Below are positions 1 to 64,000 of a stretch of DNA of 64,000 nt, piece by piece. Within the stretch, counting starts at the first letter, position 1. Each line of letters opens with the position of its first letter. The translations under genes were made by a program, and so were the position numbers. Below the pieces are notes generated by a model. That model did no database searches and was not told the DNA's origin. It saw nothing but the letters and a program-made list of their open reading frames with translations. Source of the DNA: Artemia franciscana (taxonomy: Eukaryota > Arthropoda > Branchiopoda > Anostraca > Artemiidae); contig NW_027062662.1 of the NCBI RefSeq assembly GCF_032884065.1, positions 922,552 through 986,551 of the forward strand, read 5' to 3'.

Positions 1-207
1 GTCTTATACACACAATACCTTTTGATTTAGTTTTGAGACATAACGGACAAATTGCATAGTTATGGGGGGGGGGGGGGGAAGATGCACAATACCCTTAGAG
101 ACATAGTTGCTGGACCTTCTAGTATGGCCAGCAAAATGACTGTCTCAGAATTTTGACAGGATGTTTGGAAAATGAATGGACTTGGGAAAAGGAGTGCTTG
201 TCCTCCA
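1..207 (+). repeat. F2 repeat fragment at the left edge
   Basis: Contains ACACAATACCTTTTGATTTAG, a G-run, GACATAGTTGCTGGACCTTC and CTCAGAATTTTGACAGG, matching the junction of the GTA-rich module and F2 units seen near 7910-8130. It abuts F1 at about 215. Confidence 0.6.
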
Positions 208-214
208 ATCTTTT

Positions 215-1790
215 TTCAAACAGTTCGTGGTAACTAACTAAGGAGCGACCCGGCTCAATAGTAACCAAAACTCTAAAAAACAAAAATTTTGATACCAATA
301 GCTACATCAAAAGAATTGCATTTTAATGCTGATTTTAAATATATAAGTTTCATCAAGTTTAGTTTTCCCCATCAAAAGTTTGTCTGAGAAAATTTGCCTA
401 AAATCTAACTGCCTGAGAAAATTTGCCTTATTTTAGAATATAGGGGGAAACACCCCCTAAAAGTCATAGAATCTTAACGAAAATCACACCATCAGATTGA
501 GCGTATCAGATAACCCTGTTGTAGAAGTTTCAAGCTCCTATCTATAAAAATGTAGAATTTTGTATTTTCTGCCAGAAGGCAGATCACGGATGCGTGTTCA
601 TTTGTTTGTTTGTTTTTGTTGTTTTGTTTTTTCCCCAGGGGTGATCGTATCGATCCAGTGGTCCTAAAATATTGCGAGAGGGCTCATTCTAACGGAAATG
701 AAAAGTTCTAGTTCCCCTTTTAAGTAACCAAAAAATTGGAGGGCACCTAGGCCCCCTCCCACGCTGATTATTTTCCTAAAGTCACCAGATCAAAATTCTG
801 TGATAGACATTTTGTTCAACATAGCCGAAAAACCTTATAACTATGTCTTTGGGGACGACTTACTTCCCCACAGTCCCCGTGGGAGGGGCTACAAGTTACA
901 AACTTTGACCAGTGCTTACATATAGTGATGGTTATTGGGAAGTGTACAGACGGTTTCATGAGGTTTTTTTTTGGTTGGGGGGAGGGGTTGAGAAGAGGAG
1001 GATATGTTGGGAGAACTTTCCACGAAGGGAGCGCAGGATTTTCTAGCATTATTAAAAAAAAACAATGAAAAAATAAATATGAAAGGTTTTTTCAACTGAA
1101 AGTAAGGAGCAGCGTTAAAATTTAAAACAAACAAAAATTATTACTCATATGAGGGGTTCACCTCCTCCTTATACCTTGCTCTTTACGCTAAAGTATTTTT
1201 AGTAATTTCAACTATTTATTCTACGGCCTTTGTGATTCAGGGGTCATTTTTAAGGAATTGGGACAAAATTAAAGCTTTAGTGTAAAGAGCGAGGTACTGA
1301 CGTGGGGGTGAACTCCTTCATATACATAATACAAACATGCAAATACAGAAGTTCGTTACGTAAGCTAATTTGTAAATTACGCATATATTTTACTAATAAA
1401 AACGTTCGAAAAAATTCGAAAAAAGTTCTAGTTGCCTTTTTAAGTAACCAAAAAATTGGAGGGCAACTAGGCCTCCTCCCTCGCTCCTTTTTTCTCAAAA
1501 TCATTTGATCAAAACTATGAGAAAGCCTTTTAGCCAATAAAATAAATATGCAAATTTCGTTTATTATTCATCTGCGGAGAGCCAAAATCAAAATATGCAT
1601 TAATTCAAAAACGTTCAGAAATTAAAAAAAAACAAGTTTTTTAACTGAAAGAAAGGAGCGACATTAGGACTTAAAACGAGCAGAAATAACGTCGTATATG
1701 AAAGGGGCTGCTCCCTCATTAACGCCCCGCTCTTTACCCTAAAGTTTTTTACTGTTTTGAAAAGTAGAGTTGAGAGAAAGAGTCAAACTC
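215..1790 (-). repeat. F1 repeat element, minus orientation, inserted in F2
   Basis: Its hairpin end lies at 221-240 (CAGTTCGTGGTAACTAACTA, one arm mutated). The F1 body follows on the minus strand: GAGCCGGGTCGCTCCTT, the AAAATCAGCATTAAAATGCG block, a GGGGTGTTTCCCCC block and the shared core (CTATGTTGAACAAAATGTC). It ends with the arm-like CTTTAGGGTAAAGAGCG near 1740. F2 sequence flanks it on both sides (1-207 and about 1795-2342). Confidence 0.7.
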
Positions 1791-1794
1791 CTCC

Positions 1795-2342
1795 GTTTGA
1801 CCCTTGATGTTTCCAGGGCATAACTTAAAATCCTTTCCCCAAGACTCTATGGGGTAGTTTCAACCCCAAGGGCCTTGTTATGTGATCTCTGGACTATTAT
1901 CTAACAAATAACTATCTGAAAATTCAGTTTCCAATCGAATGAACCCCTTTCGAGGTTTATACAACTACCCTTTCAACAAAAACCCTATATACCACAAGGG
2001 AATAAGTTAAAACCTTTGCCATGAGGGCTCAGGAGGGGTTGTCATACCCAAGGACATTTTGCGGACCTTTCAGTTACACTGAATAAAATAATTATCTCAA
2101 AATTATGACTGAATGTATAGGGAAATGATAGGTGTGTGTGTGTGAGGTGGGGGGTTTGTTGCCCTCTAATTACTTCCAACTATTAAAAAAGGCGATAGCC
2201 CTTTCAATTTCTACTCGAATAATCCCTTTTCAAGATTTCTACGGTAACTCCTTCTATACAAAGTGCCCAAGTAAAAAAATAAATAAAAATTAATGCATTT
2301 TACCCACAACGCTCTTTATTTAGGCAGCACTACTGCGCAGCC
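1795..2342 (+). repeat. F2 repeat fragment with terminal hairpin
   Basis: Carries GGGCATAACTTAAAATCC, AAATAACTATCTGAAAATTC and GCGATAGCCCTTTCAATTTC, then ends at the imperfect hairpin GGCAGCACTACTGCGCAGCC (2323-2342). It continues the F2 copy interrupted by F1. Confidence 0.7.
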
Positions 2343-3015
2343 TATTATTTTATTTTTTTTATCCTTTGCGTTAAACTAGCTTTGAAGTTACATTTCTGTA
2401 AGAGCTTTCATTGTGCTAGGCTGCTTAGAACTTCCAGTCTGATGACACTAGTCAGTTTTTGCCCTGTTCTTTTCCCCAGAATTACATTCGTTGAACCCCC
2501 TTTTCAAGGAAGCAACAGACGAAGTTTCAGGTAGATCATTTAAAGTGGAGAGGCATCTTCTTTCAAATGCTGAGTGCAAGGGACGAAGGGGTGGCAATCC
2601 GACCATACTGTGTTTCCGAGAGTTTGTCATATTATCTGGGCAAATGCCAGCACTATTTGAGATAGCTCTTTGGAGGGTGATGGATGTACTCTTAGAAAAT
2701 GGCAATTTAAGCTATAGCATGGTATGCCAAATAGAGATATACAAAAAAAATTATAATTCATGAAAGGTCCTGACTGGAAGTAAAAACTTGAAAAATTAAG
2801 CACCCAAAAGATACACATTTTATGTGTCTTTGATACTCAATCATTCCAAGGGTATAGCCTATATTTTCTTTAGTTATGGCAGAACGTCATATGGCATATG
2901 GCAGAACGTCCTGGAATGCTTGACTACAAATAGCCATTTTCAGACATACACCTTACCTCTCACCATCAAAACCTGACCTGTTTGACACATTCGTAATAAT
3001 AGTTTATGAACTAAC
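2343..3015. other. ERAL1 intron 3 sequence with an unassigned open stretch
   Basis: The plus strand has an open frame over 2491-2763 after a ttttccccag acceptor-like site (NPLFKEATDEVSGRSFKVER). The minus strand is also open over 2448-2705. Neither matches ERAL1 nor any family I recognise, so I do not call a gene. The rest is AT-rich with nothing clear. Confidence 0.3.
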
Positions 3016-3190
3016 CTTATTCAAAACAAGAACGGCCTCTTTTTCTTGATATTTGTATAAAAGCTTCAAAACTTTCGGGTCTATTTTCCATCTAGTTCTC
3101 TTGCAACTCACATCGTGTACATACAGAAGCAAATTAGAATCAATCAATGAATTTTCTGGGTCTACAAGCAAGGACTTTTCCAATTTATGC
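3016..3190 (-). CDS. ERAL1: ERAL1 exon 3: GTPase core up to the G4 motif
   Basis: This 175-bp exon is preceded by acceptor ctcttgtag and ends AATAAG followed by donor gttagt. Joining the phase-2 end of exon 2 (CG) to its first G gives RHKLEKSLLVDPENSLIDSN, then LLLYVHDVSCKRTR and VLVLNK. This matches the family pattern RHHLE-SLLEDP-ADLVVVLVDVS-VLVMNK, recalled from vertebrate ERAL1. NK starts the G4 (NKxD) motif, which is split by the next intron. Intron 2 (3191-21995) is about 18.8 kb and contains the 5.86-kb tandem duplication and a LINE remnant. The remaining GTPase part and the KH RNA-binding domain (roughly 200 residues in the family) were not found in 1-3015 and probably lie beyond the left edge. 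An open frame continues upstream through a GTGTAC-rich intronic repeat but is not coding. Confidence 0.88.
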
Positions 3191-4523
3191 CTACAAGAGG
3201 ACGAACAATTAGGTGTACAAGAAAGTACAAGAGTGCAAGGTGTACAAGGTGTACAAGAGTGTACATATAAAATGATGAAAAATTTTGGACAGTTACTATT
3301 TTTTCGGGCTTTTAAAGCCGAATAAATAAAAACAATCTTTTTCAGTCTTTTCAATATCCGTGCCTTTGACATTATTTCCCTCCCACCAAGTTCCATTAGG
3401 TTAGGCGTAGCTTAAAGTCGCATAGTTTTACTTCGTATGAAAATCTGTCGACACATCCCTCCTCAATTTCTTTGCATAAGTTAATGTGACATAGCCACAT
3501 TTCTTCCTGAAGAGCCTTGACGCACAGCAACAAGCAAGATAATTTGTTTTAATAATTTATTTTTTGAGATAAATGGATATTGCAGATGCCCCTTTAGACA
3601 ATCTCGATACACATAGCAGAATTCTTACTCTTTTCTTGAAATGATTTACCTGGACTTACCCACAACATTTTAAAGACAGTTTCCGCTGCTAGTAGGCAGC
3701 ACAAGTCAAGCTATTAAAACTAGGGCAGGTCGACATACCCATATTAATCGCATAAATGACCGTTCTAAATTATTTAGATTTATTATTTAGATAAATTTTT
3801 TGGTTTAAAAAGCCCCAATGCAGTTCGTATATAAGAAAGTGGACACTTGGCTCTGCTTGGAGAGGTAAATTTTATTTAAAGTTTACTCAGACATGTCGTC
3901 TAACATTTAAAGCCTCTTCTTTATTATTAAAACTCAATTATAAACAAGATATGCTAATAATCCCTCTTTAAGAAGTATCAGTGGTAGCCCATTAGAACAA
4001 GTTGCTGTAATTAAATGATTATAGAGAAAATGCTGTTTCTTGATTGCTATTAATTTACTTGGTTTACACGGACAAGTTTACTCGGACATGTCGTCTAGCA
4101 TTTAAAGCCTCTTCTTTATTATTAAAATTCAATTATAAACAAAACATGCTTTATTATACATAAACAATCTCTTTTTAAGAAGTATCAGTGGTAGCCCATA
4201 AGAACAAGTTGCTGTAATTAAACGATTATAGACAAAATGCTGTTTCTTGATTGCTATTAATTTAAAAAAACTTTTTCCCCAAAACAAGTTTTTCAACAAA
4301 AAAGTAAAGAACTCCATTAAGGCAAGAATAAGCAGAAATACAGTCAAATAATCCTACAAGCGCAAAACTACCACAGATCACTATCAATAAAGAAATGAAA
4401 CTCAAAACGAACAGAAATTACAATAAATATGCGAGTCAGACTCAAAACGAGCAAAAATTAACATGAGTAGGGCTGATAAATTACATGCCTTCTCAAGACC
4501 GGAACATAGTTTTGTGCTTTACT

Positions 4524-4828
4524 GAAATTACATAAAAAAAACAAGTTTTTTTAACTGAAAGTAAGGAGCGACATTAAAACTTAAAACGAACAGAAATTAC
4601 TCCGTATATGAAATGGGTTGTCCCCTCCGCAATCCCTCGCTCTTTACGCTAAAGCTTTTAATTGTTTTAAAAAGCAGAATTGTGGCAAAGAGTCAAACTT
4701 TAGCGTAAAGAGCGAGGGATTGCGGAGGGAACAATCTATTTCATATACGGAGTAATTTCTGTTCGTTTTAAGTTTTAATGTCGCTCCTTACTTTCAGTTA
4801 AAAAAACTAGTTTTTTTTATGTAATTTC
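4524..4828. repeat. Foldback element: 131-bp inverted arms, 43-bp spacer (copy in duplication 1)
   Basis: The left arm 4524-4654 pairs with the right arm 4698-4828. Key blocks are AACTGAAAGTAAGGAGCGAC, AAACGAACAGAAATTACTCC and CGCTCTTTACGCTAAAG with their complements. A few mismatches occur (for example near 4735). It lies at the start of an F1 element. Confidence 0.9.
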
Positions 4829-6270
4829 TGAACGTTTTTGAATTAATTCATGTTTGATTTTGACTCTCCACACGTAAACTATTCAAATGAAATTTGCATA
4901 TTAATTCCTTTTTTGGCTAAATGGCTTTCTCTTAGTTTTGATCATACGATTTTGAGAAATATGGGATGGGGAAGGAGGCCTAGTTGCCATGCAATTTTTC
5001 CGTTACATAAAAAGGCAATTATTAATTTTAATTTTAACGAATTTTTTTATTACCAAAAAATATACGTAACTTTAGAATTAACTTACGTAACAAACTTTTA
5101 TATTCTTTAATTATTATTATGTATATGAGGGGGTTTGTACCCTCGTTAATACCTCGTTCTTTACACTAAATCGTAAGTTTTGTCCCAATTCTTTAAGAAT
5201 GACCCCTGAATCAGAAAGGCCGTAGAATAAATAGTTGAAATTACTAAAAATACTTTAGCATAAAGAGCGAGGTATTTATCTCCTCCTAAATACCTCGCTC
5301 TTTATGCTAAAGTATTTTTAGAACCCCTCATATGCGTAATAATCTCTGTTCGTTTTAAGTTTCAATGCTGCTTCTTCCTTTCATTTGAAAAAACGTTTTC
5401 ATGTTTATTTTTCATTGTTTTCTTATAGTAATGCTAGAGAATCCTGCGCTCTTTTCATTGAATTTTTCTTCCCCCATGACAGATTCCTCCAAAAAAAGAT
5501 CCTCCAACATAGCCCCCTCTCCTCAGCCCCACCCCCAAACAAAATAAAATCCCCCTGAAAACGTCTGTACACTTCCCAATAACCATTACTATATGTAAAC
5601 ACTGGTCAAAGTTTGTAACTTGCAGCCCCTCCCCCAGGGATTGTTGGGGAGTAAGTCATCCCCAAAGACATAGTTATTAAGGTTTTCAACTATGCTGAAC
5701 AAAATGGCTACCTCAAAATTTTGATCCGTTGACTTTGGGAAAAAAATGAGCGTGGGAGGGGGCCTAGATGCCCTCCAATTTTTTTGGTCACTTAAAAAGG
5801 GCACTAGAACTTTTCATTTCCGTTAAAATGAGCCCTCTTGCGACATTCTAGGACCACTTGGTCGATACGATGACCCCTGGGGAAAAGAAAAAAAACAAAC
5901 AAAAAAACAAATAAACACGCACCCGTGATTTGTCTTCTGGCAAAAAATACAAAATTCCACATTTTTGTATATAGGAGCTTGAAACTTCTACAGTAGGGTT
6001 CTCTGATACGCTGAATCTGATGGTGTCATTTTCGCTAAGATCTTACGACTTTTAGGGGGTGTTTCCCCCTATTTTCCTAAATAGGGCAAATTTTCTCAGG
6101 CTCGTAACTTTTGATGGGTAAGACTAAACTTGATGAAACTTATATATTTAAAATCAGCATTAAAATGCGATTCTTTTGATGTAGCTATTGATATCAAAAT
6201 TCAATTTTTTAGAGTTTTGGTTACTATTGAGCCGGGTCGCTCCTTACTACAGTTCGTTACCACGAACTGT
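4829..6270 (+). repeat. F1 repeat element in duplication copy 1
   Basis: Runs from the foldback to the hairpin CAGTTCGT-tacc-ACGAACTG at 6250-6269. Landmarks are a second small inverted repeat around 5240-5330 (CTTTAGCATAAAGAGCGAGG and its complement), the C-rich block near 5510-5550, the core shared with F2 (about 5600-5880), and GGTTACTATTGAGCCGGGTC before the hairpin. An A/C-rich run follows. Confidence 0.8.
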
Positions 6271-6429
6271 TTGAAAAAAACAAAACAAAAAAAAAAAAAA
6301 ACAAAAAAAAAAACAAAACAAATGACCGTGGATCGTCAGTTTAATTGACGTATACTGATATCTACTCTTTATTTTTTATAATTTCTTATTTATGAAAGTA
6401 AGAAAAGTGAAAACATTTAAAATATATTT

Positions 6430-7980
6430 TGTTTTCAGTAAAGCCCAAATTATGTTCTGGTCTTGAACTCTGTGAACTTTAAATTTTGAAGTGAATAGGC
6501 TCCTTTAAAAGTTTCAAAACTTTCATCTTAATACCCTTAGGGTTATTAGAAACTGTAACTTAATAGTATTAAAAGTGTACATATAGTGCCTTCTGGCTAG
6601 TTCAAGGTCCCCCACAATTTACCCTTAAATACCTAAATTAATAATATACGTTGCACTTCAGATATTGCTTTACTAACTTTTTGAAAGTCCACATGCTCAT
6701 AGTTTGTTTTGACGTAGTTCAACACCTAAATATTCCTTTAAAGCTTCACCTTAATACCCTTAGCTTGCGCTGTAACAATAGCTGTAGCAGATTTAGTAGC
6801 GGTATGCGCGTAACACCTTTGGTTTCTCCAACATGCCCTTCAACACACGCTGAAAGTTTTAACTTAATACATACCATTAATCGTTCCTAAATCATTTCTA
6901 ATGCGTCTGCTTGACAACCTGTGTGGGCATAGTGTGTCTCCAATTAGTTCTATACAGATTCTATGCATCCCAGATTTTTCACCTTAATATCCTTAATTGT
7001 GACAGCAGTAGTAGTAGCAGTAAAATTGTAGCAGCCTAAGATTTATTGGCAGCAGTAGTAGTAGAAGTAGTAATAACAGTAACAGTTGCAGTAGTACGAG
7101 TAGAAGCAGTAGCATTAGGATGCAAATATTTTCTTTTGGTTAGTTCAACATCCCTCACAACAAGCCCTGTTAGTTCCAACTTCACACCCCAAACTGTTCC
7201 TAAGATATTGCTGTTACGTCCTTTTGACAACCTGCACACAGAAGGCGTGTTCTGATTAAGTTCATCTCCCCCTCAAAATTTCTTGAAAATTTCACCTTCA
7301 GACCCTTAGGCATAGTCGCAATAGTAGTCACAGTAGTAGTATTGGTATTACTAGTGATAGTATTGAACAGCAGTAGTACTACTAGCATTGGTAGCATTAA
7401 CATATTCCCTTTCAGTCAGTTGAACATCCCTCTCATCAGGTCCTGGAAGTTTCAACTTAATACAATTAGCCATTGCCATGACATTACTGATATGACCTTT
7501 TGATAACCTGTATGTTCATATACTTCTTGAAGTTTTCATCTCAATGCTCTTAGCCCTACAAGTATTTGCAATAGAAGTAGTAGTAGGAGTAGTAAATGTA
7601 GCAGTAGCAGTAGTACTAGCAGTAGTGTGCACATATTGCCTTTTGGTGAGATGATCTTCCCCTTTCAGTATTCTCTGAAAATTCCAACTTAATACCCAAA
7701 TCAGTCCTTGCGATAGGCTATTTTGACAATTTACATAGCATCTTTTGATTTAGTTCAAATTTCCCCCTAATACTGTAAATGGAGTGATGTGGTTATAGTA
7801 GTTGTAGTAGTATTGGTAATATGCAAATATTGCCTTTTTGATGATCTCCATTATTATTCCCTGAATTTTCCAAATTACTAAGTTATTCCTGTGTTGCACC
7901 CGTTTTACAATCCGTATACACATAACGTATTTTGATTTAATGCAACACTCCCTCAACATTCTCTGAAAGTCTCACCTGAA
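6430..7980 (+). repeat. GTA-rich degenerate tandem modules (5' part of F2 composite), copy 1
   Basis: Modules of roughly 200-280 bp share GCCTTTTGGTTAGTTCAACA, TTTGACAACCTGnnCACA and ACCTTAATACCCTTAG-type blocks. They are separated by AGTAGTAGCAGTAG-like trinucleotide stretches at about 7000-7110, 7320-7390 and 7565-7625. The same region recurs in duplication copy 2 (about 12290-13850) and, as a single module, at about 25260-25700. Confidence 0.65.
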
Positions 7981-9320
7981 TACCCTTCGTCTTCTTGAAA
8001 AGTAAAGTTCAAACATGCATACCTTTCTCGATAGCATATACTATGTGTCAACAATGAACGAATTGCCTAACTTAAAGCCCTTGTCCTGAGGATTATGAGG
8101 AGGTTTTACATCCCCAAAGACATACTTACTGGATCTTTCAGAAAACTTCCAACTTCCTATCAAATGAACTCCACCGATCCATAGTTTATCCGACTAGCCG
8201 TTCCATAAAAACCTCATATGCCCCGGGCATAACTTACAATCCTTGCCAATGGACTCTGGGGGATTGTGTTCACCCTAAAGACATTGTTATATGATTTTTG
8301 GACTAGTGATAGCAAAATGGTTATCTCACAATTTCAATTGAATGCGTTTTGGGAAATGAGGATGTCAGGGAGGGGGAGGAGGCTAGTTGCTGTCCATCAT
8401 ATTTGGCTCTTAAAAAGGAACTAGAGCTATAAACTTCAAATCAAATGAGCCTTTTCTAAAGCTCGTGCGACCACTCCTTCCATAAAACTCTTATATGCCC
8501 CTCATACATAACTTACAAGCCTTACCCCAGACTCTGGGGGATTCTGTTTACCTCAAAGGCCTTACCATATGATCTTTAGACACTTTTGAACAAATGGCTA
8601 TCTTGAAATTTTTATCAGATGCATTTGTGGAAAACACAACGTAGGGGGGGGGGGAGGAGGCGTGTGCCCCTGATCACTTTAACTCTTAAAACGGGAACTA
8701 GAATATCTGATCTCCAATCCAAAGAGCCCAGTCCAGAGTTTATACGACCACCCTTTCCATAAATACATTGCATGCCCTCGGGGTACAACTTACAACGCTT
8801 GAGCACTTGGGGTGGGGGGATGCATCCTCAAAGGAATAGTTTTCATATCTTTCAACAACGCTGAACGAAATAGCTTTTATAAAATTTTGATTATAAGTGT
8901 CATGGGAATTGATGGGGGGAGGGGGCTTGTTGCCCTCAAATCACTTTTGACTATTAAAAAAGGCCAATCGAAGATCCTTTGTTGAAGTTTCTACGACAAC
9001 AAATGGCCATCTCAAAATTTCTATCAGATACATTTAAGAAAAATACAAGGTGGGGGTGGGGTATCCGCCCTCAGACCACTTGGAATTTCAAAAATGATCC
9101 TAGAACTTCTGATTACTAATCCAATGAGCCCCCTCCGAAGTTTATAAGACCACCCTTTCTGTAAAAACTTAATATGCCCAAAGGGCTTGACTTACAACCC
9201 TTGTCCTGAGGGCTGTGTGGGGTACAATCCTCAAAGACACAATTTCCGGACCATTTAACTACGTTGAACAAAATAGCTATCTCAAAAATTTTTATTGAAT
9301 GTGTTTGGATAATGGTGGGC
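7980..9320 (+). repeat. F2 tandem units, duplication copy 1 (truncated)
   Basis: Repeated blocks CATAACTTACAAnCCTTG, CAAAGACAnnnTTnCnGGAC, TTGAACAAAATnGCTATCTC, a G-rich run, TTAAAAAGGnACTAGAnCTT and CCAATCnAATGAGCCC form degenerate units of roughly 330 bp. The series stops at the duplication junction. Confidence 0.8.
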
Positions 9321-10384
9321 TCCTCAATTTCTTGGCATAAGTTAACGTGACATAGCCACATTTCTTCCTGAAGAGCCTTGACGCACAGCAACAAGCAAGA
9401 TAATTTGTTTTAATAATTTATTTTTTGAGATAAATGGATATTGCAGATGCCCCTTTAGACAATCTCGATACACATAGCAGAATTCTTACTCTTTTCTTGA
9501 AATGATTTACCTGGACTTACCCACAACATTTTAAAGACAGTTTCCGCTGCTAGTAGGCAGCACAAGTCAAGCTATTAAAACTAGGGCAGGTCGACATACC
9601 CATATTAATCGCATAAATGACCGTTCTAAATCATTTAGATTTATTATTTAGATAAATTTTTTGGTTTAAAAAGCCCAAATGCAGTTCGTATATAAGATAG
9701 TGGACACTTGGCTCTGCTTGGAGAGGTAAATTTTATTTAAAGTTTACTCAGACATGTCGTCTAACATTTAAAGCCTCTTCTTTATTATTAAAACTCAATT
9801 ATAAACAAGATATGCTAATAATCCCTCTTTAAGAAGTATCAGTGGTAGCCCATTAGAACAAGTTGCTGTAATTAAATGATTATAGAGAAAATGCTGTTTC
9901 TTGATTGCTATTAATTTACTTGGTTTACACGGACAAGTTTACTCGGACATGTCGTCTAGCATTTAAAGCCTCTTCTTTATTATTAAAATTCAATTATAAA
10001 CAAAACATGCTTTATTATACATAAACAATCTCTTTTTAAGAAGTATCAGTGGTAGCCCATAAGAACAAGTTGCTGTAATTAAACGATTATAGACAAAATG
10101 CTGTTTCTTGATTGCTATTAATTTAAAAAAACTTTTTCCCCAAAACAAGTTTTTCAACAAAAAAGTAAAGAACTCCATTAAGGCAAGAATAAGCAGAAAT
10201 ACAGTCAAATAATCCTACAAGCGCAAAACTACCACAGATCACTATCAATAAAGAAATGAAACTCAAAACGAACAGAAATTACAATAAATATGCGAGTCAG
10301 ACTCAAAACGAGCAAAAATTAACATGAGTAGGGCTGATAAATTACATGCCTTCTCAAGACCGGAACATAGTTTTGTGCTTTACT

Positions 10385-10689
10385 GAAATTACATAAAAAA
10401 AACAAGTTTTTTTAACTGAAAGTAAGGAGCGACATTAAAACTTAAAACGAACAGAAATTACTCCGTATATGAAATGGGTTGTCCCCTCCGCAATCCCTCG
10501 CTCTTTACGCTAAAGCTTTTAATTGTTTTAAAAAGCAGAATTGTGGCAAAGAGTCAAACTTTAGCGTAAAGAGCGAGGGATTGCGGAGGGAACAATCTAT
10601 TTCATATACGGAGTAATTTCTGTTCGTTTTAAGTTTTAATGTCGCTCCTTACTTTCAGTTAAAAAAACTAGTTTTTTTTATGTAATTTC
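10385..10689. repeat. Foldback element, copy in duplication 2
   Basis: Identical in layout to 4524-4828, displaced by 5,861 bp. Arms 10385-10515 and 10559-10689. Confidence 0.9.
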
Positions 10690-12139
10690 TGAACGTTTTT
10701 GAATTAATTCATGTTTGATTTTGACTCTCCACACGTAAACTATTCAAATGAAATTTGCATATTAATTCCTTTTTTGGCTAAATGGCTTTCTCTTAGTTTT
10801 GATCATACGATTTTGAGAAATATGGGATGGGGAAGGAGGCCTAGTTGCCATGCAATTTTTCCGTTACATAAAAAGGCAATTATTAATTTTAATTTTAACG
10901 AATTTTTTTATTACCAAAAAATATACGTAACTTTAGAATTAACTTACGTAACAAACTTTTATATTCTTTAATTATTATTATGTATATGAGGGGGTTTGTA
11001 CCCTCGTTAATACCTCGTTCTTTACACTAAATCGTAAGTTTTGTCCCAATTCTTTAAGAATGACCCCTGAATCAGAAAGGCCGTAGAATAAATAGTTGAA
11101 ATTACTAAAAATACTTTAGCATAAAGAGCGAGGTATTTATCTCCTCCTAAATACCTCGCTCTTTATGCTAAAGTATTTTTAGAACCCCTCATATGCGTAA
11201 TAATCTCTGTTCGTTTTAAGTTTCAATGCTGCTTCTTCCTTTCATTTGAAAAAACGTTTTCATGTTTATTTTTCATTGTTTTCTTATAGTAATGCTAGAG
11301 AATCCTGCGCTCTTTTCATTGAATTTTTCTTCCCCCATGACAGATTCCTCCAAAAAAAGATCCTCCAGCATAGCCCCCGCTCCTCAGCCCCACCCCCAAA
11401 CAAAATAAAATCCCCCTGAAAACGTCTGTACACTTCCCAATAACCATTACTATATGTAAACACTGGTCAAAGTTTGTAACTTGCAGCCCCTCCCCCAGGG
11501 ATTGTTGGGGAGTAAGTCATCCCCAAAGACATAGTTATTAAGGTTTTCAACTATGCTGAACAAAATGGCTACCTCAAAATTTTGATCCGTTGACTTTGGG
11601 AAAAAAATGAGCGTGGGAGGGGGCCTAGATGCCCTCCAATTTTTTTGGTCACTAAAAAAGGGCACTAGAACTTTTCATTTCCGTAAAAATGAGCCCTCTT
11701 GCGACATTCTAGGACCACTTGGTCGATACGATGACCCCTGGGAAAAAAAAAAAAAAAAAAAAAAAAACAAAACAAACAAATAAACACGCACCCGTGATTT
11801 GTCTTCTGGCAAAAAATACAAAATTCCACATTTTTGTATATAGGAGCTTGAATCTTCTACAGTAGGGTTCTCTGATACGCTGAATCTGATGGTGTCATTT
11901 TCGCTAAGATCTTACGACTTTTAGGGGGTGTTTCCCCCTATTTTCCTAAATAGGGCAAATTTTCTCAGGCTCGTAACTTTTGATGGGTAAGACTAAACTT
12001 GATGAAACTTATATATTTAAAATCAGCATTAAAATGCGATTCTTTTGATGTAGCTATTGATATCAAAATTCAATTTTTTAGAGTTTTGGTTACTATTGAG
12101 CCGGGTCGCTCCTTACTACAGTTCGTTACCACGAACTGT
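10690..12139 (+). repeat. F1 repeat element in duplication copy 2
   Basis: Same layout as 4829-6270, with the hairpin at 12119-12138. Differences are concentrated in the A-runs near 11745 and 12145. Confidence 0.8.
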
Positions 12140-13849
12140 TTGAAAAAAACAAAACAAAAAAAAAAAAAACAAAAAAAAACAAAACAAATGACCGTGGATC
12201 GTCAGTTTAATTGACGTATACTGATATCTACTCTTTATTTTTTATAATTTCTTATTTATGAAAGTAAGAAAAGTGAAAACATTTAAAATATATTTTGTTT
12301 TCAGTAAAGCCCAAATTATGTTCTGGTCTTGAACTCTGTGAACTTTAAATTTTGAAGTGAATAGGCTCCTTTAAAAGTTTCAAAACTTTCATCTTAATAC
12401 CCTTAGGGTTATTAGAAACTGTAACTTAATAGTATTAAAAGTGTACATATAGTGCCTTCTGGCTAGTTCAAGGTCCCCCACAATTTACCCTTAAATACCT
12501 AAATTAATAATATACGTTGCACTTCAGATATTGCTTTACTAACTTTTTGAAAGTCCACATGCTCATAGTTTGTTTTGACGTAGTTCAACACCTAAATATT
12601 CCTTTAAAGCTTCACCTTAATACCCTTAGCTTGCGCTGTAACAATAGCTGTAGCAGATTTAGTAGCGGTATGCGCGTAACACCTTTGGTTTCTCCAACAT
12701 GCCCTTCAACACACGCTGAAAGTTTTAACTTAATACATACCATTAATCGTTCCTAAATCATTTCTAATGCGTCTGCTTGACAACCTGTGTGGGCATAGTG
12801 TGTCTCCAATTAATTCTATACAGATTCTATGCATCCCAGATTTTTCACCTTAATATCCTTAATTGTGACAGTAGTAGTAGTAGCAGTAAAATTGTAGCAG
12901 CCTAAGCTTTATTGGCAGCAGTAGTAGTAGAAGTAGTAATAACAGTAGCAGTTGCAGTAGTACGAGTAGAAGCAGTAGCATTAGGATGCAAATATTTTCT
13001 TTTGGTTAGTTCAACATCCCTCACAACAAGCCCTGTTAGTTCCAACTTCACACCCCAAACTGTTCCTAAGATATTGCTGTTACGTCCTTTTGACAACCTG
13101 CACACAGAAGGCGTGTTCTGATTAAGTTCATCTCCCCCTCAAAATTTCTTGAAAATTTCACCTTCAGACCCTTAGGCATAGTCGCAATAGTAGTCACAGT
13201 AGTAGTATTGGTATTACAAGTGATAGTATTGAACAGCAGTAGTACTACTAGCATTGGTAGCATTAACATATGCCCTTTCAGTCAGTTGAACATCCCTCTC
13301 ATCAAGTCCTGGAAGTTTCAACTTAATACAATTAGCCATTGCCATGACATTACTGATATGACCTTTTGATAACCTGTATGTTCATATACTTCTTGAAGTT
13401 TTCATCTCAATGCTCTTAGCCCTACAAGTATTTGCAATAGAAGTAGTAGTAGGAGTAGTAAATGTAGCAGTAGCAGTAGTACTAGCAGTAGTGTGCACAT
13501 ATTGCCTTTTGGTGAGATGATCTTCCCCTTTCAGTATTCTCTGAAAATTCCAACTTAATACCCAAATCAATCCTTGAGATAGGCTATTTTGACAATTTAC
13601 ATAGCATCTTTTGATTTAGTTCAAATTTCCCCCTAATACTGTAAATGGAGTGATGTGGTTATAGTAGTTGTAGTAGTATTGGTAACATGCAAATATTGCC
13701 TTTTTGATGATCTCCATTATTATTCCCTGAATTTTCCAAATTACTAAATTATTCCTGTGTTGCACCCGTTTTACAATCCGTATACACATAACGTATTTTG
13801 ATTTAATGCAACACTCCCTCAACATTCTCTGAAAGTCTCACCTGAATAC

Positions 13850-16470
13850 CCTTCGTCTTCTTGAAAAGTAAAGTTCAAACATGCACACCTTTCTCGATAG
13901 CATATACTATGTGTAAACAATGAACGAATTGCCTTACTTAAAGCCCTTGTCCTGAGGATTGTGAGGAGGTTTTACATCCCCAAAGACATACTTACTGGAT
14001 CTTTCAGAAAACTTCCAACTTCCTATCAAATGAACTCCACCGATCCATAGTTTATCCGACTAGCCGTTCCATAAAAACCTCATATGCCCCGGGCATAACT
14101 TACAATCCTTGCCAATGGCCTCTGGGGGATTGTGTTCACCCTAAAGACATTGTTATATGATTTTTGGACTAGTGATAGCAAAATGGTTATCTCACAATTT
14201 CAATTGAATGCGTTCTGGGAAAAGAGGATGTCAGGGAGGGGGAGGAGGCTAGTTGCTGTCCATCATATTTGGCTCTTAAAAAGGAACTAGAGCTATAAAC
14301 TTCAAATCAAATGAGCCTTTTCTAAAGCTCGTGCGACCACTCCTTCCATATAACTCTTATATGCCCCTCATACATAACTTACAAGCCTTACCCCAGACTC
14401 TGGGGGATTCTGTTCATCTCAAAGGCCTTACCATATGATCTTTAGACACTTTTGAACAAATGGCTATCTTGAAATTTTTATCAGATGCATTTGTGGAAAA
14501 CACAACGTAGGGGGGGGGGGAGGAGGCGTGTGCCCCTGATCACTTTAACTCTTAAAACGGGAACTAGAATATCTGATCTCCAATCCAAAGAGCCCAGTCC
14601 GGAGTTTATACGACCACCCTTTCCATAAATACATTGCATGCCCTCGGGGTACAACTTACAACGCTTGAGCACTTGGGGTGGGGGGATGCATCCTCAAAGG
14701 AATAGTTTTCATATCTTTCAACAATACTGAACGAAATAGCTTTTTATAAAATTTTGATTATAAGTGTCATGGGAATTGATGGGGGGAGGGGACTTGTTGC
14801 CCTCAAATCACTTTTGACTATTAAAAAAGGCCAATCGAAGATCCTTTGTTGAAGTTTCTACGACAACAAATGGCCATCTCAAAATTTCTATCAGATACAT
14901 TTAAGAAAAATACAAGGTGGGGGTGGGGTATCCGCCCTCAGACCACTTGGAATTTCAAAAATGATCCTAGAACTTCTGATTACTAATCCAATGAGCCCCC
15001 TCCGAAGTTTATAAGACCACCCTTTCTGTAAAAACTTAATATGCCCAAAGGGCTTGACTTACAACCCTTGTCCTGAGGGCTGTGTGGGGTACAATCCTCA
15101 AAGACACAATTTCCGGACCATTTAACTACGTTGAACAAAATAGCTATCTCAAAAATTTTTATTGAATGTGTTTGGATAATGGTGGGCGTGAGAGGGTAGT
15201 TAGTTGCCTTCTAATCAATTTCGATCACGGTATTAAAAGAGGCACTAGCTCCTTCAATTTCCAATCAAATTAGCCTTTTTAGAAGTTTCTACGACAACAA
15301 ATGGTCATCTCAAAATTTCTATCAGTTGCAATTCCGGAAAATACGAGGTCTGTGTGTGCGTGTGTGGGTGGGGATATGCGTCCTCCGATTACTTTGAATC
15401 TTAAAAAGGGTACTAGAACTTCTGACTACCAATCTAATGAGAACCCTCTGAGGTTTATAAGACCACCCTTTCTATAAAAACGTTATATGCCCCACAGGCC
15501 ATAATTTAAAATCCTTGCCCTGAGGGCTGTGGGGGGTTGTCATCCTCAAAGACGAAATTTCCGGGACTTTTAACTACACTAAACAAAATGGATATCTCAA
15601 AATTTTGATTGGATGCACTAAAAGGGGCACTAGCTCCTTCAATTTCCAATCGAATGAGCCTTTTTAGAGGTTTCTACGACAACAAATGACCGTCTCAAAA
15701 TTTCTATCAGATGCAATTGGGGAAAACACAAAGCGTGTGTGTGTGTGTGGGAGGGGGGTATCCACCCTCCGATCACTCTGAATCTTAAAGAGGACACTAA
15801 AGCTGTTAATTACAAATCAAATGAGCCCCATCCGAAGTTTATACGATCACCCTTCTATATAAACTTCATCCTCAAAGACGTAATTTCCGGACCTGTCGAC
15901 TGTGTTGAACGAACTGGCTTTCTCAAAATTTTGACTGGATTTGTTTGAGGAAATGGTAGGCATGGGGGGAGGTAGTTGCCCTCTAAATACTTTCGACTAT
16001 TAAAAAGGGCACTACCCTTTCAATTTTCTATTTTATAATAGAAACAAAACTTCTAAAATTTATACGATGAGCACTTTCTATATAAACCTTATATGCCCCA
16101 GGGCATAACTTACAACCCTTAATCAGAGGGCTGTGGGGGGGGGGGGGTTGTCTTCTTCAAATACATAATTTCTGGATCTTTCAACTACGTTGAACAAAAT
16201 GGCTATCTCGAAGTTTTGATTTGATGTCTTTGGGAGAACGGTGGGAGGGGAGTTAGTTGCCTTCCAGTCACTTTCGACTATTAAAAAGGACACTAGCCGT
16301 TTCAATTTCCAGTTGAATGAGCCCTTTTCAAAGTTTCTACAAAGGTCCTTCAATACGAAGTGCCCTGGCCTAAGACCAAAAAAAAGGAAAAAAAACGGAA
16401 AAAAAGAGAAATAAATAATACATTTTGCCTACATCGCTCTTTACTTAGGCAGCGCTATTGCGCTGCCCAT
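13850..16470 (+). repeat. F2 tandem units ending in a perfect 8-4-8 hairpin
   Basis: The same unit blocks as 7980-9320, continuing past the duplication end (15187) for several more units. It ends with an A-rich stretch, TACATnnCGCTCTTTACTTA and the hairpin GGCAGCGCTATTGCGCTGCC at 16448-16467. G-runs and (GT)n tracts occur once per unit. Confidence 0.85.
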
Positions 16471-17580
16471 GATTTCTGCTGTTTCTGAATTTATAGAGTC
16501 AATAGAAGGATATTTTTTTCTTTTGTTCATCTATCCCTCCTGGTCTATAAATTTGATCTGTTTTAGGATTCATCATACAGGTAACAGTAGAGGACTGTCA
16601 GAGAGGGTAATTTTGGCCCTCTACTGCAACACCACAAAAAACTGCCCTATTTTTTTTCCATCAAGGTTTTTTATCATTCAGAAGTAGACTATGCCTAAAC
16701 AAATAAAAACAGTCTAATTATCATTTGAAACTACTTCAAGCCCATATTTCAAATAATAAACAGAATGTAAAATACCATCTTACAACATTCACAAATGAGC
16801 TAACAAAAAAAGTGAAATTTTATTTTTATCTAGTTATATTTTTTTAATCAATTATTTTGGGGTACATATTAGAAGACAAAAAGCATAATACAATGCCACG
16901 GTAATGAAATAGCGCTTAGATGTCAGCCGATATCTATTTATTCATTTGCTGATTATTTTCTAGGAGAGCTGAAACGTTTTCAGAATACTGTATCCCCCCC
17001 CCCCTATTTTCTATATGTTTTCCACGACTGGGAAATTAGTATTTCACTTTCCATGATCCGAAGAGACGTGGAAACCCTGATATAGTGTCTATGAGTTACA
17101 TATACAGTCCCTTCAACTTTCCCTGGGCGCTTCAACTTTATACTAAGTCGTAGTAGTAGTTGTAACAGTAATAGTTGAACTCAGTTGGAAACTCACATTA
17201 TAAGACAAAATCCTGCACTGACGGTAATAACTTTAGAATAAAACTAAAGCAGTTGTATATAATGAAATGAAAAGTTTTATTCAAAAGTTATTACAGTCAG
17301 TGCAGGATTTTGTTTTATAATGTGAGTTTGTTTCTTATTTATTTTATTGTTTATATTGTTTTGTGGTGTTTTATTTGTCGTGGCATTTTATTCATGATGT
17401 TTTAAAAAAAAAGTCTTAAATTGTCGGTTTTGTAATTTTCTTTTTTTTCCGCTGAGAAAGGCTCCAAGACGTGGGGCCGAAATATTCGGAGTATTTTTAT
17501 TTTTTTAGTTACAGTGTAGTTTATATATTTTATTTTTGTTCACCGCTTTATAGAAATTAAACCAGTTTTTTCTTCAATCA
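16471..17580. other. AT-rich intron sequence with a 48-bp inverted repeat
   Basis: Mostly featureless. At about 17190-17237 and 17283-17330 the block ACTCACATTATAAGACAAAA with TCCTGCACTGACGGTAATAA recurs as its reverse complement, a stem of about 48 bp with a loop of about 45 bases. A short GTA-rich stretch lies at about 17148-17175. Confidence 0.6.
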
Positions 17581-17589
17581 ATTTTTCTC

Positions 17590-19380
17590 ACACATATAAT
17601 CAAACGAACTGCGAAAGACTCAAACCAATTTGGGTTTCAACCTCGTAATGGGTGCCAACATGCGCATAAATTATAAAGTCATGAATTGCATTTGTCTAAA
17701 GCTTTCGACAGGATTTGCCATGCACACATGTGGCACTCTTTTCGTTCCTTCGATTGAAATCACGTACAGGGTTCTACGGTAATATACCAGTTAAATCTAG
17801 AGTACGACAGGGTGGAGTGCTATTCCCTTATCCATTTAATATTTGCATTCAAAAGGTGTTATCAGGAATCAGGTCTTCGCATTCTTATAGTTTATCTAAT
17901 GTGTCTTATTTTGCGTAAACGGACGACCTGATAGTTTCAAGCCGGACCAAGTTCGTAATTCGTAATGTTGCCAGTTTACAGTGGTTAAAGATTAGTATCT
18001 TTTTTAAAATCCTTTTTTCTGCAATTCCATGTCCTGAGAGATGTTAAAGAAAAGTTGAAGAAACGATATGCGAAAATGGTACCTGACCGTGGAAAATACT
18101 CACACCGAGGCTTAGCTAAAATATATTCCTCATATCCTGATCATTCTGTTTTGTTTTTAAGTGGAATGCATTCAATGTTGAATAAGAAAGATTTGCGCCA
18201 GATTTGTATTGCTTATTTCAGATAATGCAAATTTTTGCTTTACCTTCCCATTTCATATCGTAATACACGCATCTATTGAGAAGCATGGTACTACCGCCAT
18301 TATTCAATCGTTTGAGTTGCTTAGTGTTGATTAAACAAGACATACCTTTTTGTCCCTAGACCCCAAGCGTAAATATCATCCGAGTGTTTTGTTGAAGGTA
18401 AAGGTATAAGGGTAAATGATGTTTCATTCTTTTCAATGTAATTTTCTCTGCTTGTTTTTTCTAAATTTGACAAAACATTGGGGCTATAAGTTCATTATTA
18501 TAATGATTATAATAATGTAACATTATTATAATATAACAATAACAAATATTATAATAATAGAACATTATTATAATAATGTTCATCATTATTATAAGTTCAT
18601 TATTCCTACAGTGGCTGCACTTAACCATTTACTTTCAATATGTGATGAGTTTAAGTCAGCCACTGTGTGTTCAACACGACTAAGACCCAATGTATGGCGT
18701 TTATTCCTCGGGGAACTCCTTTGAAACATACCCCTATGGCTTGGCTTTCTGGAGTGTCATTATCTTTTGTTGGATCCTACAAATATCTTGGATTCACGAT
18801 GGCTCCAACTCTGAGTGATGAGCCTCATGTTAAGGCACTTTCACGTTCGCTGTGCTGCAGGGCTAACTTACTCATTCGTAAGTTTGGGAGTTGCGACCCT
18901 TCTGTAAGATGCTTTCTTTTCAGAGCTTACTGCACTCCGTTGTACGGTCTAGATTTTGTACTATCTCTGTCTGTTAGGTGTGATAATTCACTTCGGGTTC
19001 TTTATAACAATTCTTTACGGTGGCTTCTTAATCTTACTTTGAGTTGTAGTGCATCTGGAATGTTTGTTGGTGGTGGCCTCCCATCTTTTCCTGAGCTGCG
19101 TAGAAAATCTTCTCTTTCTATCCAGACAAGGACACTTGCTTCGGATAATCCCCTCATTTTGGTGCTTTCTGAACCGCTTTTTCGCCTCTCTCTGCTACTT
19201 TGGCCGACTTGTTCAAGTGTGATTTACACACAACAATTTTGACATGTTAAATGTACCACTGTTATTTGAATGAACTTCTTTTGTTTGCTGATTGTTTTTG
19301 TGTGTTACTGTTTCAACTGTTTTTGGTCCATATAAGTGACCCTGGTTGGTCTGAAGTTTAATAAATATTAGCATTATATT
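17590..19380 (+). pseudogene. LINE reverse-transcriptase remnant in ERAL1 intron 2
   Basis: At about 17612 the frame reads NQFGFQPRNGCQHAHKL, then LSKAFDRICHAHMWHSF, then VRQGGVLFPYPFNICIQKV in a shifted frame. These are RT motifs of a non-LTR element. After a damaged middle part and an AT-rich (ATTATAATA)-like insertion (about 18490-18605), a 191-codon frame (18667-19242) gives KTQCMAF, GSYKYLGF and FRAYCTPLYGLDFVL, then NNSLRWLLNLTLSCSAS, the C-terminal part of a CR1/L2/Jockey-type ORF2. The WLNF-type ending and TTTAATAAATATTAGCATT at about 19355-19380 may mark the 3' end. Several frame changes and stops make it an old copy, much older than the 51-kb LINE and from a different lineage. Confidence 0.75.
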
Positions 19381-21865
19381 ATAATATTATTAATTTCATT
19401 AGGAAGAACACTTTCAATAATCTACTACTGGTTCAACATGATTATCCATAAGAAAAGAACAAACATGCATGCATCACCATCCTTCACTGAACAAAATAAT
19501 TAATCTCGCATTTTATAGAAGCTGGTTTTCAGTTCCATATATATGTTGAATTTCATGGCATAATTATAATCAAGATCAAACCTTTTTTTGGTAAGTTTAT
19601 CCCTATTTCTAATTTTATCCAAATTTTACCTTTGCTGATTGCTTTCAGTGAGCGATTTTACAACTAATTAATCTTGCATTTTAATTTTTCAGGTTTGTTT
19701 CTGATTAAAATCAGAACAAATCATAGAATTTGTCGCAGCATATACTGTAATTAATTAACATATGTAATTACATATATATACATATACATATATACATACA
19801 TATATATACATATAAAATGTGTAAATACATATATATGTAATTACATATGTATTACATATGTAATTAAAACTTTGTTTTTCAGAGTTTTGTTTCATATTGA
19901 AAAGGGTTTCTCTTTATGTACAATTTGTTACTAATAAGTCTCTGATGCAAAGCTCCCTTAAAATTTGGTAGAGGCTACCACTTCCTTTTTCAACCATTGT
20001 CTTTGACATTGACGTTATTTGGGTGATAATGTTTTCAAAATGATGATGATTTCGAAATCTAGAAAAAGTCACACGTTCCAATATTTTTTAGGACAGGGGG
20101 GAGGGGTAAAATAAGAAAAATGAAATATAAGGCATAATTTCCAAGTTTTAAATGTGAGACCTTCAGAGAAAACTCTGTTATAGGGATATCCTCCACAGAA
20201 GGCCAACCGCAATGGGCAGGATGAGAAAATAACAGGACATTATGAAAAAATGTACACGGGTACAAAAATATTCCCATATAAATCTTAGTAAAAGGAGGCT
20301 CTGACAGTATTTGCTACCCCCCCCCTCCAAAGAAAATATCCTGGCAGTGATTAAGATGATGTCAATTCCTCCCCTTTTGTGCTGGTGGGTACATAATTGT
20401 AATCTTTCATGCTACCAAAAAAAATATTTCTGCAAAGAGGACAAATGCCACCTTACAGCACCCATACTACAGTTTTTGTCAAAAACCTATTCCTTGGAAT
20501 GAAAGGAGACTAATTAAGATTCGAATAAACTTCAATCTTAACTTCAAGTGAACCCTTTCCCAATGTTTTTCTACCACTTGTTTGATAGAATCAACACTGG
20601 CTGGAAAAAAGACCAAAACAAAAAATCGCATGTCTGTGGTCGTACTTCGAAAATATACAAAATTTCGCATTCTTATTGACAGAGACTTCAATATAAGGAA
20701 TTTATAGATAGGGACACACATAGGCAATAGGGTTATTTCATATCCTAATTTTCGTGATGCAATAAAGATCACTCCCATTTTGAGGAGTTCTTTCTTTTTT
20801 GAAAGTCAGTCAAATTTTCTTGGAGTCATTACTTTAGGCTGTTAGCTTCAAACCTAAGAACTTTTAGGCATTTACAATCATTATAAAATTCTAATTCTTT
20901 TGATTTATATACGTTCATAAAAACATTTTATTAGACATTAAGCTACTGTTAGCAGGAGGAGCTTCTCACTCAAAGTTCATTACAACAAACTATTTAATCA
21001 GAAATTGTGATACTTTTGTCTTCTATAGTAGACAAAAAATAAAAAGATACAGTTGTAATCCTTATATACGTTCATAAAAAAAAAACATTTTATTAGACAT
21101 TGAGCTACTGTTAGTAGAATCAGAAATGAACCCAAGATAAGGAGTCAGATGCTCTACCATCGAAGCTAGCTATGCTTGTTCACTGATTTTACGCCTTTGG
21201 TATATTAATAAACACAAGTAACAGGTTTCCAATAAATGGTTTTCTCTACAACTAGAGATACTTGCAAAACTGCCCCCTTCTGGGGGCCCTTAACAAAAAG
21301 TGTACATCATTTAGCATCAGTAGTAGTAGTAGTAGATAATAGTAGTATCTAATAAATAGTAGTATCTATAGTAGTATAAACAAAAATTGCAGATACTTGC
21401 TAAACTGCCCCCTTTTGGGGCCCTTAACAAAAGGTGAAGCACATTTCATGTATTATTGTTTGTTTTGTTGGTTTTTTTTCTGGTCATTTCATATATAATA
21501 TTAGGTTTAAACCACAATGCACAATTTTTGTCAAGAATCACAAAAATCGCACAAGAATCACGTCAAGCATAATAAAAAAGAAAATTGCGAAGATCCTGGT
21601 TTTGGCATATTTACATCATATACAGCAGTTTTGCCATTAATTTTAGTTTTAGGAACATCAGCTCCTATCACTTTATTTTAACTTATTTAAATAAACAAAT
21701 TGTAATATAATATTTATTTTCAAATTTATAAACATCTCAAATATCCACTAAAAAATCAGTAATACCTTTAAAGTTGGATTCATTTTCATAAGGTTTGTAT
21801 TTTGAAACTCGATCAAAAATGTCAATCATAGCGGGAAGAAGATACATGACTATTGACCAAAAAAA
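19381..21865. other. ERAL1 intron 2, low-complexity AT-rich stretch
   Basis: Palindromic ATATGTAATTACATATATA runs occur at about 19755-19868. Direct repeats of about 46 bp begin near 20906 and 21062 (ATACGTTCATAAAA; TTTTATTAGACATT). A second direct pair at about 21262-21303 and 21390-21438 carries CTGCCCCCTT and GGGGGCCCTTAACAAAA around a GTA array. No coding exon is seen. Confidence 0.6.
21118..21185 (-). pseudogene. Degenerate tRNA-like sequence with A-box and B-box
   Basis: The minus strand reads TAGCTTCGATGGTAGAGCA (A-box-like), then CTGACTCC, then GGGTTCATTTCTGA (B-box-like). About eight bases between the anticodon arm and the T arm are missing, so it cannot fold normally. It is a tRNA pseudogene or the head of a tRNA-derived SINE. 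Confidence 0.4.
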
Positions 21866-21995
21866 TCATTTATTATCGTTATTTTTTATATCAATATATG
21901 CTTTTTTATTTTTTACAAAAAAGGAAAATACTTTATAAGTCCCTACAAAATAGCAGTAACACACAGCCACACACACACATAAAAAAAAAACCCAC

Positions 21996-22120
21996 CGCTG
22001 CATCTCCTTTTTGCCAATCAGTCCAGGTGTATCTAGAAACACAATTTGGGTGTCATCTTCTACGAGTATTGCTCTGCAATTTTTTCGTGTTGTATGAACC
22101 TTCTTAGACACTGTACAAAT
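21996..22120 (-). CDS. ERAL1: ERAL1 exon 2: switch region with G2 and G3 motifs
   Basis: This 125-bp internal exon is preceded on the minus strand by acceptor ttttag and ends CAGCG followed by donor gtgggt, leaving phase 2. Its translation runs ICTVSKKVHTTRKNCRAIL, then VEDDTQIVFLDTPGLIGKKEMQ. It carries the Era switch I motif (KVHTTR) and the G3 motif DTPG of the GTPase domain. A nearer AG (ttgtacag) would break the frame, whereas the AG ten bases upstream gives phase 0 and restores the residues expected from the family, so I chose that one. A CA-rich microsatellite and an A-run lie just inside the intron next to the donor. Intron 1 (22121-27183, about 5.1 kb) is filled with F2 repeats. Confidence 0.9.
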
Positions 22121-22454
22121 CTAAAAGATTCACATTTGTTTACAAGCTATAATTAAACAGTCCATGGTAATGAAATGTAAATAAGGAGCAATAAAGCTGA
22201 ATAGTAACAAAAAAAAGTTGATTTCTATATCAAAAGAATCAGCTTATTAGTCTGATTCCAAATATATTAGATTACTTAAGCGTAGTATTACCCATCAAAA
22301 GCTACAAGCCAGACAAAAAATGCCAGATTTTCAAAAACGATGGAAACACCCCCTCAAAGTCCTAAAATCTTAATAAAAATCACACCATTCGATTCAGCAT
22401 ATCAGAGAACCACATTATATACATAAACAGTTTTTTTATGAACTTTAAAAAGCT

Positions 22455-25255
22455 TATATCATAGGCAGCATAATAGCACTGCCTAAGTAAAGAACAATGT
22501 TGGCACAATGTATTATTTATTCATTATTTTTTGGTCTTAGACAAGAGCACTTCATATTGGGGGAGCTGTTATAGAAACTTCAAAAAGGGCTCAACCAATT
22601 GTAAATTGAAATGGTTAGTGCTCTTTTAATAGTTGAAAGTGATTGAAGGGCAACTAACCCTCTTCCCACGCCAACCCTTTCCTCAAATACATCCAATAAA
22701 AATTTTTGGATAGCAATTTCGTTCAGCGTAGTTGAAAGGTCCAGATATTATGTCTTTGAGGACAACAGACCCCCCCCCCCCCAAGCCCTCGTGACGAAGG
22801 TTGTAAGTTATACCCCGGGGCATATAAGGTCTTTATAGAAAGTGTCGTCACAGATACTTCAAAAAGGGCTCATTCAATTGGAAATTGAGAGGGCTCGTGT
22901 TCCCTTTGATAGTCAAAAGTAATAAGAGGGTGAATGCCCCCCCCCCATACTCATTGTTTCTACAAACACTTTCGATCGAAAATTTTAATATATCCATTTT
23001 GTTCAATGAATTTAGAAAGACTGGAAATTATGTCTTTGAAGATGACGACCCCCCACAGCCCTCAGGACAAGGATTGTCAGTTATGCCCTTGGGCCATATG
23101 AGGTTTTTATAGAAAGCGTTGTTGTAAAAACTTCAAAAAGGGATCATTCGATTGGAAATTAAAGGACTAGTGCCTTTTATATTAGTCAATAGTGATCAGA
23201 GGGCAAATGCCCCCCACACCCATCATTTCCTGAAATACTTCCAATCCCAATCTTGAGATAGCCATTTTGTTCAACGTAGTTGAAAGTTTCGAAAATGAAG
23301 TCTTTGAGAATGACAAATCCCCCAGCCCTCAGGGCAAGGGCTGTAAGTCACGCCCTGGGTATATATGAGGTTTTTATAGAAAGTGTGGTCATATAAACTT
23401 CAGTGGGGGCTCACTGGATTGGTAATCAGAAGCTCTAGTGCCCTTTTTGAGTGTCAAAGTAATCAGAGGACACCCACCCACCCACACACACATATATGTT
23501 GTATTGTTCTGGAATACATCTAATAGAAATTTTGAGATACCCATTTTATTCAAAAGTCTAAATATCATATAACAAGGCTTTTGGGGTTGAAGCAAACTCC
23601 CAGAGCCCAGTGGCAAGGGTTGTAAGTTATTCCCTGGAGACATTAAAGGTTTTTATGTAAGGGATGGTTGTATAAGCTATAGGGGAGGCTTATTTAGTTG
23701 AAAACATTCTAGTTCCCTTTAAAGAGTCAAAAGTGATAAAGGGCAGCTAGTAGACTTCAGATAGGGCTCATTTGATTTGAAATCGGAAGGTGTGGTGCCC
23801 TTTTAAAGAGTCAAAAGTAATTTGAGAGCAACCAGCCCCCCTGCTCATCCTTCCCCAAAGATGTCCAATAAAAATTTAGAGATAGCAAATTTGTTCATTG
23901 TAGTCATAGGGTCTGGAAATTACGTCTTTGAGGAAGATACTCCCACTCCCACAGCTCTCAGATCAAAGGTTATAAGCTATGCCCTGGGGGCAAATCAGGT
24001 TCTCATAGAAAGGAAGGTTGTACATACTTCAAAGGGGACTCATTGGATTGTTAATCTAAATTTCTAGTGCCCTTTTTAAGAGTCAGTGTGATCTGGGGGA
24101 TGCTATCCTCCCCCCCCCCACCCTGTCAAAACTTCGTGTTTTCCTGAAATACATTGGATAAAAATTTTTGAGACAGTCATTTTATTCAAAATAGCTCAAA
24201 GATCATATAACAAGGCTTTCAGAGTTTATACAAATCACCAAATCCTGGAGGTGAAGATGTAATTTATGCTGTGGAGCATTTAAGGTTTTTATGGAAGAGA
24301 TGGTTGTTTAACTTTAGAAGAGACTAATTAGGTTGAAAATTGGAAGTTCTAGTTCCTTTTTAAGCATCAAAAGAGATGAAGGGCATTCACCCCCCCCCCC
24401 AACAACTCCTCTTTTCACCAAACACATCTAATTGAAATTGTGAGATAGCGATTTTGTTCAAAACAGTCCAAAGAATATACAATAATGCCTCTAGGATTGA
24501 CATAAACCCCTATCGCCCTGGGGATACAATTGTAAGTTATACCATGAGGGCATGTAAAGTTTTTATATAATGGGCAGTCATACACACTTCAGACAGGGCT
24601 CATTTGATTTCAAATTGGAAGTTATAGAGCCCTTCTTAAGAGTTAAAATGATTTGAGAGTAGCCAGCCCCCCCTCCACACTCATCATTTCCCTTAACATC
24701 TCCATTCAAAATTTAGAGATAACAGTTTTGTTCATTGTAGTATAAGGGTCCACAAATTATGTCTGAGGAAGACCAGCCTCCCACCCCTGCTGCTCTCAGC
24801 ACAAGGTTTGTAAGTTATGATCTGGGGGAATATAAGGTTCTTATAGAAAGGATGGTCATATGTACTTTGAAGGGTGGATTGGTAATCTGAAATTCTAGTA
24901 CTTTTAAGCCAGTGTGATCTGAGGGTAGGTTCCAAAAATACATTGAATAAAAAATTTTGAGAGTTGTTTTATTCAAAATAGTCCAAATATCATATAACAA
25001 GGCTTTTGGGGTTGATACAAATCACCAGAGACTGGGGGCAAGGGTTGCAAGTTATGGTGCAGGACAATTAAGGTTTTTATGGAAGGGATAGTTGTTTAAC
25101 TTTAGAAGAGACTAATTTGGCTAAAATTGGAAGTTCTAGTTCTTTTTAGCCGTCAAAAGTGATGAAGGGCATTTACCCCCCCCCCTTCCCCGAGAACCCC
25201 TCTTTTCACAAAACAAATCTAAATGAAATTATGAGATAGCCTTTTGGTCAACTGA
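22455..25255 (-). repeat. F2 tandem units in minus orientation with hairpin end
   Basis: The imperfect hairpin at 22464-22483 (GGCAGCATAATAGCACTGCC) and TAAGTAAAGAACAATG are followed by at least eight units in reverse. Each has GATAGCnATTTTGTTCAnnGTAGT, a C-run (the complement of the G-runs) and TTTTTATAGAAAG. It fills much of ERAL1 intron 1. Confidence 0.85.
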
Positions 25256-26265
25256 ACCTCTCACTCATGATGCCCCTGAAATTTTCTTTTGGTATTATAA
25301 GCCATCCTAAAAATATTACTGATATGCCTGTATCAGCAATCTGTATACTTACAGTATGTTTTGATGCAGTTCAAATTTCCTCTCAAGGGTTCCTCAGATA
25401 TTTTGCTCAATATCCTCAGCCTCAGTAGTGCTTGCTATGGAAGTATTAGTTTTAGTGATAGTAGTGGTAGTTCTTGTGGTAGCAGTAGATGCCAAAGTAG
25501 TTGTAGTAGTAATAGCATGCAATTACTGCCTTTTTGGTGAATTCCCTTATCATTTCCTAAAAATTCCAAATTAATATACTCAGTTATTCCTTTGTCACAC
25601 CCTTTTGACAACCCATATACACATAACATGTTATGGTTTAGTTCAACACACCCCTCAACATTCCCTGAAAGACTCATCTTAATGCCCTTCATATTTTGGT
25701 AAGGTAGCAGTCAAACATGTATACCTTTTCTCAATAACATATACTATATGTAAACAAGAAAAAATTGCATAACTTGCAGCCCTTGCCCTGAGGCCTAGGG
25801 GGGGGGGGGGGGGGGTTGATATCCACAAACACATTATTGCTATGCTTTTAAACAATGCTGAAAAAAATTGATGTCTCAAAACTTTGTTTGCATTCTTTGT
25901 TATGAAAATGATGGGTGTGGGAGAGGGTTGGACCTCTAAAACTTATACAACCATCCTACTATAAGAACCAAAAATACCCCAGAGGCATAACATACACCCC
26001 TCACCCTTAGGCTCTGGTGGTTTTCTATCAAATATCTATTGGATTCTTTTCAGGAAAACAAGATGGGTTTGTGTGTGTGTTTTTTTTATTTGGGGGGGGG
26101 GGGGAGCTCTACTCTGATCACTTTGACTCTTAAAAAGGCCACTAGAACTTCTGATTATCAATCCAATGGGTCCCTTCCAAAGCATATACAACCACCCTTT
26201 CAATAAGAACCTTATATTCCCCCAGAGCATAATTAATCTGGCAAGAGCTCTAATGATATTCAAGT
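25256..26265 (+). repeat. GTA module plus F2 units, plus orientation, head-to-head with 22455-25255
   Basis: A TTTGACAACCCATATACACA module with GTAGTGGTAGTTCTTGTGGT is followed by AACTTGCAGCCCTTGCCCTG, a G-run of about 17 and further F2 blocks. The order GTA module then F2 is the same as at 6430-9320. Confidence 0.75.
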
Positions 26266-26275
26266 TGTCATTCCT

Positions 26276-26475
26276 CTAAATGGAAGGCATATATAGAAGG
26301 TATGGCTGTGCTGTTTGACCCATGTGATTGTATGGATGAGTAGGGGTAAGGCCTTGTTCAAGTGCTGATCTATATTTATCAACTAATGTAGGAAAACAGT
26401 CTTCCTTTTCTCCTTCTGTCTTCTTTTTTTTATGTAGTTGTGCTGTCACATTGGTGATATCTCTTTTCATTATAA
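26276..26475 (-). repeat. R3 dispersed repeat, minus-orientation copy
   Basis: On the minus strand it reads ATGAAAAGAGATATCACCAATG, an A-run, AGACAGAAGGAGAAAAGGAAG, then ACCCCTACTCATCCATACAATC and CACATGGGTCAAACAGC. It matches copies at about 46150 and 49347. This copy lacks a long (TA)n neighbour. Confidence 0.65.
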
Positions 26476-27183
26476 TTCACCTTTAGTTAATTATGCACTT
26501 TTGTTTCTATTTACATATTTTCATTATATACTAGGCCTATTTGTATCTATGATTTTCTGTAGTATCAATTCTGAGAAAACAGGGAAAGTTAATAATTTCA
26601 TATAATACACAGGTGGTAAACAACATTGTTAAACTCATTTCATTGGAGCAAAAACATGATGTGGGCTACATGGTGCTCAAAATACACAAAATGTTCAAAC
26701 AATTTTTATTTTTAGGCTACTCTATCATCTAATAATAATTGTTTCTTATAAAATCATAAATGATTATTTTATAGCAATTAGCCTTTGGCTTTCTCCTGTG
26801 TTAAATAAAATAATGGTTCAAATTCATATACAATAACATTTTTTGATAAATAATTTAAAAACAAACTTCAGAATGCAAAGAAAAGAATTAGAGGAGTAAA
26901 GATTTAATATGCTTATTGATATCTTCTATTTAGGGAAAATTTTCACTCAATATGGCTTCATGTGGGAGCTATGCCTAATCTGTTTTAATATTCAGTTCAA
27001 TCATATAGACCTATTTTTCATTGCCCAAATATATGGATTATAGCCTATTCTTTCTTTCTCATGCTGCTAGGCTATGCCATGTATGTTTTTTATCTATCTA
27101 ATGTATAATCAGTATCCTTAGCCACCAGCTCAAACACAAACCATTTGACATTGAAGTCAACCACTACCAGGTTCTTATATTAC
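26476..27183. other. Start of ERAL1 intron 1, unique AT-rich sequence
   Basis: No repeat family or open frame of note. It includes the exon 1 donor at its right edge. Confidence 0.6.
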
Positions 27184-27489
27184 CTTCCATTTCATGATCT
27201 GATTTGCCAATGTGCTCTTTCCAGCATTGGGTAGTCCCAAAATTGATACCTGTGTCAATTTGGAAATAGGAGGATTATCAGGCTTTGAGTGCATGAGAAC
27301 TTCATGCAACTCAGAATTTAAAGGGATGCTTCTCACTGAACTTCGCCTTTCATTTTGGTTGTCATAAGGTTCATATGATCCTACATCACTAGAATAGCCA
27401 CAATTTCCGTTTGGTTGCTTTATCGACACACTACAAAAAAGGCGTGTACTCTTCTTCAATTTACAAATCAAATTCAAGCATGTGGCCAT
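27184..27489 (-). CDS. ERAL1: ERAL1 exon 1: mitochondrial Era-like GTPase, N-terminus and P-loop
   Basis: Encodes 102 residues starting MATCLNLICKLKKSTRLFCS, a basic, acid-free N-terminus typical of a mitochondrial transit peptide. Near the end is the G1/P-loop GLPNAGKST, followed by LANQIMKWK. Era-family GTPases bind the small-subunit rRNA (12S in animal mitochondria) and assist assembly of the small mitoribosomal subunit. The exon ends in AAG followed by gtaata, a good donor in phase 0. The residues run directly into exon 2 (ICTVSKKVHTTR) in the same register as vertebrate ERAL1 (GRKVFPVSRKVHTTR, from memory). The start is the first ATG of the open frame and is followed at once by the transit-like stretch. 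The gene points away from the THAP gene, whose ATG lies about 3 kb to the right. Reading past the donor gives only V, I and a stop, so splicing is required. Confidence 0.9.
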
Positions 27490-28540
27490 TTTGAATATAC
27501 TGCCATATTATTTATTATGGTCACTGTCGATAGAGTAATTCTCAGACTTATTTTCTAATGTCCAGAAGCTCCACACTTCTGAAAACTGGAGAAACTCGCT
27601 CAAGAACAAAAAATAAATGATGAAAAGCAAAATTTAATGTCAACAAATATATTTCGTGATGCTGCTTTTTTTTCTACGAAAAATGTATTCATCAATATGC
27701 TAAAACAAATTTATTCAGAGCATTTGGTCTCCAAAAAAGAAATTAGAGAATTGAATTTAACTGATAAATAATTATATTGATTAGTTTATTTTTATTTACT
27801 TGTTTATTTTAATTATACAATTTTTTAATAGATATTACTTTACGGAACACGGTGCCATCATCACAAACAGCTTTAAACCAAGCAACCCAATTTCAATATG
27901 ATATAATCATTAGTTAGATGTGTGGATTAAATAAATATTCATAAGAAATAATGAACTGACCGAATTATTTATACTTTATCAAAATAAAAATGATATTCTA
28001 AAATATCATATTAAATAATATTTTCCAAATTCAAATATCCTTACACTTTTAAAATTCAAAATGTTGAAACTGTTTAAAAACTTTTTAAGCTGGTGTTTTA
28101 CCGACAAATTAATAAATATACCAGCCAAAAAAACTGCAGGAAAGTTGTTTCTACTGTTTTATTCATTGTTAGTTTGTCCAAAGTCCAATAAAATCGAGAA
28201 ATCTCTCTATAAATTACTTTTGACACAGCGTAATTTTTAAAGTGACCACATTCAACAATTCCAAGTTTCACCGATAAATTGCTTAATACAAAAGATAATA
28301 ACGCGCATTCATTGTCGTTACAATTAAGGTAATAATAAAAATAACTTCATAAACAAAACTTAAATCACTATTTTGAGCGGTTAGCATATTCTTACTCTTA
28401 AATAGTTTACTGCAACAGCTAGAGTGCTGCTCTTTCACCTAAGATAAGACAAAAACATATATTTTCTTTTGAAAGTATCTAAAAGGGGCTTTCATCTGCT
28501 GTTTATATTCCCAACAATAAAAAAATTTTGGGTTCTCGTA
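27490..28540. other. Upstream region of ERAL1
   Basis: AT-rich and free of recognised repeats up to the foldback at 28541. The ERAL1 promoter should lie near 27490-27700. I see no clear TATA box or initiator to name. Confidence 0.4.
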
Positions 28541-28843
28541 AAATTAAATAAAAAAAACTAATTTTTTTAGCTGAAAGTAAGGAGCGACATTAAAACTTAA
28601 AACGAACAGAAATTACTCCGTATATGAAATGGGTTGTCCCCTCCGCAATCTCTCGCTCTTTACGCTAAAGCTTTTAATTTTTTTAAAAAGTAGAATTGTG
28701 GCAAAGAGTCAAACTTTAGCGTAAAGAGCGAGGGATTGCGGAGGGGACAACCCATTTCATATACGGAGTAATTTCTGTTCGTTTTAAGTTTTAATGTCGC
28801 TCCTTACTTTCAGCTAAAAAAATTAGTTTTTTTTATTTAATTT
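28541..28843. repeat. Foldback element upstream of ERAL1
   Basis: Left arm 28541-28670 and right arm 28714-28843, 130 bp each with a 43-bp spacer. The arms are nearly perfectly complementary; I saw about one mismatch (CAATCTCTCG against AGGGATTG). It is followed by an internally shortened F1 element ending at 29886. It lies between the divergent ERAL1 and THAP genes. Confidence 0.9.
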
Positions 28844-29890
28844 CTGAACGTTTTTGAATTAATGCATGTTTGGTTTTGGCTCTCCGCACATAAATTATTA
28901 AAATGAAATTTGTATATTAATTCTTTTTTTGGCTAAATGGCTTTCTCTTAGTTTTGATCAGACGATTTTGAGAAATAAGGCGTGGAGAAGGAGGTCTAGT
29001 TACCCTCTTGTTTTACCATTGTTACCATTGTTTTCTTATAGTAATGCTAGAAAATCCTGCGCCCTTTTCATTGAATTTTTCTTCCCCCATGACAGATTCC
29101 TCTAAGGGAAGATCCTCCAACATAGCCCCCTCTCCTCAGCCCCACCCCCAAACAAAATAAAATCCCCCTGAAAACGTCTTTACACTTCCCAATAACCATT
29201 ATTATATGTAAACACTGGTCAAAGTTTGTAACTTGCAGCCCCTCCCCCAGGGATTGTGGGGGAGCAAGTCATTCCCAAAGACATAGTTATTATGGCTTTT
29301 GACTATGCTGAACAAAATGGCTATCTCAGAATTTTGATCCGTTGACTTTCGGAAAAAAATGAGCGTGGAGGGGGCCTAGATGCCCTCCAATTTTTTTGGT
29401 CACTTAAAAAGGGCACTAGAACTTTTCATTTCCGTTAGAATGAGCCCTCTTGCGACATTCTAGGACCACTTGGTCGATACGATGACCCCTGGGAAAAAAA
29501 AACAAAAAAAAACAAAAAAACAAACAAATAAACACGCATCCGTGATTTGTCTTCTGGCAAAAAATACAAAATTCCACATTTTTGTAGATAGGAGCTTGAA
29601 ACTTCTACAGTACGGTTCTCTGATACGCTGAATCTGATGGTGTCATTTTCGTTAAGATCTTACGACTTTTAGGGGGTGTTTTCCCTTATTTTCCTAAATA
29701 AGGTAAATTTTCTCAGGCTCGTAACTTTTGATGGGTTAGACTAAACTTGATGAAACTTATATATTTAAAATCAGCATTAAAATGCGATTCTTTTGATGTA
29801 GCTATCGATATCAAAATTCCATTTTTTAGAGTTTTGGTTACTATTGAGCCGGGTCGCTCCTTACTACAGTTCGTTACCACGAACTGTTTG
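28844..29890 (+). repeat. F1 repeat element, shortened, upstream of ERAL1
   Basis: Follows the foldback at 28541-28843 but lacks the middle (the TACCTCGCTC palindrome) found in other copies. It ends with the hairpin at 29867-29886 followed by TTTGA. This copy defines the 3' end, because sequence after TTTGA differs from the other copies. Confidence 0.8.
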
Positions 29891-29956
29891 ATATATGATT
29901 GACTCACATCTGTCAATTAAACCATTTATCCTTCGTACTTTGGTAAACGTATCATA

Positions 29957-30295
29957 GTTCATATAATTGACTTACCAATAAAGTGAACATACCACTCGAT
30001 GCTTTTTATGCTCTTAACGAATATAATAACCGCTTCCATCGCAAATTCAAATTTAAACACTTCCTAACCTAATCCAACTTAACCTAACAATAAATAATTT
30101 TGGCACTGAGAAAATGAAGCATTATTTTGACGAAAACGACCGATAGCTCATACTTTAATTGAAAATATGTCATTTTTAAAAGCTCAAAAATTGATTAAAT
30201 ATGAATTTGCGGTAGAGGCGATTATTATATTCGTCAAGAGCATAAAAAGGCATCGAGTGGTATGTTCACTTTATTGGTAAGTCATTTATATGAAC
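29957..30295. mobile_element. MITE with inverted repeats over 100 bp, about 0.3 kb before the THAP ATG
   Basis: The left end GTTCATATAATTGACTTACC and the right end, read in reverse GTTCATATAAATGACTTACC, continue through AATAAAGTGAACATACCACT and CGATGC for over 100 bp with few mismatches. The element is 339 bp long. No transposase is present and no clear target-site duplication is visible. Transcription of the THAP gene starts close to it. Confidence 0.8.
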
Positions 30296-30555
30296 GTTTA
30301 CGTATGCGAACGTGAGCTTGATACGCTTACCTGTACTTCATTTTCTTTTTTATCGTGGATAATCAATTTGCTGTAATTTGGTGTGTATTATTTCCTCTTT
30401 TTTCTTCAGATTTAGATATTGAATGATGTTAGGACGCGTGTTTGGCTATTCATTTGCTTCAAAGTACAATTTCGACAACCTATGTTGTTATACTTTAAAC
30501 TAATCTAGGAAGAAACTGAACAAATTATTATCTTTTGTTTTTGTTTAAATAAGTA

Positions 30556-30870
30556 ATGAATAATAAAAGCGTGAAGTGTATAGTGTGCTCCTTTTTCGAG
30601 TTTAAAGATACTGATGTTCAGCTTTTTAATTTCCCAAGTGATAAAAAGAAAATGGAGTTGTGGAGAAAAGCCATTAATGCTAATTATAGTTTTATGAGTC
30701 CTAGCAAAAGAAGTTATATTTGCGCATTCCATTTTGAACTTAGTATGTTCTCTGAAAATGGAGAGCTACTGGACACTGCTGTTCCTAATGTATGGCTTGA
30801 CTATTCTAAACCAGAGGATGATCAGCAGACAGTTAAGAGAAAAAAGCCAGGAAATGACACAAGCCCATCT
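30556..30870 (+). CDS. THAP-domain zinc-finger protein, exon 1
   Basis: Starts MNNKSVKCIVCSFFEFKD and encodes 105 residues before a strong donor (TCT then gtaagt) in phase 0. It contains a THAP domain, a C2CH zinc-coordinating DNA-binding fold. The first ligand pair is CIVC, the second is ICAFHF, and between them lies the FNFPSD segment. LWRKAI supplies the conserved tryptophan, and the domain ends with AVPNVW, the AVP-type box. A basic, acidic tail follows (KPEDDQQTVKRKKPG). THAP proteins bind specific DNA and act as transcriptional regulators; many derive from P-element-type transposases. The partner exon with C2H2 fingers lies 9.5 kb downstream and continues in phase. Codon use and layout look like a host gene. 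I cannot assign an orthologue. Confidence 0.85.
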
Positions 30871-31230
30871 GTAAGTAGACTACAAGTTTAAGTCTATTAT
30901 TATCTTTAGTCCAATTTATAGTAGAATCAGTTTAATAGAGAAGTAAGAGTAAATTTCTAGTTTGAAACATAATTTAGTTAAGATGAAAATGAATACACCA
31001 CTTGATGCCCTTTCTTAGGCCTATGCTCTCTCATAATTAAAACATTCAGTAAAATTCTAGTTAATTGACTTTTTGCTATCTCAAAAAGGGTTTAGGTTAG
31101 GAAAATGAAACTTTCAGGGATGGGTCTACAGGCTAAAGTAGGCTATGTCCTGGGAAGCTATTTTAAAGTACCTACCTCCACTCCTTCTCCCTCTAGAGGG
31201 CTGTGAAATTTGCCTAGGGTAAGACAACTA

Positions 31231-31457
31231 GTACTGGGACACTTCAATGACACTGCCTATTCTGGGACAGAATCTTTGGTTGGATTGCAACATGTCCAAT
31301 ACTGGGACAAAAGACAACAGGTTTTTTGGAAGCAACCCAGAAAAATGTATAGATTGGGTGTCCAAGATTAAAGTCTTTTGTCCCAGTATTGGACATGTTG
31401 TAATCCAATCAAAGACTCTGTCCCAGAATAGGCAGAGTGATCAAAGTGTCCCAGTAC
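31231..31457. mobile_element. Short foldback MITE (227 bp)
   Basis: The ends GTACTGGGACACTT and AAGTGTCCCAGTAC are perfect inverted repeats. The arms continue over about 85 bp (CTATTCTGGGACAGA; CAACATGTCCAATACTGGGA). The spacer is about 55 bp. Confidence 0.75.
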
Positions 31458-31804
31458 TGGTCATCTTTACTACATGACAGGTCTATACCTATTGGAATTT
31501 TGCAAAACAACATTTTACCTTAATTTTCAGTTACTAGTTGCTTTTTCTCTGCCTTTAGTTCTGAAAATGCAATTCTTGTTATCTGAGTAGAATTTTGAGC
31601 CATATCAATGTTTTTTGTTTTTTTTTTTAGTTTAGGAATTAGCTTAAATCACAGCTTGAAGTGAAATAAACTTTTGATCCTATTGATTCACTCCTTGTGA
31701 TGACAGTTGCATACATGGTTGATTAGATTCTGGTGGAAGATTCTAGTGCATCCCAGTCAAATCTCCACAGTTTGTCACTCCACTCAGCATCCAGATGGTG
31801 TTTG

Positions 31805-32365
31805 CATACATCTGTTGATTCAGCAGAAACAAGTGTTCTCCTTGAGGTTGTTCCAAAGGTTCACAATCTGGTTTGGGAAGAAGTTGCATCTTGCTCCAGT
31901 CCTTGCATGAAGTTTGCAAATTTGTTTTGGGTGTCCTTGTGTTAAGTGGGTGGGGTCAATCTCCAGTAGCTCATTTTCTAGATTGGTAGAGAGGAGTTTG
32001 TGTGCATGGATCATATCCCCACGTTTCTGCCTGTAGACTAAAGAGGGGAGGTTGAGTTCCCTCAGCCATTCACTATTGGGCTTGTTTTCCATACCAGCAA
32101 TCAGCTTAGTGGCCCTTTGTTGGATTTGCTCAAGCACTACCTTGTCCTTTTTTAATCAAGGGGTGGCCAGGATGGTCCCCACCTCCAAACATGGTCTTAC
32201 TAGTCCTTTGTAGAGCTTAGTGATTACATGTCTACTTCTGCTGGTAATACTGTGTTTAATGATGCCTAGGGCTCTGCTAGTATTGGCTGAGATCTTCTGT
32301 GAGTATGAGCTGAATTTCAACTGGGAGTCTACAATAACTCCAAGGTCTCTCCTCCTGAACATTCT
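31805..32365 (-). pseudogene. CR1-type LINE ORF2 C-terminal fragment
   Basis: The minus strand reads RRRDLGVIVDSQLKFSSYSQ, then RALGIIKHSITSR, KLYKGLVRPCLEVG and, after one frame change near 32140, LEQIQQRATKLIAGMENKPN, LPSLVYRQKRGDMI and IVNLWNNLKENT. These are the hallmark blocks after the RT palm in CR1 elements (DLGVxVDxxLKF, LVRPxLEYG, VQRRATKL, LxxRRxRGDMI). Only the 3' end of the element is present, as usual for 5'-truncated LINEs. Confidence 0.85.
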
Positions 32366-32799
32366 CTAGTATGTGGCAACTCCCAGGGTTTTAGGTCATT
32401 GGGCATTGTTGCTTGAATGTATTTGCATATCTTTAAAATCTTATAAAATGGAATTGAGCAAAGTTATGAAGCTGAAAATAATATTGTTGTACTTCAATTA
32501 AGCAGAAGATCTATTTTGCAAGGTTTCAATTTTATAACACACATATTTTTAAAGGTCATCAAAGGTCAGGGCCCTCTAGAAGGAGAAGTAGTAGAGGTAG
32601 TTGCTTCAAAATACCTTCATGGGGACTTAGTCTGTAGATTCATCCCTGAAAGTTTCATTTTCCTAACCTAAACCCTTTCTGAGATAGCAAGAAGTCAATT
32701 AACTAGAATTTTACCAACAATTGTTTATGGGTCTGATTCTATTTAAGCTCTAATGGGGCCCCAGAAGGTAGATAAATTTTCAGTTTACAACATAATTTA

Positions 32800-33172
32800 A
32801 CAGGTGGAAAATACCACCTGTTGTTTTTTTTTATGTTCTTTACAAATATAATAAATGCTTCTACTGCAAATTAAAATTTAAGCACTTTTTGAGCTCTAAG
32901 AATGACAAAACTTCAATTAAAATATGAGTTATTGCTTGTTTTTGATAAAATAATACTATGGTTTCTCAGCACCATTTTTTCTTGGTCATTTTTGAAAGAA
33001 TACTGCTATATTTTCTCAGTGCTAAAATTGTTTATAATAAAGTTAGGCTGGGTTAGGTTAAAAAGTGCTTAAATTTGAATTTTTGTTGTTGGAGTGATTG
33101 TTATATTTGTAAAGGACATAGAACATGCATCAAGTGGTATGTTCACTTTATTGGTAAGTCAGTTATATGAAC
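32800..33172. mobile_element. Diverged relative of the 29957 MITE in the THAP intron
   Basis: Its right end (GCATCAAGTGGTATGTTCAC, TTTATTGGTAAGTCAGTTAT, ATGAAC) matches the 29957-30295 terminus. The left end is damaged (ACCACCTGTTG in place of ACCACTTGATG) but the inner arm TTCTTTACAAATATAATAA still pairs. Confidence 0.65.
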
Positions 33173-34099
33173 TGTTATAAATTTACCCAGTATTTTATTA
33201 TAACTTAATTTATTTAAGGTAATATAATCCAGAAGCATTGATTTATCAAAACTAAGTAAGAAAAAAAAAACTCAAAACAATTTCCCCATTTTTCTATCCA
33301 TCATGTCTCTGCTATCATATTTGATTTTTTTTTTCATAGGCCTATAGGTGAAACAGCAGTTTTAAGTATCCTAATAGAATAAGAAGAAAACAAGGCAGAT
33401 TTTATTTTTTATTTTTTTTGTTCAACCTAATCTTGATAATGTTTATGAATTACACAACTTTTATGAAATGGATTTGTAACAAAATAGTAATTTTGAAACA
33501 AATGCTGCAACCCATTATATATAAAAAATATAGAAAAATTATTTTTTTCAAAGGTACTAAAATTGCTTTTTTAGCTGTTTTTAAACAAAAGCATGCTAAA
33601 CCAGTATTAACATGTGTGTCTAGTTAGAACCCCATGTTTGGTCAGAACCTTTTTCAAAAGTTCTAAAAAACATTGGCTTGAAAAGAGGGGTATTAAGGAG
33701 GGTGCAACCTCCCAAATATAGAATAACTTCTTATATTTTTAAGTTTTAATGTTGCTCCTTACTTTAAGTAGAAATGATTTGTTTTATTATATTTAATCTG
33801 GAAGGTGTTACACATCTCTGATTTTTCTTTGGTAAAGATATATAATTCTAAACATTTGCAGTTGAGAGCTTTAAGCCTCTATGGTAGGGTTTTGTGATCA
33901 TTTCTTGTTAGGGAGGGGAAGATGCCTTAAAGAGTATATTTAAATGCCAAAATATCCTGACACATTTAGCCTTCAGGTATACAGAATTAGATCTAAGGAA
34001 TGGGGGTAAGGGTGTAGGTCAAAATTGATAACAAGAATGCCAAAGATCATGAGTAAGAGCAATGAAAAAGAAAGGGGTTCTCTAATAAGCAGATGAAAA

Positions 34100-34500
34100 T
34101 TTGCTACATGTTTTCCAGAGAAATTGCCTATGTTTTGTTCTGGGTACCTGGATGACTAATAGCATTTCAAACAGTAGGCTGTACAAAAAGTATGGTTCCA
34201 TCTTGCTTTCTATGGATATAGTGAGAGAAAGGTTGAGATGGCTAGGGCATGTTTTGTAAACAAAGGATAACAGATTGCTGATAATTGTCCTTTTTGGCCA
34301 ACTGCCTTGGGCTAAACAGAAAGCACATCATTTTCTGTTGGGGGGTAGGATGTCATAAAGAAAGAATTAAAGCAACTTCTTGGGAGGGTGTAAAGAGGAA
34401 GACTTTTAATAGATTAGGATGGATAAGGAGCATGCATAGTTGTGTTAGCCTCAGGCGGCTTTGTGCTGCTGTGAGTTGTTGTTAGTAGTAGTTGTAATAG
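34100..34500 (+). pseudogene. LINE 3' fragment (RLRWLGHVL-type C-terminus) with GTA tail
   Basis: Frames read RLYKKYGSILLSMDIVRERL, RWLGHVL, then KDNRLLIIVLFGQLPWAKQK and, in another frame, TSWEGVKRKTFNRLGWIRSM and HSCVSLRRLCAAVSC. The RRLRWLGHVxR, GRPRxxWxD and RxxWRxxVxxC pattern is a common LINE ORF2 C-terminus. A short GTAGTAGTTGTAATAGTAG tail follows immediately (about 34470-34503). Confidence 0.7.
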
Positions 34501-34689
34501 TAGAAAAAGAAAGCTTATGAGAGTTGAAAGATAATTGAATCTGTTAAGTACAAGTAAGAAGGTCCAAAAGTCTCATTAGTTTCTTTAAGATTAATGATTG
34601 TGTTGATTTTATCTAAAATTATTTGCTAACTTATACAGATTGTGTTTCATGTCAAGAGACTAAAAAGTCATATGTAAGGGAGTGGTGTA

Positions 34690-36690
34690 TTGCAATCCAC
34701 TGAATGAAATAAGTTATTAGCTACCAGTTTTAAGAATCATTAAACCAGTTAAATTGTTATATGTTGTGTAGTAGAGTAAATAAAACTTGTGTTCTCTATA
34801 CAGATTACAACATAAGTGGTTTCAGAAGTAGGATAGCTCTCTACTGAATCTGTTCAGTAGAGTTTGTAGTGAAGTAGAAGTTCTCTACTTCTCTCTGAAT
34901 TAGAGGTTTAATTCAGCTCTCTATACAGATTAAAACATACATGGTATCAGAAGTAGGATACTTAACTGAATAAAGTGAAACGTGGATTTTTTGCTCATTA
35001 AATTCAAGCATAAATTAAGGTAAAGAACCCAAAATTTTTCATAACACTTAGTGGTGCTGAAAAGACACTTTTTGAATTTTGTTGTTGTTATCTCCATTCA
35101 TATGTCTCTGAATTTTGGATAGTGTTAAACATTAGTAACAAAGAATTTGTGGTAACTTGGACTTTGCCTCAGTTTTGTGTTAAATTTTCCACTATCTATA
35201 AGCTGAAAATATTCAATTCACAGTCTGTTTGTGCTTCAGTTCTGATAGCTAGTTAAAATAATCCACAAAAAGAAACTTTTACTGTTATTACTATTTGTGA
35301 AAACTATCTCCTGTATTATACTGTTTTCCTCCTGCTAGGGGAGATAGTTGCTGGATTATTAGCTAGCTCTTCATTTATTGCATGTTCTTGGTGAACAAGG
35401 TGGGTCTCCCCCCCCCCCCTCCAGTAGTGCCAGGGTATCAAGTGTGCAAGTGTGTTTCATATAACATTTATGTGTGCTGTCATGTCACATTGCAGATGCT
35501 TCATAGTAAATTTGTACATACTTTAGTAGCACATTGCACATGCTTCATAGCACATAAAGGGGGTGCTATCATAGCACATTGTGAGTGCTTTATAGCGAAT
35601 TTAGTGTTTTTTTTATAGTACATTGCTGGTGCTTCATAGCACATTAGTGCATGCTTTATTAGCATGTTTGCAAGTGCTTCATAGCACACTTGGCTGTGCT
35701 TTCATAGCAAATTGCCAGTACTTCATAGCACATTTGTTCGTGCTTTTATGGCACATTGCGAGTGCTTCATAGCACAGTTGTGCATCCTTTCATAGCACAT
35801 TATGCATGCTTCATAGCACATTTGTTCATGCTTTTATGGCACATTGCGAGTGCTTCATAGCACAGTTGTGCATCCTTTCATAGCACATTATGCGTGCTTC
35901 ATAGCACATTTGTGTGTGATTTGATAGCATGTTGAGGGTGCTTCATAGCACATCTCTGAATGATTTTATAGCGCACCACTGTGCTTCCCAGCACTTTTGA
36001 AACGCCCGTATCTCACTGACAGCCAAATTTGCATCTGTATGAGCCCGAAGGAGCAGTGTAAGGGTAACATGTAAACAAGGTCACAGACACGGGAAGGACT
36101 TTACTTAGCTAAATACAAGGCCAAGGAAATGGATGAAGAACGCCTGATGGCCATGTTTCGTGCCTCCATGAAGGTGAGCTTGGAAACAATTCAGGCTGAA
36201 CTAGAGCAAGAGAGGGAGACTAGCCAACAGCAGATACAACAGCAGCTGGAATTGTGCATTTCAGAATGCAGCAGTTACAGCTGAGAATACTACTATCCAG
36301 AATGTCAAGTTTATGGATGGTATGGATATTGATGCATACCTCACAACCTTTGAGCAAACTGCACCCAATATAACTGGAGTTGTGCTACATGGGCAGTTAG
36401 ACTCTTGACCTTGCTGACAGGTAAAGCTGCAGAAGCTGCTGCAATTGTTCTGACAGCTGATAGCTCTGATTTCAACCATGTGAAAGAAGCTATTCTCAGA
36501 AGATTCCGAGTGACATCTGAAAACTAACACCAGTTATTCCATATGACACAGAAGGAGGCAGACCAGTCATTTACCAACTGTGGTAAGAAACTAGAGTAGC
36601 TGCTGACCAAATGGTTGGACGTTGCTGACTAGAGATTGATTGCAACCGCAGATGGGCTGAGAACAAAGATAGCCAATATTCTTAGAAAAC
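34690..36690 (+). mobile_element. LTR-retrotransposon fossil (leader and gag region), probably Ty3/Gypsy-like
   Basis: Parts in order: an LTR-end and primer-binding-site-like region (about 34740-34960, with a duplicated block), a leader with a minisatellite (35470-35990), and a gag-like region (about 36110-36690). The gag-like part has blocks resembling the matrix/capsid part of retrotransposon gag (AYLTTFE; LTGKAAEAA; VKEAILRRFRVTSEN). No pol region or downstream LTR is seen. It is broken, with several breaks, and looks old. Confidence 0.6.
35470..35990 (+). repeat. Minisatellite with GCTTCATAGCACAT units
   Basis: About 15 or more units of roughly 30-36 bp alternate TGCTTCATAGCACATTTGTG and CTTTTATAGCACATTGCGAG variants. 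One longer block is duplicated almost exactly (about 35728-35800 and 35820-35890). It lies inside the LTR fossil's leader. Confidence 0.85.
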
Positions 36691-37140
36691 TGGTTGTGGA
36701 ACAGTAGTTGTTGTAACGCATTTACTGTTTTGTATCCACTCACCCTTGCACCATTTTGGTCTTTTCTTACTGCTTCAAATATTTGGAATATATGGAAGTG
36801 TTTCTACAAGTCTACCAAATATTTGCTACGGCTGCCTATCAGGACTAACTACAGCTCTCTATCCTTGCGTATTGAGTTGCTAGTCCAGTGTCCGCAGTGC
36901 AGAAAAGAAACGAGAGATATTGGAGGCAGATTATTGGTGAAGGCACCTCTGAAATCGGCCTTCGTTGATAATGTGTCTTGTCTTACATATAATTGCCCTA
37001 TTTGTATTTTTTTTCCTTGTTTTCCTGACAGTTCTTGTTTGTTTTGGTTTTGTTTGTATTTGTCAAAATTTGTTTGTTTATTTCCCTTCTCTTCTTTATA
37101 CTCTATCAGCCTTGTATTTTAAATTTATGATGGGCAATAA
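36691..37140 (+). other. Unassigned open stretch before (TA)n
   Basis: A frame of 142 codons (36694-37122) includes PLTLAPFWSFL, LVQCPQCRKETRDIGG and a hydrophobic tail, but codon use in the second half is T-run driven. It ends GGGCAATAAATTG before (TA)n, reminiscent of a retroposon tail. I cannot identify it. Confidence 0.25.
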
Positions 37141-37142
37141 AT

Positions 37143-37144
<2 letters not shown>

Positions 37145-37184
<40 letters not shown>
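37145..37184. repeat. (TA)n microsatellite
   Basis: About 20 uninterrupted TA units after GCAATAAATTGA. Confidence 0.95.
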
Positions 37185-37191
<7 letters not shown>

Positions 37192-37194
37192 GAT

Positions 37195-37309
37195 TTATGC
37201 TATAAATTTCAGAGGGGGCTCACTGCAGTGGTAATCAGAAGTTCTAGCGCCTTTTTTAAGATTCAAAGTGATCAGAGAGTGGATACCCTCCACACCTCGT
37301 ATTTTCCCG

Positions 37310-37312
<3 letters not shown>
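37195..37312 (-). repeat. F2 unit fragment between two (TA)n tracts
   Basis: Contains GGTAATCAGAAGTTCTAGCG and TTCAAAGTGATCAGAGAG, part of one reversed F2 unit. (TA)n runs lie on both sides. Confidence 0.65.

Positions 37313-37382
<70 letters not shown>
37312..37382. repeat. (TA)n microsatellite
   Basis: About 35 TA units following an F2 fragment. Confidence 0.95.
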
Positions 37383-37385
<3 letters not shown>

Positions 37386-39619
37386 AGCACAAAATGGATG
37401 GGTTAAAGCAGGAAAAAAATTATTGATAATTTGTCCCCAAAGATGTACAACTAGACAAAATACATAAAGGCATCTAGTGCAAGATTTTCTGAACTAATAA
37501 AATATAGTAAATTAAGAATTTCTTTGATAAAAGAAAATAATCTGCTTGTTTTGAAAGGAGACAACAAAATTTTTAAATTTGATGCAGAATCATTGATGCT
37601 GATTGAACTGATCATTGAACTGAGATCATTTTAAAGCTGAAAGTGAAGGATCTCGTAGTGTGTATAAAGAAAAATGTAAAACATTTGAAGACAAGGCGAA
37701 ATTTATCCTTTTAGGTCACAATTTATTCCCGTTTTTTAGTGACAGTTCTGGCTCTTGATGATTTATAGGTTAAATTATTTAGCAAGTGTTTTGTGTCTTT
37801 TTTTTCTTTTTAAGTGTTTGATCAATATTTGATATTTTTGATTGTAAGTGTTATCATTTGTTTTTCCTTTATATTTATATTGTAGCCTACTCCTCATTTT
37901 TGAGGGAAATAAATAAAATAAAATAAAATGAAATCTCAAAGCATCAAATAAAAGTCCGCAATCTCAAATTCCAGTAGCTTGCATTATCTGCTTCTGGAAC
38001 AATGTAGGAAACGTTAAATTACCTGCTCACCCACTTAGTCAAATTCCTCTTTTATGAGAAATCAAACCTATTTTATTCTATCAAGTAGGTATGAGTTCAA
38101 AGGCTTACTTCTATACTTACTCTAACCAAGAACACATGCACATCCATAGTCCAAGAATTTAGTAAACACAGAAGGACCAATACTATACCTGGAAAAAATC
38201 TTTAATAGTTCATGTAACAAACGAGGAATAATCAAAAATCCAAGCATTAAAGAGGAAAACAAACCGAACTGGAACTGGGGCTTAATGTGGGCTAATAGCA
38301 GTAAATGCTCTTTCTAAGCCACCATGGGAAGGCACCCATGCCTTCCCATAAGCCACCAGGGAAGGGTTTGTTCGATTGTAAGTTGATTTAAATGTCCCTT
38401 TAACTGCCAACACCAGCCTGTAGTAATTCCAATTAGGAGGGTAGGGTGGGGGATTGGCATTTTTCTAGGTTTAGAAAAGAATGTATTTTTTGTATTTTCA
38501 TTGAATAATGGGCTACTTTGCATAGAATTGCCACAAAAACTCCAGATGAGGCTTATTCACTGGGAAATTGTAAGTTGTAGATAACTGTTCAAGGGTCCAA
38601 AGACAAACTGAGACTCTGAGTTAAGACTGAAATCTGGGAAGGCTTTAACCGATTGTAAGTTGATTCAAGTGTCCCTTTGTCCCTTGTCTAATGTTATGGA
38701 AAAGAACAACATAAGTAGAAATAAAAAATATTTTCATAATTGTGTAAATAAGTCTGAGGTCATTAGAAGAAATAGCCCTACCCTTATTTGTAATAATTTC
38801 TATTTGTTTTAAGTTTCACTTCGTTCTTTATTTTAATTTCTGTTTATGTCGGGTTTCATGGATTTACTGATTATTATTTATGGTCGTTTTGCACTTGAAT
38901 TATTGTTTGACTTCATTTCTGCGGGTCTTTGGTCTAATATAACTCTTTACTTTTCTCTGAGAAACTTCTATTGTGGGAAACTATTTTTTTTACTTAAGCC
39001 ACAAACAAGTGTAGTTGTGTTTTCTTTGGTGTTATATACATTGTCAATAATACGGTATATTTTTTCTGAAAGGTTGGTTAGATCTGCACTTTATATATGC
39101 AATTGAAGCAATTATTAAGCCTGTAGACTCTTTAAGAGCAAGAAAAGTGCTTGAGACATGGAATATGTCTTGATGCCCTGTTCTCAACTCTTTCTGTTCG
39201 AAGTTAATCAATCAAATTTATTAGAATCCAAATTAGGTTCAATATTCCAGAAGAGGGTGATCAAAACTCCCGCAGACCATCAAACAGTTTGCTAACTGGA
39301 ATTTAAAAACTTTTTTTTTTAGGGCAAAACAGAGTTAAGTAGCAACTCTTGTTACTTTTGACATGTCTGTCAAATTTAAATACACATTAAAATAAACACA
39401 CAGGTCCCATACAGACTCACTCCATGAAAGAACTGCATTAGAAATGTTGTAGCTACATCCTCAATAGAATGCCACACAACTTTAATAAGTTAATGGATTT
39501 AAAATCTTAAATCACACTGTTTATACAGCAGGTCAAGGTTGCCTTGCAGAAAAGACTTCTCACCATTAGTTGGAGCTCTTGTGTGTAGTTTTGCATCAGC
39601 TACAAACATCTTAACACTT

Positions 39620-39885
39620 GACTTAAGTCTCCTGACGGGTGCTGCTCGGCGTAGAGAATGACGCCTGCCTCCTCCATCCGCTTCGGTCCATGGCGAGTAT
39701 TTGCTCTTCACCCTGTCTGATGTTTGCCACCGTCAAGAACTCGGACAGGCTGTTGGACCAACGTTTCTTCGGTCGGCCGCGAGGTCGCTTCCAACCGGCT
39801 TTGGAAGGGTCGAAGTCGTAGATCGTCTTTGCAGGTAGATGTGGTGGCATTCGAAGCAGGTGCCCAAACCATCCTCATTAAGAAA
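39620..39885 (-). pseudogene. LINE ORF2 C-terminal fragment, GC-rich
   Basis: The minus strand reads LRMPPHLPAKTIYDFDPSKA, then GWKRPRGRPKKRWSNSLSEF and ILAMDRSGWRRQASFS. The GRPxxRWxDxLxxFL and AxDRxxWRR pattern is a LINE ORF2 C-terminus. The segment is clearly richer in G+C than its surroundings, pointing to a fairly recent insertion of a lineage with different base composition. Confidence 0.7.
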
Positions 39886-40389
39886 ATGTAGAGTAACATG
39901 TGATTCCTGCTGTTCTGTTGCGGTGCGCCACTAAAAAAACCAAACTAAAAATATAATTCCTCTCCAACCAATACTTAATGAGTTCTCCCATGCAAAAACC
40001 AAAAATCTATTTAACCGTTTTTGTCCTAGACTGTAAGAAATACATAAATGTGCCAGTGGAGGTGTTGAAACCATATCATAAGTAAATATTAACATAGTCA
40101 AATGGCAAACTGAGGTCATTGCTTTGCTGACAATCTATGAGAGCCTCAAGAATTTTGCCTCAAAATACTTAAGTTTATTTATTGATTTTTGATTCAGTTA
40201 TTATAATCACACAAATCAAATATAATTCTCTTTCTCAAAGAGAATAGTGATACTGCTACGAGGTTTATTTCAGACAACTATGAATCAAAGGAAATATACT
40301 TGAACCACATTCATATTGTAGCCATACTTAACATAATTTACCATATATTTTAATTATATTTTGCTGTGTTTAAAATAGTTCATTTTTAG

Positions 40390-40851
40390 GACTCAGGAAG
40401 CATCTTGGATCAACTTGACAGTCCTCCTGAAAATGAAGGAAAGAGGAAATACTCTGTGTTAAAGAAGTATCCTAGAAGAAAATCCAAGGTGATTTTCCTG
40501 CCCAAAGACAACTGTGAAGTAGATAATAAGCTGACTTCAGACGACTCTGAACCAGAAGAAACAGCTGCTAAAAGAGTCAAACCAGGATCATTGAAGAATG
40601 CAAGAGATAAAACTATTCCAAGGCCTTTTGAGATATATGTTTCAGAGCCAACATCAAAGACTAGGTATACAGCAGAGTGTATTACCTGTGAAAAATATAT
40701 GTTTGATAGTACACAAATTGTTATGCACATTAAGGATGAGCATATACAAGCACAAGGCAGTTTTCAGTGTCGTATTTGTATGGAAAAATTTGGCTTTCTG
40801 TTTGCATGCCAAAATCATTTGGCTATGCATCTTGAATCTCACTTCCCTTAA
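40390..40851 (+). CDS. THAP/C2H2 protein, last exon with two C2H2 zinc fingers
   Basis: Opens right after acceptor catttttag and reads DSGSILDQLDSPPENEGKRK in phase 0, matching the end of the THAP exon at 30870. It encodes about 153 residues to TAA at 40849-40851. An acidic/basic linker (KRKYSVLKKYPRRKSK, DDSEPEE) precedes two C2H2 fingers. The first is CITC, 12 residues, H, 4 residues, H; the second is CRIC, 12 residues, H, 3 residues, H. With the THAP exon this gives a protein of about 258 residues having an N-terminal THAP domain and C-terminal fingers, plausibly a sequence-specific nuclear factor. No ATG-initiated start fits this exon, which supports its being spliced. Additional small exons inside the 9.5-kb intron cannot be excluded. 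The intron holds the LTR fossil and three LINE fragments. Confidence 0.82.
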   Translation, partial: DSGSILDQLDSPPENEGKRKYSVLKKYPRRKSKVIFLPKDNCEVDNKLTSDDSEPEETAAKRVKPGSLKNARDKTIPRPFEIYVSEPTSKTRYTAECITCEKYMFDSTQIVMHIKDEHIQAQGSFQCRICMEKFGFLFACQNHLAMHLESHFP

Positions 40852-40858
40852 TTGTTTT

Positions 40859-41285
40859 AGTTTCATTGTCTGTCATTAGGACACGTGGATGGTAAGTGCC
40901 TCTTCCAGGATGTACTGATTGTTTTCAATGACAAATGAATATTGTGTTGCCACTTTTATGACAAATATGGTTTTCAACTTACCCAGTGTGTAGACACAGT
41001 CAGGTAGACTTTGATGACAGCAAAAGCATTTTGAAGATTGGTTATATCAATATGTGAGGCCTGAAACTAGGCCAAAAAATTTGTTTTCTAAGATTGTCTT
41101 AAACCTAAAGAACACCTAGGCAAAGACAAAAATGAAGTGAAGACAAAAGCTATGAAACTTGTTTTTAGTTTCATCATCTGTCATTGAGACACATGGATGG
41201 TAAATGTCTCATCCAGGAGGTCCTGATTGTTTTAATGATAAATGAATGTTGTGTTGCCAGTTTTATGACAAAAATGAGATTGTGC
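40859..41285 (+). repeat. Direct repeat of about 115 bp in the 3' flank of the THAP/C2H2 gene
   Basis: The segment from about 40859 to 40975 recurs from about 41167 to 41280 with scattered substitutions. Both copies read TTTCATnnTCTGTCATT, then CACnTGGATGGTAA, and later TTGTGTTGCC with TTTTATGACAAA. The first copy begins eight bases after the stop codon, so both probably lie in the 3' UTR. Confidence 0.6.
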
Positions 41286-42054
41286 CTTATTAAGTGAATA
41301 GGAAGAACGGTAGCACTTCCTTTTTATGCTGTGATAGATACAATGTTTGATCAACGAGGATGCCAGTGCAGTATGGACCAGGGTCTATCTCCTGCTATAG
41401 AAAAGAAGTGAAAAAAAATATGGATGAATTCTTATCTTAAAATAACCCAAGTCTTACTGGGTTCTTTGGGATGGGATTCTTGTAGAAGTGTAGCCAAGAT
41501 TACATTTCTGGGTGAGGGCTCTAACCGTGGAAAATAAATAAGCGGCTAATAATCCATGTGTTTAAGTTCAAATAAATAAACTGTCGCAGTTTGAAGAGGG
41601 TTGGTTCAAAGTACCCCAACCGAGGGATATTCTGTTTATATTTATTATACTATCAACCTCTGTATATTTCTTGTTACTTGGATTATATATTACTGCCATT
41701 GGGTCCATTTTATTGTTCATGTGTCTATTGTTAATTTAATTTTTTATGTTGGTTCTTTTACAAGTATTTTTAACAAAAATTTTAGAGTTTTGTTCTAGAT
41801 GAGTTGTATTGTTTCTATTTACTCAAATAACTGGTTTTCTGGATTACCTTTTATATTTATTGTTGAATAAACAACCTCTGCATAAAAAGAGAAGAAATAC
41901 TTTGAAGTGATTGCAAGTCCAAATAGCTCTGCTTCTCTTAGTTTGTTTCATTTGTCCGAGTTAGCATGGTCTGTGATGAATTGCTATGAACCTGCAGCTT
42001 TTATTGTTATTAATTTTTTTTTTGCAAAGCCACTTCCTGTAGTAGAGCTGGGAG
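41286..42054 (+). other. AT-rich flank downstream of the THAP/C2H2 gene
   Basis: No gene recognised. GAATAAACAACCTCTGCATAA near 41865 may be a retroposon or UTR end. Confidence 0.3.
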
Positions 42055-42560
42055 TTGAAACGTTGGAGGAGGCTAGTTTGACTGGAAATTGAAAGTTCTA
42101 GTACCCTTTATTAAGAGTAAAAGTGTAAAGAGTGTAGTCAACCCCCCTCTATTGCCCCTTTTTGTCCTCCAACCTGTAACCCCCAAAGCCATCTAATCAT
42201 ACTTTTGCGACAGCCGCTTTTTCAAAGCCATCAATTCTAAAAAAAAACATGTATTTCTATTGGAAACTCATATGAATATTTTCTTGGGCTGAGAGCACCC
42301 CAGGAAAGAAGTTTTCTTTTTGTTTGCCCAACATATACCCAATAAAGGTCCAATAAATATTTTTCCCACCAGCTTCTCATGGAATGGTGGCTGTAGAAAA
42401 TTTGAAGAGGGTCTCATTATAATAGAAATTGAATGGTCTAACGCCTTTTTTGATTGCTAAAAGTGGTTTGAGGGATACTAGCTCCTTCCGTGGCTTTATC
42501 TGCTACCAGGCCCCTTCTATGGGGTTTAAGTCCAAATTTAGAGTTATTCTTTCTTTTCAG
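42055..42560 (-). repeat. Degraded F2 units
   Basis: GAAATTGAAAGTTCTAGTACCC, a C-run and AAATTGAATGGTCTAACGCC correspond to two reversed F2 units with heavy divergence. Confidence 0.55.
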
Positions 42561-45500
42561 GAATATTGAAAAGTCTAACAAGTATATTCCAGGGTCAACA
42601 TTACCTCAAAAGCCCCAGAGAAAATGGCCCCAATATATAAATTAGCTGAAGTTCACAGATTGTTGGGTTCTGTAGAAAAAATCCTAGGGACTGTTTGCTA
42701 GGCTAATGTTTGCATGAACATAAGCTCAAAATGAGGTGGGTACCTGTGAGGGTGTATCCTGGATTTTGTTCGAGAAAAAGGGCGTATCGCAAAAATTTAC
42801 TAGTTGAAAAGAAACTTTTTTGAGGGGACGGGGCTCAAATCCGGTAACCTCTCGGAGCTTGTGATCTAGTAGTTCTCAAATTTTTGACCTGGGGTAGAGG
42901 ATGAGTTAAATCAAAAGACACATTGTTTACTAATTACATTGCAGATTACATTACTTAATTACTGATTGCAGGCTCGTTGATGTACCATATCTGTTATTGA
43001 TAACAGTCTAGGAGACTAGGTTGAAGCTTTCAGACAGTATTGGTTGGTTAGAAGTAGAGAGGGGGTTGGATAAGAAACTTAAATACCTATATTTTGAAAA
43101 GAGGAAGGGGCTAAAAGGTTTGTTTCGTATTTTCCAAACCTTTTTTGCACCTTCAGATTTTATGTGACGTATGTATAGTTAAGTAACATGGCAAATTAAA
43201 ATGCCTGGTAATTGAAGTGCCATATGTGCATATTTAATGAAAAGCTCGGGGAATCGAGTTGAAAGTTTAGAGGAGTATCAAGGGGTGAGTCAAGTGGACC
43301 TCCAGTTTTGATCTAGTTAGGTTGAAGAGTTAGTAAGACACAATTTTCATCAAGGTCATCCATATCCTGAGAGCAGCTTGGGGGTTGAAGTTATTTGTAT
43401 TGGGACGAGGTTAGGCTAAACAATTTTCTTCTCTTATTCAGCAAATCGTTCAAAAAAAAATCTTTAGCCTGTTTCACAGACAAAACATATATAATATAGA
43501 CGTCCAACCAAAATAATTACATTTGTTTGCAATTACAATTTCATCTTTCATTCGGATACACCCAGCTTTGTCTACATGGCCTGCAAGTTTCAAACCAATT
43601 AGGATCAAACAAAGTTTTCGGTCTGTTTTTGGGTGTCACAAACCAAAGCAGGCAAAATTAGTTATTGTGATGAATAGAAAGTATTGTGAGTTGAAAGTGA
43701 TCTGAAATAAATAAGTTTTGCGTCTGCACTCGGGTGGGAGTTTTTTTTTTTTTTTTTTTTTTTTTTTGTTTTTTTTTGTTTTTTTTTTAACGTTTTCTGT
43801 CCATAAGGTTTGCTTTGACTCAGTAGCTTACCGATACTATTTATAAAAAAAAACTTAGTTCTTTCTTGAATGAACCCATAGGAGACAGAGTATCTGTACC
43901 CGCTTTTGAGCCCCTTTACCCTCTCATAATTCTCTCTCAAAGTTCCAACTTTATTCTCCAAGTCATTTTTGAGTTATTAAAGATATTCAAATTTCCACTG
44001 GGGCTAATAGTGTTAAAATATTTTTTAAACAAATGGGATCCGCTTTTTTCGGTCCTCAGCGTCTTGTCTCTTTAAAAACAAAATTGATTTTTGTCAATTT
44101 TGACAAAAATAAAGGAAAAAAAAGGAGGGATGAAAATTTTCATCCCTCCCTCTAATCCTTCAAAAATTTTAAATCAATCTCAAATCCTAAGATCTCAGAG
44201 GTTGACCATTTTGAAAACCTGGACAGTTTTTTTTTGATAAAATCAGTTCTTATTATGGTTAAGATTTAAGGACCGCTTGCCCATCCCAAAACCCTAAGAA
44301 TTACAACTTAATGGCCCAAGCTTTTACTGAGATTATTCCGATACGATCATTCCATAAACAGATACCTGGTTACTAGGTCCACTGTTTTCATCACTTGGTA
44401 ACACATAGTGTCTTTCGATCTAACTTGCTACTTAGCTGCAGGTATATTATAGATGTCATTGAGGAATATAGTGCAAAAACGTTCAGGCAAAAAGAAAGAA
44501 ATGTGTTTTCCGGCCTCACATCTCTCTGCCTCCTCATCTAAATTTGAGGGCTACTTGCCCTCCCCTCCCCATAGATCTTTCTTACAGTTTAAGTTATATG
44601 CCCCAAGTCCCCCAGAGATATTACAGGTACGTTCTATTGATTGCCTCTTACCATATAGCAGCTTTGAATTTACGACGGTGTTTTTATTTTAAAAAAGTCC
44701 AATTTCAAACAGGGATGTCTAATAGGAAAATATTTAGATGGATTTGTGATAAAGATTTTTACAATTTCTTTTTTGAACACCAAATTTCAAGTCCCTCTAC
44801 CCCTTCCTCCAGACTAACTGAAGTTAATTTCATGATAGCCTAGATACCCGTAGTGTTATTTGATTTACAGGTGGCCCCCCAAGTCAAAATTTGAGGCTTA
44901 CTTGACAATTTTAACTCGATATCCAAAGCTGCTCCTAAGCTATGCATTTACCTTGTTTTTCTAACCTGGTTAAATGTCTTTCATTGTCCTTTCAATTTGC
45001 ATAAACACTTCATTGTAAAAGGTGCTTAAAGTTCTAAAATTTTAGGCAAATTTGAGACAAAAATTCCTAGTCCTCTCTTTCTAATCAAAGTTAAAATTCT
45101 AGATCTAAATAGCCCCTCCCCCCTAATCCTTCCTCCAAAAACAAAAAACTGCCCGAAATTTCCAACTTGCTCACCCAAGCCGTTCTCAAAATAACATAGA
45201 TACACCGTTTTTTAACCTGGAAAAACAAAACGTTTCTTATTAGCCTCACCACTTTGCCATAGACTGATTCTAAGTTTGCAGTTTAGAAACGTCTAGGTTG
45301 AGTGGAGAAGAAAAATCCCCAAAACAAATTTGAAATTTCAACCCTAGCCTTCCTCACTTTCTTCTCATACACTACCTGGAAGTTTTACCTCCATCCCTTG
45401 AGCGGCTCCTTAGACATTTGAAATATTTTATTTTGATAACCAGGATACAATAAGTCATAACCTGTTTCAATTCATTTCTACCCTCATAGTTCAAGGTATA

Positions 45501-45625
45501 ATGATCACCTTCTGTTTAGTACCCCCAGAAAGTTTCAATATTGTATCCAATGCCTTTCCTGATGTATTGTAAACACCATTTTGATAACATGGCAATGCAT
45601 TTTTAAATTAAAACATAAAAATCAT
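42561..45625. repeat. Old degenerate tandem-like region (about 190-210 bp modules)
   Basis: Loosely repeated blocks recur through 43900-45620: AAnTTTCAAnTT, ATCCnAnnCnnTTCCTnAnnTAT, ACACCnTTTT and ATAACCTGG-like phrases appear near 43950, 44320, 44790, 44940, 45180, 45400 and 45540. A T-run of about 27 lies at 43741-43767. No gene seen. Confidence 0.4.
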
Positions 45626-46149
45626 TGACTAAGCACAATGAAGAGAAAATCTATCAGAAAAATCCTGTCGATTCATCATGCCCAAAATAGACCCTTTCAT
45701 CATGCCCAAAATTTTTCCCTTTATCAGCTAGCAACTCACTAGGCATTCGTACTGAGATGTACAAACTGAAGAGGAAAAAATACTTTGAAAGATAAGTTGG
45801 TTGTATCGATTTGTTCAACCCTAAAAAAGGCAAAACAATGTCTTTTCTCCCTTCACTGTTAGATTCTAACTGTAAATAGATCGGGGTAAGGGGACGCTAA
45901 CAAGTGAAATAAAATTTGGAAGAAGATATTGTTTTATTGAATCTTACACCCCCCCCCTCCAAGTAAAAATCTTTTTTCATCAGTCAAGACAAAAAACTAA
46001 AGAAATAGATAAATTTGTATTGAGTTGTGACATCCTTTTTGGTTTTTCAGGATAAAATAGATTTTTCTATAATGATCGACCTTGACATGAATTTATTTAA
46101 ACTAAAAATTACCAACAAGCGTATACACACACACACACACATATATATA
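45626..46149. other. No gene seen; short duplicated motif
   Basis: CATCATGCCCAAAAT occurs twice within 40 bp (about 45677-45713). The rest is AT-rich. Confidence 0.4.
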
Positions 46150-46313
46150 TCATGAAAAGAGAAATCACCAATGCAACAGCACAAACACCAAAAAAAAAAA
46201 GAAAAAAAAGAGAGACAGAAGGAGAAAAGGAAGACTATTTTCCTAAATTAGTGATTAATATAGACCAACACTTGAATGAGGCCTTAACCCTACTCATCCA
46301 TACAATCACATAG

Positions 46314-46354
<41 letters not shown>
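46150..46354 (+). repeat. R3 repeat with (CA)n before and (TA)n after
   Basis: ATGAAAAGAGAAATCACCAA, an A-run, AGACAGAAGGAGAAAAGGAA, GAGGCCTTAACCCTACTCAT and ACAATCACATAGGT run straight into (TA)n at 46318-46354. Confidence 0.75.
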
Positions 46355-46359
<5 letters not shown>

Positions 46360-46819
46360 TTGCAAAAAGCCTTGGCTTACTGCAAATTTCTTTTACTAAA
46401 TAAATAAAAAATACACAAGGATCCCTTGCTCGAAACAAATTGATATGCACAGTCCTGGTTTCTCTTAAATATATGTTTAGAATGAACCGCGATGTTTATT
46501 TGAGACAAATTGAAGAAGGATGACTCGTGGGAAGTTTTTTTCTTTTTCCTTAAGTAGTTCTTAAATTTGAACTTTCCAAAATACGTAGCAACAAGGGCCA
46601 CTAAATAAAAAAGAAAAAACCTGTTGATTATTCAATTGATTATTCCTAAGCCATACATAGAAGCTTATACATATCAATCGATCAATCAATCAATTTACTT
46701 AAAGGAAACAGAGAAAAAATTACAAAACCTCTTTTTCTCAAAAACTAATTTTTTTTCTGACGGTTTATCTAGTCCAGGTTTTTGATTTTCAAAGGTATGC
46801 TAGGCATTGACGACTACCT

Positions 46820-47190
46820 TTGTTTCTTTTGATTGTTCAGGTGGCGGGACAAAAACTTCTTCTCTTGCCTCGGCTTGTGTTTTGTCATTATAAACGACAA
46901 ATCACCGAACCTGTGTTTCTTTTAATTGCTCACGTGGTGGGACAAAAACTTCTTTTTCTTCCAACGATTTATCTGGTCCATATTTTTGATTTTAAAAGGT
47001 GTGGTAGGCACTGATGACCTTATCCATGTCAAAATCCAAAACCCAATCTTCATCGCTATCATGTACAATTTGTCTGGTGATCTTACCTCGGCTTCTCTTT
47101 CATCAGTATGAAATACATATTGCCGAACCTTTATTTTTATTTTTTTTAACAAAGGTATGGTAGGCATTGATGACCTTATCCATGTCAATA
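46820..47190. repeat. Imperfect short tandem repeats (GGACAAAAACTTCTT units)
   Basis: The block GTGGnGGGACAAAAACTTCTT occurs near 46840 and 46935. TAGGCAnTGATGACCTTATCC with CATGTCAA occurs near 47005 and 47165. Confidence 0.5.
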
Positions 47191-47264
47191 TCCCAAACCC
47201 AATCGTCGATCGCTATCGTTTTACAATTTTGATACGTTTTGACTCTTGCTGTTCAGTTTGATTT

Positions 47265-48100
47265 TCATTGACTTACTCACATGCTCGTTGTCGCATGTCT
47301 TTTACCCGCGTGTCTCTTTGCTTTTCATTTTTATTTTTCACACGCCGTTACTTTTCTTATAACCGAGTGTGTATTTGCTCTTTATTTTCATTTAAGACTC
47401 ACTCACATGTTCGGTGTCGCGTATTTTCTAACCATATGTTTCTTTGCTCTTCATTTTCATTTTTCACACGCTTACTTTCTCGGTGTTGCAAGTCTTCCAA
47501 CTAATTGTGTCTTCGCTCTTTATTTTCATTTTTGACATGCTCTAATTGTCGTTTTTGCATATCTTCTAAACGCCCTCGTGTTTACTCTTCATTTTCATTT
47601 TTACTTGCTCACATGCTCGGTATCGCATGTCTTCTAATCGGTTTCTTTGCTCTTCATTTTTATTTTTGACACGCCGCTGCTTTTCTTCTAACCAATTGTG
47701 CATTTGCTCTTAATTTTCATCTATGACTCATTCACCTGTTCGGTGTTGCGTGTCTTCTAACCGCGTGTGTCTTTGCTCTTCCTTTTCATTTTTGACACAC
47801 TCACTTGCTCTGTGTTGCATGTCTTCTAACCGTGCGTGTCTTCGCTCTTTATTTTCGTTTTTAACTCGCTCAAATTGTCGTTTTTGCATATCTTCTAACC
47901 ACCCTTGTCTTTGCTGTTCATTTTCATTTTTCACACCTTTTCGTATTTTGATCAACTCAGACAATTGAACAATGGCCTTTGCTTTAGATGGCAGTATTGG
48001 TGTTGTTGCAATCAATGGTCCGGGTTGTATATTTTCACATCGCATCACGTTTGATAGCAAAGGTATTGGTTCCAAAGAATCATCATTTGTAGTAACTGCA
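47265..48100 (-). pseudogene. Decaying gene fragment with about ten 23-residue charged repeats
   Basis: The minus strand is open from about 48100 to 47728. A non-repeat lead (LEPIPLLSNVMRCENIQPGP; AKAIVQLSELIKIRKG) is followed by repeats VKNENEQQRQGWLEDMQKRQ, VKNENKERRHARLEDMQHRA and VKNEKEEQRHTRLEDTQHRT. Further units of 66-72 bp continue to about 47265 but are interrupted by stops and frame changes (EEQRNRLEDMRYRACE is still readable). The consensus (K/R)NENEEQRHARLEDMQHRASE is a coiled-coil-like, strongly charged helix. I recall similar ExxEQRxARLExxRxR repeats at the N-terminus of Helitron-type and other Rep/PIF1 helicase proteins in animals, but no helicase follows here. It may be a host gene exon, a transposon fragment or only an old coding satellite. 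Confidence 0.55.
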
Positions 48101-48214
48101 ACGGCAAATTTTCATTTTTTGGACCCTCACACCAGCATTGCGTTGGATAAATAACTGACTAAAACTCTTATGTAATCTCTTATAAAAACTCTTATGCTAT
48201 AATATGTGAGAGGA

Positions 48215-48625
48215 ATGACATTGTATGATGTCACCGTAATCTTGCGTTATGATATCCTCCCATCCCAACCATGAACGACGACCTGTTTTCCTTTTAGCCA
48301 TAGACGGTTGGCTAAAGAGGTCAATTTTTGGTAATTTGTCATTTTTTTATCCGCAGAACTTGCCCTAGCCGTCTCAATCTCTCATTATAGCCCTTGAAAG
48401 AGGAGTTAAACCACACTATTCGTACACCCTACTGTTTGAAATACGGTAGGTCAGTCGGGTACCCAAAACATTTCGTAGGCGATTTCTCTGGAAAACACTT
48501 TGCAAGTCTTCTTCTGATTCTCGGAGCGTTCATATTTCAAAACCATATTTTAACCACCGTCTTCAGTGTAGCTTCCTTGTTTCTTTTCTTACAGAGTTCT
48601 AGGCTCCAATATTTTTTTTTCTTCA
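48215..48625 (-). pseudogene. LINE ORF2 C-terminal fragment (RLRRLGQVL type)
   Basis: On the minus strand, WSLELCKKRNKEATLKTVVK, RIRRRLAKCF, then NERLRRLGQVLRIKK and KRKTGRRSWLGWEDIITQD. It has the same domain order as the 34100-34500 fragment, with several stops. 5'-truncated. Confidence 0.65.
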
Positions 48626-48639
48626 AAGACACTTCATAT

Positions 48640-49015
48640 GGAAGGGGTGGTCGGTGGTCGTATAAACTTTGAAGGGGGATCATTCGATTAGAAATCGGAT
48701 GTTCTATTGCCCTTTCAGTCAAAAGGGGTGAGAGGGCAACGAGCCCCCCCTACCACTCAATTTTTCCCTAAATACATCTAATAAGATTTTGTGATAGGCT
48801 TTCCTTTGAAAATACTCCAAAGATCAGATAACAATTCCGGGGTTGACACAACCCCCAGGGCCTGGGGGTAGGCAATATAAGTTATGCCACGGGGGCATAT
48901 ATTGTTCTTATGAAAGAAGTGCTAATATAAGTTTCAGAGGGGGATAATTTGATTGGAAATTGAAAGTTCTAGTCCAATTTTTAAGAGTAAAAAAGGTGGG
49001 AGGGGATCAAAACTA
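48640..49015 (-). repeat. F2 units in minus orientation
   Basis: CATTCGATTAGAAATCGGATG, TTCTATTGCCC, AACGAGCCCCCCC and CAGGGCCTGGGGG, then a second start GATTGGAAATTGAAAGTTCT. Confidence 0.65.
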
Positions 49016-49261
49016 GACTAAAAAAAATCATAATATTTCTTTAAATAGGGACTTAAGGGAATATTCATTAAATGCTCTGTACACAAATTTAATTAAAAAT
49101 GACCTAACAAAATATTTTACTAAACCAAAAGACAATTGTAGTGAACCTGTTATAAAAAGGCCCGTAAGGCTTGCTGCGAAAAAAGAGCAAGATTAGCTTT
49201 GAAAGCTTGTATTTAATTATTCTGTTTCGTTTTAATGAATTTTCTTATCTCACATCATCCT

Positions 49262-49264
<3 letters not shown>

Positions 49265-49345
<81 letters not shown>
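49265..49345. repeat. (TA)n microsatellite
   Basis: About 40 TA units directly before an R3 repeat. Confidence 0.95.
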
Positions 49346-49347
<2 letters not shown>

Positions 49348-49652
49348 GAAAAGAGAAATCGCCAATGCAACAGCACAAACACATAAAAAAAAAAAAAAAA
49401 ATAGTAATTAATATAGATTAGCACTTGAATGAGGCCTTAACCCAACTCATCCATACAATCACATAGGTCAAACAGCATAGCCATACACAATCAACCATAA
49501 AGAATAATCCATGGACAGGCAGTCGTGTCGTCAATAAGTATAAGTCGTCATTTACCAAACAATAAAGACAGCAAAGACAAATAATTCAGAGGCAACAACC
49601 CAACACAAGGGCTCATCAGGAGAATACATACTTGCCTATGGGGTTTCGGCAC

Positions 49653-49659
<7 letters not shown>
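49346..49659 (+). repeat. R3 repeat, longest copy, between two (TA)n tracts
   Basis: ATGAAAAGAGAAATCGCCAA, an A-run and GAGGCCTTAACCCAACTCAT, then a further 150 bp not seen in the other copies (CAGGCAGTCGTGTCGTCAAT; GGCAACAACCCAACACAAGG; GGGGTTTCGGCAC). Confidence 0.75.

Positions 49660-49727
<68 letters not shown>
49660..49727. repeat. (TA)n microsatellite
   Basis: About 34 TA units after the R3 repeat. Confidence 0.95.
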
Positions 49728-49730
<3 letters not shown>

Positions 49731-50409
49731 CTGTGGACTCCTAGTACCATAGTACCGGGTAGTAGATAGTACTATACATATAGTACCACGAGCTGGGCAA
49801 TTGCAGAGGCACTGAGCGCCTGCCGTGTGCCAAGTGCACTTTTGTAAAGAAATTTTGTTTTTCACTAAAGTGAAGGACAAAAAAAAAATATGATTTGAAG
49901 AATATCGGTAGCAAGAAAACTACTCAAAACAAAAGTGAAGAACAAAGAAATACAAGGCTAAGCAATATGCCACAGCGAGAACAAGAATAAATTTGGTAAA
50001 AAGATAAATGACAGTGATATTTACAGGCAATCTCGAAATAGTAAGCATCAGAGCGTGTCAAAAATGGAGTGAAAAACAAATAGTTGTGCTGTTAGAAGAC
50101 AAGCGAAAACAAAACTCAGAAAGAGTCAGAGATGGGTTTGTGGTTAATGTCAAAGTAAAGGATAGTAAAGTTTTCGAAATCTTGTTCATTTTGTCAACAT
50201 GAAAGACAGAACAGGGAACATTAGTGGAGGAAATACAATAGTTAATATTAGTCACAGTACCACTGTTATGAATATAACTGTAATTGAGAGCTGTAGATGT
50301 CATGCGGTAACCAATTGGCAACCAATCTAAGACTAAGTTGGCACGAGTAGACGAACTATGGACATCACAATTGATTTGTTGATGCTAAGACATATAGAAA
50401 TAAAGTAAT
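49728..50409. other. No gene seen
   Basis: Contains short GTAC-rich palindromic runs near 49745-49790 and a weak open frame at 50008-50202 that I do not trust. It lies downstream of the 50445-50606 exon. Confidence 0.4.
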
Positions 50410-50420
50410 AATTTTTATTA
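50410..50420 (-). promoter_or_regulatory. Polyadenylation signal AATAAA for the 50445-50606 exon
   Basis: The minus strand reads TTTAATAAAAATTATT about 30 bases downstream of the TAG stop. The position and the surrounding A/T context suit a poly(A) signal. Confidence 0.45.
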
Positions 50421-50444
50421 AAAAAAGAAGAAAAAAGAAATGAG

Positions 50445-50606
50445 CTACCAATATTTTTTATATTCTTTTATATATCGTTTTCCCGTTATTCGTTTCATTC
50501 TGGTTGGGCCTCCTCTCCATTCTTGGCTGAAAGTATTCCATTCTTTTCGTATCTTCTCATTCTTTGGCCCCCATTCAGACGTTGGTTGACAAGCCTTCTG
50601 CACTTT
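50445..50606 (-). CDS. Last coding exon of an unrecognised host gene
   Basis: On the minus strand, acceptor catttttag is followed by a 53-codon open frame and TAG. It reads KVQKACQPTSEWGPKNEKIR, then KEWNTFSQEWRGGPTRMKRI, and ends with a basic, aromatic tail (YIKEYKKYW). An AATAAA signal lies about 30 bases past the stop on the same strand, so this has the layout of a terminal exon. It is rich in Trp, Lys, Arg and Glu, with no membrane segment. I do not recognise the family. The upstream exons should lie to the right, beyond the LINE at 51-55 kb, which would then sit in an intron in antisense. It could also be a fragment of an old retrocopy. Confidence 0.5.
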   Translation of the reverse strand, partial: KVQKACQPTSEWGPKNEKIRKEWNTFSQEWRGGPTRMKRITGKRYIKEYKKYW

Positions 50607-51253
50607 CTAAAAATGTTCATATAATGTATTAATTAGCATTTAAAATGAATAACCCGGGACAAACATGCTGTATATGGATTCTAATGTTTCATAAGTAATT
50701 TCATCATTTTCATCACAGTTGATATAGCTATAAGAAAATTTGCGGGCTAATCTTTTAATATAAAAGGGAAATTAATTATTATAATAGTAGCTTATAATAA
50801 TATAATAGTAGGCTTGTGTCACCAGTCTTCATTCAGAGTTCATGGTGTGAGGACCTTTTTTGGATATAACCTATTACTAAAGGATTATAGTCTCTACCTG
50901 ACCTAAAGCTAATATTTAATTCAGTGACCAAGGGACTATAATTTGAATAAGCGGATTATTTTTCTTCTTGAGTGAAAATTCCCTCGGGAACTATGGATTT
51001 TCTTATTGATATTCTCATGATCAGTGACCTGTATAATATATATAATTAAGACTATCTGATATTTATAGACTTTCCGATATTTATTGGCAATTGGCAATTA
51101 ATTGGGTGGGAGGAGAAAAGTAAGCAGAAGAGGGGTGAGTGAGTTGTTTGCAAGAGCCGTGGTACCCGCCGGGCTTGCCCCTTAAATTGCGGGGACAAGG
51201 TAGACAGCCTCCAACACTTCCCTTACGATTGCTTCCCTTATCCCAGTTTCAAA
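50607..51253. other. Between the host exon and LINE ORF1; probable LINE 5' UTR in part
   Basis: AT-rich to about 50815, then less so (GTGTCACCAGTCTTCATTCA; GGTGTGAGGACC), which may be the LINE 5' end. The ORF1 frame is open upstream of its ATG back to 51143 and reads CKSRGTRRACPLNCGDKVDS, Cys-rich but unconvincing as a finger. Confidence 0.35.
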
Positions 51254-52305
51254 ATGAGTCCAAATGTACCGGTCAACACCAAACCAGGGGATCTCTTTCT
51301 AGCTAGGTTCGCAGGCTACCCATTATGGCCAGTTCGGATTCTGGAGTCTGTCCCCACTTCGACAGGGCCTAAAAAGCATCACGTTTTCTGCTATGGAAAA
51401 AACATGATCGCCAATTAGTTACTTCTGAGCAGCTTGTCAGTTACAAAGATAATGTAACGCAAGCTTTAGCCAAGAAAACGAGAGGAGTAGATGCTGCATT
51501 TGATGAATTACGTGATTATCCGGATGTTTATAAACAGTATCTGAAGGGTTCAAATACTGCTGCTGATTGTGCAGCAGAATTTCGAAATCTTGTTAATGCT
51601 ACCGAGCAGGATTTGCTCGCTACAAAGAAAAAATTATTAGAGACAATTGAAAAGAAAATAGCCGAAAAACTGAAATCGACCGGGTCAACTCCAACGGCTA
51701 GTACTGCCAAGTTTGCGACAGAGACCATGGTTTCAGAAATACACGATGCGATCATTATAGAATTTAGCCCAAAGTTTAACATCATTGAAAAACAGCTCAA
51801 AAGTTACTTGCATGCTATTGAAATCCTTAAGAACAGGGTAACTCAACTAGAGGCGAAAGTTGACGATTATGAGCAGGAAGCTAAGCTAGATTCTCTCTTA
51901 TTTAACGGTGTGAAACAGAACCCATCGCAAAATCTAAATCCAGCTATTAATCATATCATACGTGACCAAATGGGCCTGTCTAGTATCGCAAATTCCGATG
52001 TTGTGAGTGTTCACCGGTTCCGTCTGGGTTCTAGTAACTAACAAAGACCGGACAAGGTGGCTCCCGTGCTCGTGAAATTTCGTTCTAAGGACATTGCTAG
52101 CGCCGTTTTCAAAGCAAAGAAGAATCTTGCAAATAGTGGAATTTTTGTATCTGAAATTCTCACAGAGAAAAAGCGCGAGTTACTGAATGCTGCCAGAGAT
52201 AAATTTGGAAACCGATGTGTATTGTCAGATCAGGGGAGAGTTTTTGTGCGACAGTCTAGTGTTAGTCCCATTCAGCGTATTTGGGGTATCGATGATCTTC
52301 TGTAA
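51254..52305 (+). CDS. LINE ORF1 protein: PWWP domain, coiled coil, RNA-binding-like C-terminus (two breaks)
   Basis: The frame opens at ATG 51254 (MSPNVPVNTKPGDLFLARFA) with GYPLWPVRI, the core of a PWWP domain, and then HHVFCYG, its second strand. The frame shifts once near 51400. It continues KKHDRQLVTSEQLVSYKDN, then AFDELRDYPDVYKQYL, which fits the remaining strand and C-terminal helices of an HDGF/LEDGF-type PWWP. Residues roughly 120-220 are a charged coiled coil (LLATKKKLLETIEKKIAEKL; IEILKNRVTQLEAKVDDYEQ). The last third (PVLVKFRSKDIASAVFKAKK; LLNAARDKFGNRCVLSDQGR) resembles the C-terminal domain of L1-type ORF1 / baculovirus FP proteins. An in-frame TAA at 52039 precedes this part. 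PWWP domains bind methylated H3K36 nucleosomes and DNA, so a targeting role is my inference. Confidence 0.75.
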
Positions 52306-52447
52306 TATCAGTGATAGTGATAATCGTTTTCATTTCCGTTCATTTTTTTTTCTTTTTCTTGTTGGAGTTTACAATATTTTTTGTTTTTTCGTTATCTCTT
52401 TTCTGTATATTTCCTTACCGTCAAATGCGGTCTGTACTATATTATAA

Positions 52448-54982
52448 ATGGCTGTTCAAGTAAATAATGAAATGCAGCAGTCCCGTTTGGACTTGTTGCA
52501 AAATTTGTCGTTTCGTATTGAAGACGTTTTGTCGTTATCGGTAGCGAATGATTTTGTGGGTCATCCATTTAAGCCGCTGCGGAGTAGCAAATATATTCGG
52601 TTAAGTGATATTGAAATGCCTGGGAAATCTGAGTCTTTGACTGTGGCTCAGTGGAATTGTCATCTGAATTCTAACCACCATGAGGTCGCCCGTCTGCTAG
52701 GTCCTTATAAAAATAAGGTAGAAGTATTAGGGATTTGCGAGTCGTTCGTAACTCAAGACACTTTCCTCTCGTCACATTTTTTTCCAGGCTATAAACTTGT
52801 GTCAAAGTCAAGGAGTTCAATGAGAGGAAGAGGTTTGACTTTTCTGCTAGCAAATTCTTTGGATTACGTAATTCGAGATGATTTAACTCTCTGGAACGAA
52901 GGTAAGCTCGAAACTTTATCAATAGAAATAGAGTTAGAGAAAAATAGAAAGTTCATCATTTCTTTGGTTTACCGGCCGCCCAGCGCAAACCCAGATGAAT
53001 TTTTTAGAGAATTCGATGGATTTCTTCAAAGAATGTCAAGTACTAAACTCCAATGTATTTTTTTAGGCGATTTTAACTTCGATCTTTTAAATCTAGAAGG
53101 AGTAAACCATGATTTTTTTAACCTTATGCTTTCACATAACCTTTATCCCGCAGTTTCAATCCCAACTAGGATAACAGATCATTCGGCAACCCTGATTGAC
53201 AATATCTTCCTTTCTTCGGATGCAATTGTGGAGTGCTGTGCTGACGTTGTCTTACACCCTGGGTCTGACCATCTACCAGTATTTTGCACCATTAAAAGAT
53301 TTGGCTGTAAACATAAAACCAGTACTAAGCTTCAATTCAGAATGATGAAAGCTGAAAATCTCAGGAAATTTAAAAATGAAATCAGCACAGTATCATGGCA
53401 AGAAGTCACGGCGGAGAAAGAAGACCCCTCGACTGCTTTTGATAAATTTATGAGTATTTTGTCTCCCATCTATGATCAGTGTTGCCCATTAAAAACCGCA
53501 ACTAAGAAGAAAAACCAACCGCGGAAGCCATGGATTACGGAAGAGATACTGGAAATGATGAAGAAGAGAGACCAATTATTCTCAGATTATCTCAATTGTG
53601 AGAGTGATGACAGTTGGGAAGAGTACAGAAAGGCAAGAAATAGGGTGGATTCTGCACGACGAGCTACAATGAGGGAGTATTTCGGACAGAAATTAAAAAC
53701 GCAGAAAGGAGACATTAGAGGGACCTGGCTGACTATTAAAAGCGTTCTCGACAATGGTAAGGATTCAGCATCAACTGAACAGTTAGCCATAGGTGAAAGA
53801 ACTGTGAGTGGGAGGCAAGAAGTTAGTGAAGAGTTTTGTAACTTTTTTACTAAAATAGGATCGCAAATAAACCAAGAGGCAAAAGATCAAAGCGGACAGC
53901 TAGATACTGAGGAGTTTGACGATAACCGCGGTCTTCATCACTCATTTTACTTTACCGAATGTACTATGGATGACATTACCCAAGCAGTGAAATCGATCAA
54001 ATCTAATGCAGCTGGTGTTGATGGCCTAAACATTAAAGCATTTAAAGCAGTTGCTGCGTATCTCTTACCTGTGATATTATATCTAGTCAATTTATCTGTT
54101 CAAAAAGGTGTGTTTCCTGACGAACTAAAGCGGGCAAAAGTTATACCCCTCCATAAAGGAGGCGATAAAAGAGATATTTCCAACTGGAGACCAATATCTA
54201 TTCTACCGCTCTTCTCAAAAATTTATGAAAAAGTAGTGTATAAGAAAATATACGAGTACATGAATTCGCTTGGGTTTTTGTCAGATTCGCAGTTTGGTTT
54301 TAGAAAAGGTCATTCTACAGTGCATGCCGTTCATCACCTTTTAGATTGTGTAAATAGTCCGTTAGAAAATAATTTGATCCCTCTAACTATTTTTATTGAT
54401 TTGAAGAAGGCGTTTGACACTGTGGATTTTGAAGTTCTACTGAAAAGACTGCGAAACCTTGGAATTAAAGATACAGAATTAAGTTGGTTTCGGTCTTATC
54501 TGTGCGGAAGATCAATGAAGGTGGTGATGAGTGATATATCTAGCGCAGCTATGCCTATAAATTGTGGTGTTCCCCAAGGATCAGTCCTTGGCCCATTACT
54601 CTTCTTGGTATATGTGGATACTCTTCGATTTTACCTAAATGATTCAGTTTTAACCTCTTTCGCCGATGATACAGCTATCACAGTGTTTGCCCGGACTTCA
54701 AAAGAGGTTGTGCAAAAAGTGAACCAAGTCCTTAGTCGGCTTCATGTTTTTACAGCTCTAAGCTCCCTTGCAGTAAATCTAAGAAAAACGAATTTTATGG
54801 TGTTTAGTAGAACTGGTGTACCTGAACTTCTTGAAAATGTGCTTTATAACGGTGTTACCATAACACAGGTGTTTTTTTGTAAATATCTCGGATTTTATAT
54901 TGATTGTAATTTATCTTGGAAGAAGCATGGTGAAATAGTACGGTTGTTCTGTTTGGGCAAGCAATTTCGTGATGAATTATAA
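52448..54982 (+). CDS. LINE ORF2: APE endonuclease and reverse transcriptase
   Basis: An open frame of 844 codons. Residues about 60-285 are an apurinic/apyrimidinic-like endonuclease with AQWNCHL, GICESF, VYRPPS, LGDFNFDLL and the catalytic GSDHLPVF. A charged linker follows (about 300-480). The reverse transcriptase spans about 490-800 with AKVIPLHKGGDKRDISNWRP, SQFGFRKGHSTVHAV, IDLKKAFDTVDFEVLL, CGVPQGSVLGPLLFLVYVDT, the active site FADDT, and KYLGFYID. The product would nick target DNA and prime cDNA synthesis from element RNA. The first ATG is used; ORF1 ends 142 bp upstream. The frame is lost at RLFCLGKQFRDEL, where relatives run on for about 130 residues; those appear in another frame just downstream. 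Confidence 0.92.
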   Translation: MAVQVNNEMQQSRLDLLQNLSFRIEDVLSLSVANDFVGHPFKPLRSSKYIRLSDIEMPGKSESLTVAQWNCHLNSNHHEVARLLGPYKNKVEVLGICESFVTQDTFLSSHFFPGYKLVSKSRSSMRGRGLTFLLANSLDYVIRDDLTLWNEGKLETLSIEIELEKNRKFIISLVYRPPSANPDEFFREFDGFLQRMSSTKLQCIFLGDFNFDLLNLEGVNHDFFNLMLSHNLYPAVSIPTRITDHSATLIDNIFLSSDAIVECCADVVLHPGSDHLPVFCTIKRFGCKHKTSTKLQFRMMKAENLRKFKNEISTVSWQEVTAEKEDPSTAFDKFMSILSPIYDQCCPLKTATKKKNQPRKPWITEEILEMMKKRDQLFSDYLNCESDDSWEEYRKARNRVDSARRATMREYFGQKLKTQKGDIRGTWLTIKSVLDNGKDSASTEQLAIGERTVSGRQEVSEEFCNFFTKIGSQINQEAKDQSGQLDTEEFDDNRGLHHSFYFTECTMDDITQAVKSIKSNAAGVDGLNIKAFKAVAAYLLPVILYLVNLSVQKGVFPDELKRAKVIPLHKGGDKRDISNWRPISILPLFSKIYEKVVYKKIYEYMNSLGFLSDSQFGFRKGHSTVHAVHHLLDCVNSPLENNLIPLTIFIDLKKAFDTVDFEVLLKRLRNLGIKDTELSWFRSYLCGRSMKVVMSDISSAAMPINCGVPQGSVLGPLLFLVYVDTLRFYLNDSVLTSFADDTAITVFARTSKEVVQKVNQVLSRLHVFTALSSLAVNLRKTNFMVFSRTGVPELLENVLYNGVTITQVFFCKYLGFYIDCNLSWKKHGEIVRLFCLGKQFRDEL

Positions 54983-55391
54983 GCGAACTCAAATAATACA
55001 AAACAAAGCACTGCGTCTGATAGGAGAATTTCAAAACTGTCAGAATACTGTGGATTGTTTTAGAAAGAATGATATTTTGAACATAGACGCGCTACGTGAT
55101 TACCAGCTAGCGATTTTTGTTTTTTAAAGTGTAAATAAGGTAAGCCCTGAGTGTTTTTATGATTTTTTTAAAACTAACTCGTTTTATCACCCTTATTTTA
55201 CCCGGAATTCGGAGGATTTGACTCACGAGAGAAGAAATACAACGAGAGCAGGATTTGTTCTCAGAAACATAGGTGTCAGCGTCTGGAATGACCTTCCAGA
55301 ATCGGTCAGAGCGGCAGTAAGTCTGGAATCATTCAAAAGAATGGTTAAATTGCTTTTTTATGGCACTTGGTATCAACCAAGTGACATATAG
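54983..55391 (+). pseudogene. Displaced C-terminal end of LINE ORF2
   Basis: In a different frame from ORF2, the sequence reads IQNKALRLIGEFQNCQNTVD, then LNIDALRDYQLAIFVF, a stop, then KVSPECFYDFFKTNSFYHPY and GVSVWNDLPESVRAAVSLES, ending FKRMVKLLF and TAG at 55389-55391. This is the usual C-terminal tail of CR1/L2-group ORF2 proteins (RIQNRALRxI, WNxLPxxI, FKxxLKxxL). It shows that the ORF2 terminus was lost by a frame change close to 54945-54985 rather than by truncation. Confidence 0.75.
55364..55383 (+). repeat. Perfect 8-4-8 hairpin at the LINE/satellite boundary
   Basis: CACTTGGTATCAACCAAGTG is an 8-bp perfect stem with a 4-base loop. It overlaps the last codons of the LINE (GTWYQPSDI) and precedes the satellite. 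F1 and F2 end with hairpins of the same 8-4-8 geometry. Confidence 0.7.
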
Positions 55392-55403
55392 CAATCGCCA
55401 ATT

Positions 55404-57060
55404 CTGTCGGTCTGTCTGTCTGTCGGTCCCGGTTTTGCTACTTTAGGCACTTCCAGGTAAGCTAGGACGATGAAATTTGGTAAGCGTATCAGGGACCGGA
55501 CCAGATTAAATTAGAAATAGTATTTTTCCCGATTTGACCATCTGGGGGGGGGGGAGTGGGGGGCCGGTTAATTCGCAAAAAATATAAAAAATGAAGTATT
55601 TTTAACTTATGAGCAGGTAATTGGATCTTAATGAAATTTGATGTTTGGAATGATATTGTGTCTCAGAGCTCTTATTCTAAATCCCGACCGGATCTGATGA
55701 CATTGGGGGGAGTTGGAGGGGGGAAACCTAAAGTCCCGGTTTTGCTACTTTAGGCACTTCCAGGTAAGCTAGGACGATGAAATTTGGCAAGCGTATCAGG
55801 AACCGGACCAGATTAAATTAGAAATAGTCGTTTTCCCGATTTGACAATCTGGGGGGGAGTGGGGGGCCGGTTAATTCGGAAAAAAATAGAAAAAATGAAG
55901 TATTTTTAACTTATGAGCGGGTGATTGGATCTTAATGAAATTCGATGTTTGGAATGATATTGTGTCTCAGAGCTCTTATTTTAAATCCTGACTGGACCTG
56001 ATGACTTTGGGGGGAGTTGGAGGGGGGGAAACCTAAAATCTTGGAAAACACTTAGAGTGGAGGGATCGGGATGAAACTTGATGGGAAAATAAGCGCAAGT
56101 CCCAGATACATGATTGACATAATCGGAACTGATTCGCTCTCTTTGGGGTAGTTGGGGGGGGGGGGAGTAATTCCTAAAAATTAGAAAAAATGAGGTATTT
56201 TCAACTTACGAACGGGTGATCGGATCTCAATGAAATTTGATGTTTAGAAGGATATCGTGTCCTAGAGCTCTTATTTTAAATCCCTATCGGATCTGGTGAC
56301 GGGGGCGGGGAGTTGGGAGGGGGAAACCTAAAACTTGGAAAACACTTAGAGTGCTGGGATCGGGATGAAACTTGGTGGAAAAAATAAGCACAAGTCCTAG
56401 ATACATAATTGGCATAACTTCTCTGTTTTGGGGAGTTGGGGGGGGGGGGCTAGGGTTAATTCTAAAAAAATAGAAAAAATGAGGTATTTGTAACTTACGA
56501 AGGAGTGATCGGATCTCAATGAAATTTGGAAGGATATTGTGTCTCAGAGCTCTTATTTTAAATCACGACTTGATCTGGTGACATTGGGGGGAATTGAGGG
56601 GGGGCCTAAAATCTTGGAAAACGCTTAGAGTGGAGGGATCGGGATGAAACCTGGTGGGAAAAATAAGCACAAGTCCTAGATACGTGATTGACATAACCGC
56701 AACGGATCCGTTCTCTTTGGGGGAGTTGGGGAGGGTTAATTCTGCACAAATTAGAAAAATGAGGTATTTTTAACTTACGAAGGAGTGATCGGATCTTAAT
56801 GAAATTTGAAGTTTGGAAGTATATCGTGTCTCAGAGCTCTTATTTTTAATCCTGACTGGATCTGGTGACATTGGTAGGAATTGAGGGGGGACCTAAAATT
56901 TTAAAAACGCTTAGAGTGGAGGGATCGGGATGAAACTTGGTGGGAAAAATAATCACAAGTCCTAGATACGTGATTGACATAACCGGGACGGATCCGATCT
57001 CTTTGGGGGAGCGGGGGCGAGGGTTAATTCTGAAAGATCAGAAAAATGAGGGATTTTTAA
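55404..57060 (+). repeat. Satellite array of about 290-bp monomers next to the LINE 3' end
   Basis: Starts with a short (TCTG)n run, then CCCGGTTTTGCTACTTTAGG, followed by about five to six monomers. The motif CAGAGCTCTTATT recurs near 55665, 55966, 56261, 56547 and 56833, giving spacings of about 302, 295, 286 and 286. Each monomer looks like a dimer of related halves. One half has GGATCTnAATGAAATTTGATG and the other has GGATCGGGATGAAACTTGG, and each is followed by a cGGATCnG segment and a long G-run. Divergence is moderate, so the array is neither brand-new nor ancient. Confidence 0.8.
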
Positions 57061-58887
57061 CTTACGAGTTAAGAAGGAAACATGTTTGAGAAGGAAGCAT
57101 GATAAGAACACAATATGCATAACAATTGTAGCAAACATATTTTGCATGGAACTCCCTATATTTTACCCCCCCCCCTTAATGTGTAAATATACAGTCGAAA
57201 TTATATATTTCCCCTCTATTCTCCCAATGCGTCTCTCTTGTTTCATACCTTGTACTTATTAATTGCATTAACTGTTTAAAAGAAGAACCGGAAAACAAGA
57301 AATGGGTGACAGAATGCATTGGTTTTATATAATTTGGACTATATATTTGCTTTTTAGGGGAAGGTGGGTTGGCGGTAAAGTATAGGGGGGATCCATGCAA
57401 AAGGTGTTAGCTACAGCTATTGTGCGTATTATGAAACGTTTTCTTAACAAGTTTCCTTCTCTAGGCTTATACCCCTAAGCTGTAACTATTGCTGACAAAA
57501 TTGGAATTCCCTAAGAAGCAAAGTCATGTGGATGTAACTGTTCCAGTCATCTATGCAGTCAGCACAGTAAAGGGAAAATATTTTTACACTGTGACAGTCA
57601 TCAATGAGGATTTTAAATTCATGAACTTAGCTATTAACTTTTAATTAGTTCCAATGTCCTTTGGAACTAATTAAAAGGCCGCCTTTTCAAATGCGCAATT
57701 TAAATACGTATTTCCATGAATTTGATGAGCAGGACATTCGAAGAATCTATGTCAAAAGATAAGGATAAAAATTGTAACTGAAATGTATGAAAAAATTCCT
57801 AATTATAAAGAACGGTATCGATAATTCAAAAGGGCAAGGTAATCATTTTTGATATTATTCTAAAGCTCTTAGCTCTTGGCTCTTGGCTCTTCCGACCTCG
57901 TCACTAGTGCCATATGAGCTCTTAGCTCTTGTTTAAAAAGGAGAGAAGTGTGATAAGAGGGAAGGGTATTTATTTATTTAGTATTTAATATTAATTATTT
58001 TGTTTTTTTACCCCCCCCCTCCCAAGGATTTTTTTCTTTCTTCAAAATCATTTGAAGAAATGATTTGGCAGATTCATGGTGGTTAGAATTGCGGCCACAG
58101 TCAGGACTCTTTTGTCTTAAGAGTGGCCGTTAATGGTAAATTCTTTGTTTAATTTATATGTTTTGGATGAAAATAAAAAATATCTATCTATCTATCTAAA
58201 AAAGGGTGTTAGAAAAGGAACAGAGAGGAAAAAAATTACCAGCCAATATATGAAGTACGAAGGGTCCAGTTTTTATATTTTTTCGAATGATTTCTAAGCC
58301 TATTTTTGTTCTCACTGTAGAGTAGATGGTTTCCCCTGAATATTCGCCTTTTTATTTATAATTAAGTATAGCCACTGTGGTCTTGAAACAAGTGAAGATT
58401 TCGGATGCAAGAATCCCTAGCCCCGATGCCTTTTATGCATCACAAGCCTGTGTGTTTGAAACAAAAAGGGTATTTTTATTTCTAAAAGCAGTTAAGATGT
58501 TCCTAAAAGACCTTCTAGGGGTTAAAACAAGAGACTACTTTCATTAACTCTTTTTTTTATCTCCTCCATGAAATCTAACAAATACAGAATTGACAAGCTG
58601 TTACGGTTTGGCATTGCTCGAGAACTCTTTTAATGGCTTATAGTATGCTTCTAGTATCACATCAATTTTTTTATTACTTCCTATTACCATTTTACCAACC
58701 CCTCTCAATAGGTACACCTATCCCTCTCCCTATATTTTTCTGATCATTTCCGGCCCCTTCCTGTGCCAAATTAAGACGTTATAGTAGAGAAAATCAAATA
58801 TGATCGTATGGAATTGTTCACTGAAGACTCCCAAAATTTTATTGGTCTTGCAATGTTTGGAATAACTGAGACTCAACTCTTAGGGAA
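57061..58887. other. AT-rich region with one exon-like frame and a perfect hairpin
   Basis: An open plus-strand stretch at 57486-57644 reads LLTKLEFPKKQSHVDVTVPV, then GKYFYTVTVINEDFK and a stop; a stop precedes it and no good acceptor restores it. A perfect 14-bp-stem hairpin (TTAATTAGTTCCAA, 6-base loop, complement) lies at 57641-57674 overlapping that stop. GAGCTCTTAGCTCTT-type repeats occur near 57870-57930 and (TATC)n near 58180. Confidence 0.35.
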
Positions 58888-59061
58888 AAAGGCTCCAATT
58901 ATGCAGTTTTGGGTAAAAAAGTCGAAGAAAAGAAGGATTGAAAGAATTAACAGATTGTGGTGAAAATATAATCCCTAAACTTGTAAAAATCCCTAAACTT
59001 CTAATTTACCATCTTTCTTCTTCAAAGTAGCTAAAGAGATGAAGTTCTCGTCTATTTTAAG
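58888..59061 (+). repeat. Direct repeat, left copy (about 175 bp)
   Basis: GGCTCCAATTATGCAGTTTT through AGATTGTGG, CCCTAAACTTGTAA and TTAAGATAA matches 60896-61066 with moderate divergence. The palindrome at 59062 starts where this copy stops. Confidence 0.7.
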
Positions 59062-59541
59062 ATAATATGAAAAAAACTTCGTTTTCTTAAAGAGTTAAAG
59101 AGGCTGCGTCCCAAAGTCGAACCTTAAAACGTACAGGAATTAGGAGAGGCAGTTGGGGGGCTGCCGCCCCCCAAACCCCCCGCTTTTAAAGACTTGTACA
59201 GGTTTTTTGTTGTGGGGGGGACTTCATTGTTACTAATTACTAGTTTCGGCGCAAAGGTTCTCCTGTCCTCTTGTGTTTAACATTTTTCGAAGTTATTCCA
59301 TTATTCATTCATTTCAATTTTTTGTTAATTAAAAGAGGGCCTTTCCGAAGCCAAGAGCGGGGGGTTAGGGGGGCGGCAGCCCCCCACAACAAAAAACCTG
59401 TACAAAAGAGTTTTTAAAAGCGGGGGGTTTTGGGGGTGGCAGCCCCCCTACTGCCTCTCCTAATTCCTGTACGTTTTAAGGTTCGACTTTGGGACGCAGC
59501 CTCTTTAACTCTTTAAGAAAACGAAGTTTTTTTCATATTAT
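59062..59541. mobile_element. GC-rich palindromic element with about 160-bp inverted arms
   Basis: Left arm 59062 to about 59220, right arm about 59380-59541. Shared blocks are ATATGAAAAAAACTTCGTTT, TTAAAGAGTTAAAGAGGCTG, CGTCCCAAAGTCGAACCTTA, CGTACAGGAATTAGGAGAGG and GGGGGGCTGCCGCCCCCC. Each G/C block is itself a hairpin. No coding capacity, so a non-autonomous DNA element is likely. Confidence 0.75.
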
Positions 59542-59574
59542 TTCTGTACGTTTTTCTACAATCCATGGTGGATG

Positions 59575-60035
59575 TAATTTAATAATTCCTGTACTCCTCG
59601 TACAGGAATTAGGAGAGGAAGTTGGGTGGCTGCCGCCCCCCAACCCCCCCGCTTTTAAATCATTGTATAAAAAAGAAAAAAAATAGATAGAATGACCGAA
59701 ATGTTTCTTTTTTTCTGGAATGGAGCTGGATTTTTATGATGCTTGCAGTCATTCTCGCCGTGCCGAGCTGATTATTTTGATGTACTTGAATGTTGATATT
59801 CGTAACTTTTAAGAATTTCAAAAATTAACATGGGCTCTTATGGGGAAATGGGTTTTTCTAAGCTAGAAAATTGGGGGGTTAAGATTTCCCAAAGAAACTT
59901 TCCAGGAAAATTACTCGGAGAATTCCGCGTCGAATGAGTCTTCGTAAACCCTTCGTACATTCCTGTACGTTTTAAGGTTCGACTTTGGGACGCAGCCTCT
60001 TTAACTCTTTAAGAAAACGAAGTTTTTTCATATTT
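59575..60035. repeat. Partial second copy of the GC-rich element with an insert
   Basis: CGTACAGGAATTAGGAGAGG, GGCTGCCGCCCCCCAAC and CGCTTTTAAA (59600-59660) and the far arm TACGTTTTAAGGTTCGACTT through AACGAAGTTTTTTCATATT (59957-60035) flank a 300-bp stretch containing TTAACATGGGCTCTTATGG and CTCGGAGAATTCCGCGTCGA. Confidence 0.6.
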
Positions 60036-60048
60036 TGTGAAAAAAAAC

Positions 60049-60121
60049 CGCCCGATAGGGGATTTGAACCCTTGACCCGAGGATTAAAAGTCCCACGCTC
60101 TACCGACTGAGCTAACCACCT
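60049..60121 (-). tRNA. tRNA-Lys(UUU)-like sequence, probably a pseudogene
   Basis: The minus strand reads TTAGCTCAGTCGGTAGAGC (D arm and A-box), an anticodon loop CTTTTAA (UUU), GGGTC and a T arm GGGTTCAAATCCCC, with the 3' side ATCGGGCG and then an uninterrupted T8 run that would serve as a Pol III terminator. The length is 73 nt. The 5' acceptor strand (AGGTGGT) pairs poorly with ATCGGGC, and the anticodon and T stems each have a mismatch. I therefore favour a damaged gene or retro-copy. A-box and B-box remain good. Confidence 0.6.
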
Positions 60122-60139
60122 GCATGTGCGTAAATATAA

Positions 60140-60665
60140 CTTTTAAAAATTTCAAATTAACATGGGCTCTTATGGAGAAATGGGTTAATTAAGTGGCTAA
60201 TGCGTGGTTTCTGGAAAACAGGGAAGGAGTTATCGGATCGAGCTGAAATTTCGCGGACAAGCTCCTGGGCCGTAGGGGACCTTAACTTGTGAATTTCAGC
60301 CCGATCGGACAACGTTAAAGTGGGGTGGGGTGGGGTTGGGGGGGGTCGAAACTTTCGGGGGGTTAAGATTTTCCTACGAAACTTTCAAGGAAACGTACTC
60401 GGAGAATTCCGCATCGAATGAGTCTTCGTACACCCAGATCCGAATTCGGCTGTGACCTCTAGGCGTGGCAGAAAAAAAGAACATGAAAATTAAGTGGCTA
60501 TGCGTGGTTTCTGGAAAACAGGGAAGGAGTTATCGGATCGAGCTGAAATTTCGCGGATAAGCTCGTGGGCCCTAGGGGACCTTAACTTGTGAATTTCAGC
60601 CCGATCGGACAACGTTAAAGGGGGCTGGGGTTGGTGGGTTGAAACTTTCGGCCAGATTTTCCCCA
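60140..60665 (+). repeat. Direct repeats with CGGATCGAGCTGAAATTTCG units
   Basis: The unit GCGTGGTTTCTGGAAAACAG, GGAAGGAGTTATCGGATCGA, GCTGAAATTTCGCGGA and GGGGACCTTAACTTGTGAAT occurs at about 60207-60345 and 60496-60630. Between them is AACTTTCAAGGAAAC with TACTCGGAGAATTCCGC, also present near 59895. The GGATC, ATGAAATTTG and G-run plan recalls the satellite at 55.4 kb. Confidence 0.7.
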
Positions 60666-60895
60666 TGAAGGAAAAGTCGGAGGGGGATGAAATTTGGCAG
60701 GTTTCTTAGTTGGAGCTCGGGCTACGAAATGCATCCCTTCCCATCCCTCTGCGACTACTGGAACCGAAGATCGCTTAACATTGTCGTGGTTCGCCTCTTT
60801 ATAGAGGCACGAGTGTGCCTCCTTGATAAATCAGCAAGGAAAGGAAAAATGAAAAATTCTACTCTTAAACTGAGATTCAACTAAAAGTAAAAAAA

Positions 60896-61066
60896 AGGCT
60901 CCAATTATGCAGTTTTGGTAATAGCAGGTGGATTTGAAAAAAAGAAATGAAGGAATGAAGGAATTAATAGATTGTGGAGAAAATACAGTCCCTAAACTTG
61001 TAATTTACCTGTTTACTTCTTTAAAGTGGCTAAAGAGATTAAGTTCTCTTCTATCTTAAGATAAAT
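60896..61066 (+). repeat. Direct repeat, right copy
   Basis: Matches 58888-59061. TTAAGATAA continues here as AATCAGCAAGGAAAGGAAAA, a phrase also found at about 60825-60850. Confidence 0.7.
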
Positions 61067-61284
61067 CAGCAAGGAAAGGAAAAATGAAAGAAATTGAAAA
61101 TTTTGAAAAAAATGATGAAAAATCAGCGAAAATAAGTCAAGTGTGGAAACAGCTTAAGAAGATGTAGGTTTCCTTTGATGGTTTAGTTATCTTTGGGATG
61201 AATAGTAGTTATTGGCGTATTAGTAGCTGTACTGCTACAGGTAAGTAGTAAATGCGCTCTGAGACCGTACTGGCTACGCATGAC

Positions 61285-61620
61285 GTACGAAATCAAGAAA
61301 GGAAATAATAAATGAAAAGAGAAAAAATAAAATTGATGAAAAACGAGGATTTTGTCAGCCAGTGTCTGACAAACTCCTCCTTGAGTGTCTTTTCTCCTCT
61401 CGCATAGTTCAGTTCAGAAGGTTACATTTTACTTTTTTTCCCTTTTTTCGGTTTTTCTTTTTGAGCACTGAGGACGACTTGGCAGAAGTCCTTTTCGAAG
61501 TATTTGCTTGATTTTCGTCTTTCATATTTTGCTACTGGCTGAGAAAATCTTCATTTTTTCACCTATTTGATTTTTTCTCTTTTCATTTATTATTTCCTTT
61601 CTTGATTTCGTAGGTAAGCA
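61285..61620. repeat. Inverted repeat with a CTGA-stem-CGAA motif inside
   Basis: ACGAAATCAAGAAAGGAAAT, AATAAATGAAAAGAGAAAAA (61288-61330) pairs with its complement at about 61570-61615. Inside, at about 61468-61500, lies CTGAGGACGACTT, GGCAG, AAGTCC and TTTTCGAAG. Confidence 0.55.
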
Positions 61621-61726
61621 GTAGTAGCAGAAGATGTATTTATCTTATGTAGTTAATGTTAAATTTATGTTTTAAAGACTAATTGCCTTAATTTAACTCG
61701 TATGTTTTTTGTTTATTTTTTCATAG

Positions 61727-61983
61727 TTCAACGTGATAACACTAACAAAATGCGGTATGGCCTTAAAGACCTTCATAATTTCAAATCAGCAAAAGAAATC
61801 AAATTGGGATTTTTATGCATGAATACACATAAGAAGGGTCTACAAGGGAAAAAAATGTTGTTAATCTGTTGTCCTTGGAACTTTAACAACTTAAAAAGAG
61901 TCGTTTGCTCCGAGATAGTTCGGATGGAACCGTCTCTAGTGTTTCAAACTGATTCACTGCATTCAGTTATAAGGGCTCTTTAA
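61727..61983 (+). CDS. Possible terminal exon, unrecognised
   Basis: After the acceptor-like ttttttcatag the frame (phase 2) reads VQRDNTNKMRYGLKDLHNFK, then LGFLCMNTHKKGLQGKKM and VVCSEIVRMEPSLVFQTDSL to TAA. The composition is protein-like, but no family is recognised and no partner exon was found. It could equally be chance in AT-rich DNA. Confidence 0.25.
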
Positions 61984-61999
61984 AGTTTACCAAACGGTG

Positions 62000-62900
62000 T
62001 TAACCTATTAAAAGTCTGCTTGTTTGTCTATTTTCAAACAAGTCCTACTACAACAAGTACTACTACTACAAGAAACTAGAACAAGTCCTGAGCAAGGGGA
62101 AAAAAGTGGTATAACAAAAAAGATACAAAACGAGGGTCATTTTAAGGGATGAAAAACGGGGATAGCCATGAAAGAAGCCTTAAAAGTACCGAAAAGAGAT
62201 TGGAGGATCAGGAAGGACTTAAGGAACTCCGTACCAACAAAATAAAGCACAAAACAGCTTAAATAAACATATCGAACGATAAGTTTCAAATAAGACAGCT
62301 TTGAAATAGACAAAGAAAGTATCGACAAGCCAAAGCATGTCGGTAAATATACGTTTCATAAGTAAATATGGCAAACCATACATTTCGAACTAAGCTACCT
62401 TCAGAATATTATGAAACCTATCGAACAAACGATATCGATTCAACCCCAAAACTAAACAAGCCAAATCACAGATTTCAAAAAACTCACATTCGAAATGCCA
62501 AGAAAGTTACCAAAAATCCATGGAACTATCAAACTAAAAATAACGGGTAAAAATTACAAATAAAACACCTTCAAAATACATAACGAAAACACTTAACCAT
62601 CGAACAGCAATTGGAACTGAAACCAACAAACAGCAAATTAAACATTGCAAACCATATCTTTCATTCAGATTTGCAAACACCCTCTTGCCAACTTATTATC
62701 ATCATACTATTTAAAGGACATCGTTTTTGTAATTTCAAGCAATTTTTACCCAAGTCCCCATCCCAGTGGAAGAGACTGCAACTCTGGCCAACGACAATTC
62801 AGTCTGAATGTACTGTCTCACATTACACCCTACCCGGATCTCCAGTGATGGTATATTTACTTATCAATTCGTGAATATTCCGTCTTTCCCTCTTCATTTT
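62000..62900. other. No clear gene; AT-rich
   Basis: Open frames over 62611-62874 overlap in two registers, and neither is convincing. VEETATLANDNSV and QLWPTTIQSECTVSHYTLPG are readable near 62765-62840. Confidence 0.3.
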
Positions 62901-62903
62901 CAG

Positions 62904-62987
62904 CTTCCAGAAGAATTGACATCTAGCACAACAAAATGTTTAAAACTTGTTATGACGAAACTCAACCCTGTCACTTCTTTACAGTAA
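62904..62987 (+). CDS. Possible short terminal exon, unrecognised
   Basis: Acceptor tcttcattttcag is followed by 27 codons and a stop: LPEELTSSTTKCLKLVMTKL then NPVTSLQ. The pyrimidine tract is good. Reading on from a putative donor near 62851 would keep phase 0, but this is a guess. Confidence 0.25.
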   Translation, partial: LPEELTSSTTKCLKLVMTKLNPVTSLQ

Positions 62988-63101
62988 ACGCGACACGAGA
63001 AAAAACTAATCCAGGGTAATGAGACATCTCTACTGGCTAATTCCTAGTTCTCTCCTCCATCCTTCGAAACATAAACATCGAAAAATTTGAATTATTTGCA
63101 G

Positions 63102-63323
63102 CTTTGGATGCACCATTGCACATTCAGAATATTAATTTTGAAAAAAAAGGATACCTTCTCTGGAATATCCAACAAAGGTAAAAGGAATAGTGGATCCTTA
63201 CTTGTCATATTGGCAAATGGATTGAGTGAGGAGATTTTTAGTCAACCGGATGCAGCTTCTCCCAAGAAATTAAAAATTGAACTGTTACAAGATTCACGAG
63301 GGACAAACAACACCATCAATTGA
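63102..63323 (+). CDS. Possible terminal exon or pseudoexon, unrecognised
   Basis: After ttatttgcag two frames meet at an A8 run: LDAPLHIQNINFEKK before it and DTFSGISNKGKRNSGSLLVI, LANGLSEEIFSQPDAASPKK after it, ending NNTIN and TGA. Either a chance open frame or a host exon with a one-base slip. No domain recognised. Confidence 0.25.
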   Translation, partial: LWMHHCTFRILILKKKDTFSGISNKGKRNSGSLLVILANGLSEEIFSQPDAASPKKLKIELLQDSRGTNNTIN

Positions 63324-63367
63324 TTTGAGACACAAAGCATACTAATCCCTTGGACACAATATAAATT

Positions 63368-64000
63368 TTTTCAAACAGTTCGTGGTAACGAACTGTAGTA
63401 AGGAGCGACCCGGCTCAATAGTATACGAAACTCGAAAAAACGGAATTTCGATGCTAAAAGATATATCAAAAGAATCGGAATTTTATGCTGATTTTAAATA
63501 TATAAGTTTCATCAAATTTAGTCTTTGTCATCAAAAGTTACGAGCCTGAGAAAATTTGCCTTATTTTGGAAAATAGGGGGAAACACCCCCTAAAATTCAT
63601 AGGATCTTAACGAAAATCACACCATCGCATTCAGCGTATCAGAGAACCCTGTAGCAAAAATTTCAAGCTCTTGTCTACAAAAATGTGGAATTTCGTAATT
63701 TTTGCCAGAAGGCAGATTACGGGTGCGTGTTTTTTTTTTTCCAGGGGGTCATCGTATCGACCAAGTGGTCCTAGAGTGTTGCAAGAGGGCTCATTCTAAC
63801 GGAAATAAAAAGTCCTAGTTTCCTTTTTAAGTGACCAAAAAATTGGAGGGCACCTAGGCCCCCTCCCACACTCATTTTTTTCCCAAAGTCAACAACTCAA
63901 AATTTTGAGATAGCCATTTTGTTCCGCATAGTCGAAAACCATAATAACTATGTCTTTGGGGATGACTTACCCCCCACAGTCCCTGGGGGAAGGGCTGCAA
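63368..64000 (-). repeat. F1 repeat element at the right edge, minus orientation, cut by the window
   Basis: A perfect hairpin CAGTTCGTGGTAACGAACTG at 63376-63395 is followed by GAGCGACCCGGCTCAATAGT and the F1 body in reverse order, including GGGGGAAACACCCCC and the shared core. It runs off the end of the window. Confidence 0.85.

Follow-up and report, generated by a model that had tools for sequence, protein, structure and literature searches.

What is a chromatin-reader domain doing at the front of a LINE? The question is raised by a non-LTR retrotransposon copy in a 64,000-nucleotide stretch of the Artemia franciscana genome (contig NW_027062662.1, positions 922,552 to 986,551; hereafter the window), whose first open reading frame appears to begin with a PWWP domain. 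The initial annotation of this DNA had recognized the motifs GYPLWPVRI, HHVFCYG, HDRQLV, YKDN and AFDELRDYPDV in the order of HDGF/LEDGF-type PWWP domains, with one frame change among them, followed by a coiled coil, an ORF1-like C terminus and an endonuclease/reverse transcriptase (APE/RT) ORF2, and it proposed a chromatin tether that directs insertion to transcribed genes. The case bears on how LINEs lacking a sequence-specific endonuclease select chromatin, and on the reason for the reader-like domains, such as the PHD finger, that occur in many ORF1s.

The element in the window and its parts are as follows.

50823 to 58201, plus strand: non-LTR retrotransposon copy of lineage D, delimited by blastn against its relative L017.
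51254 to 52305, plus strand: ORF1, with PWWP domain, linker, coiled coil, weakly L1-ORF1p-like region and FP-like C-terminal domain.
51254 to 51529, plus strand: PWWP domain at the N terminus of ORF1, from PF00855, the whole domain in relatives and an HDGF profile match.
51760 to 51885, plus strand: coiled coil of ORF1 (approximate limits), from profile matches to coiled-coil chains and the L1 ORF1p coiled coil.
52162 to 52299, plus strand: C-terminal domain resembling Baculo_FP_2nd (PF25298), from Pfam.
52448 to 54982, plus strand: ORF2, with apurinic-type endonuclease and reverse transcriptase, from Pfam; its 3′ part is damaged in this copy.
58170 to 58201, plus strand: 3′ end with a short tandem-repeat tail, judged by eye from the ends of several copies.

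All five motifs are present in the order of an HDGF/LEDGF-type domain. The 54 amino acids encoded by 51254-51418, which begin with the ORF1 start codon (ATG at 51254), by themselves match PF00855 at E=7e-5 and 23.7 bits (cut-off 25.6), and in the PDB they match the PWWPs of HRP2, LEDGF and HDGF, the best chains scoring 1e-5 to about 2e-4. The remaining half of the domain, from HDRQLV through YKDN to AFDELRDYPDV, lies in the frame of 51373-52041, so that one frame break falls inside the domain, at about 51397-51405, as the initial annotation had read it. Together with one in-frame stop at 52039-52041, this break makes up the damage to ORF1. At the other end of the protein, the match to PF25298 is below the cut-off in the window copy (E=0.015), just below it in the relative L020 (7e-5) and above it in L031 (3.8e-6). 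The Pfam families by which we recognized an APE-type LINE, PF14529/PF03372 with PF00078, are found in ORF2 of the window copy (2.7e-10, 4e-8 and 1.2e-32, respectively) and in the ORF2s of lineages A, B and C.

Relative to L017, the window copy is 97.3% identical over 4119 bases, 95.3% over 422 and 91.6% over 273 (blastn); it lacks about 108 bases near 54939 and contains about 2.57 kb at 55360-57928, before the 3′ end, that are absent from L017. Within this extra sequence, 55426-57067 consists of tandem repeats of 295-304 bp, followed by an inverted-repeat-rich stretch at about 57070-57460. The 3′ tail is built of ATCT units in the window copy and of TGTCTA units in relatives, without poly(A). 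This kind of tail, and the absence of an RNase H match in Pfam, are consistent with the Jockey superfamily (CR1/L2/Jockey). Elsewhere in the window are an open reading frame with STPR-type repeats (47728-48111, minus strand; PF21107 at E=2e-5, below the cut-off), a zinc-finger-like open frame in a CpG-poor stretch that is perhaps a host exon (40390-40851, plus strand; PF05605 at E=8e-5, below the cut-off) and a stretch that by eye resembles the C-terminal end of another LINE reverse transcriptase, for which Pfam is blank to E 0.01 (18655-19242, plus strand).

The window copy alone, broken and just below the Pfam cut-off, could have been taken for a chance match or for an isolated event that joined a piece of a host PWWP gene to a LINE. 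The 1.27 Gb genome was searched for PWWP domains, and the best 150 of 733 candidate places were scored; among these 150 are 55 places with open frames of 349-441 amino acids (counted by eye) and one host frame of 1167 amino acids. The eight best-scoring loci comprise six LINE ORF1s (L002, L003, L004, L006, L007 and L008) and two host-like loci (L001 and L005). Twenty places, all picked for long frames, were retrieved. Nineteen proved to be LINEs whose ORF1 starts in the PWWP, with ORF2 behind it, and the remaining one (L028) was recognized by reading as a host gene resembling ZMYND8/11.

Eight diverged LINE lineages in this genome, designated A, A2, B, C, D, E, F and G, have an ORF1 that opens with a PWWP domain. 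Lineage D is that of the window, A2 is related to A (L024, L002-L004 and L007) and E is a single decayed locus (L008). In lineages A to D, the longest alignments between copies (3.2-5.0 kb) show 96-99% identity and shorter ones go down to 92%, and the elements are therefore young; their 5′ starts are variable and their 3′ tails common, and one copy of each has both frames open (L012 in A, L013 in B, L021 in C and L017 in D).

A search with the window lineage gave 42 matches at 91-100% identity. Thirty-five of these, including the window copy and one extra upstream piece, begin at the first base of ORF1, which is also the start of the query, and the other seven have more internal starts, as 5′-truncated or split copies would; the PWWP is thus no addition to an ORF1 that elsewhere starts downstream. 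Among the eight lineage D copies that were read, only the window copy has a frame break in the PWWP. ORF1 lies in one frame in L017, L018, L020, L025, L026 and L027, and likewise in L019 up to a changed C terminus. A second partial lineage D 5′ part, including the PWWP, lies directly upstream of the longer copy in L026 (1117-1632).

Lineages F and G were reached without using the PWWP. The former was found by reverse transcriptase similarity (58% to that of the window), with two places taken from at least 150 matches, and the latter by its FP-like C-terminal domain, with two places taken from 25 matches. The PWWP begins ORF1 in all four loci (L029, L030, L031 and L032); the frame of L029 stops before the C terminus, that of L030 is broken behind the PWWP core, and L031 and L032 are open for 393-394 amino acids. 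On contig C17 (G000, 33243621-33264415), four ORF1s of lineage G type, judged only by their 394-amino-acid frame and PF25298 score, lie on one strand 6598-6599 bases apart, forming a head-to-tail LINE array.

Control stretches of 2 kb preceding the reverse transcriptases of three other LINE families (L050-L052, three of seven selected) contain no PWWP, and tblastn found no match between them and the PWWP ORF1s at E 1e-3; by reading, the first of these families has an ORF1 of CCHC type, the second has one of coiled-coil type and the third lacks a long ORF1. Thirty-six pattern matches in viral contigs include no relative. A search with the human HDGF PWWP (at least 150 matches) revealed no host HDGF exon that might have served as donor among the matches that could be placed, all of which belong to LINE copies or to the ZMYND-like host frame; such an exon may still lie among the short-frame matches, most of which are unplaced. 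The same genome gave 75 COX1-like matches on many contigs (L033, for example), more than 12 of them covering nearly the full family model, which indicates many mitochondrial insertions. The L033 copy, on contig C4, translates well with the invertebrate mitochondrial code, which argues against an echinoderm, tunicate or vertebrate source, and the place of COX1 in contig C6468 resembles the mitochondrial gene order of arthropods.

The family copies rule out a chance match or a host-gene fragment. With young copies under selection (see below) and the same domain order in each of eight lineages, an isolated fusion or accident is extremely improbable, and the HDGF/LEDGF-type PWWP at the start of ORF1 is a lasting trait shared across a diverse LINE clade.

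The identity of the domain is clearer in intact relatives than in the window copy. Taken at full length, the PWWP clears the Pfam threshold in the representatives examined from A, A2, B, C and D, with E-values of 8e-8 to 2e-9. Across the seven lineage representatives examined, PF00855 exceeds 25.6 bits in six (28.2 for G) and falls just short in F (23.9), so the supposition that the family lacks a match fails; the lineage E domain scored 43.2 bits, above the cut-off, in the genome search. A profile built from six ORF1s matches the human HDGF PWWP at 3e-11, and in the PDB it matches HDGF, HRP2/3, LEDGF and 6kco (LD23804p) at 3e-11 to 7e-9, with NSD2 next at 0.0017. The entry 6kco, which we take to be Drosophila NDF, falls between the HDGF/HRP/LEDGF matches at 2.7e-9. 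The closest solved PWWPs are those of HDGF, HRP and LEDGF, and the domain is of HDGF type.

Beyond the PWWP, the ORF1s match coiled coils, and a weak but co-linear match to L1 ORF1p extends along the protein (E=0.011 for the full match and 0.46 for its best stretch), while the C-terminal part matches PF25298 in lineages D and G. This suggests a PWWP joined to a putative type II ORF1 (coiled coil, RRM and C-terminal domain, CTD), in which the RRM assignment is weak. Transposase_22 was not found by Pfam in the lineage-representative ORF1s, nor does it stand among the best 25 of 42 families listed, and no PHD finger was found in the ORF1s of seven lineage representatives (Pfam to E 0.1 or 0.01). 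The succession of PWWP, coiled coil, ORF1-like C terminus and APE/RT ORF2 that the initial annotation had described holds for the window copy and its relatives alike.

The PWWP is under purifying selection. Between seven lineages its identity is 33-56%, with dN of 0.32-0.79 and dS of at least 1.2, saturated in 15 of 21 pairs. The corresponding identities are 32-66% for the RRM and CTD part and 24-64% for the coiled-coil part, the PWWP exceeding the latter in 18 of 21 pairs. Because its identities are near those of the RRM and CTD part, the PWWP is constrained about as strictly as the probable RNA-binding half.

The PWWP-bearing ORF1 has also been exchanged between ORF2 backbones. In L024, ORF1 (6807-7850, minus strand) is A-like, with 60% identity to A against 31% to C, whereas the downstream ORF2 is C-type, with 53-68% identity to C in its four pieces of at least 114 amino acids. 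The trees conflict accordingly. For groups named after the pairwise identities had been seen, the ORF1 tree unites A and A2 (support 100/99) and rejects C with A2 (p-AU 2e-30), whereas the endonuclease-region tree, in which the L024 row spans 298 amino acids against about 540-560 in the others, unites C and A2 (100/100) and rejects A with A2 (p-AU 2e-102). Among the five A2-type loci, a C-type ORF2 is clear in L003, L007 and L024, weak in L002 and not found in L004.

How such a domain might act depends in part on its methyl-lysine pocket. LEDGF forms its cage from M15, Y18, W21 and F44 and contacts DNA through residues including K14, K16, K39, K56 and K73-K75, and its F44A mutation abolished binding, though perhaps via misfolding (excerpts of PMC3663649); the HDGF2 cage consists of Y18, W21 and F44 (excerpts of PMC3119473). 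In 28 LINE loci, numbered onto HDGF2 by hand along alignments and found with a search pattern that itself required Trp21, position 15 is F in 27 and position 18 is Y or F in all. At position 44, 23 loci have Cys and five (L002, L004, L008, L009 and L016) an aromatic residue. By lineage, Cys44 occurs in 3/4 loci of A, 3/5 of A2, 3/3 of B, 3/4 of C, 7/7 of D, 2/2 of F, 2/2 of G and 0/1 of E, whose single locus has the canonical cage aromatics. The window copy lies outside the pattern by length and reads F, Y, W and C at positions 15, 18, 21 and 44. Most copies thus have three aromatics, but a different set from the canonical one at HDGF2 positions 18, 21 and 44. Basic DNA-contact residues are conserved only in part; at position 16, 12 loci have R, seven A, five Q, two K and two another residue.

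These residues bear on the idea of a PWWP that recognizes H3K36me3 and steers the element into the bodies of transcribed genes, as LEDGF does for lentiviruses. The domain is of the right type, the aromatics at 15 and 18 accompany Trp21, and five loci have an aromatic at 44. However, with Cys at that position in most copies, the preferred mark, if any, may not be H3K36me3. Such pocket variation counts against assuming that specificity, and it is the most interesting detail for a possible new preference.

A mosaic of CpG-poor and CpG-rich DNA is expected where gene bodies are methylated. In the window, the observed/expected (o/e) CpG ratio is near zero at 23001-27000 and 31001-36000 and near 1 in adjoining blocks, a strongly mosaic depletion. 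Steering by the PWWP to methylated gene bodies should leave the elements with CpG-poor flanks, CpG depletion being an indirect proxy for such bodies. The window copy itself sits in CpG-rich DNA beside a CpG-poor block. Around 19 copies, 36 one-kb flank windows (two of 38 were left out, one where the L020 contig stops and one where the window excerpt was too short) have a median o/e of 0.66 against 0.68 in 47 random windows from 16 places (one of 48, all N, was dropped; Mann-Whitney p=0.996), and 1/36 against 5/47 fall below 0.4 (Fisher p=0.23), in a small sample in which windows from one place are not independent, flanks contain repeats, element limits were set by hand and the survival of long frames may favour copies outside genes. 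The enrichment of insertions in gene bodies for which the initial annotation had proposed a test is therefore not seen as a shift to CpG-depleted flanks. Given the indirect proxy and the small sample, steering to gene bodies through H3K36me3 is possible but unsupported rather than refuted, and we consider it quite unlikely. The chromatin tether proposed in the initial annotation is plausible; its direction to H3K36-methylated genes gains no support from the pocket, with Cys44 in 23 of 28 loci, or from the flanks.

The altered cage and the lack of a visible flank preference also suit a plainer role, in which the PWWP would be a general nucleic-acid or RNP-assembly module, or a means of nuclear retention, with no choice of site; PWWPs do bind DNA (excerpts of PMC3663649 and PMC3119473). 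Against this, almost every locus retains aromatics at positions 15, 18 and 21, for which plain DNA binding offers no obvious reason, with the caveat that W21 is also part of the core (PMC3663649, in part). RNA binding, by analogy with L1 and a weak match to it, is probably covered by the C-terminal half. On balance such a module seems unlikely.

An ORF1 of this architecture, present in eight lineages with young open-frame copies in four, under purifying selection and exchanged between backbones, is in our judgement best explained, with a probability of roughly 0.55, as carrying a nucleosome tether by which ORF1p multimers would hold an APE-type LINE on chromatin. The clade would have acquired an HDGF/LEDGF-type PWWP at the N terminus of an ORF1 with coiled coil, RRM-like region and C-terminal domain, and then kept it. 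Multimers of ORF1p would coat the element RNA, and the several weak nucleosome-binding PWWPs of each particle would grip DNA and histone tail together. The RNP may thereby be kept on chromatin for target-primed reverse transcription, making it likelier that ORF2p nicks nearby DNA. The LEDGF PWWP recognizes H3K36-methylated nucleosomes by contacting tail and DNA jointly and binds the peptide alone very weakly (van Nuland 2013, PMC3663649, in part), which suits a multivalent particle.

More tentatively, the clade may have captured an HDGF-type PWWP and rebuilt its pocket around the conserved VFCYG motif, giving it a different preference, be it for another methyl mark or for avoiding H3K36me3 gene bodies, and the tether may have passed between ORF2 lineages as a cassette. 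If so, it would be a LINE-encoded targeting module. With a biochemically known reader domain in young LINEs of many copies, and with natural pocket variants and PWWP-free LINE families in the same genome, the proposed tether can be tested directly by insertion maps and domain binding assays.

Among the open-licence papers listed by literature searches, titles and opening abstract lines revealed no PWWP in a LINE ORF1; Repbase entries lie outside that scope, so an earlier record is possible. One Magnaporthe paper combining PWWP and LINE proved irrelevant in the parts consulted, as it deals with a PWWP gene into which Pot3 had inserted. Among known elements, the closest parallel is found in CR1/L2, with their PHD-finger ORF1. 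Excerpts of Metcalfe and Casane (2014, PMC4120745), who mapped 448 Jockey-superfamily ORF1s, attribute the earliest report of a PHD to Kapitonov and Jurka (2003), list PHD-bearing ORF1s as types IC, IIB, IIC, IIIA and IIIB plus a type V group, and state that the function of the PHD in LINEs had not, to the authors' knowledge, been studied; the word PWWP does not occur in the text. There, as here, a histone-reader-type module is joined to coiled coil, RRM or C-terminal parts (N-terminally in IIC), and ORF1 types have been exchanged between ORF2 lineages (PMC4120745, in part). The module of CR1/L2 is a PHD zinc finger, whereas that of the elements described here is a PWWP.

L1-type ORF1p (coiled coil, RRM and CTD; PDB 2yko, 2ykp and 6fia) shows a weak co-linear match over coiled coil and RRM; it has no PWWP, whereas here the C-terminal part matches Baculo_FP_2nd in two lineages. 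HDGF, LEDGF (PSIP1) and HRP2 provide the best PDB matches to the PWWP ORF1s and share the same C-terminal extension of the PWWP in alignment. They are host chromatin proteins, however, with F at position 44 and no known RNA-binding ORF1 tail. Chromoviruses, which are LTR elements, likewise place a reader domain inside a retroelement protein; theirs is a chromodomain on the integrase, whereas the elements described here carry a PWWP on the ORF1p of a LINE.
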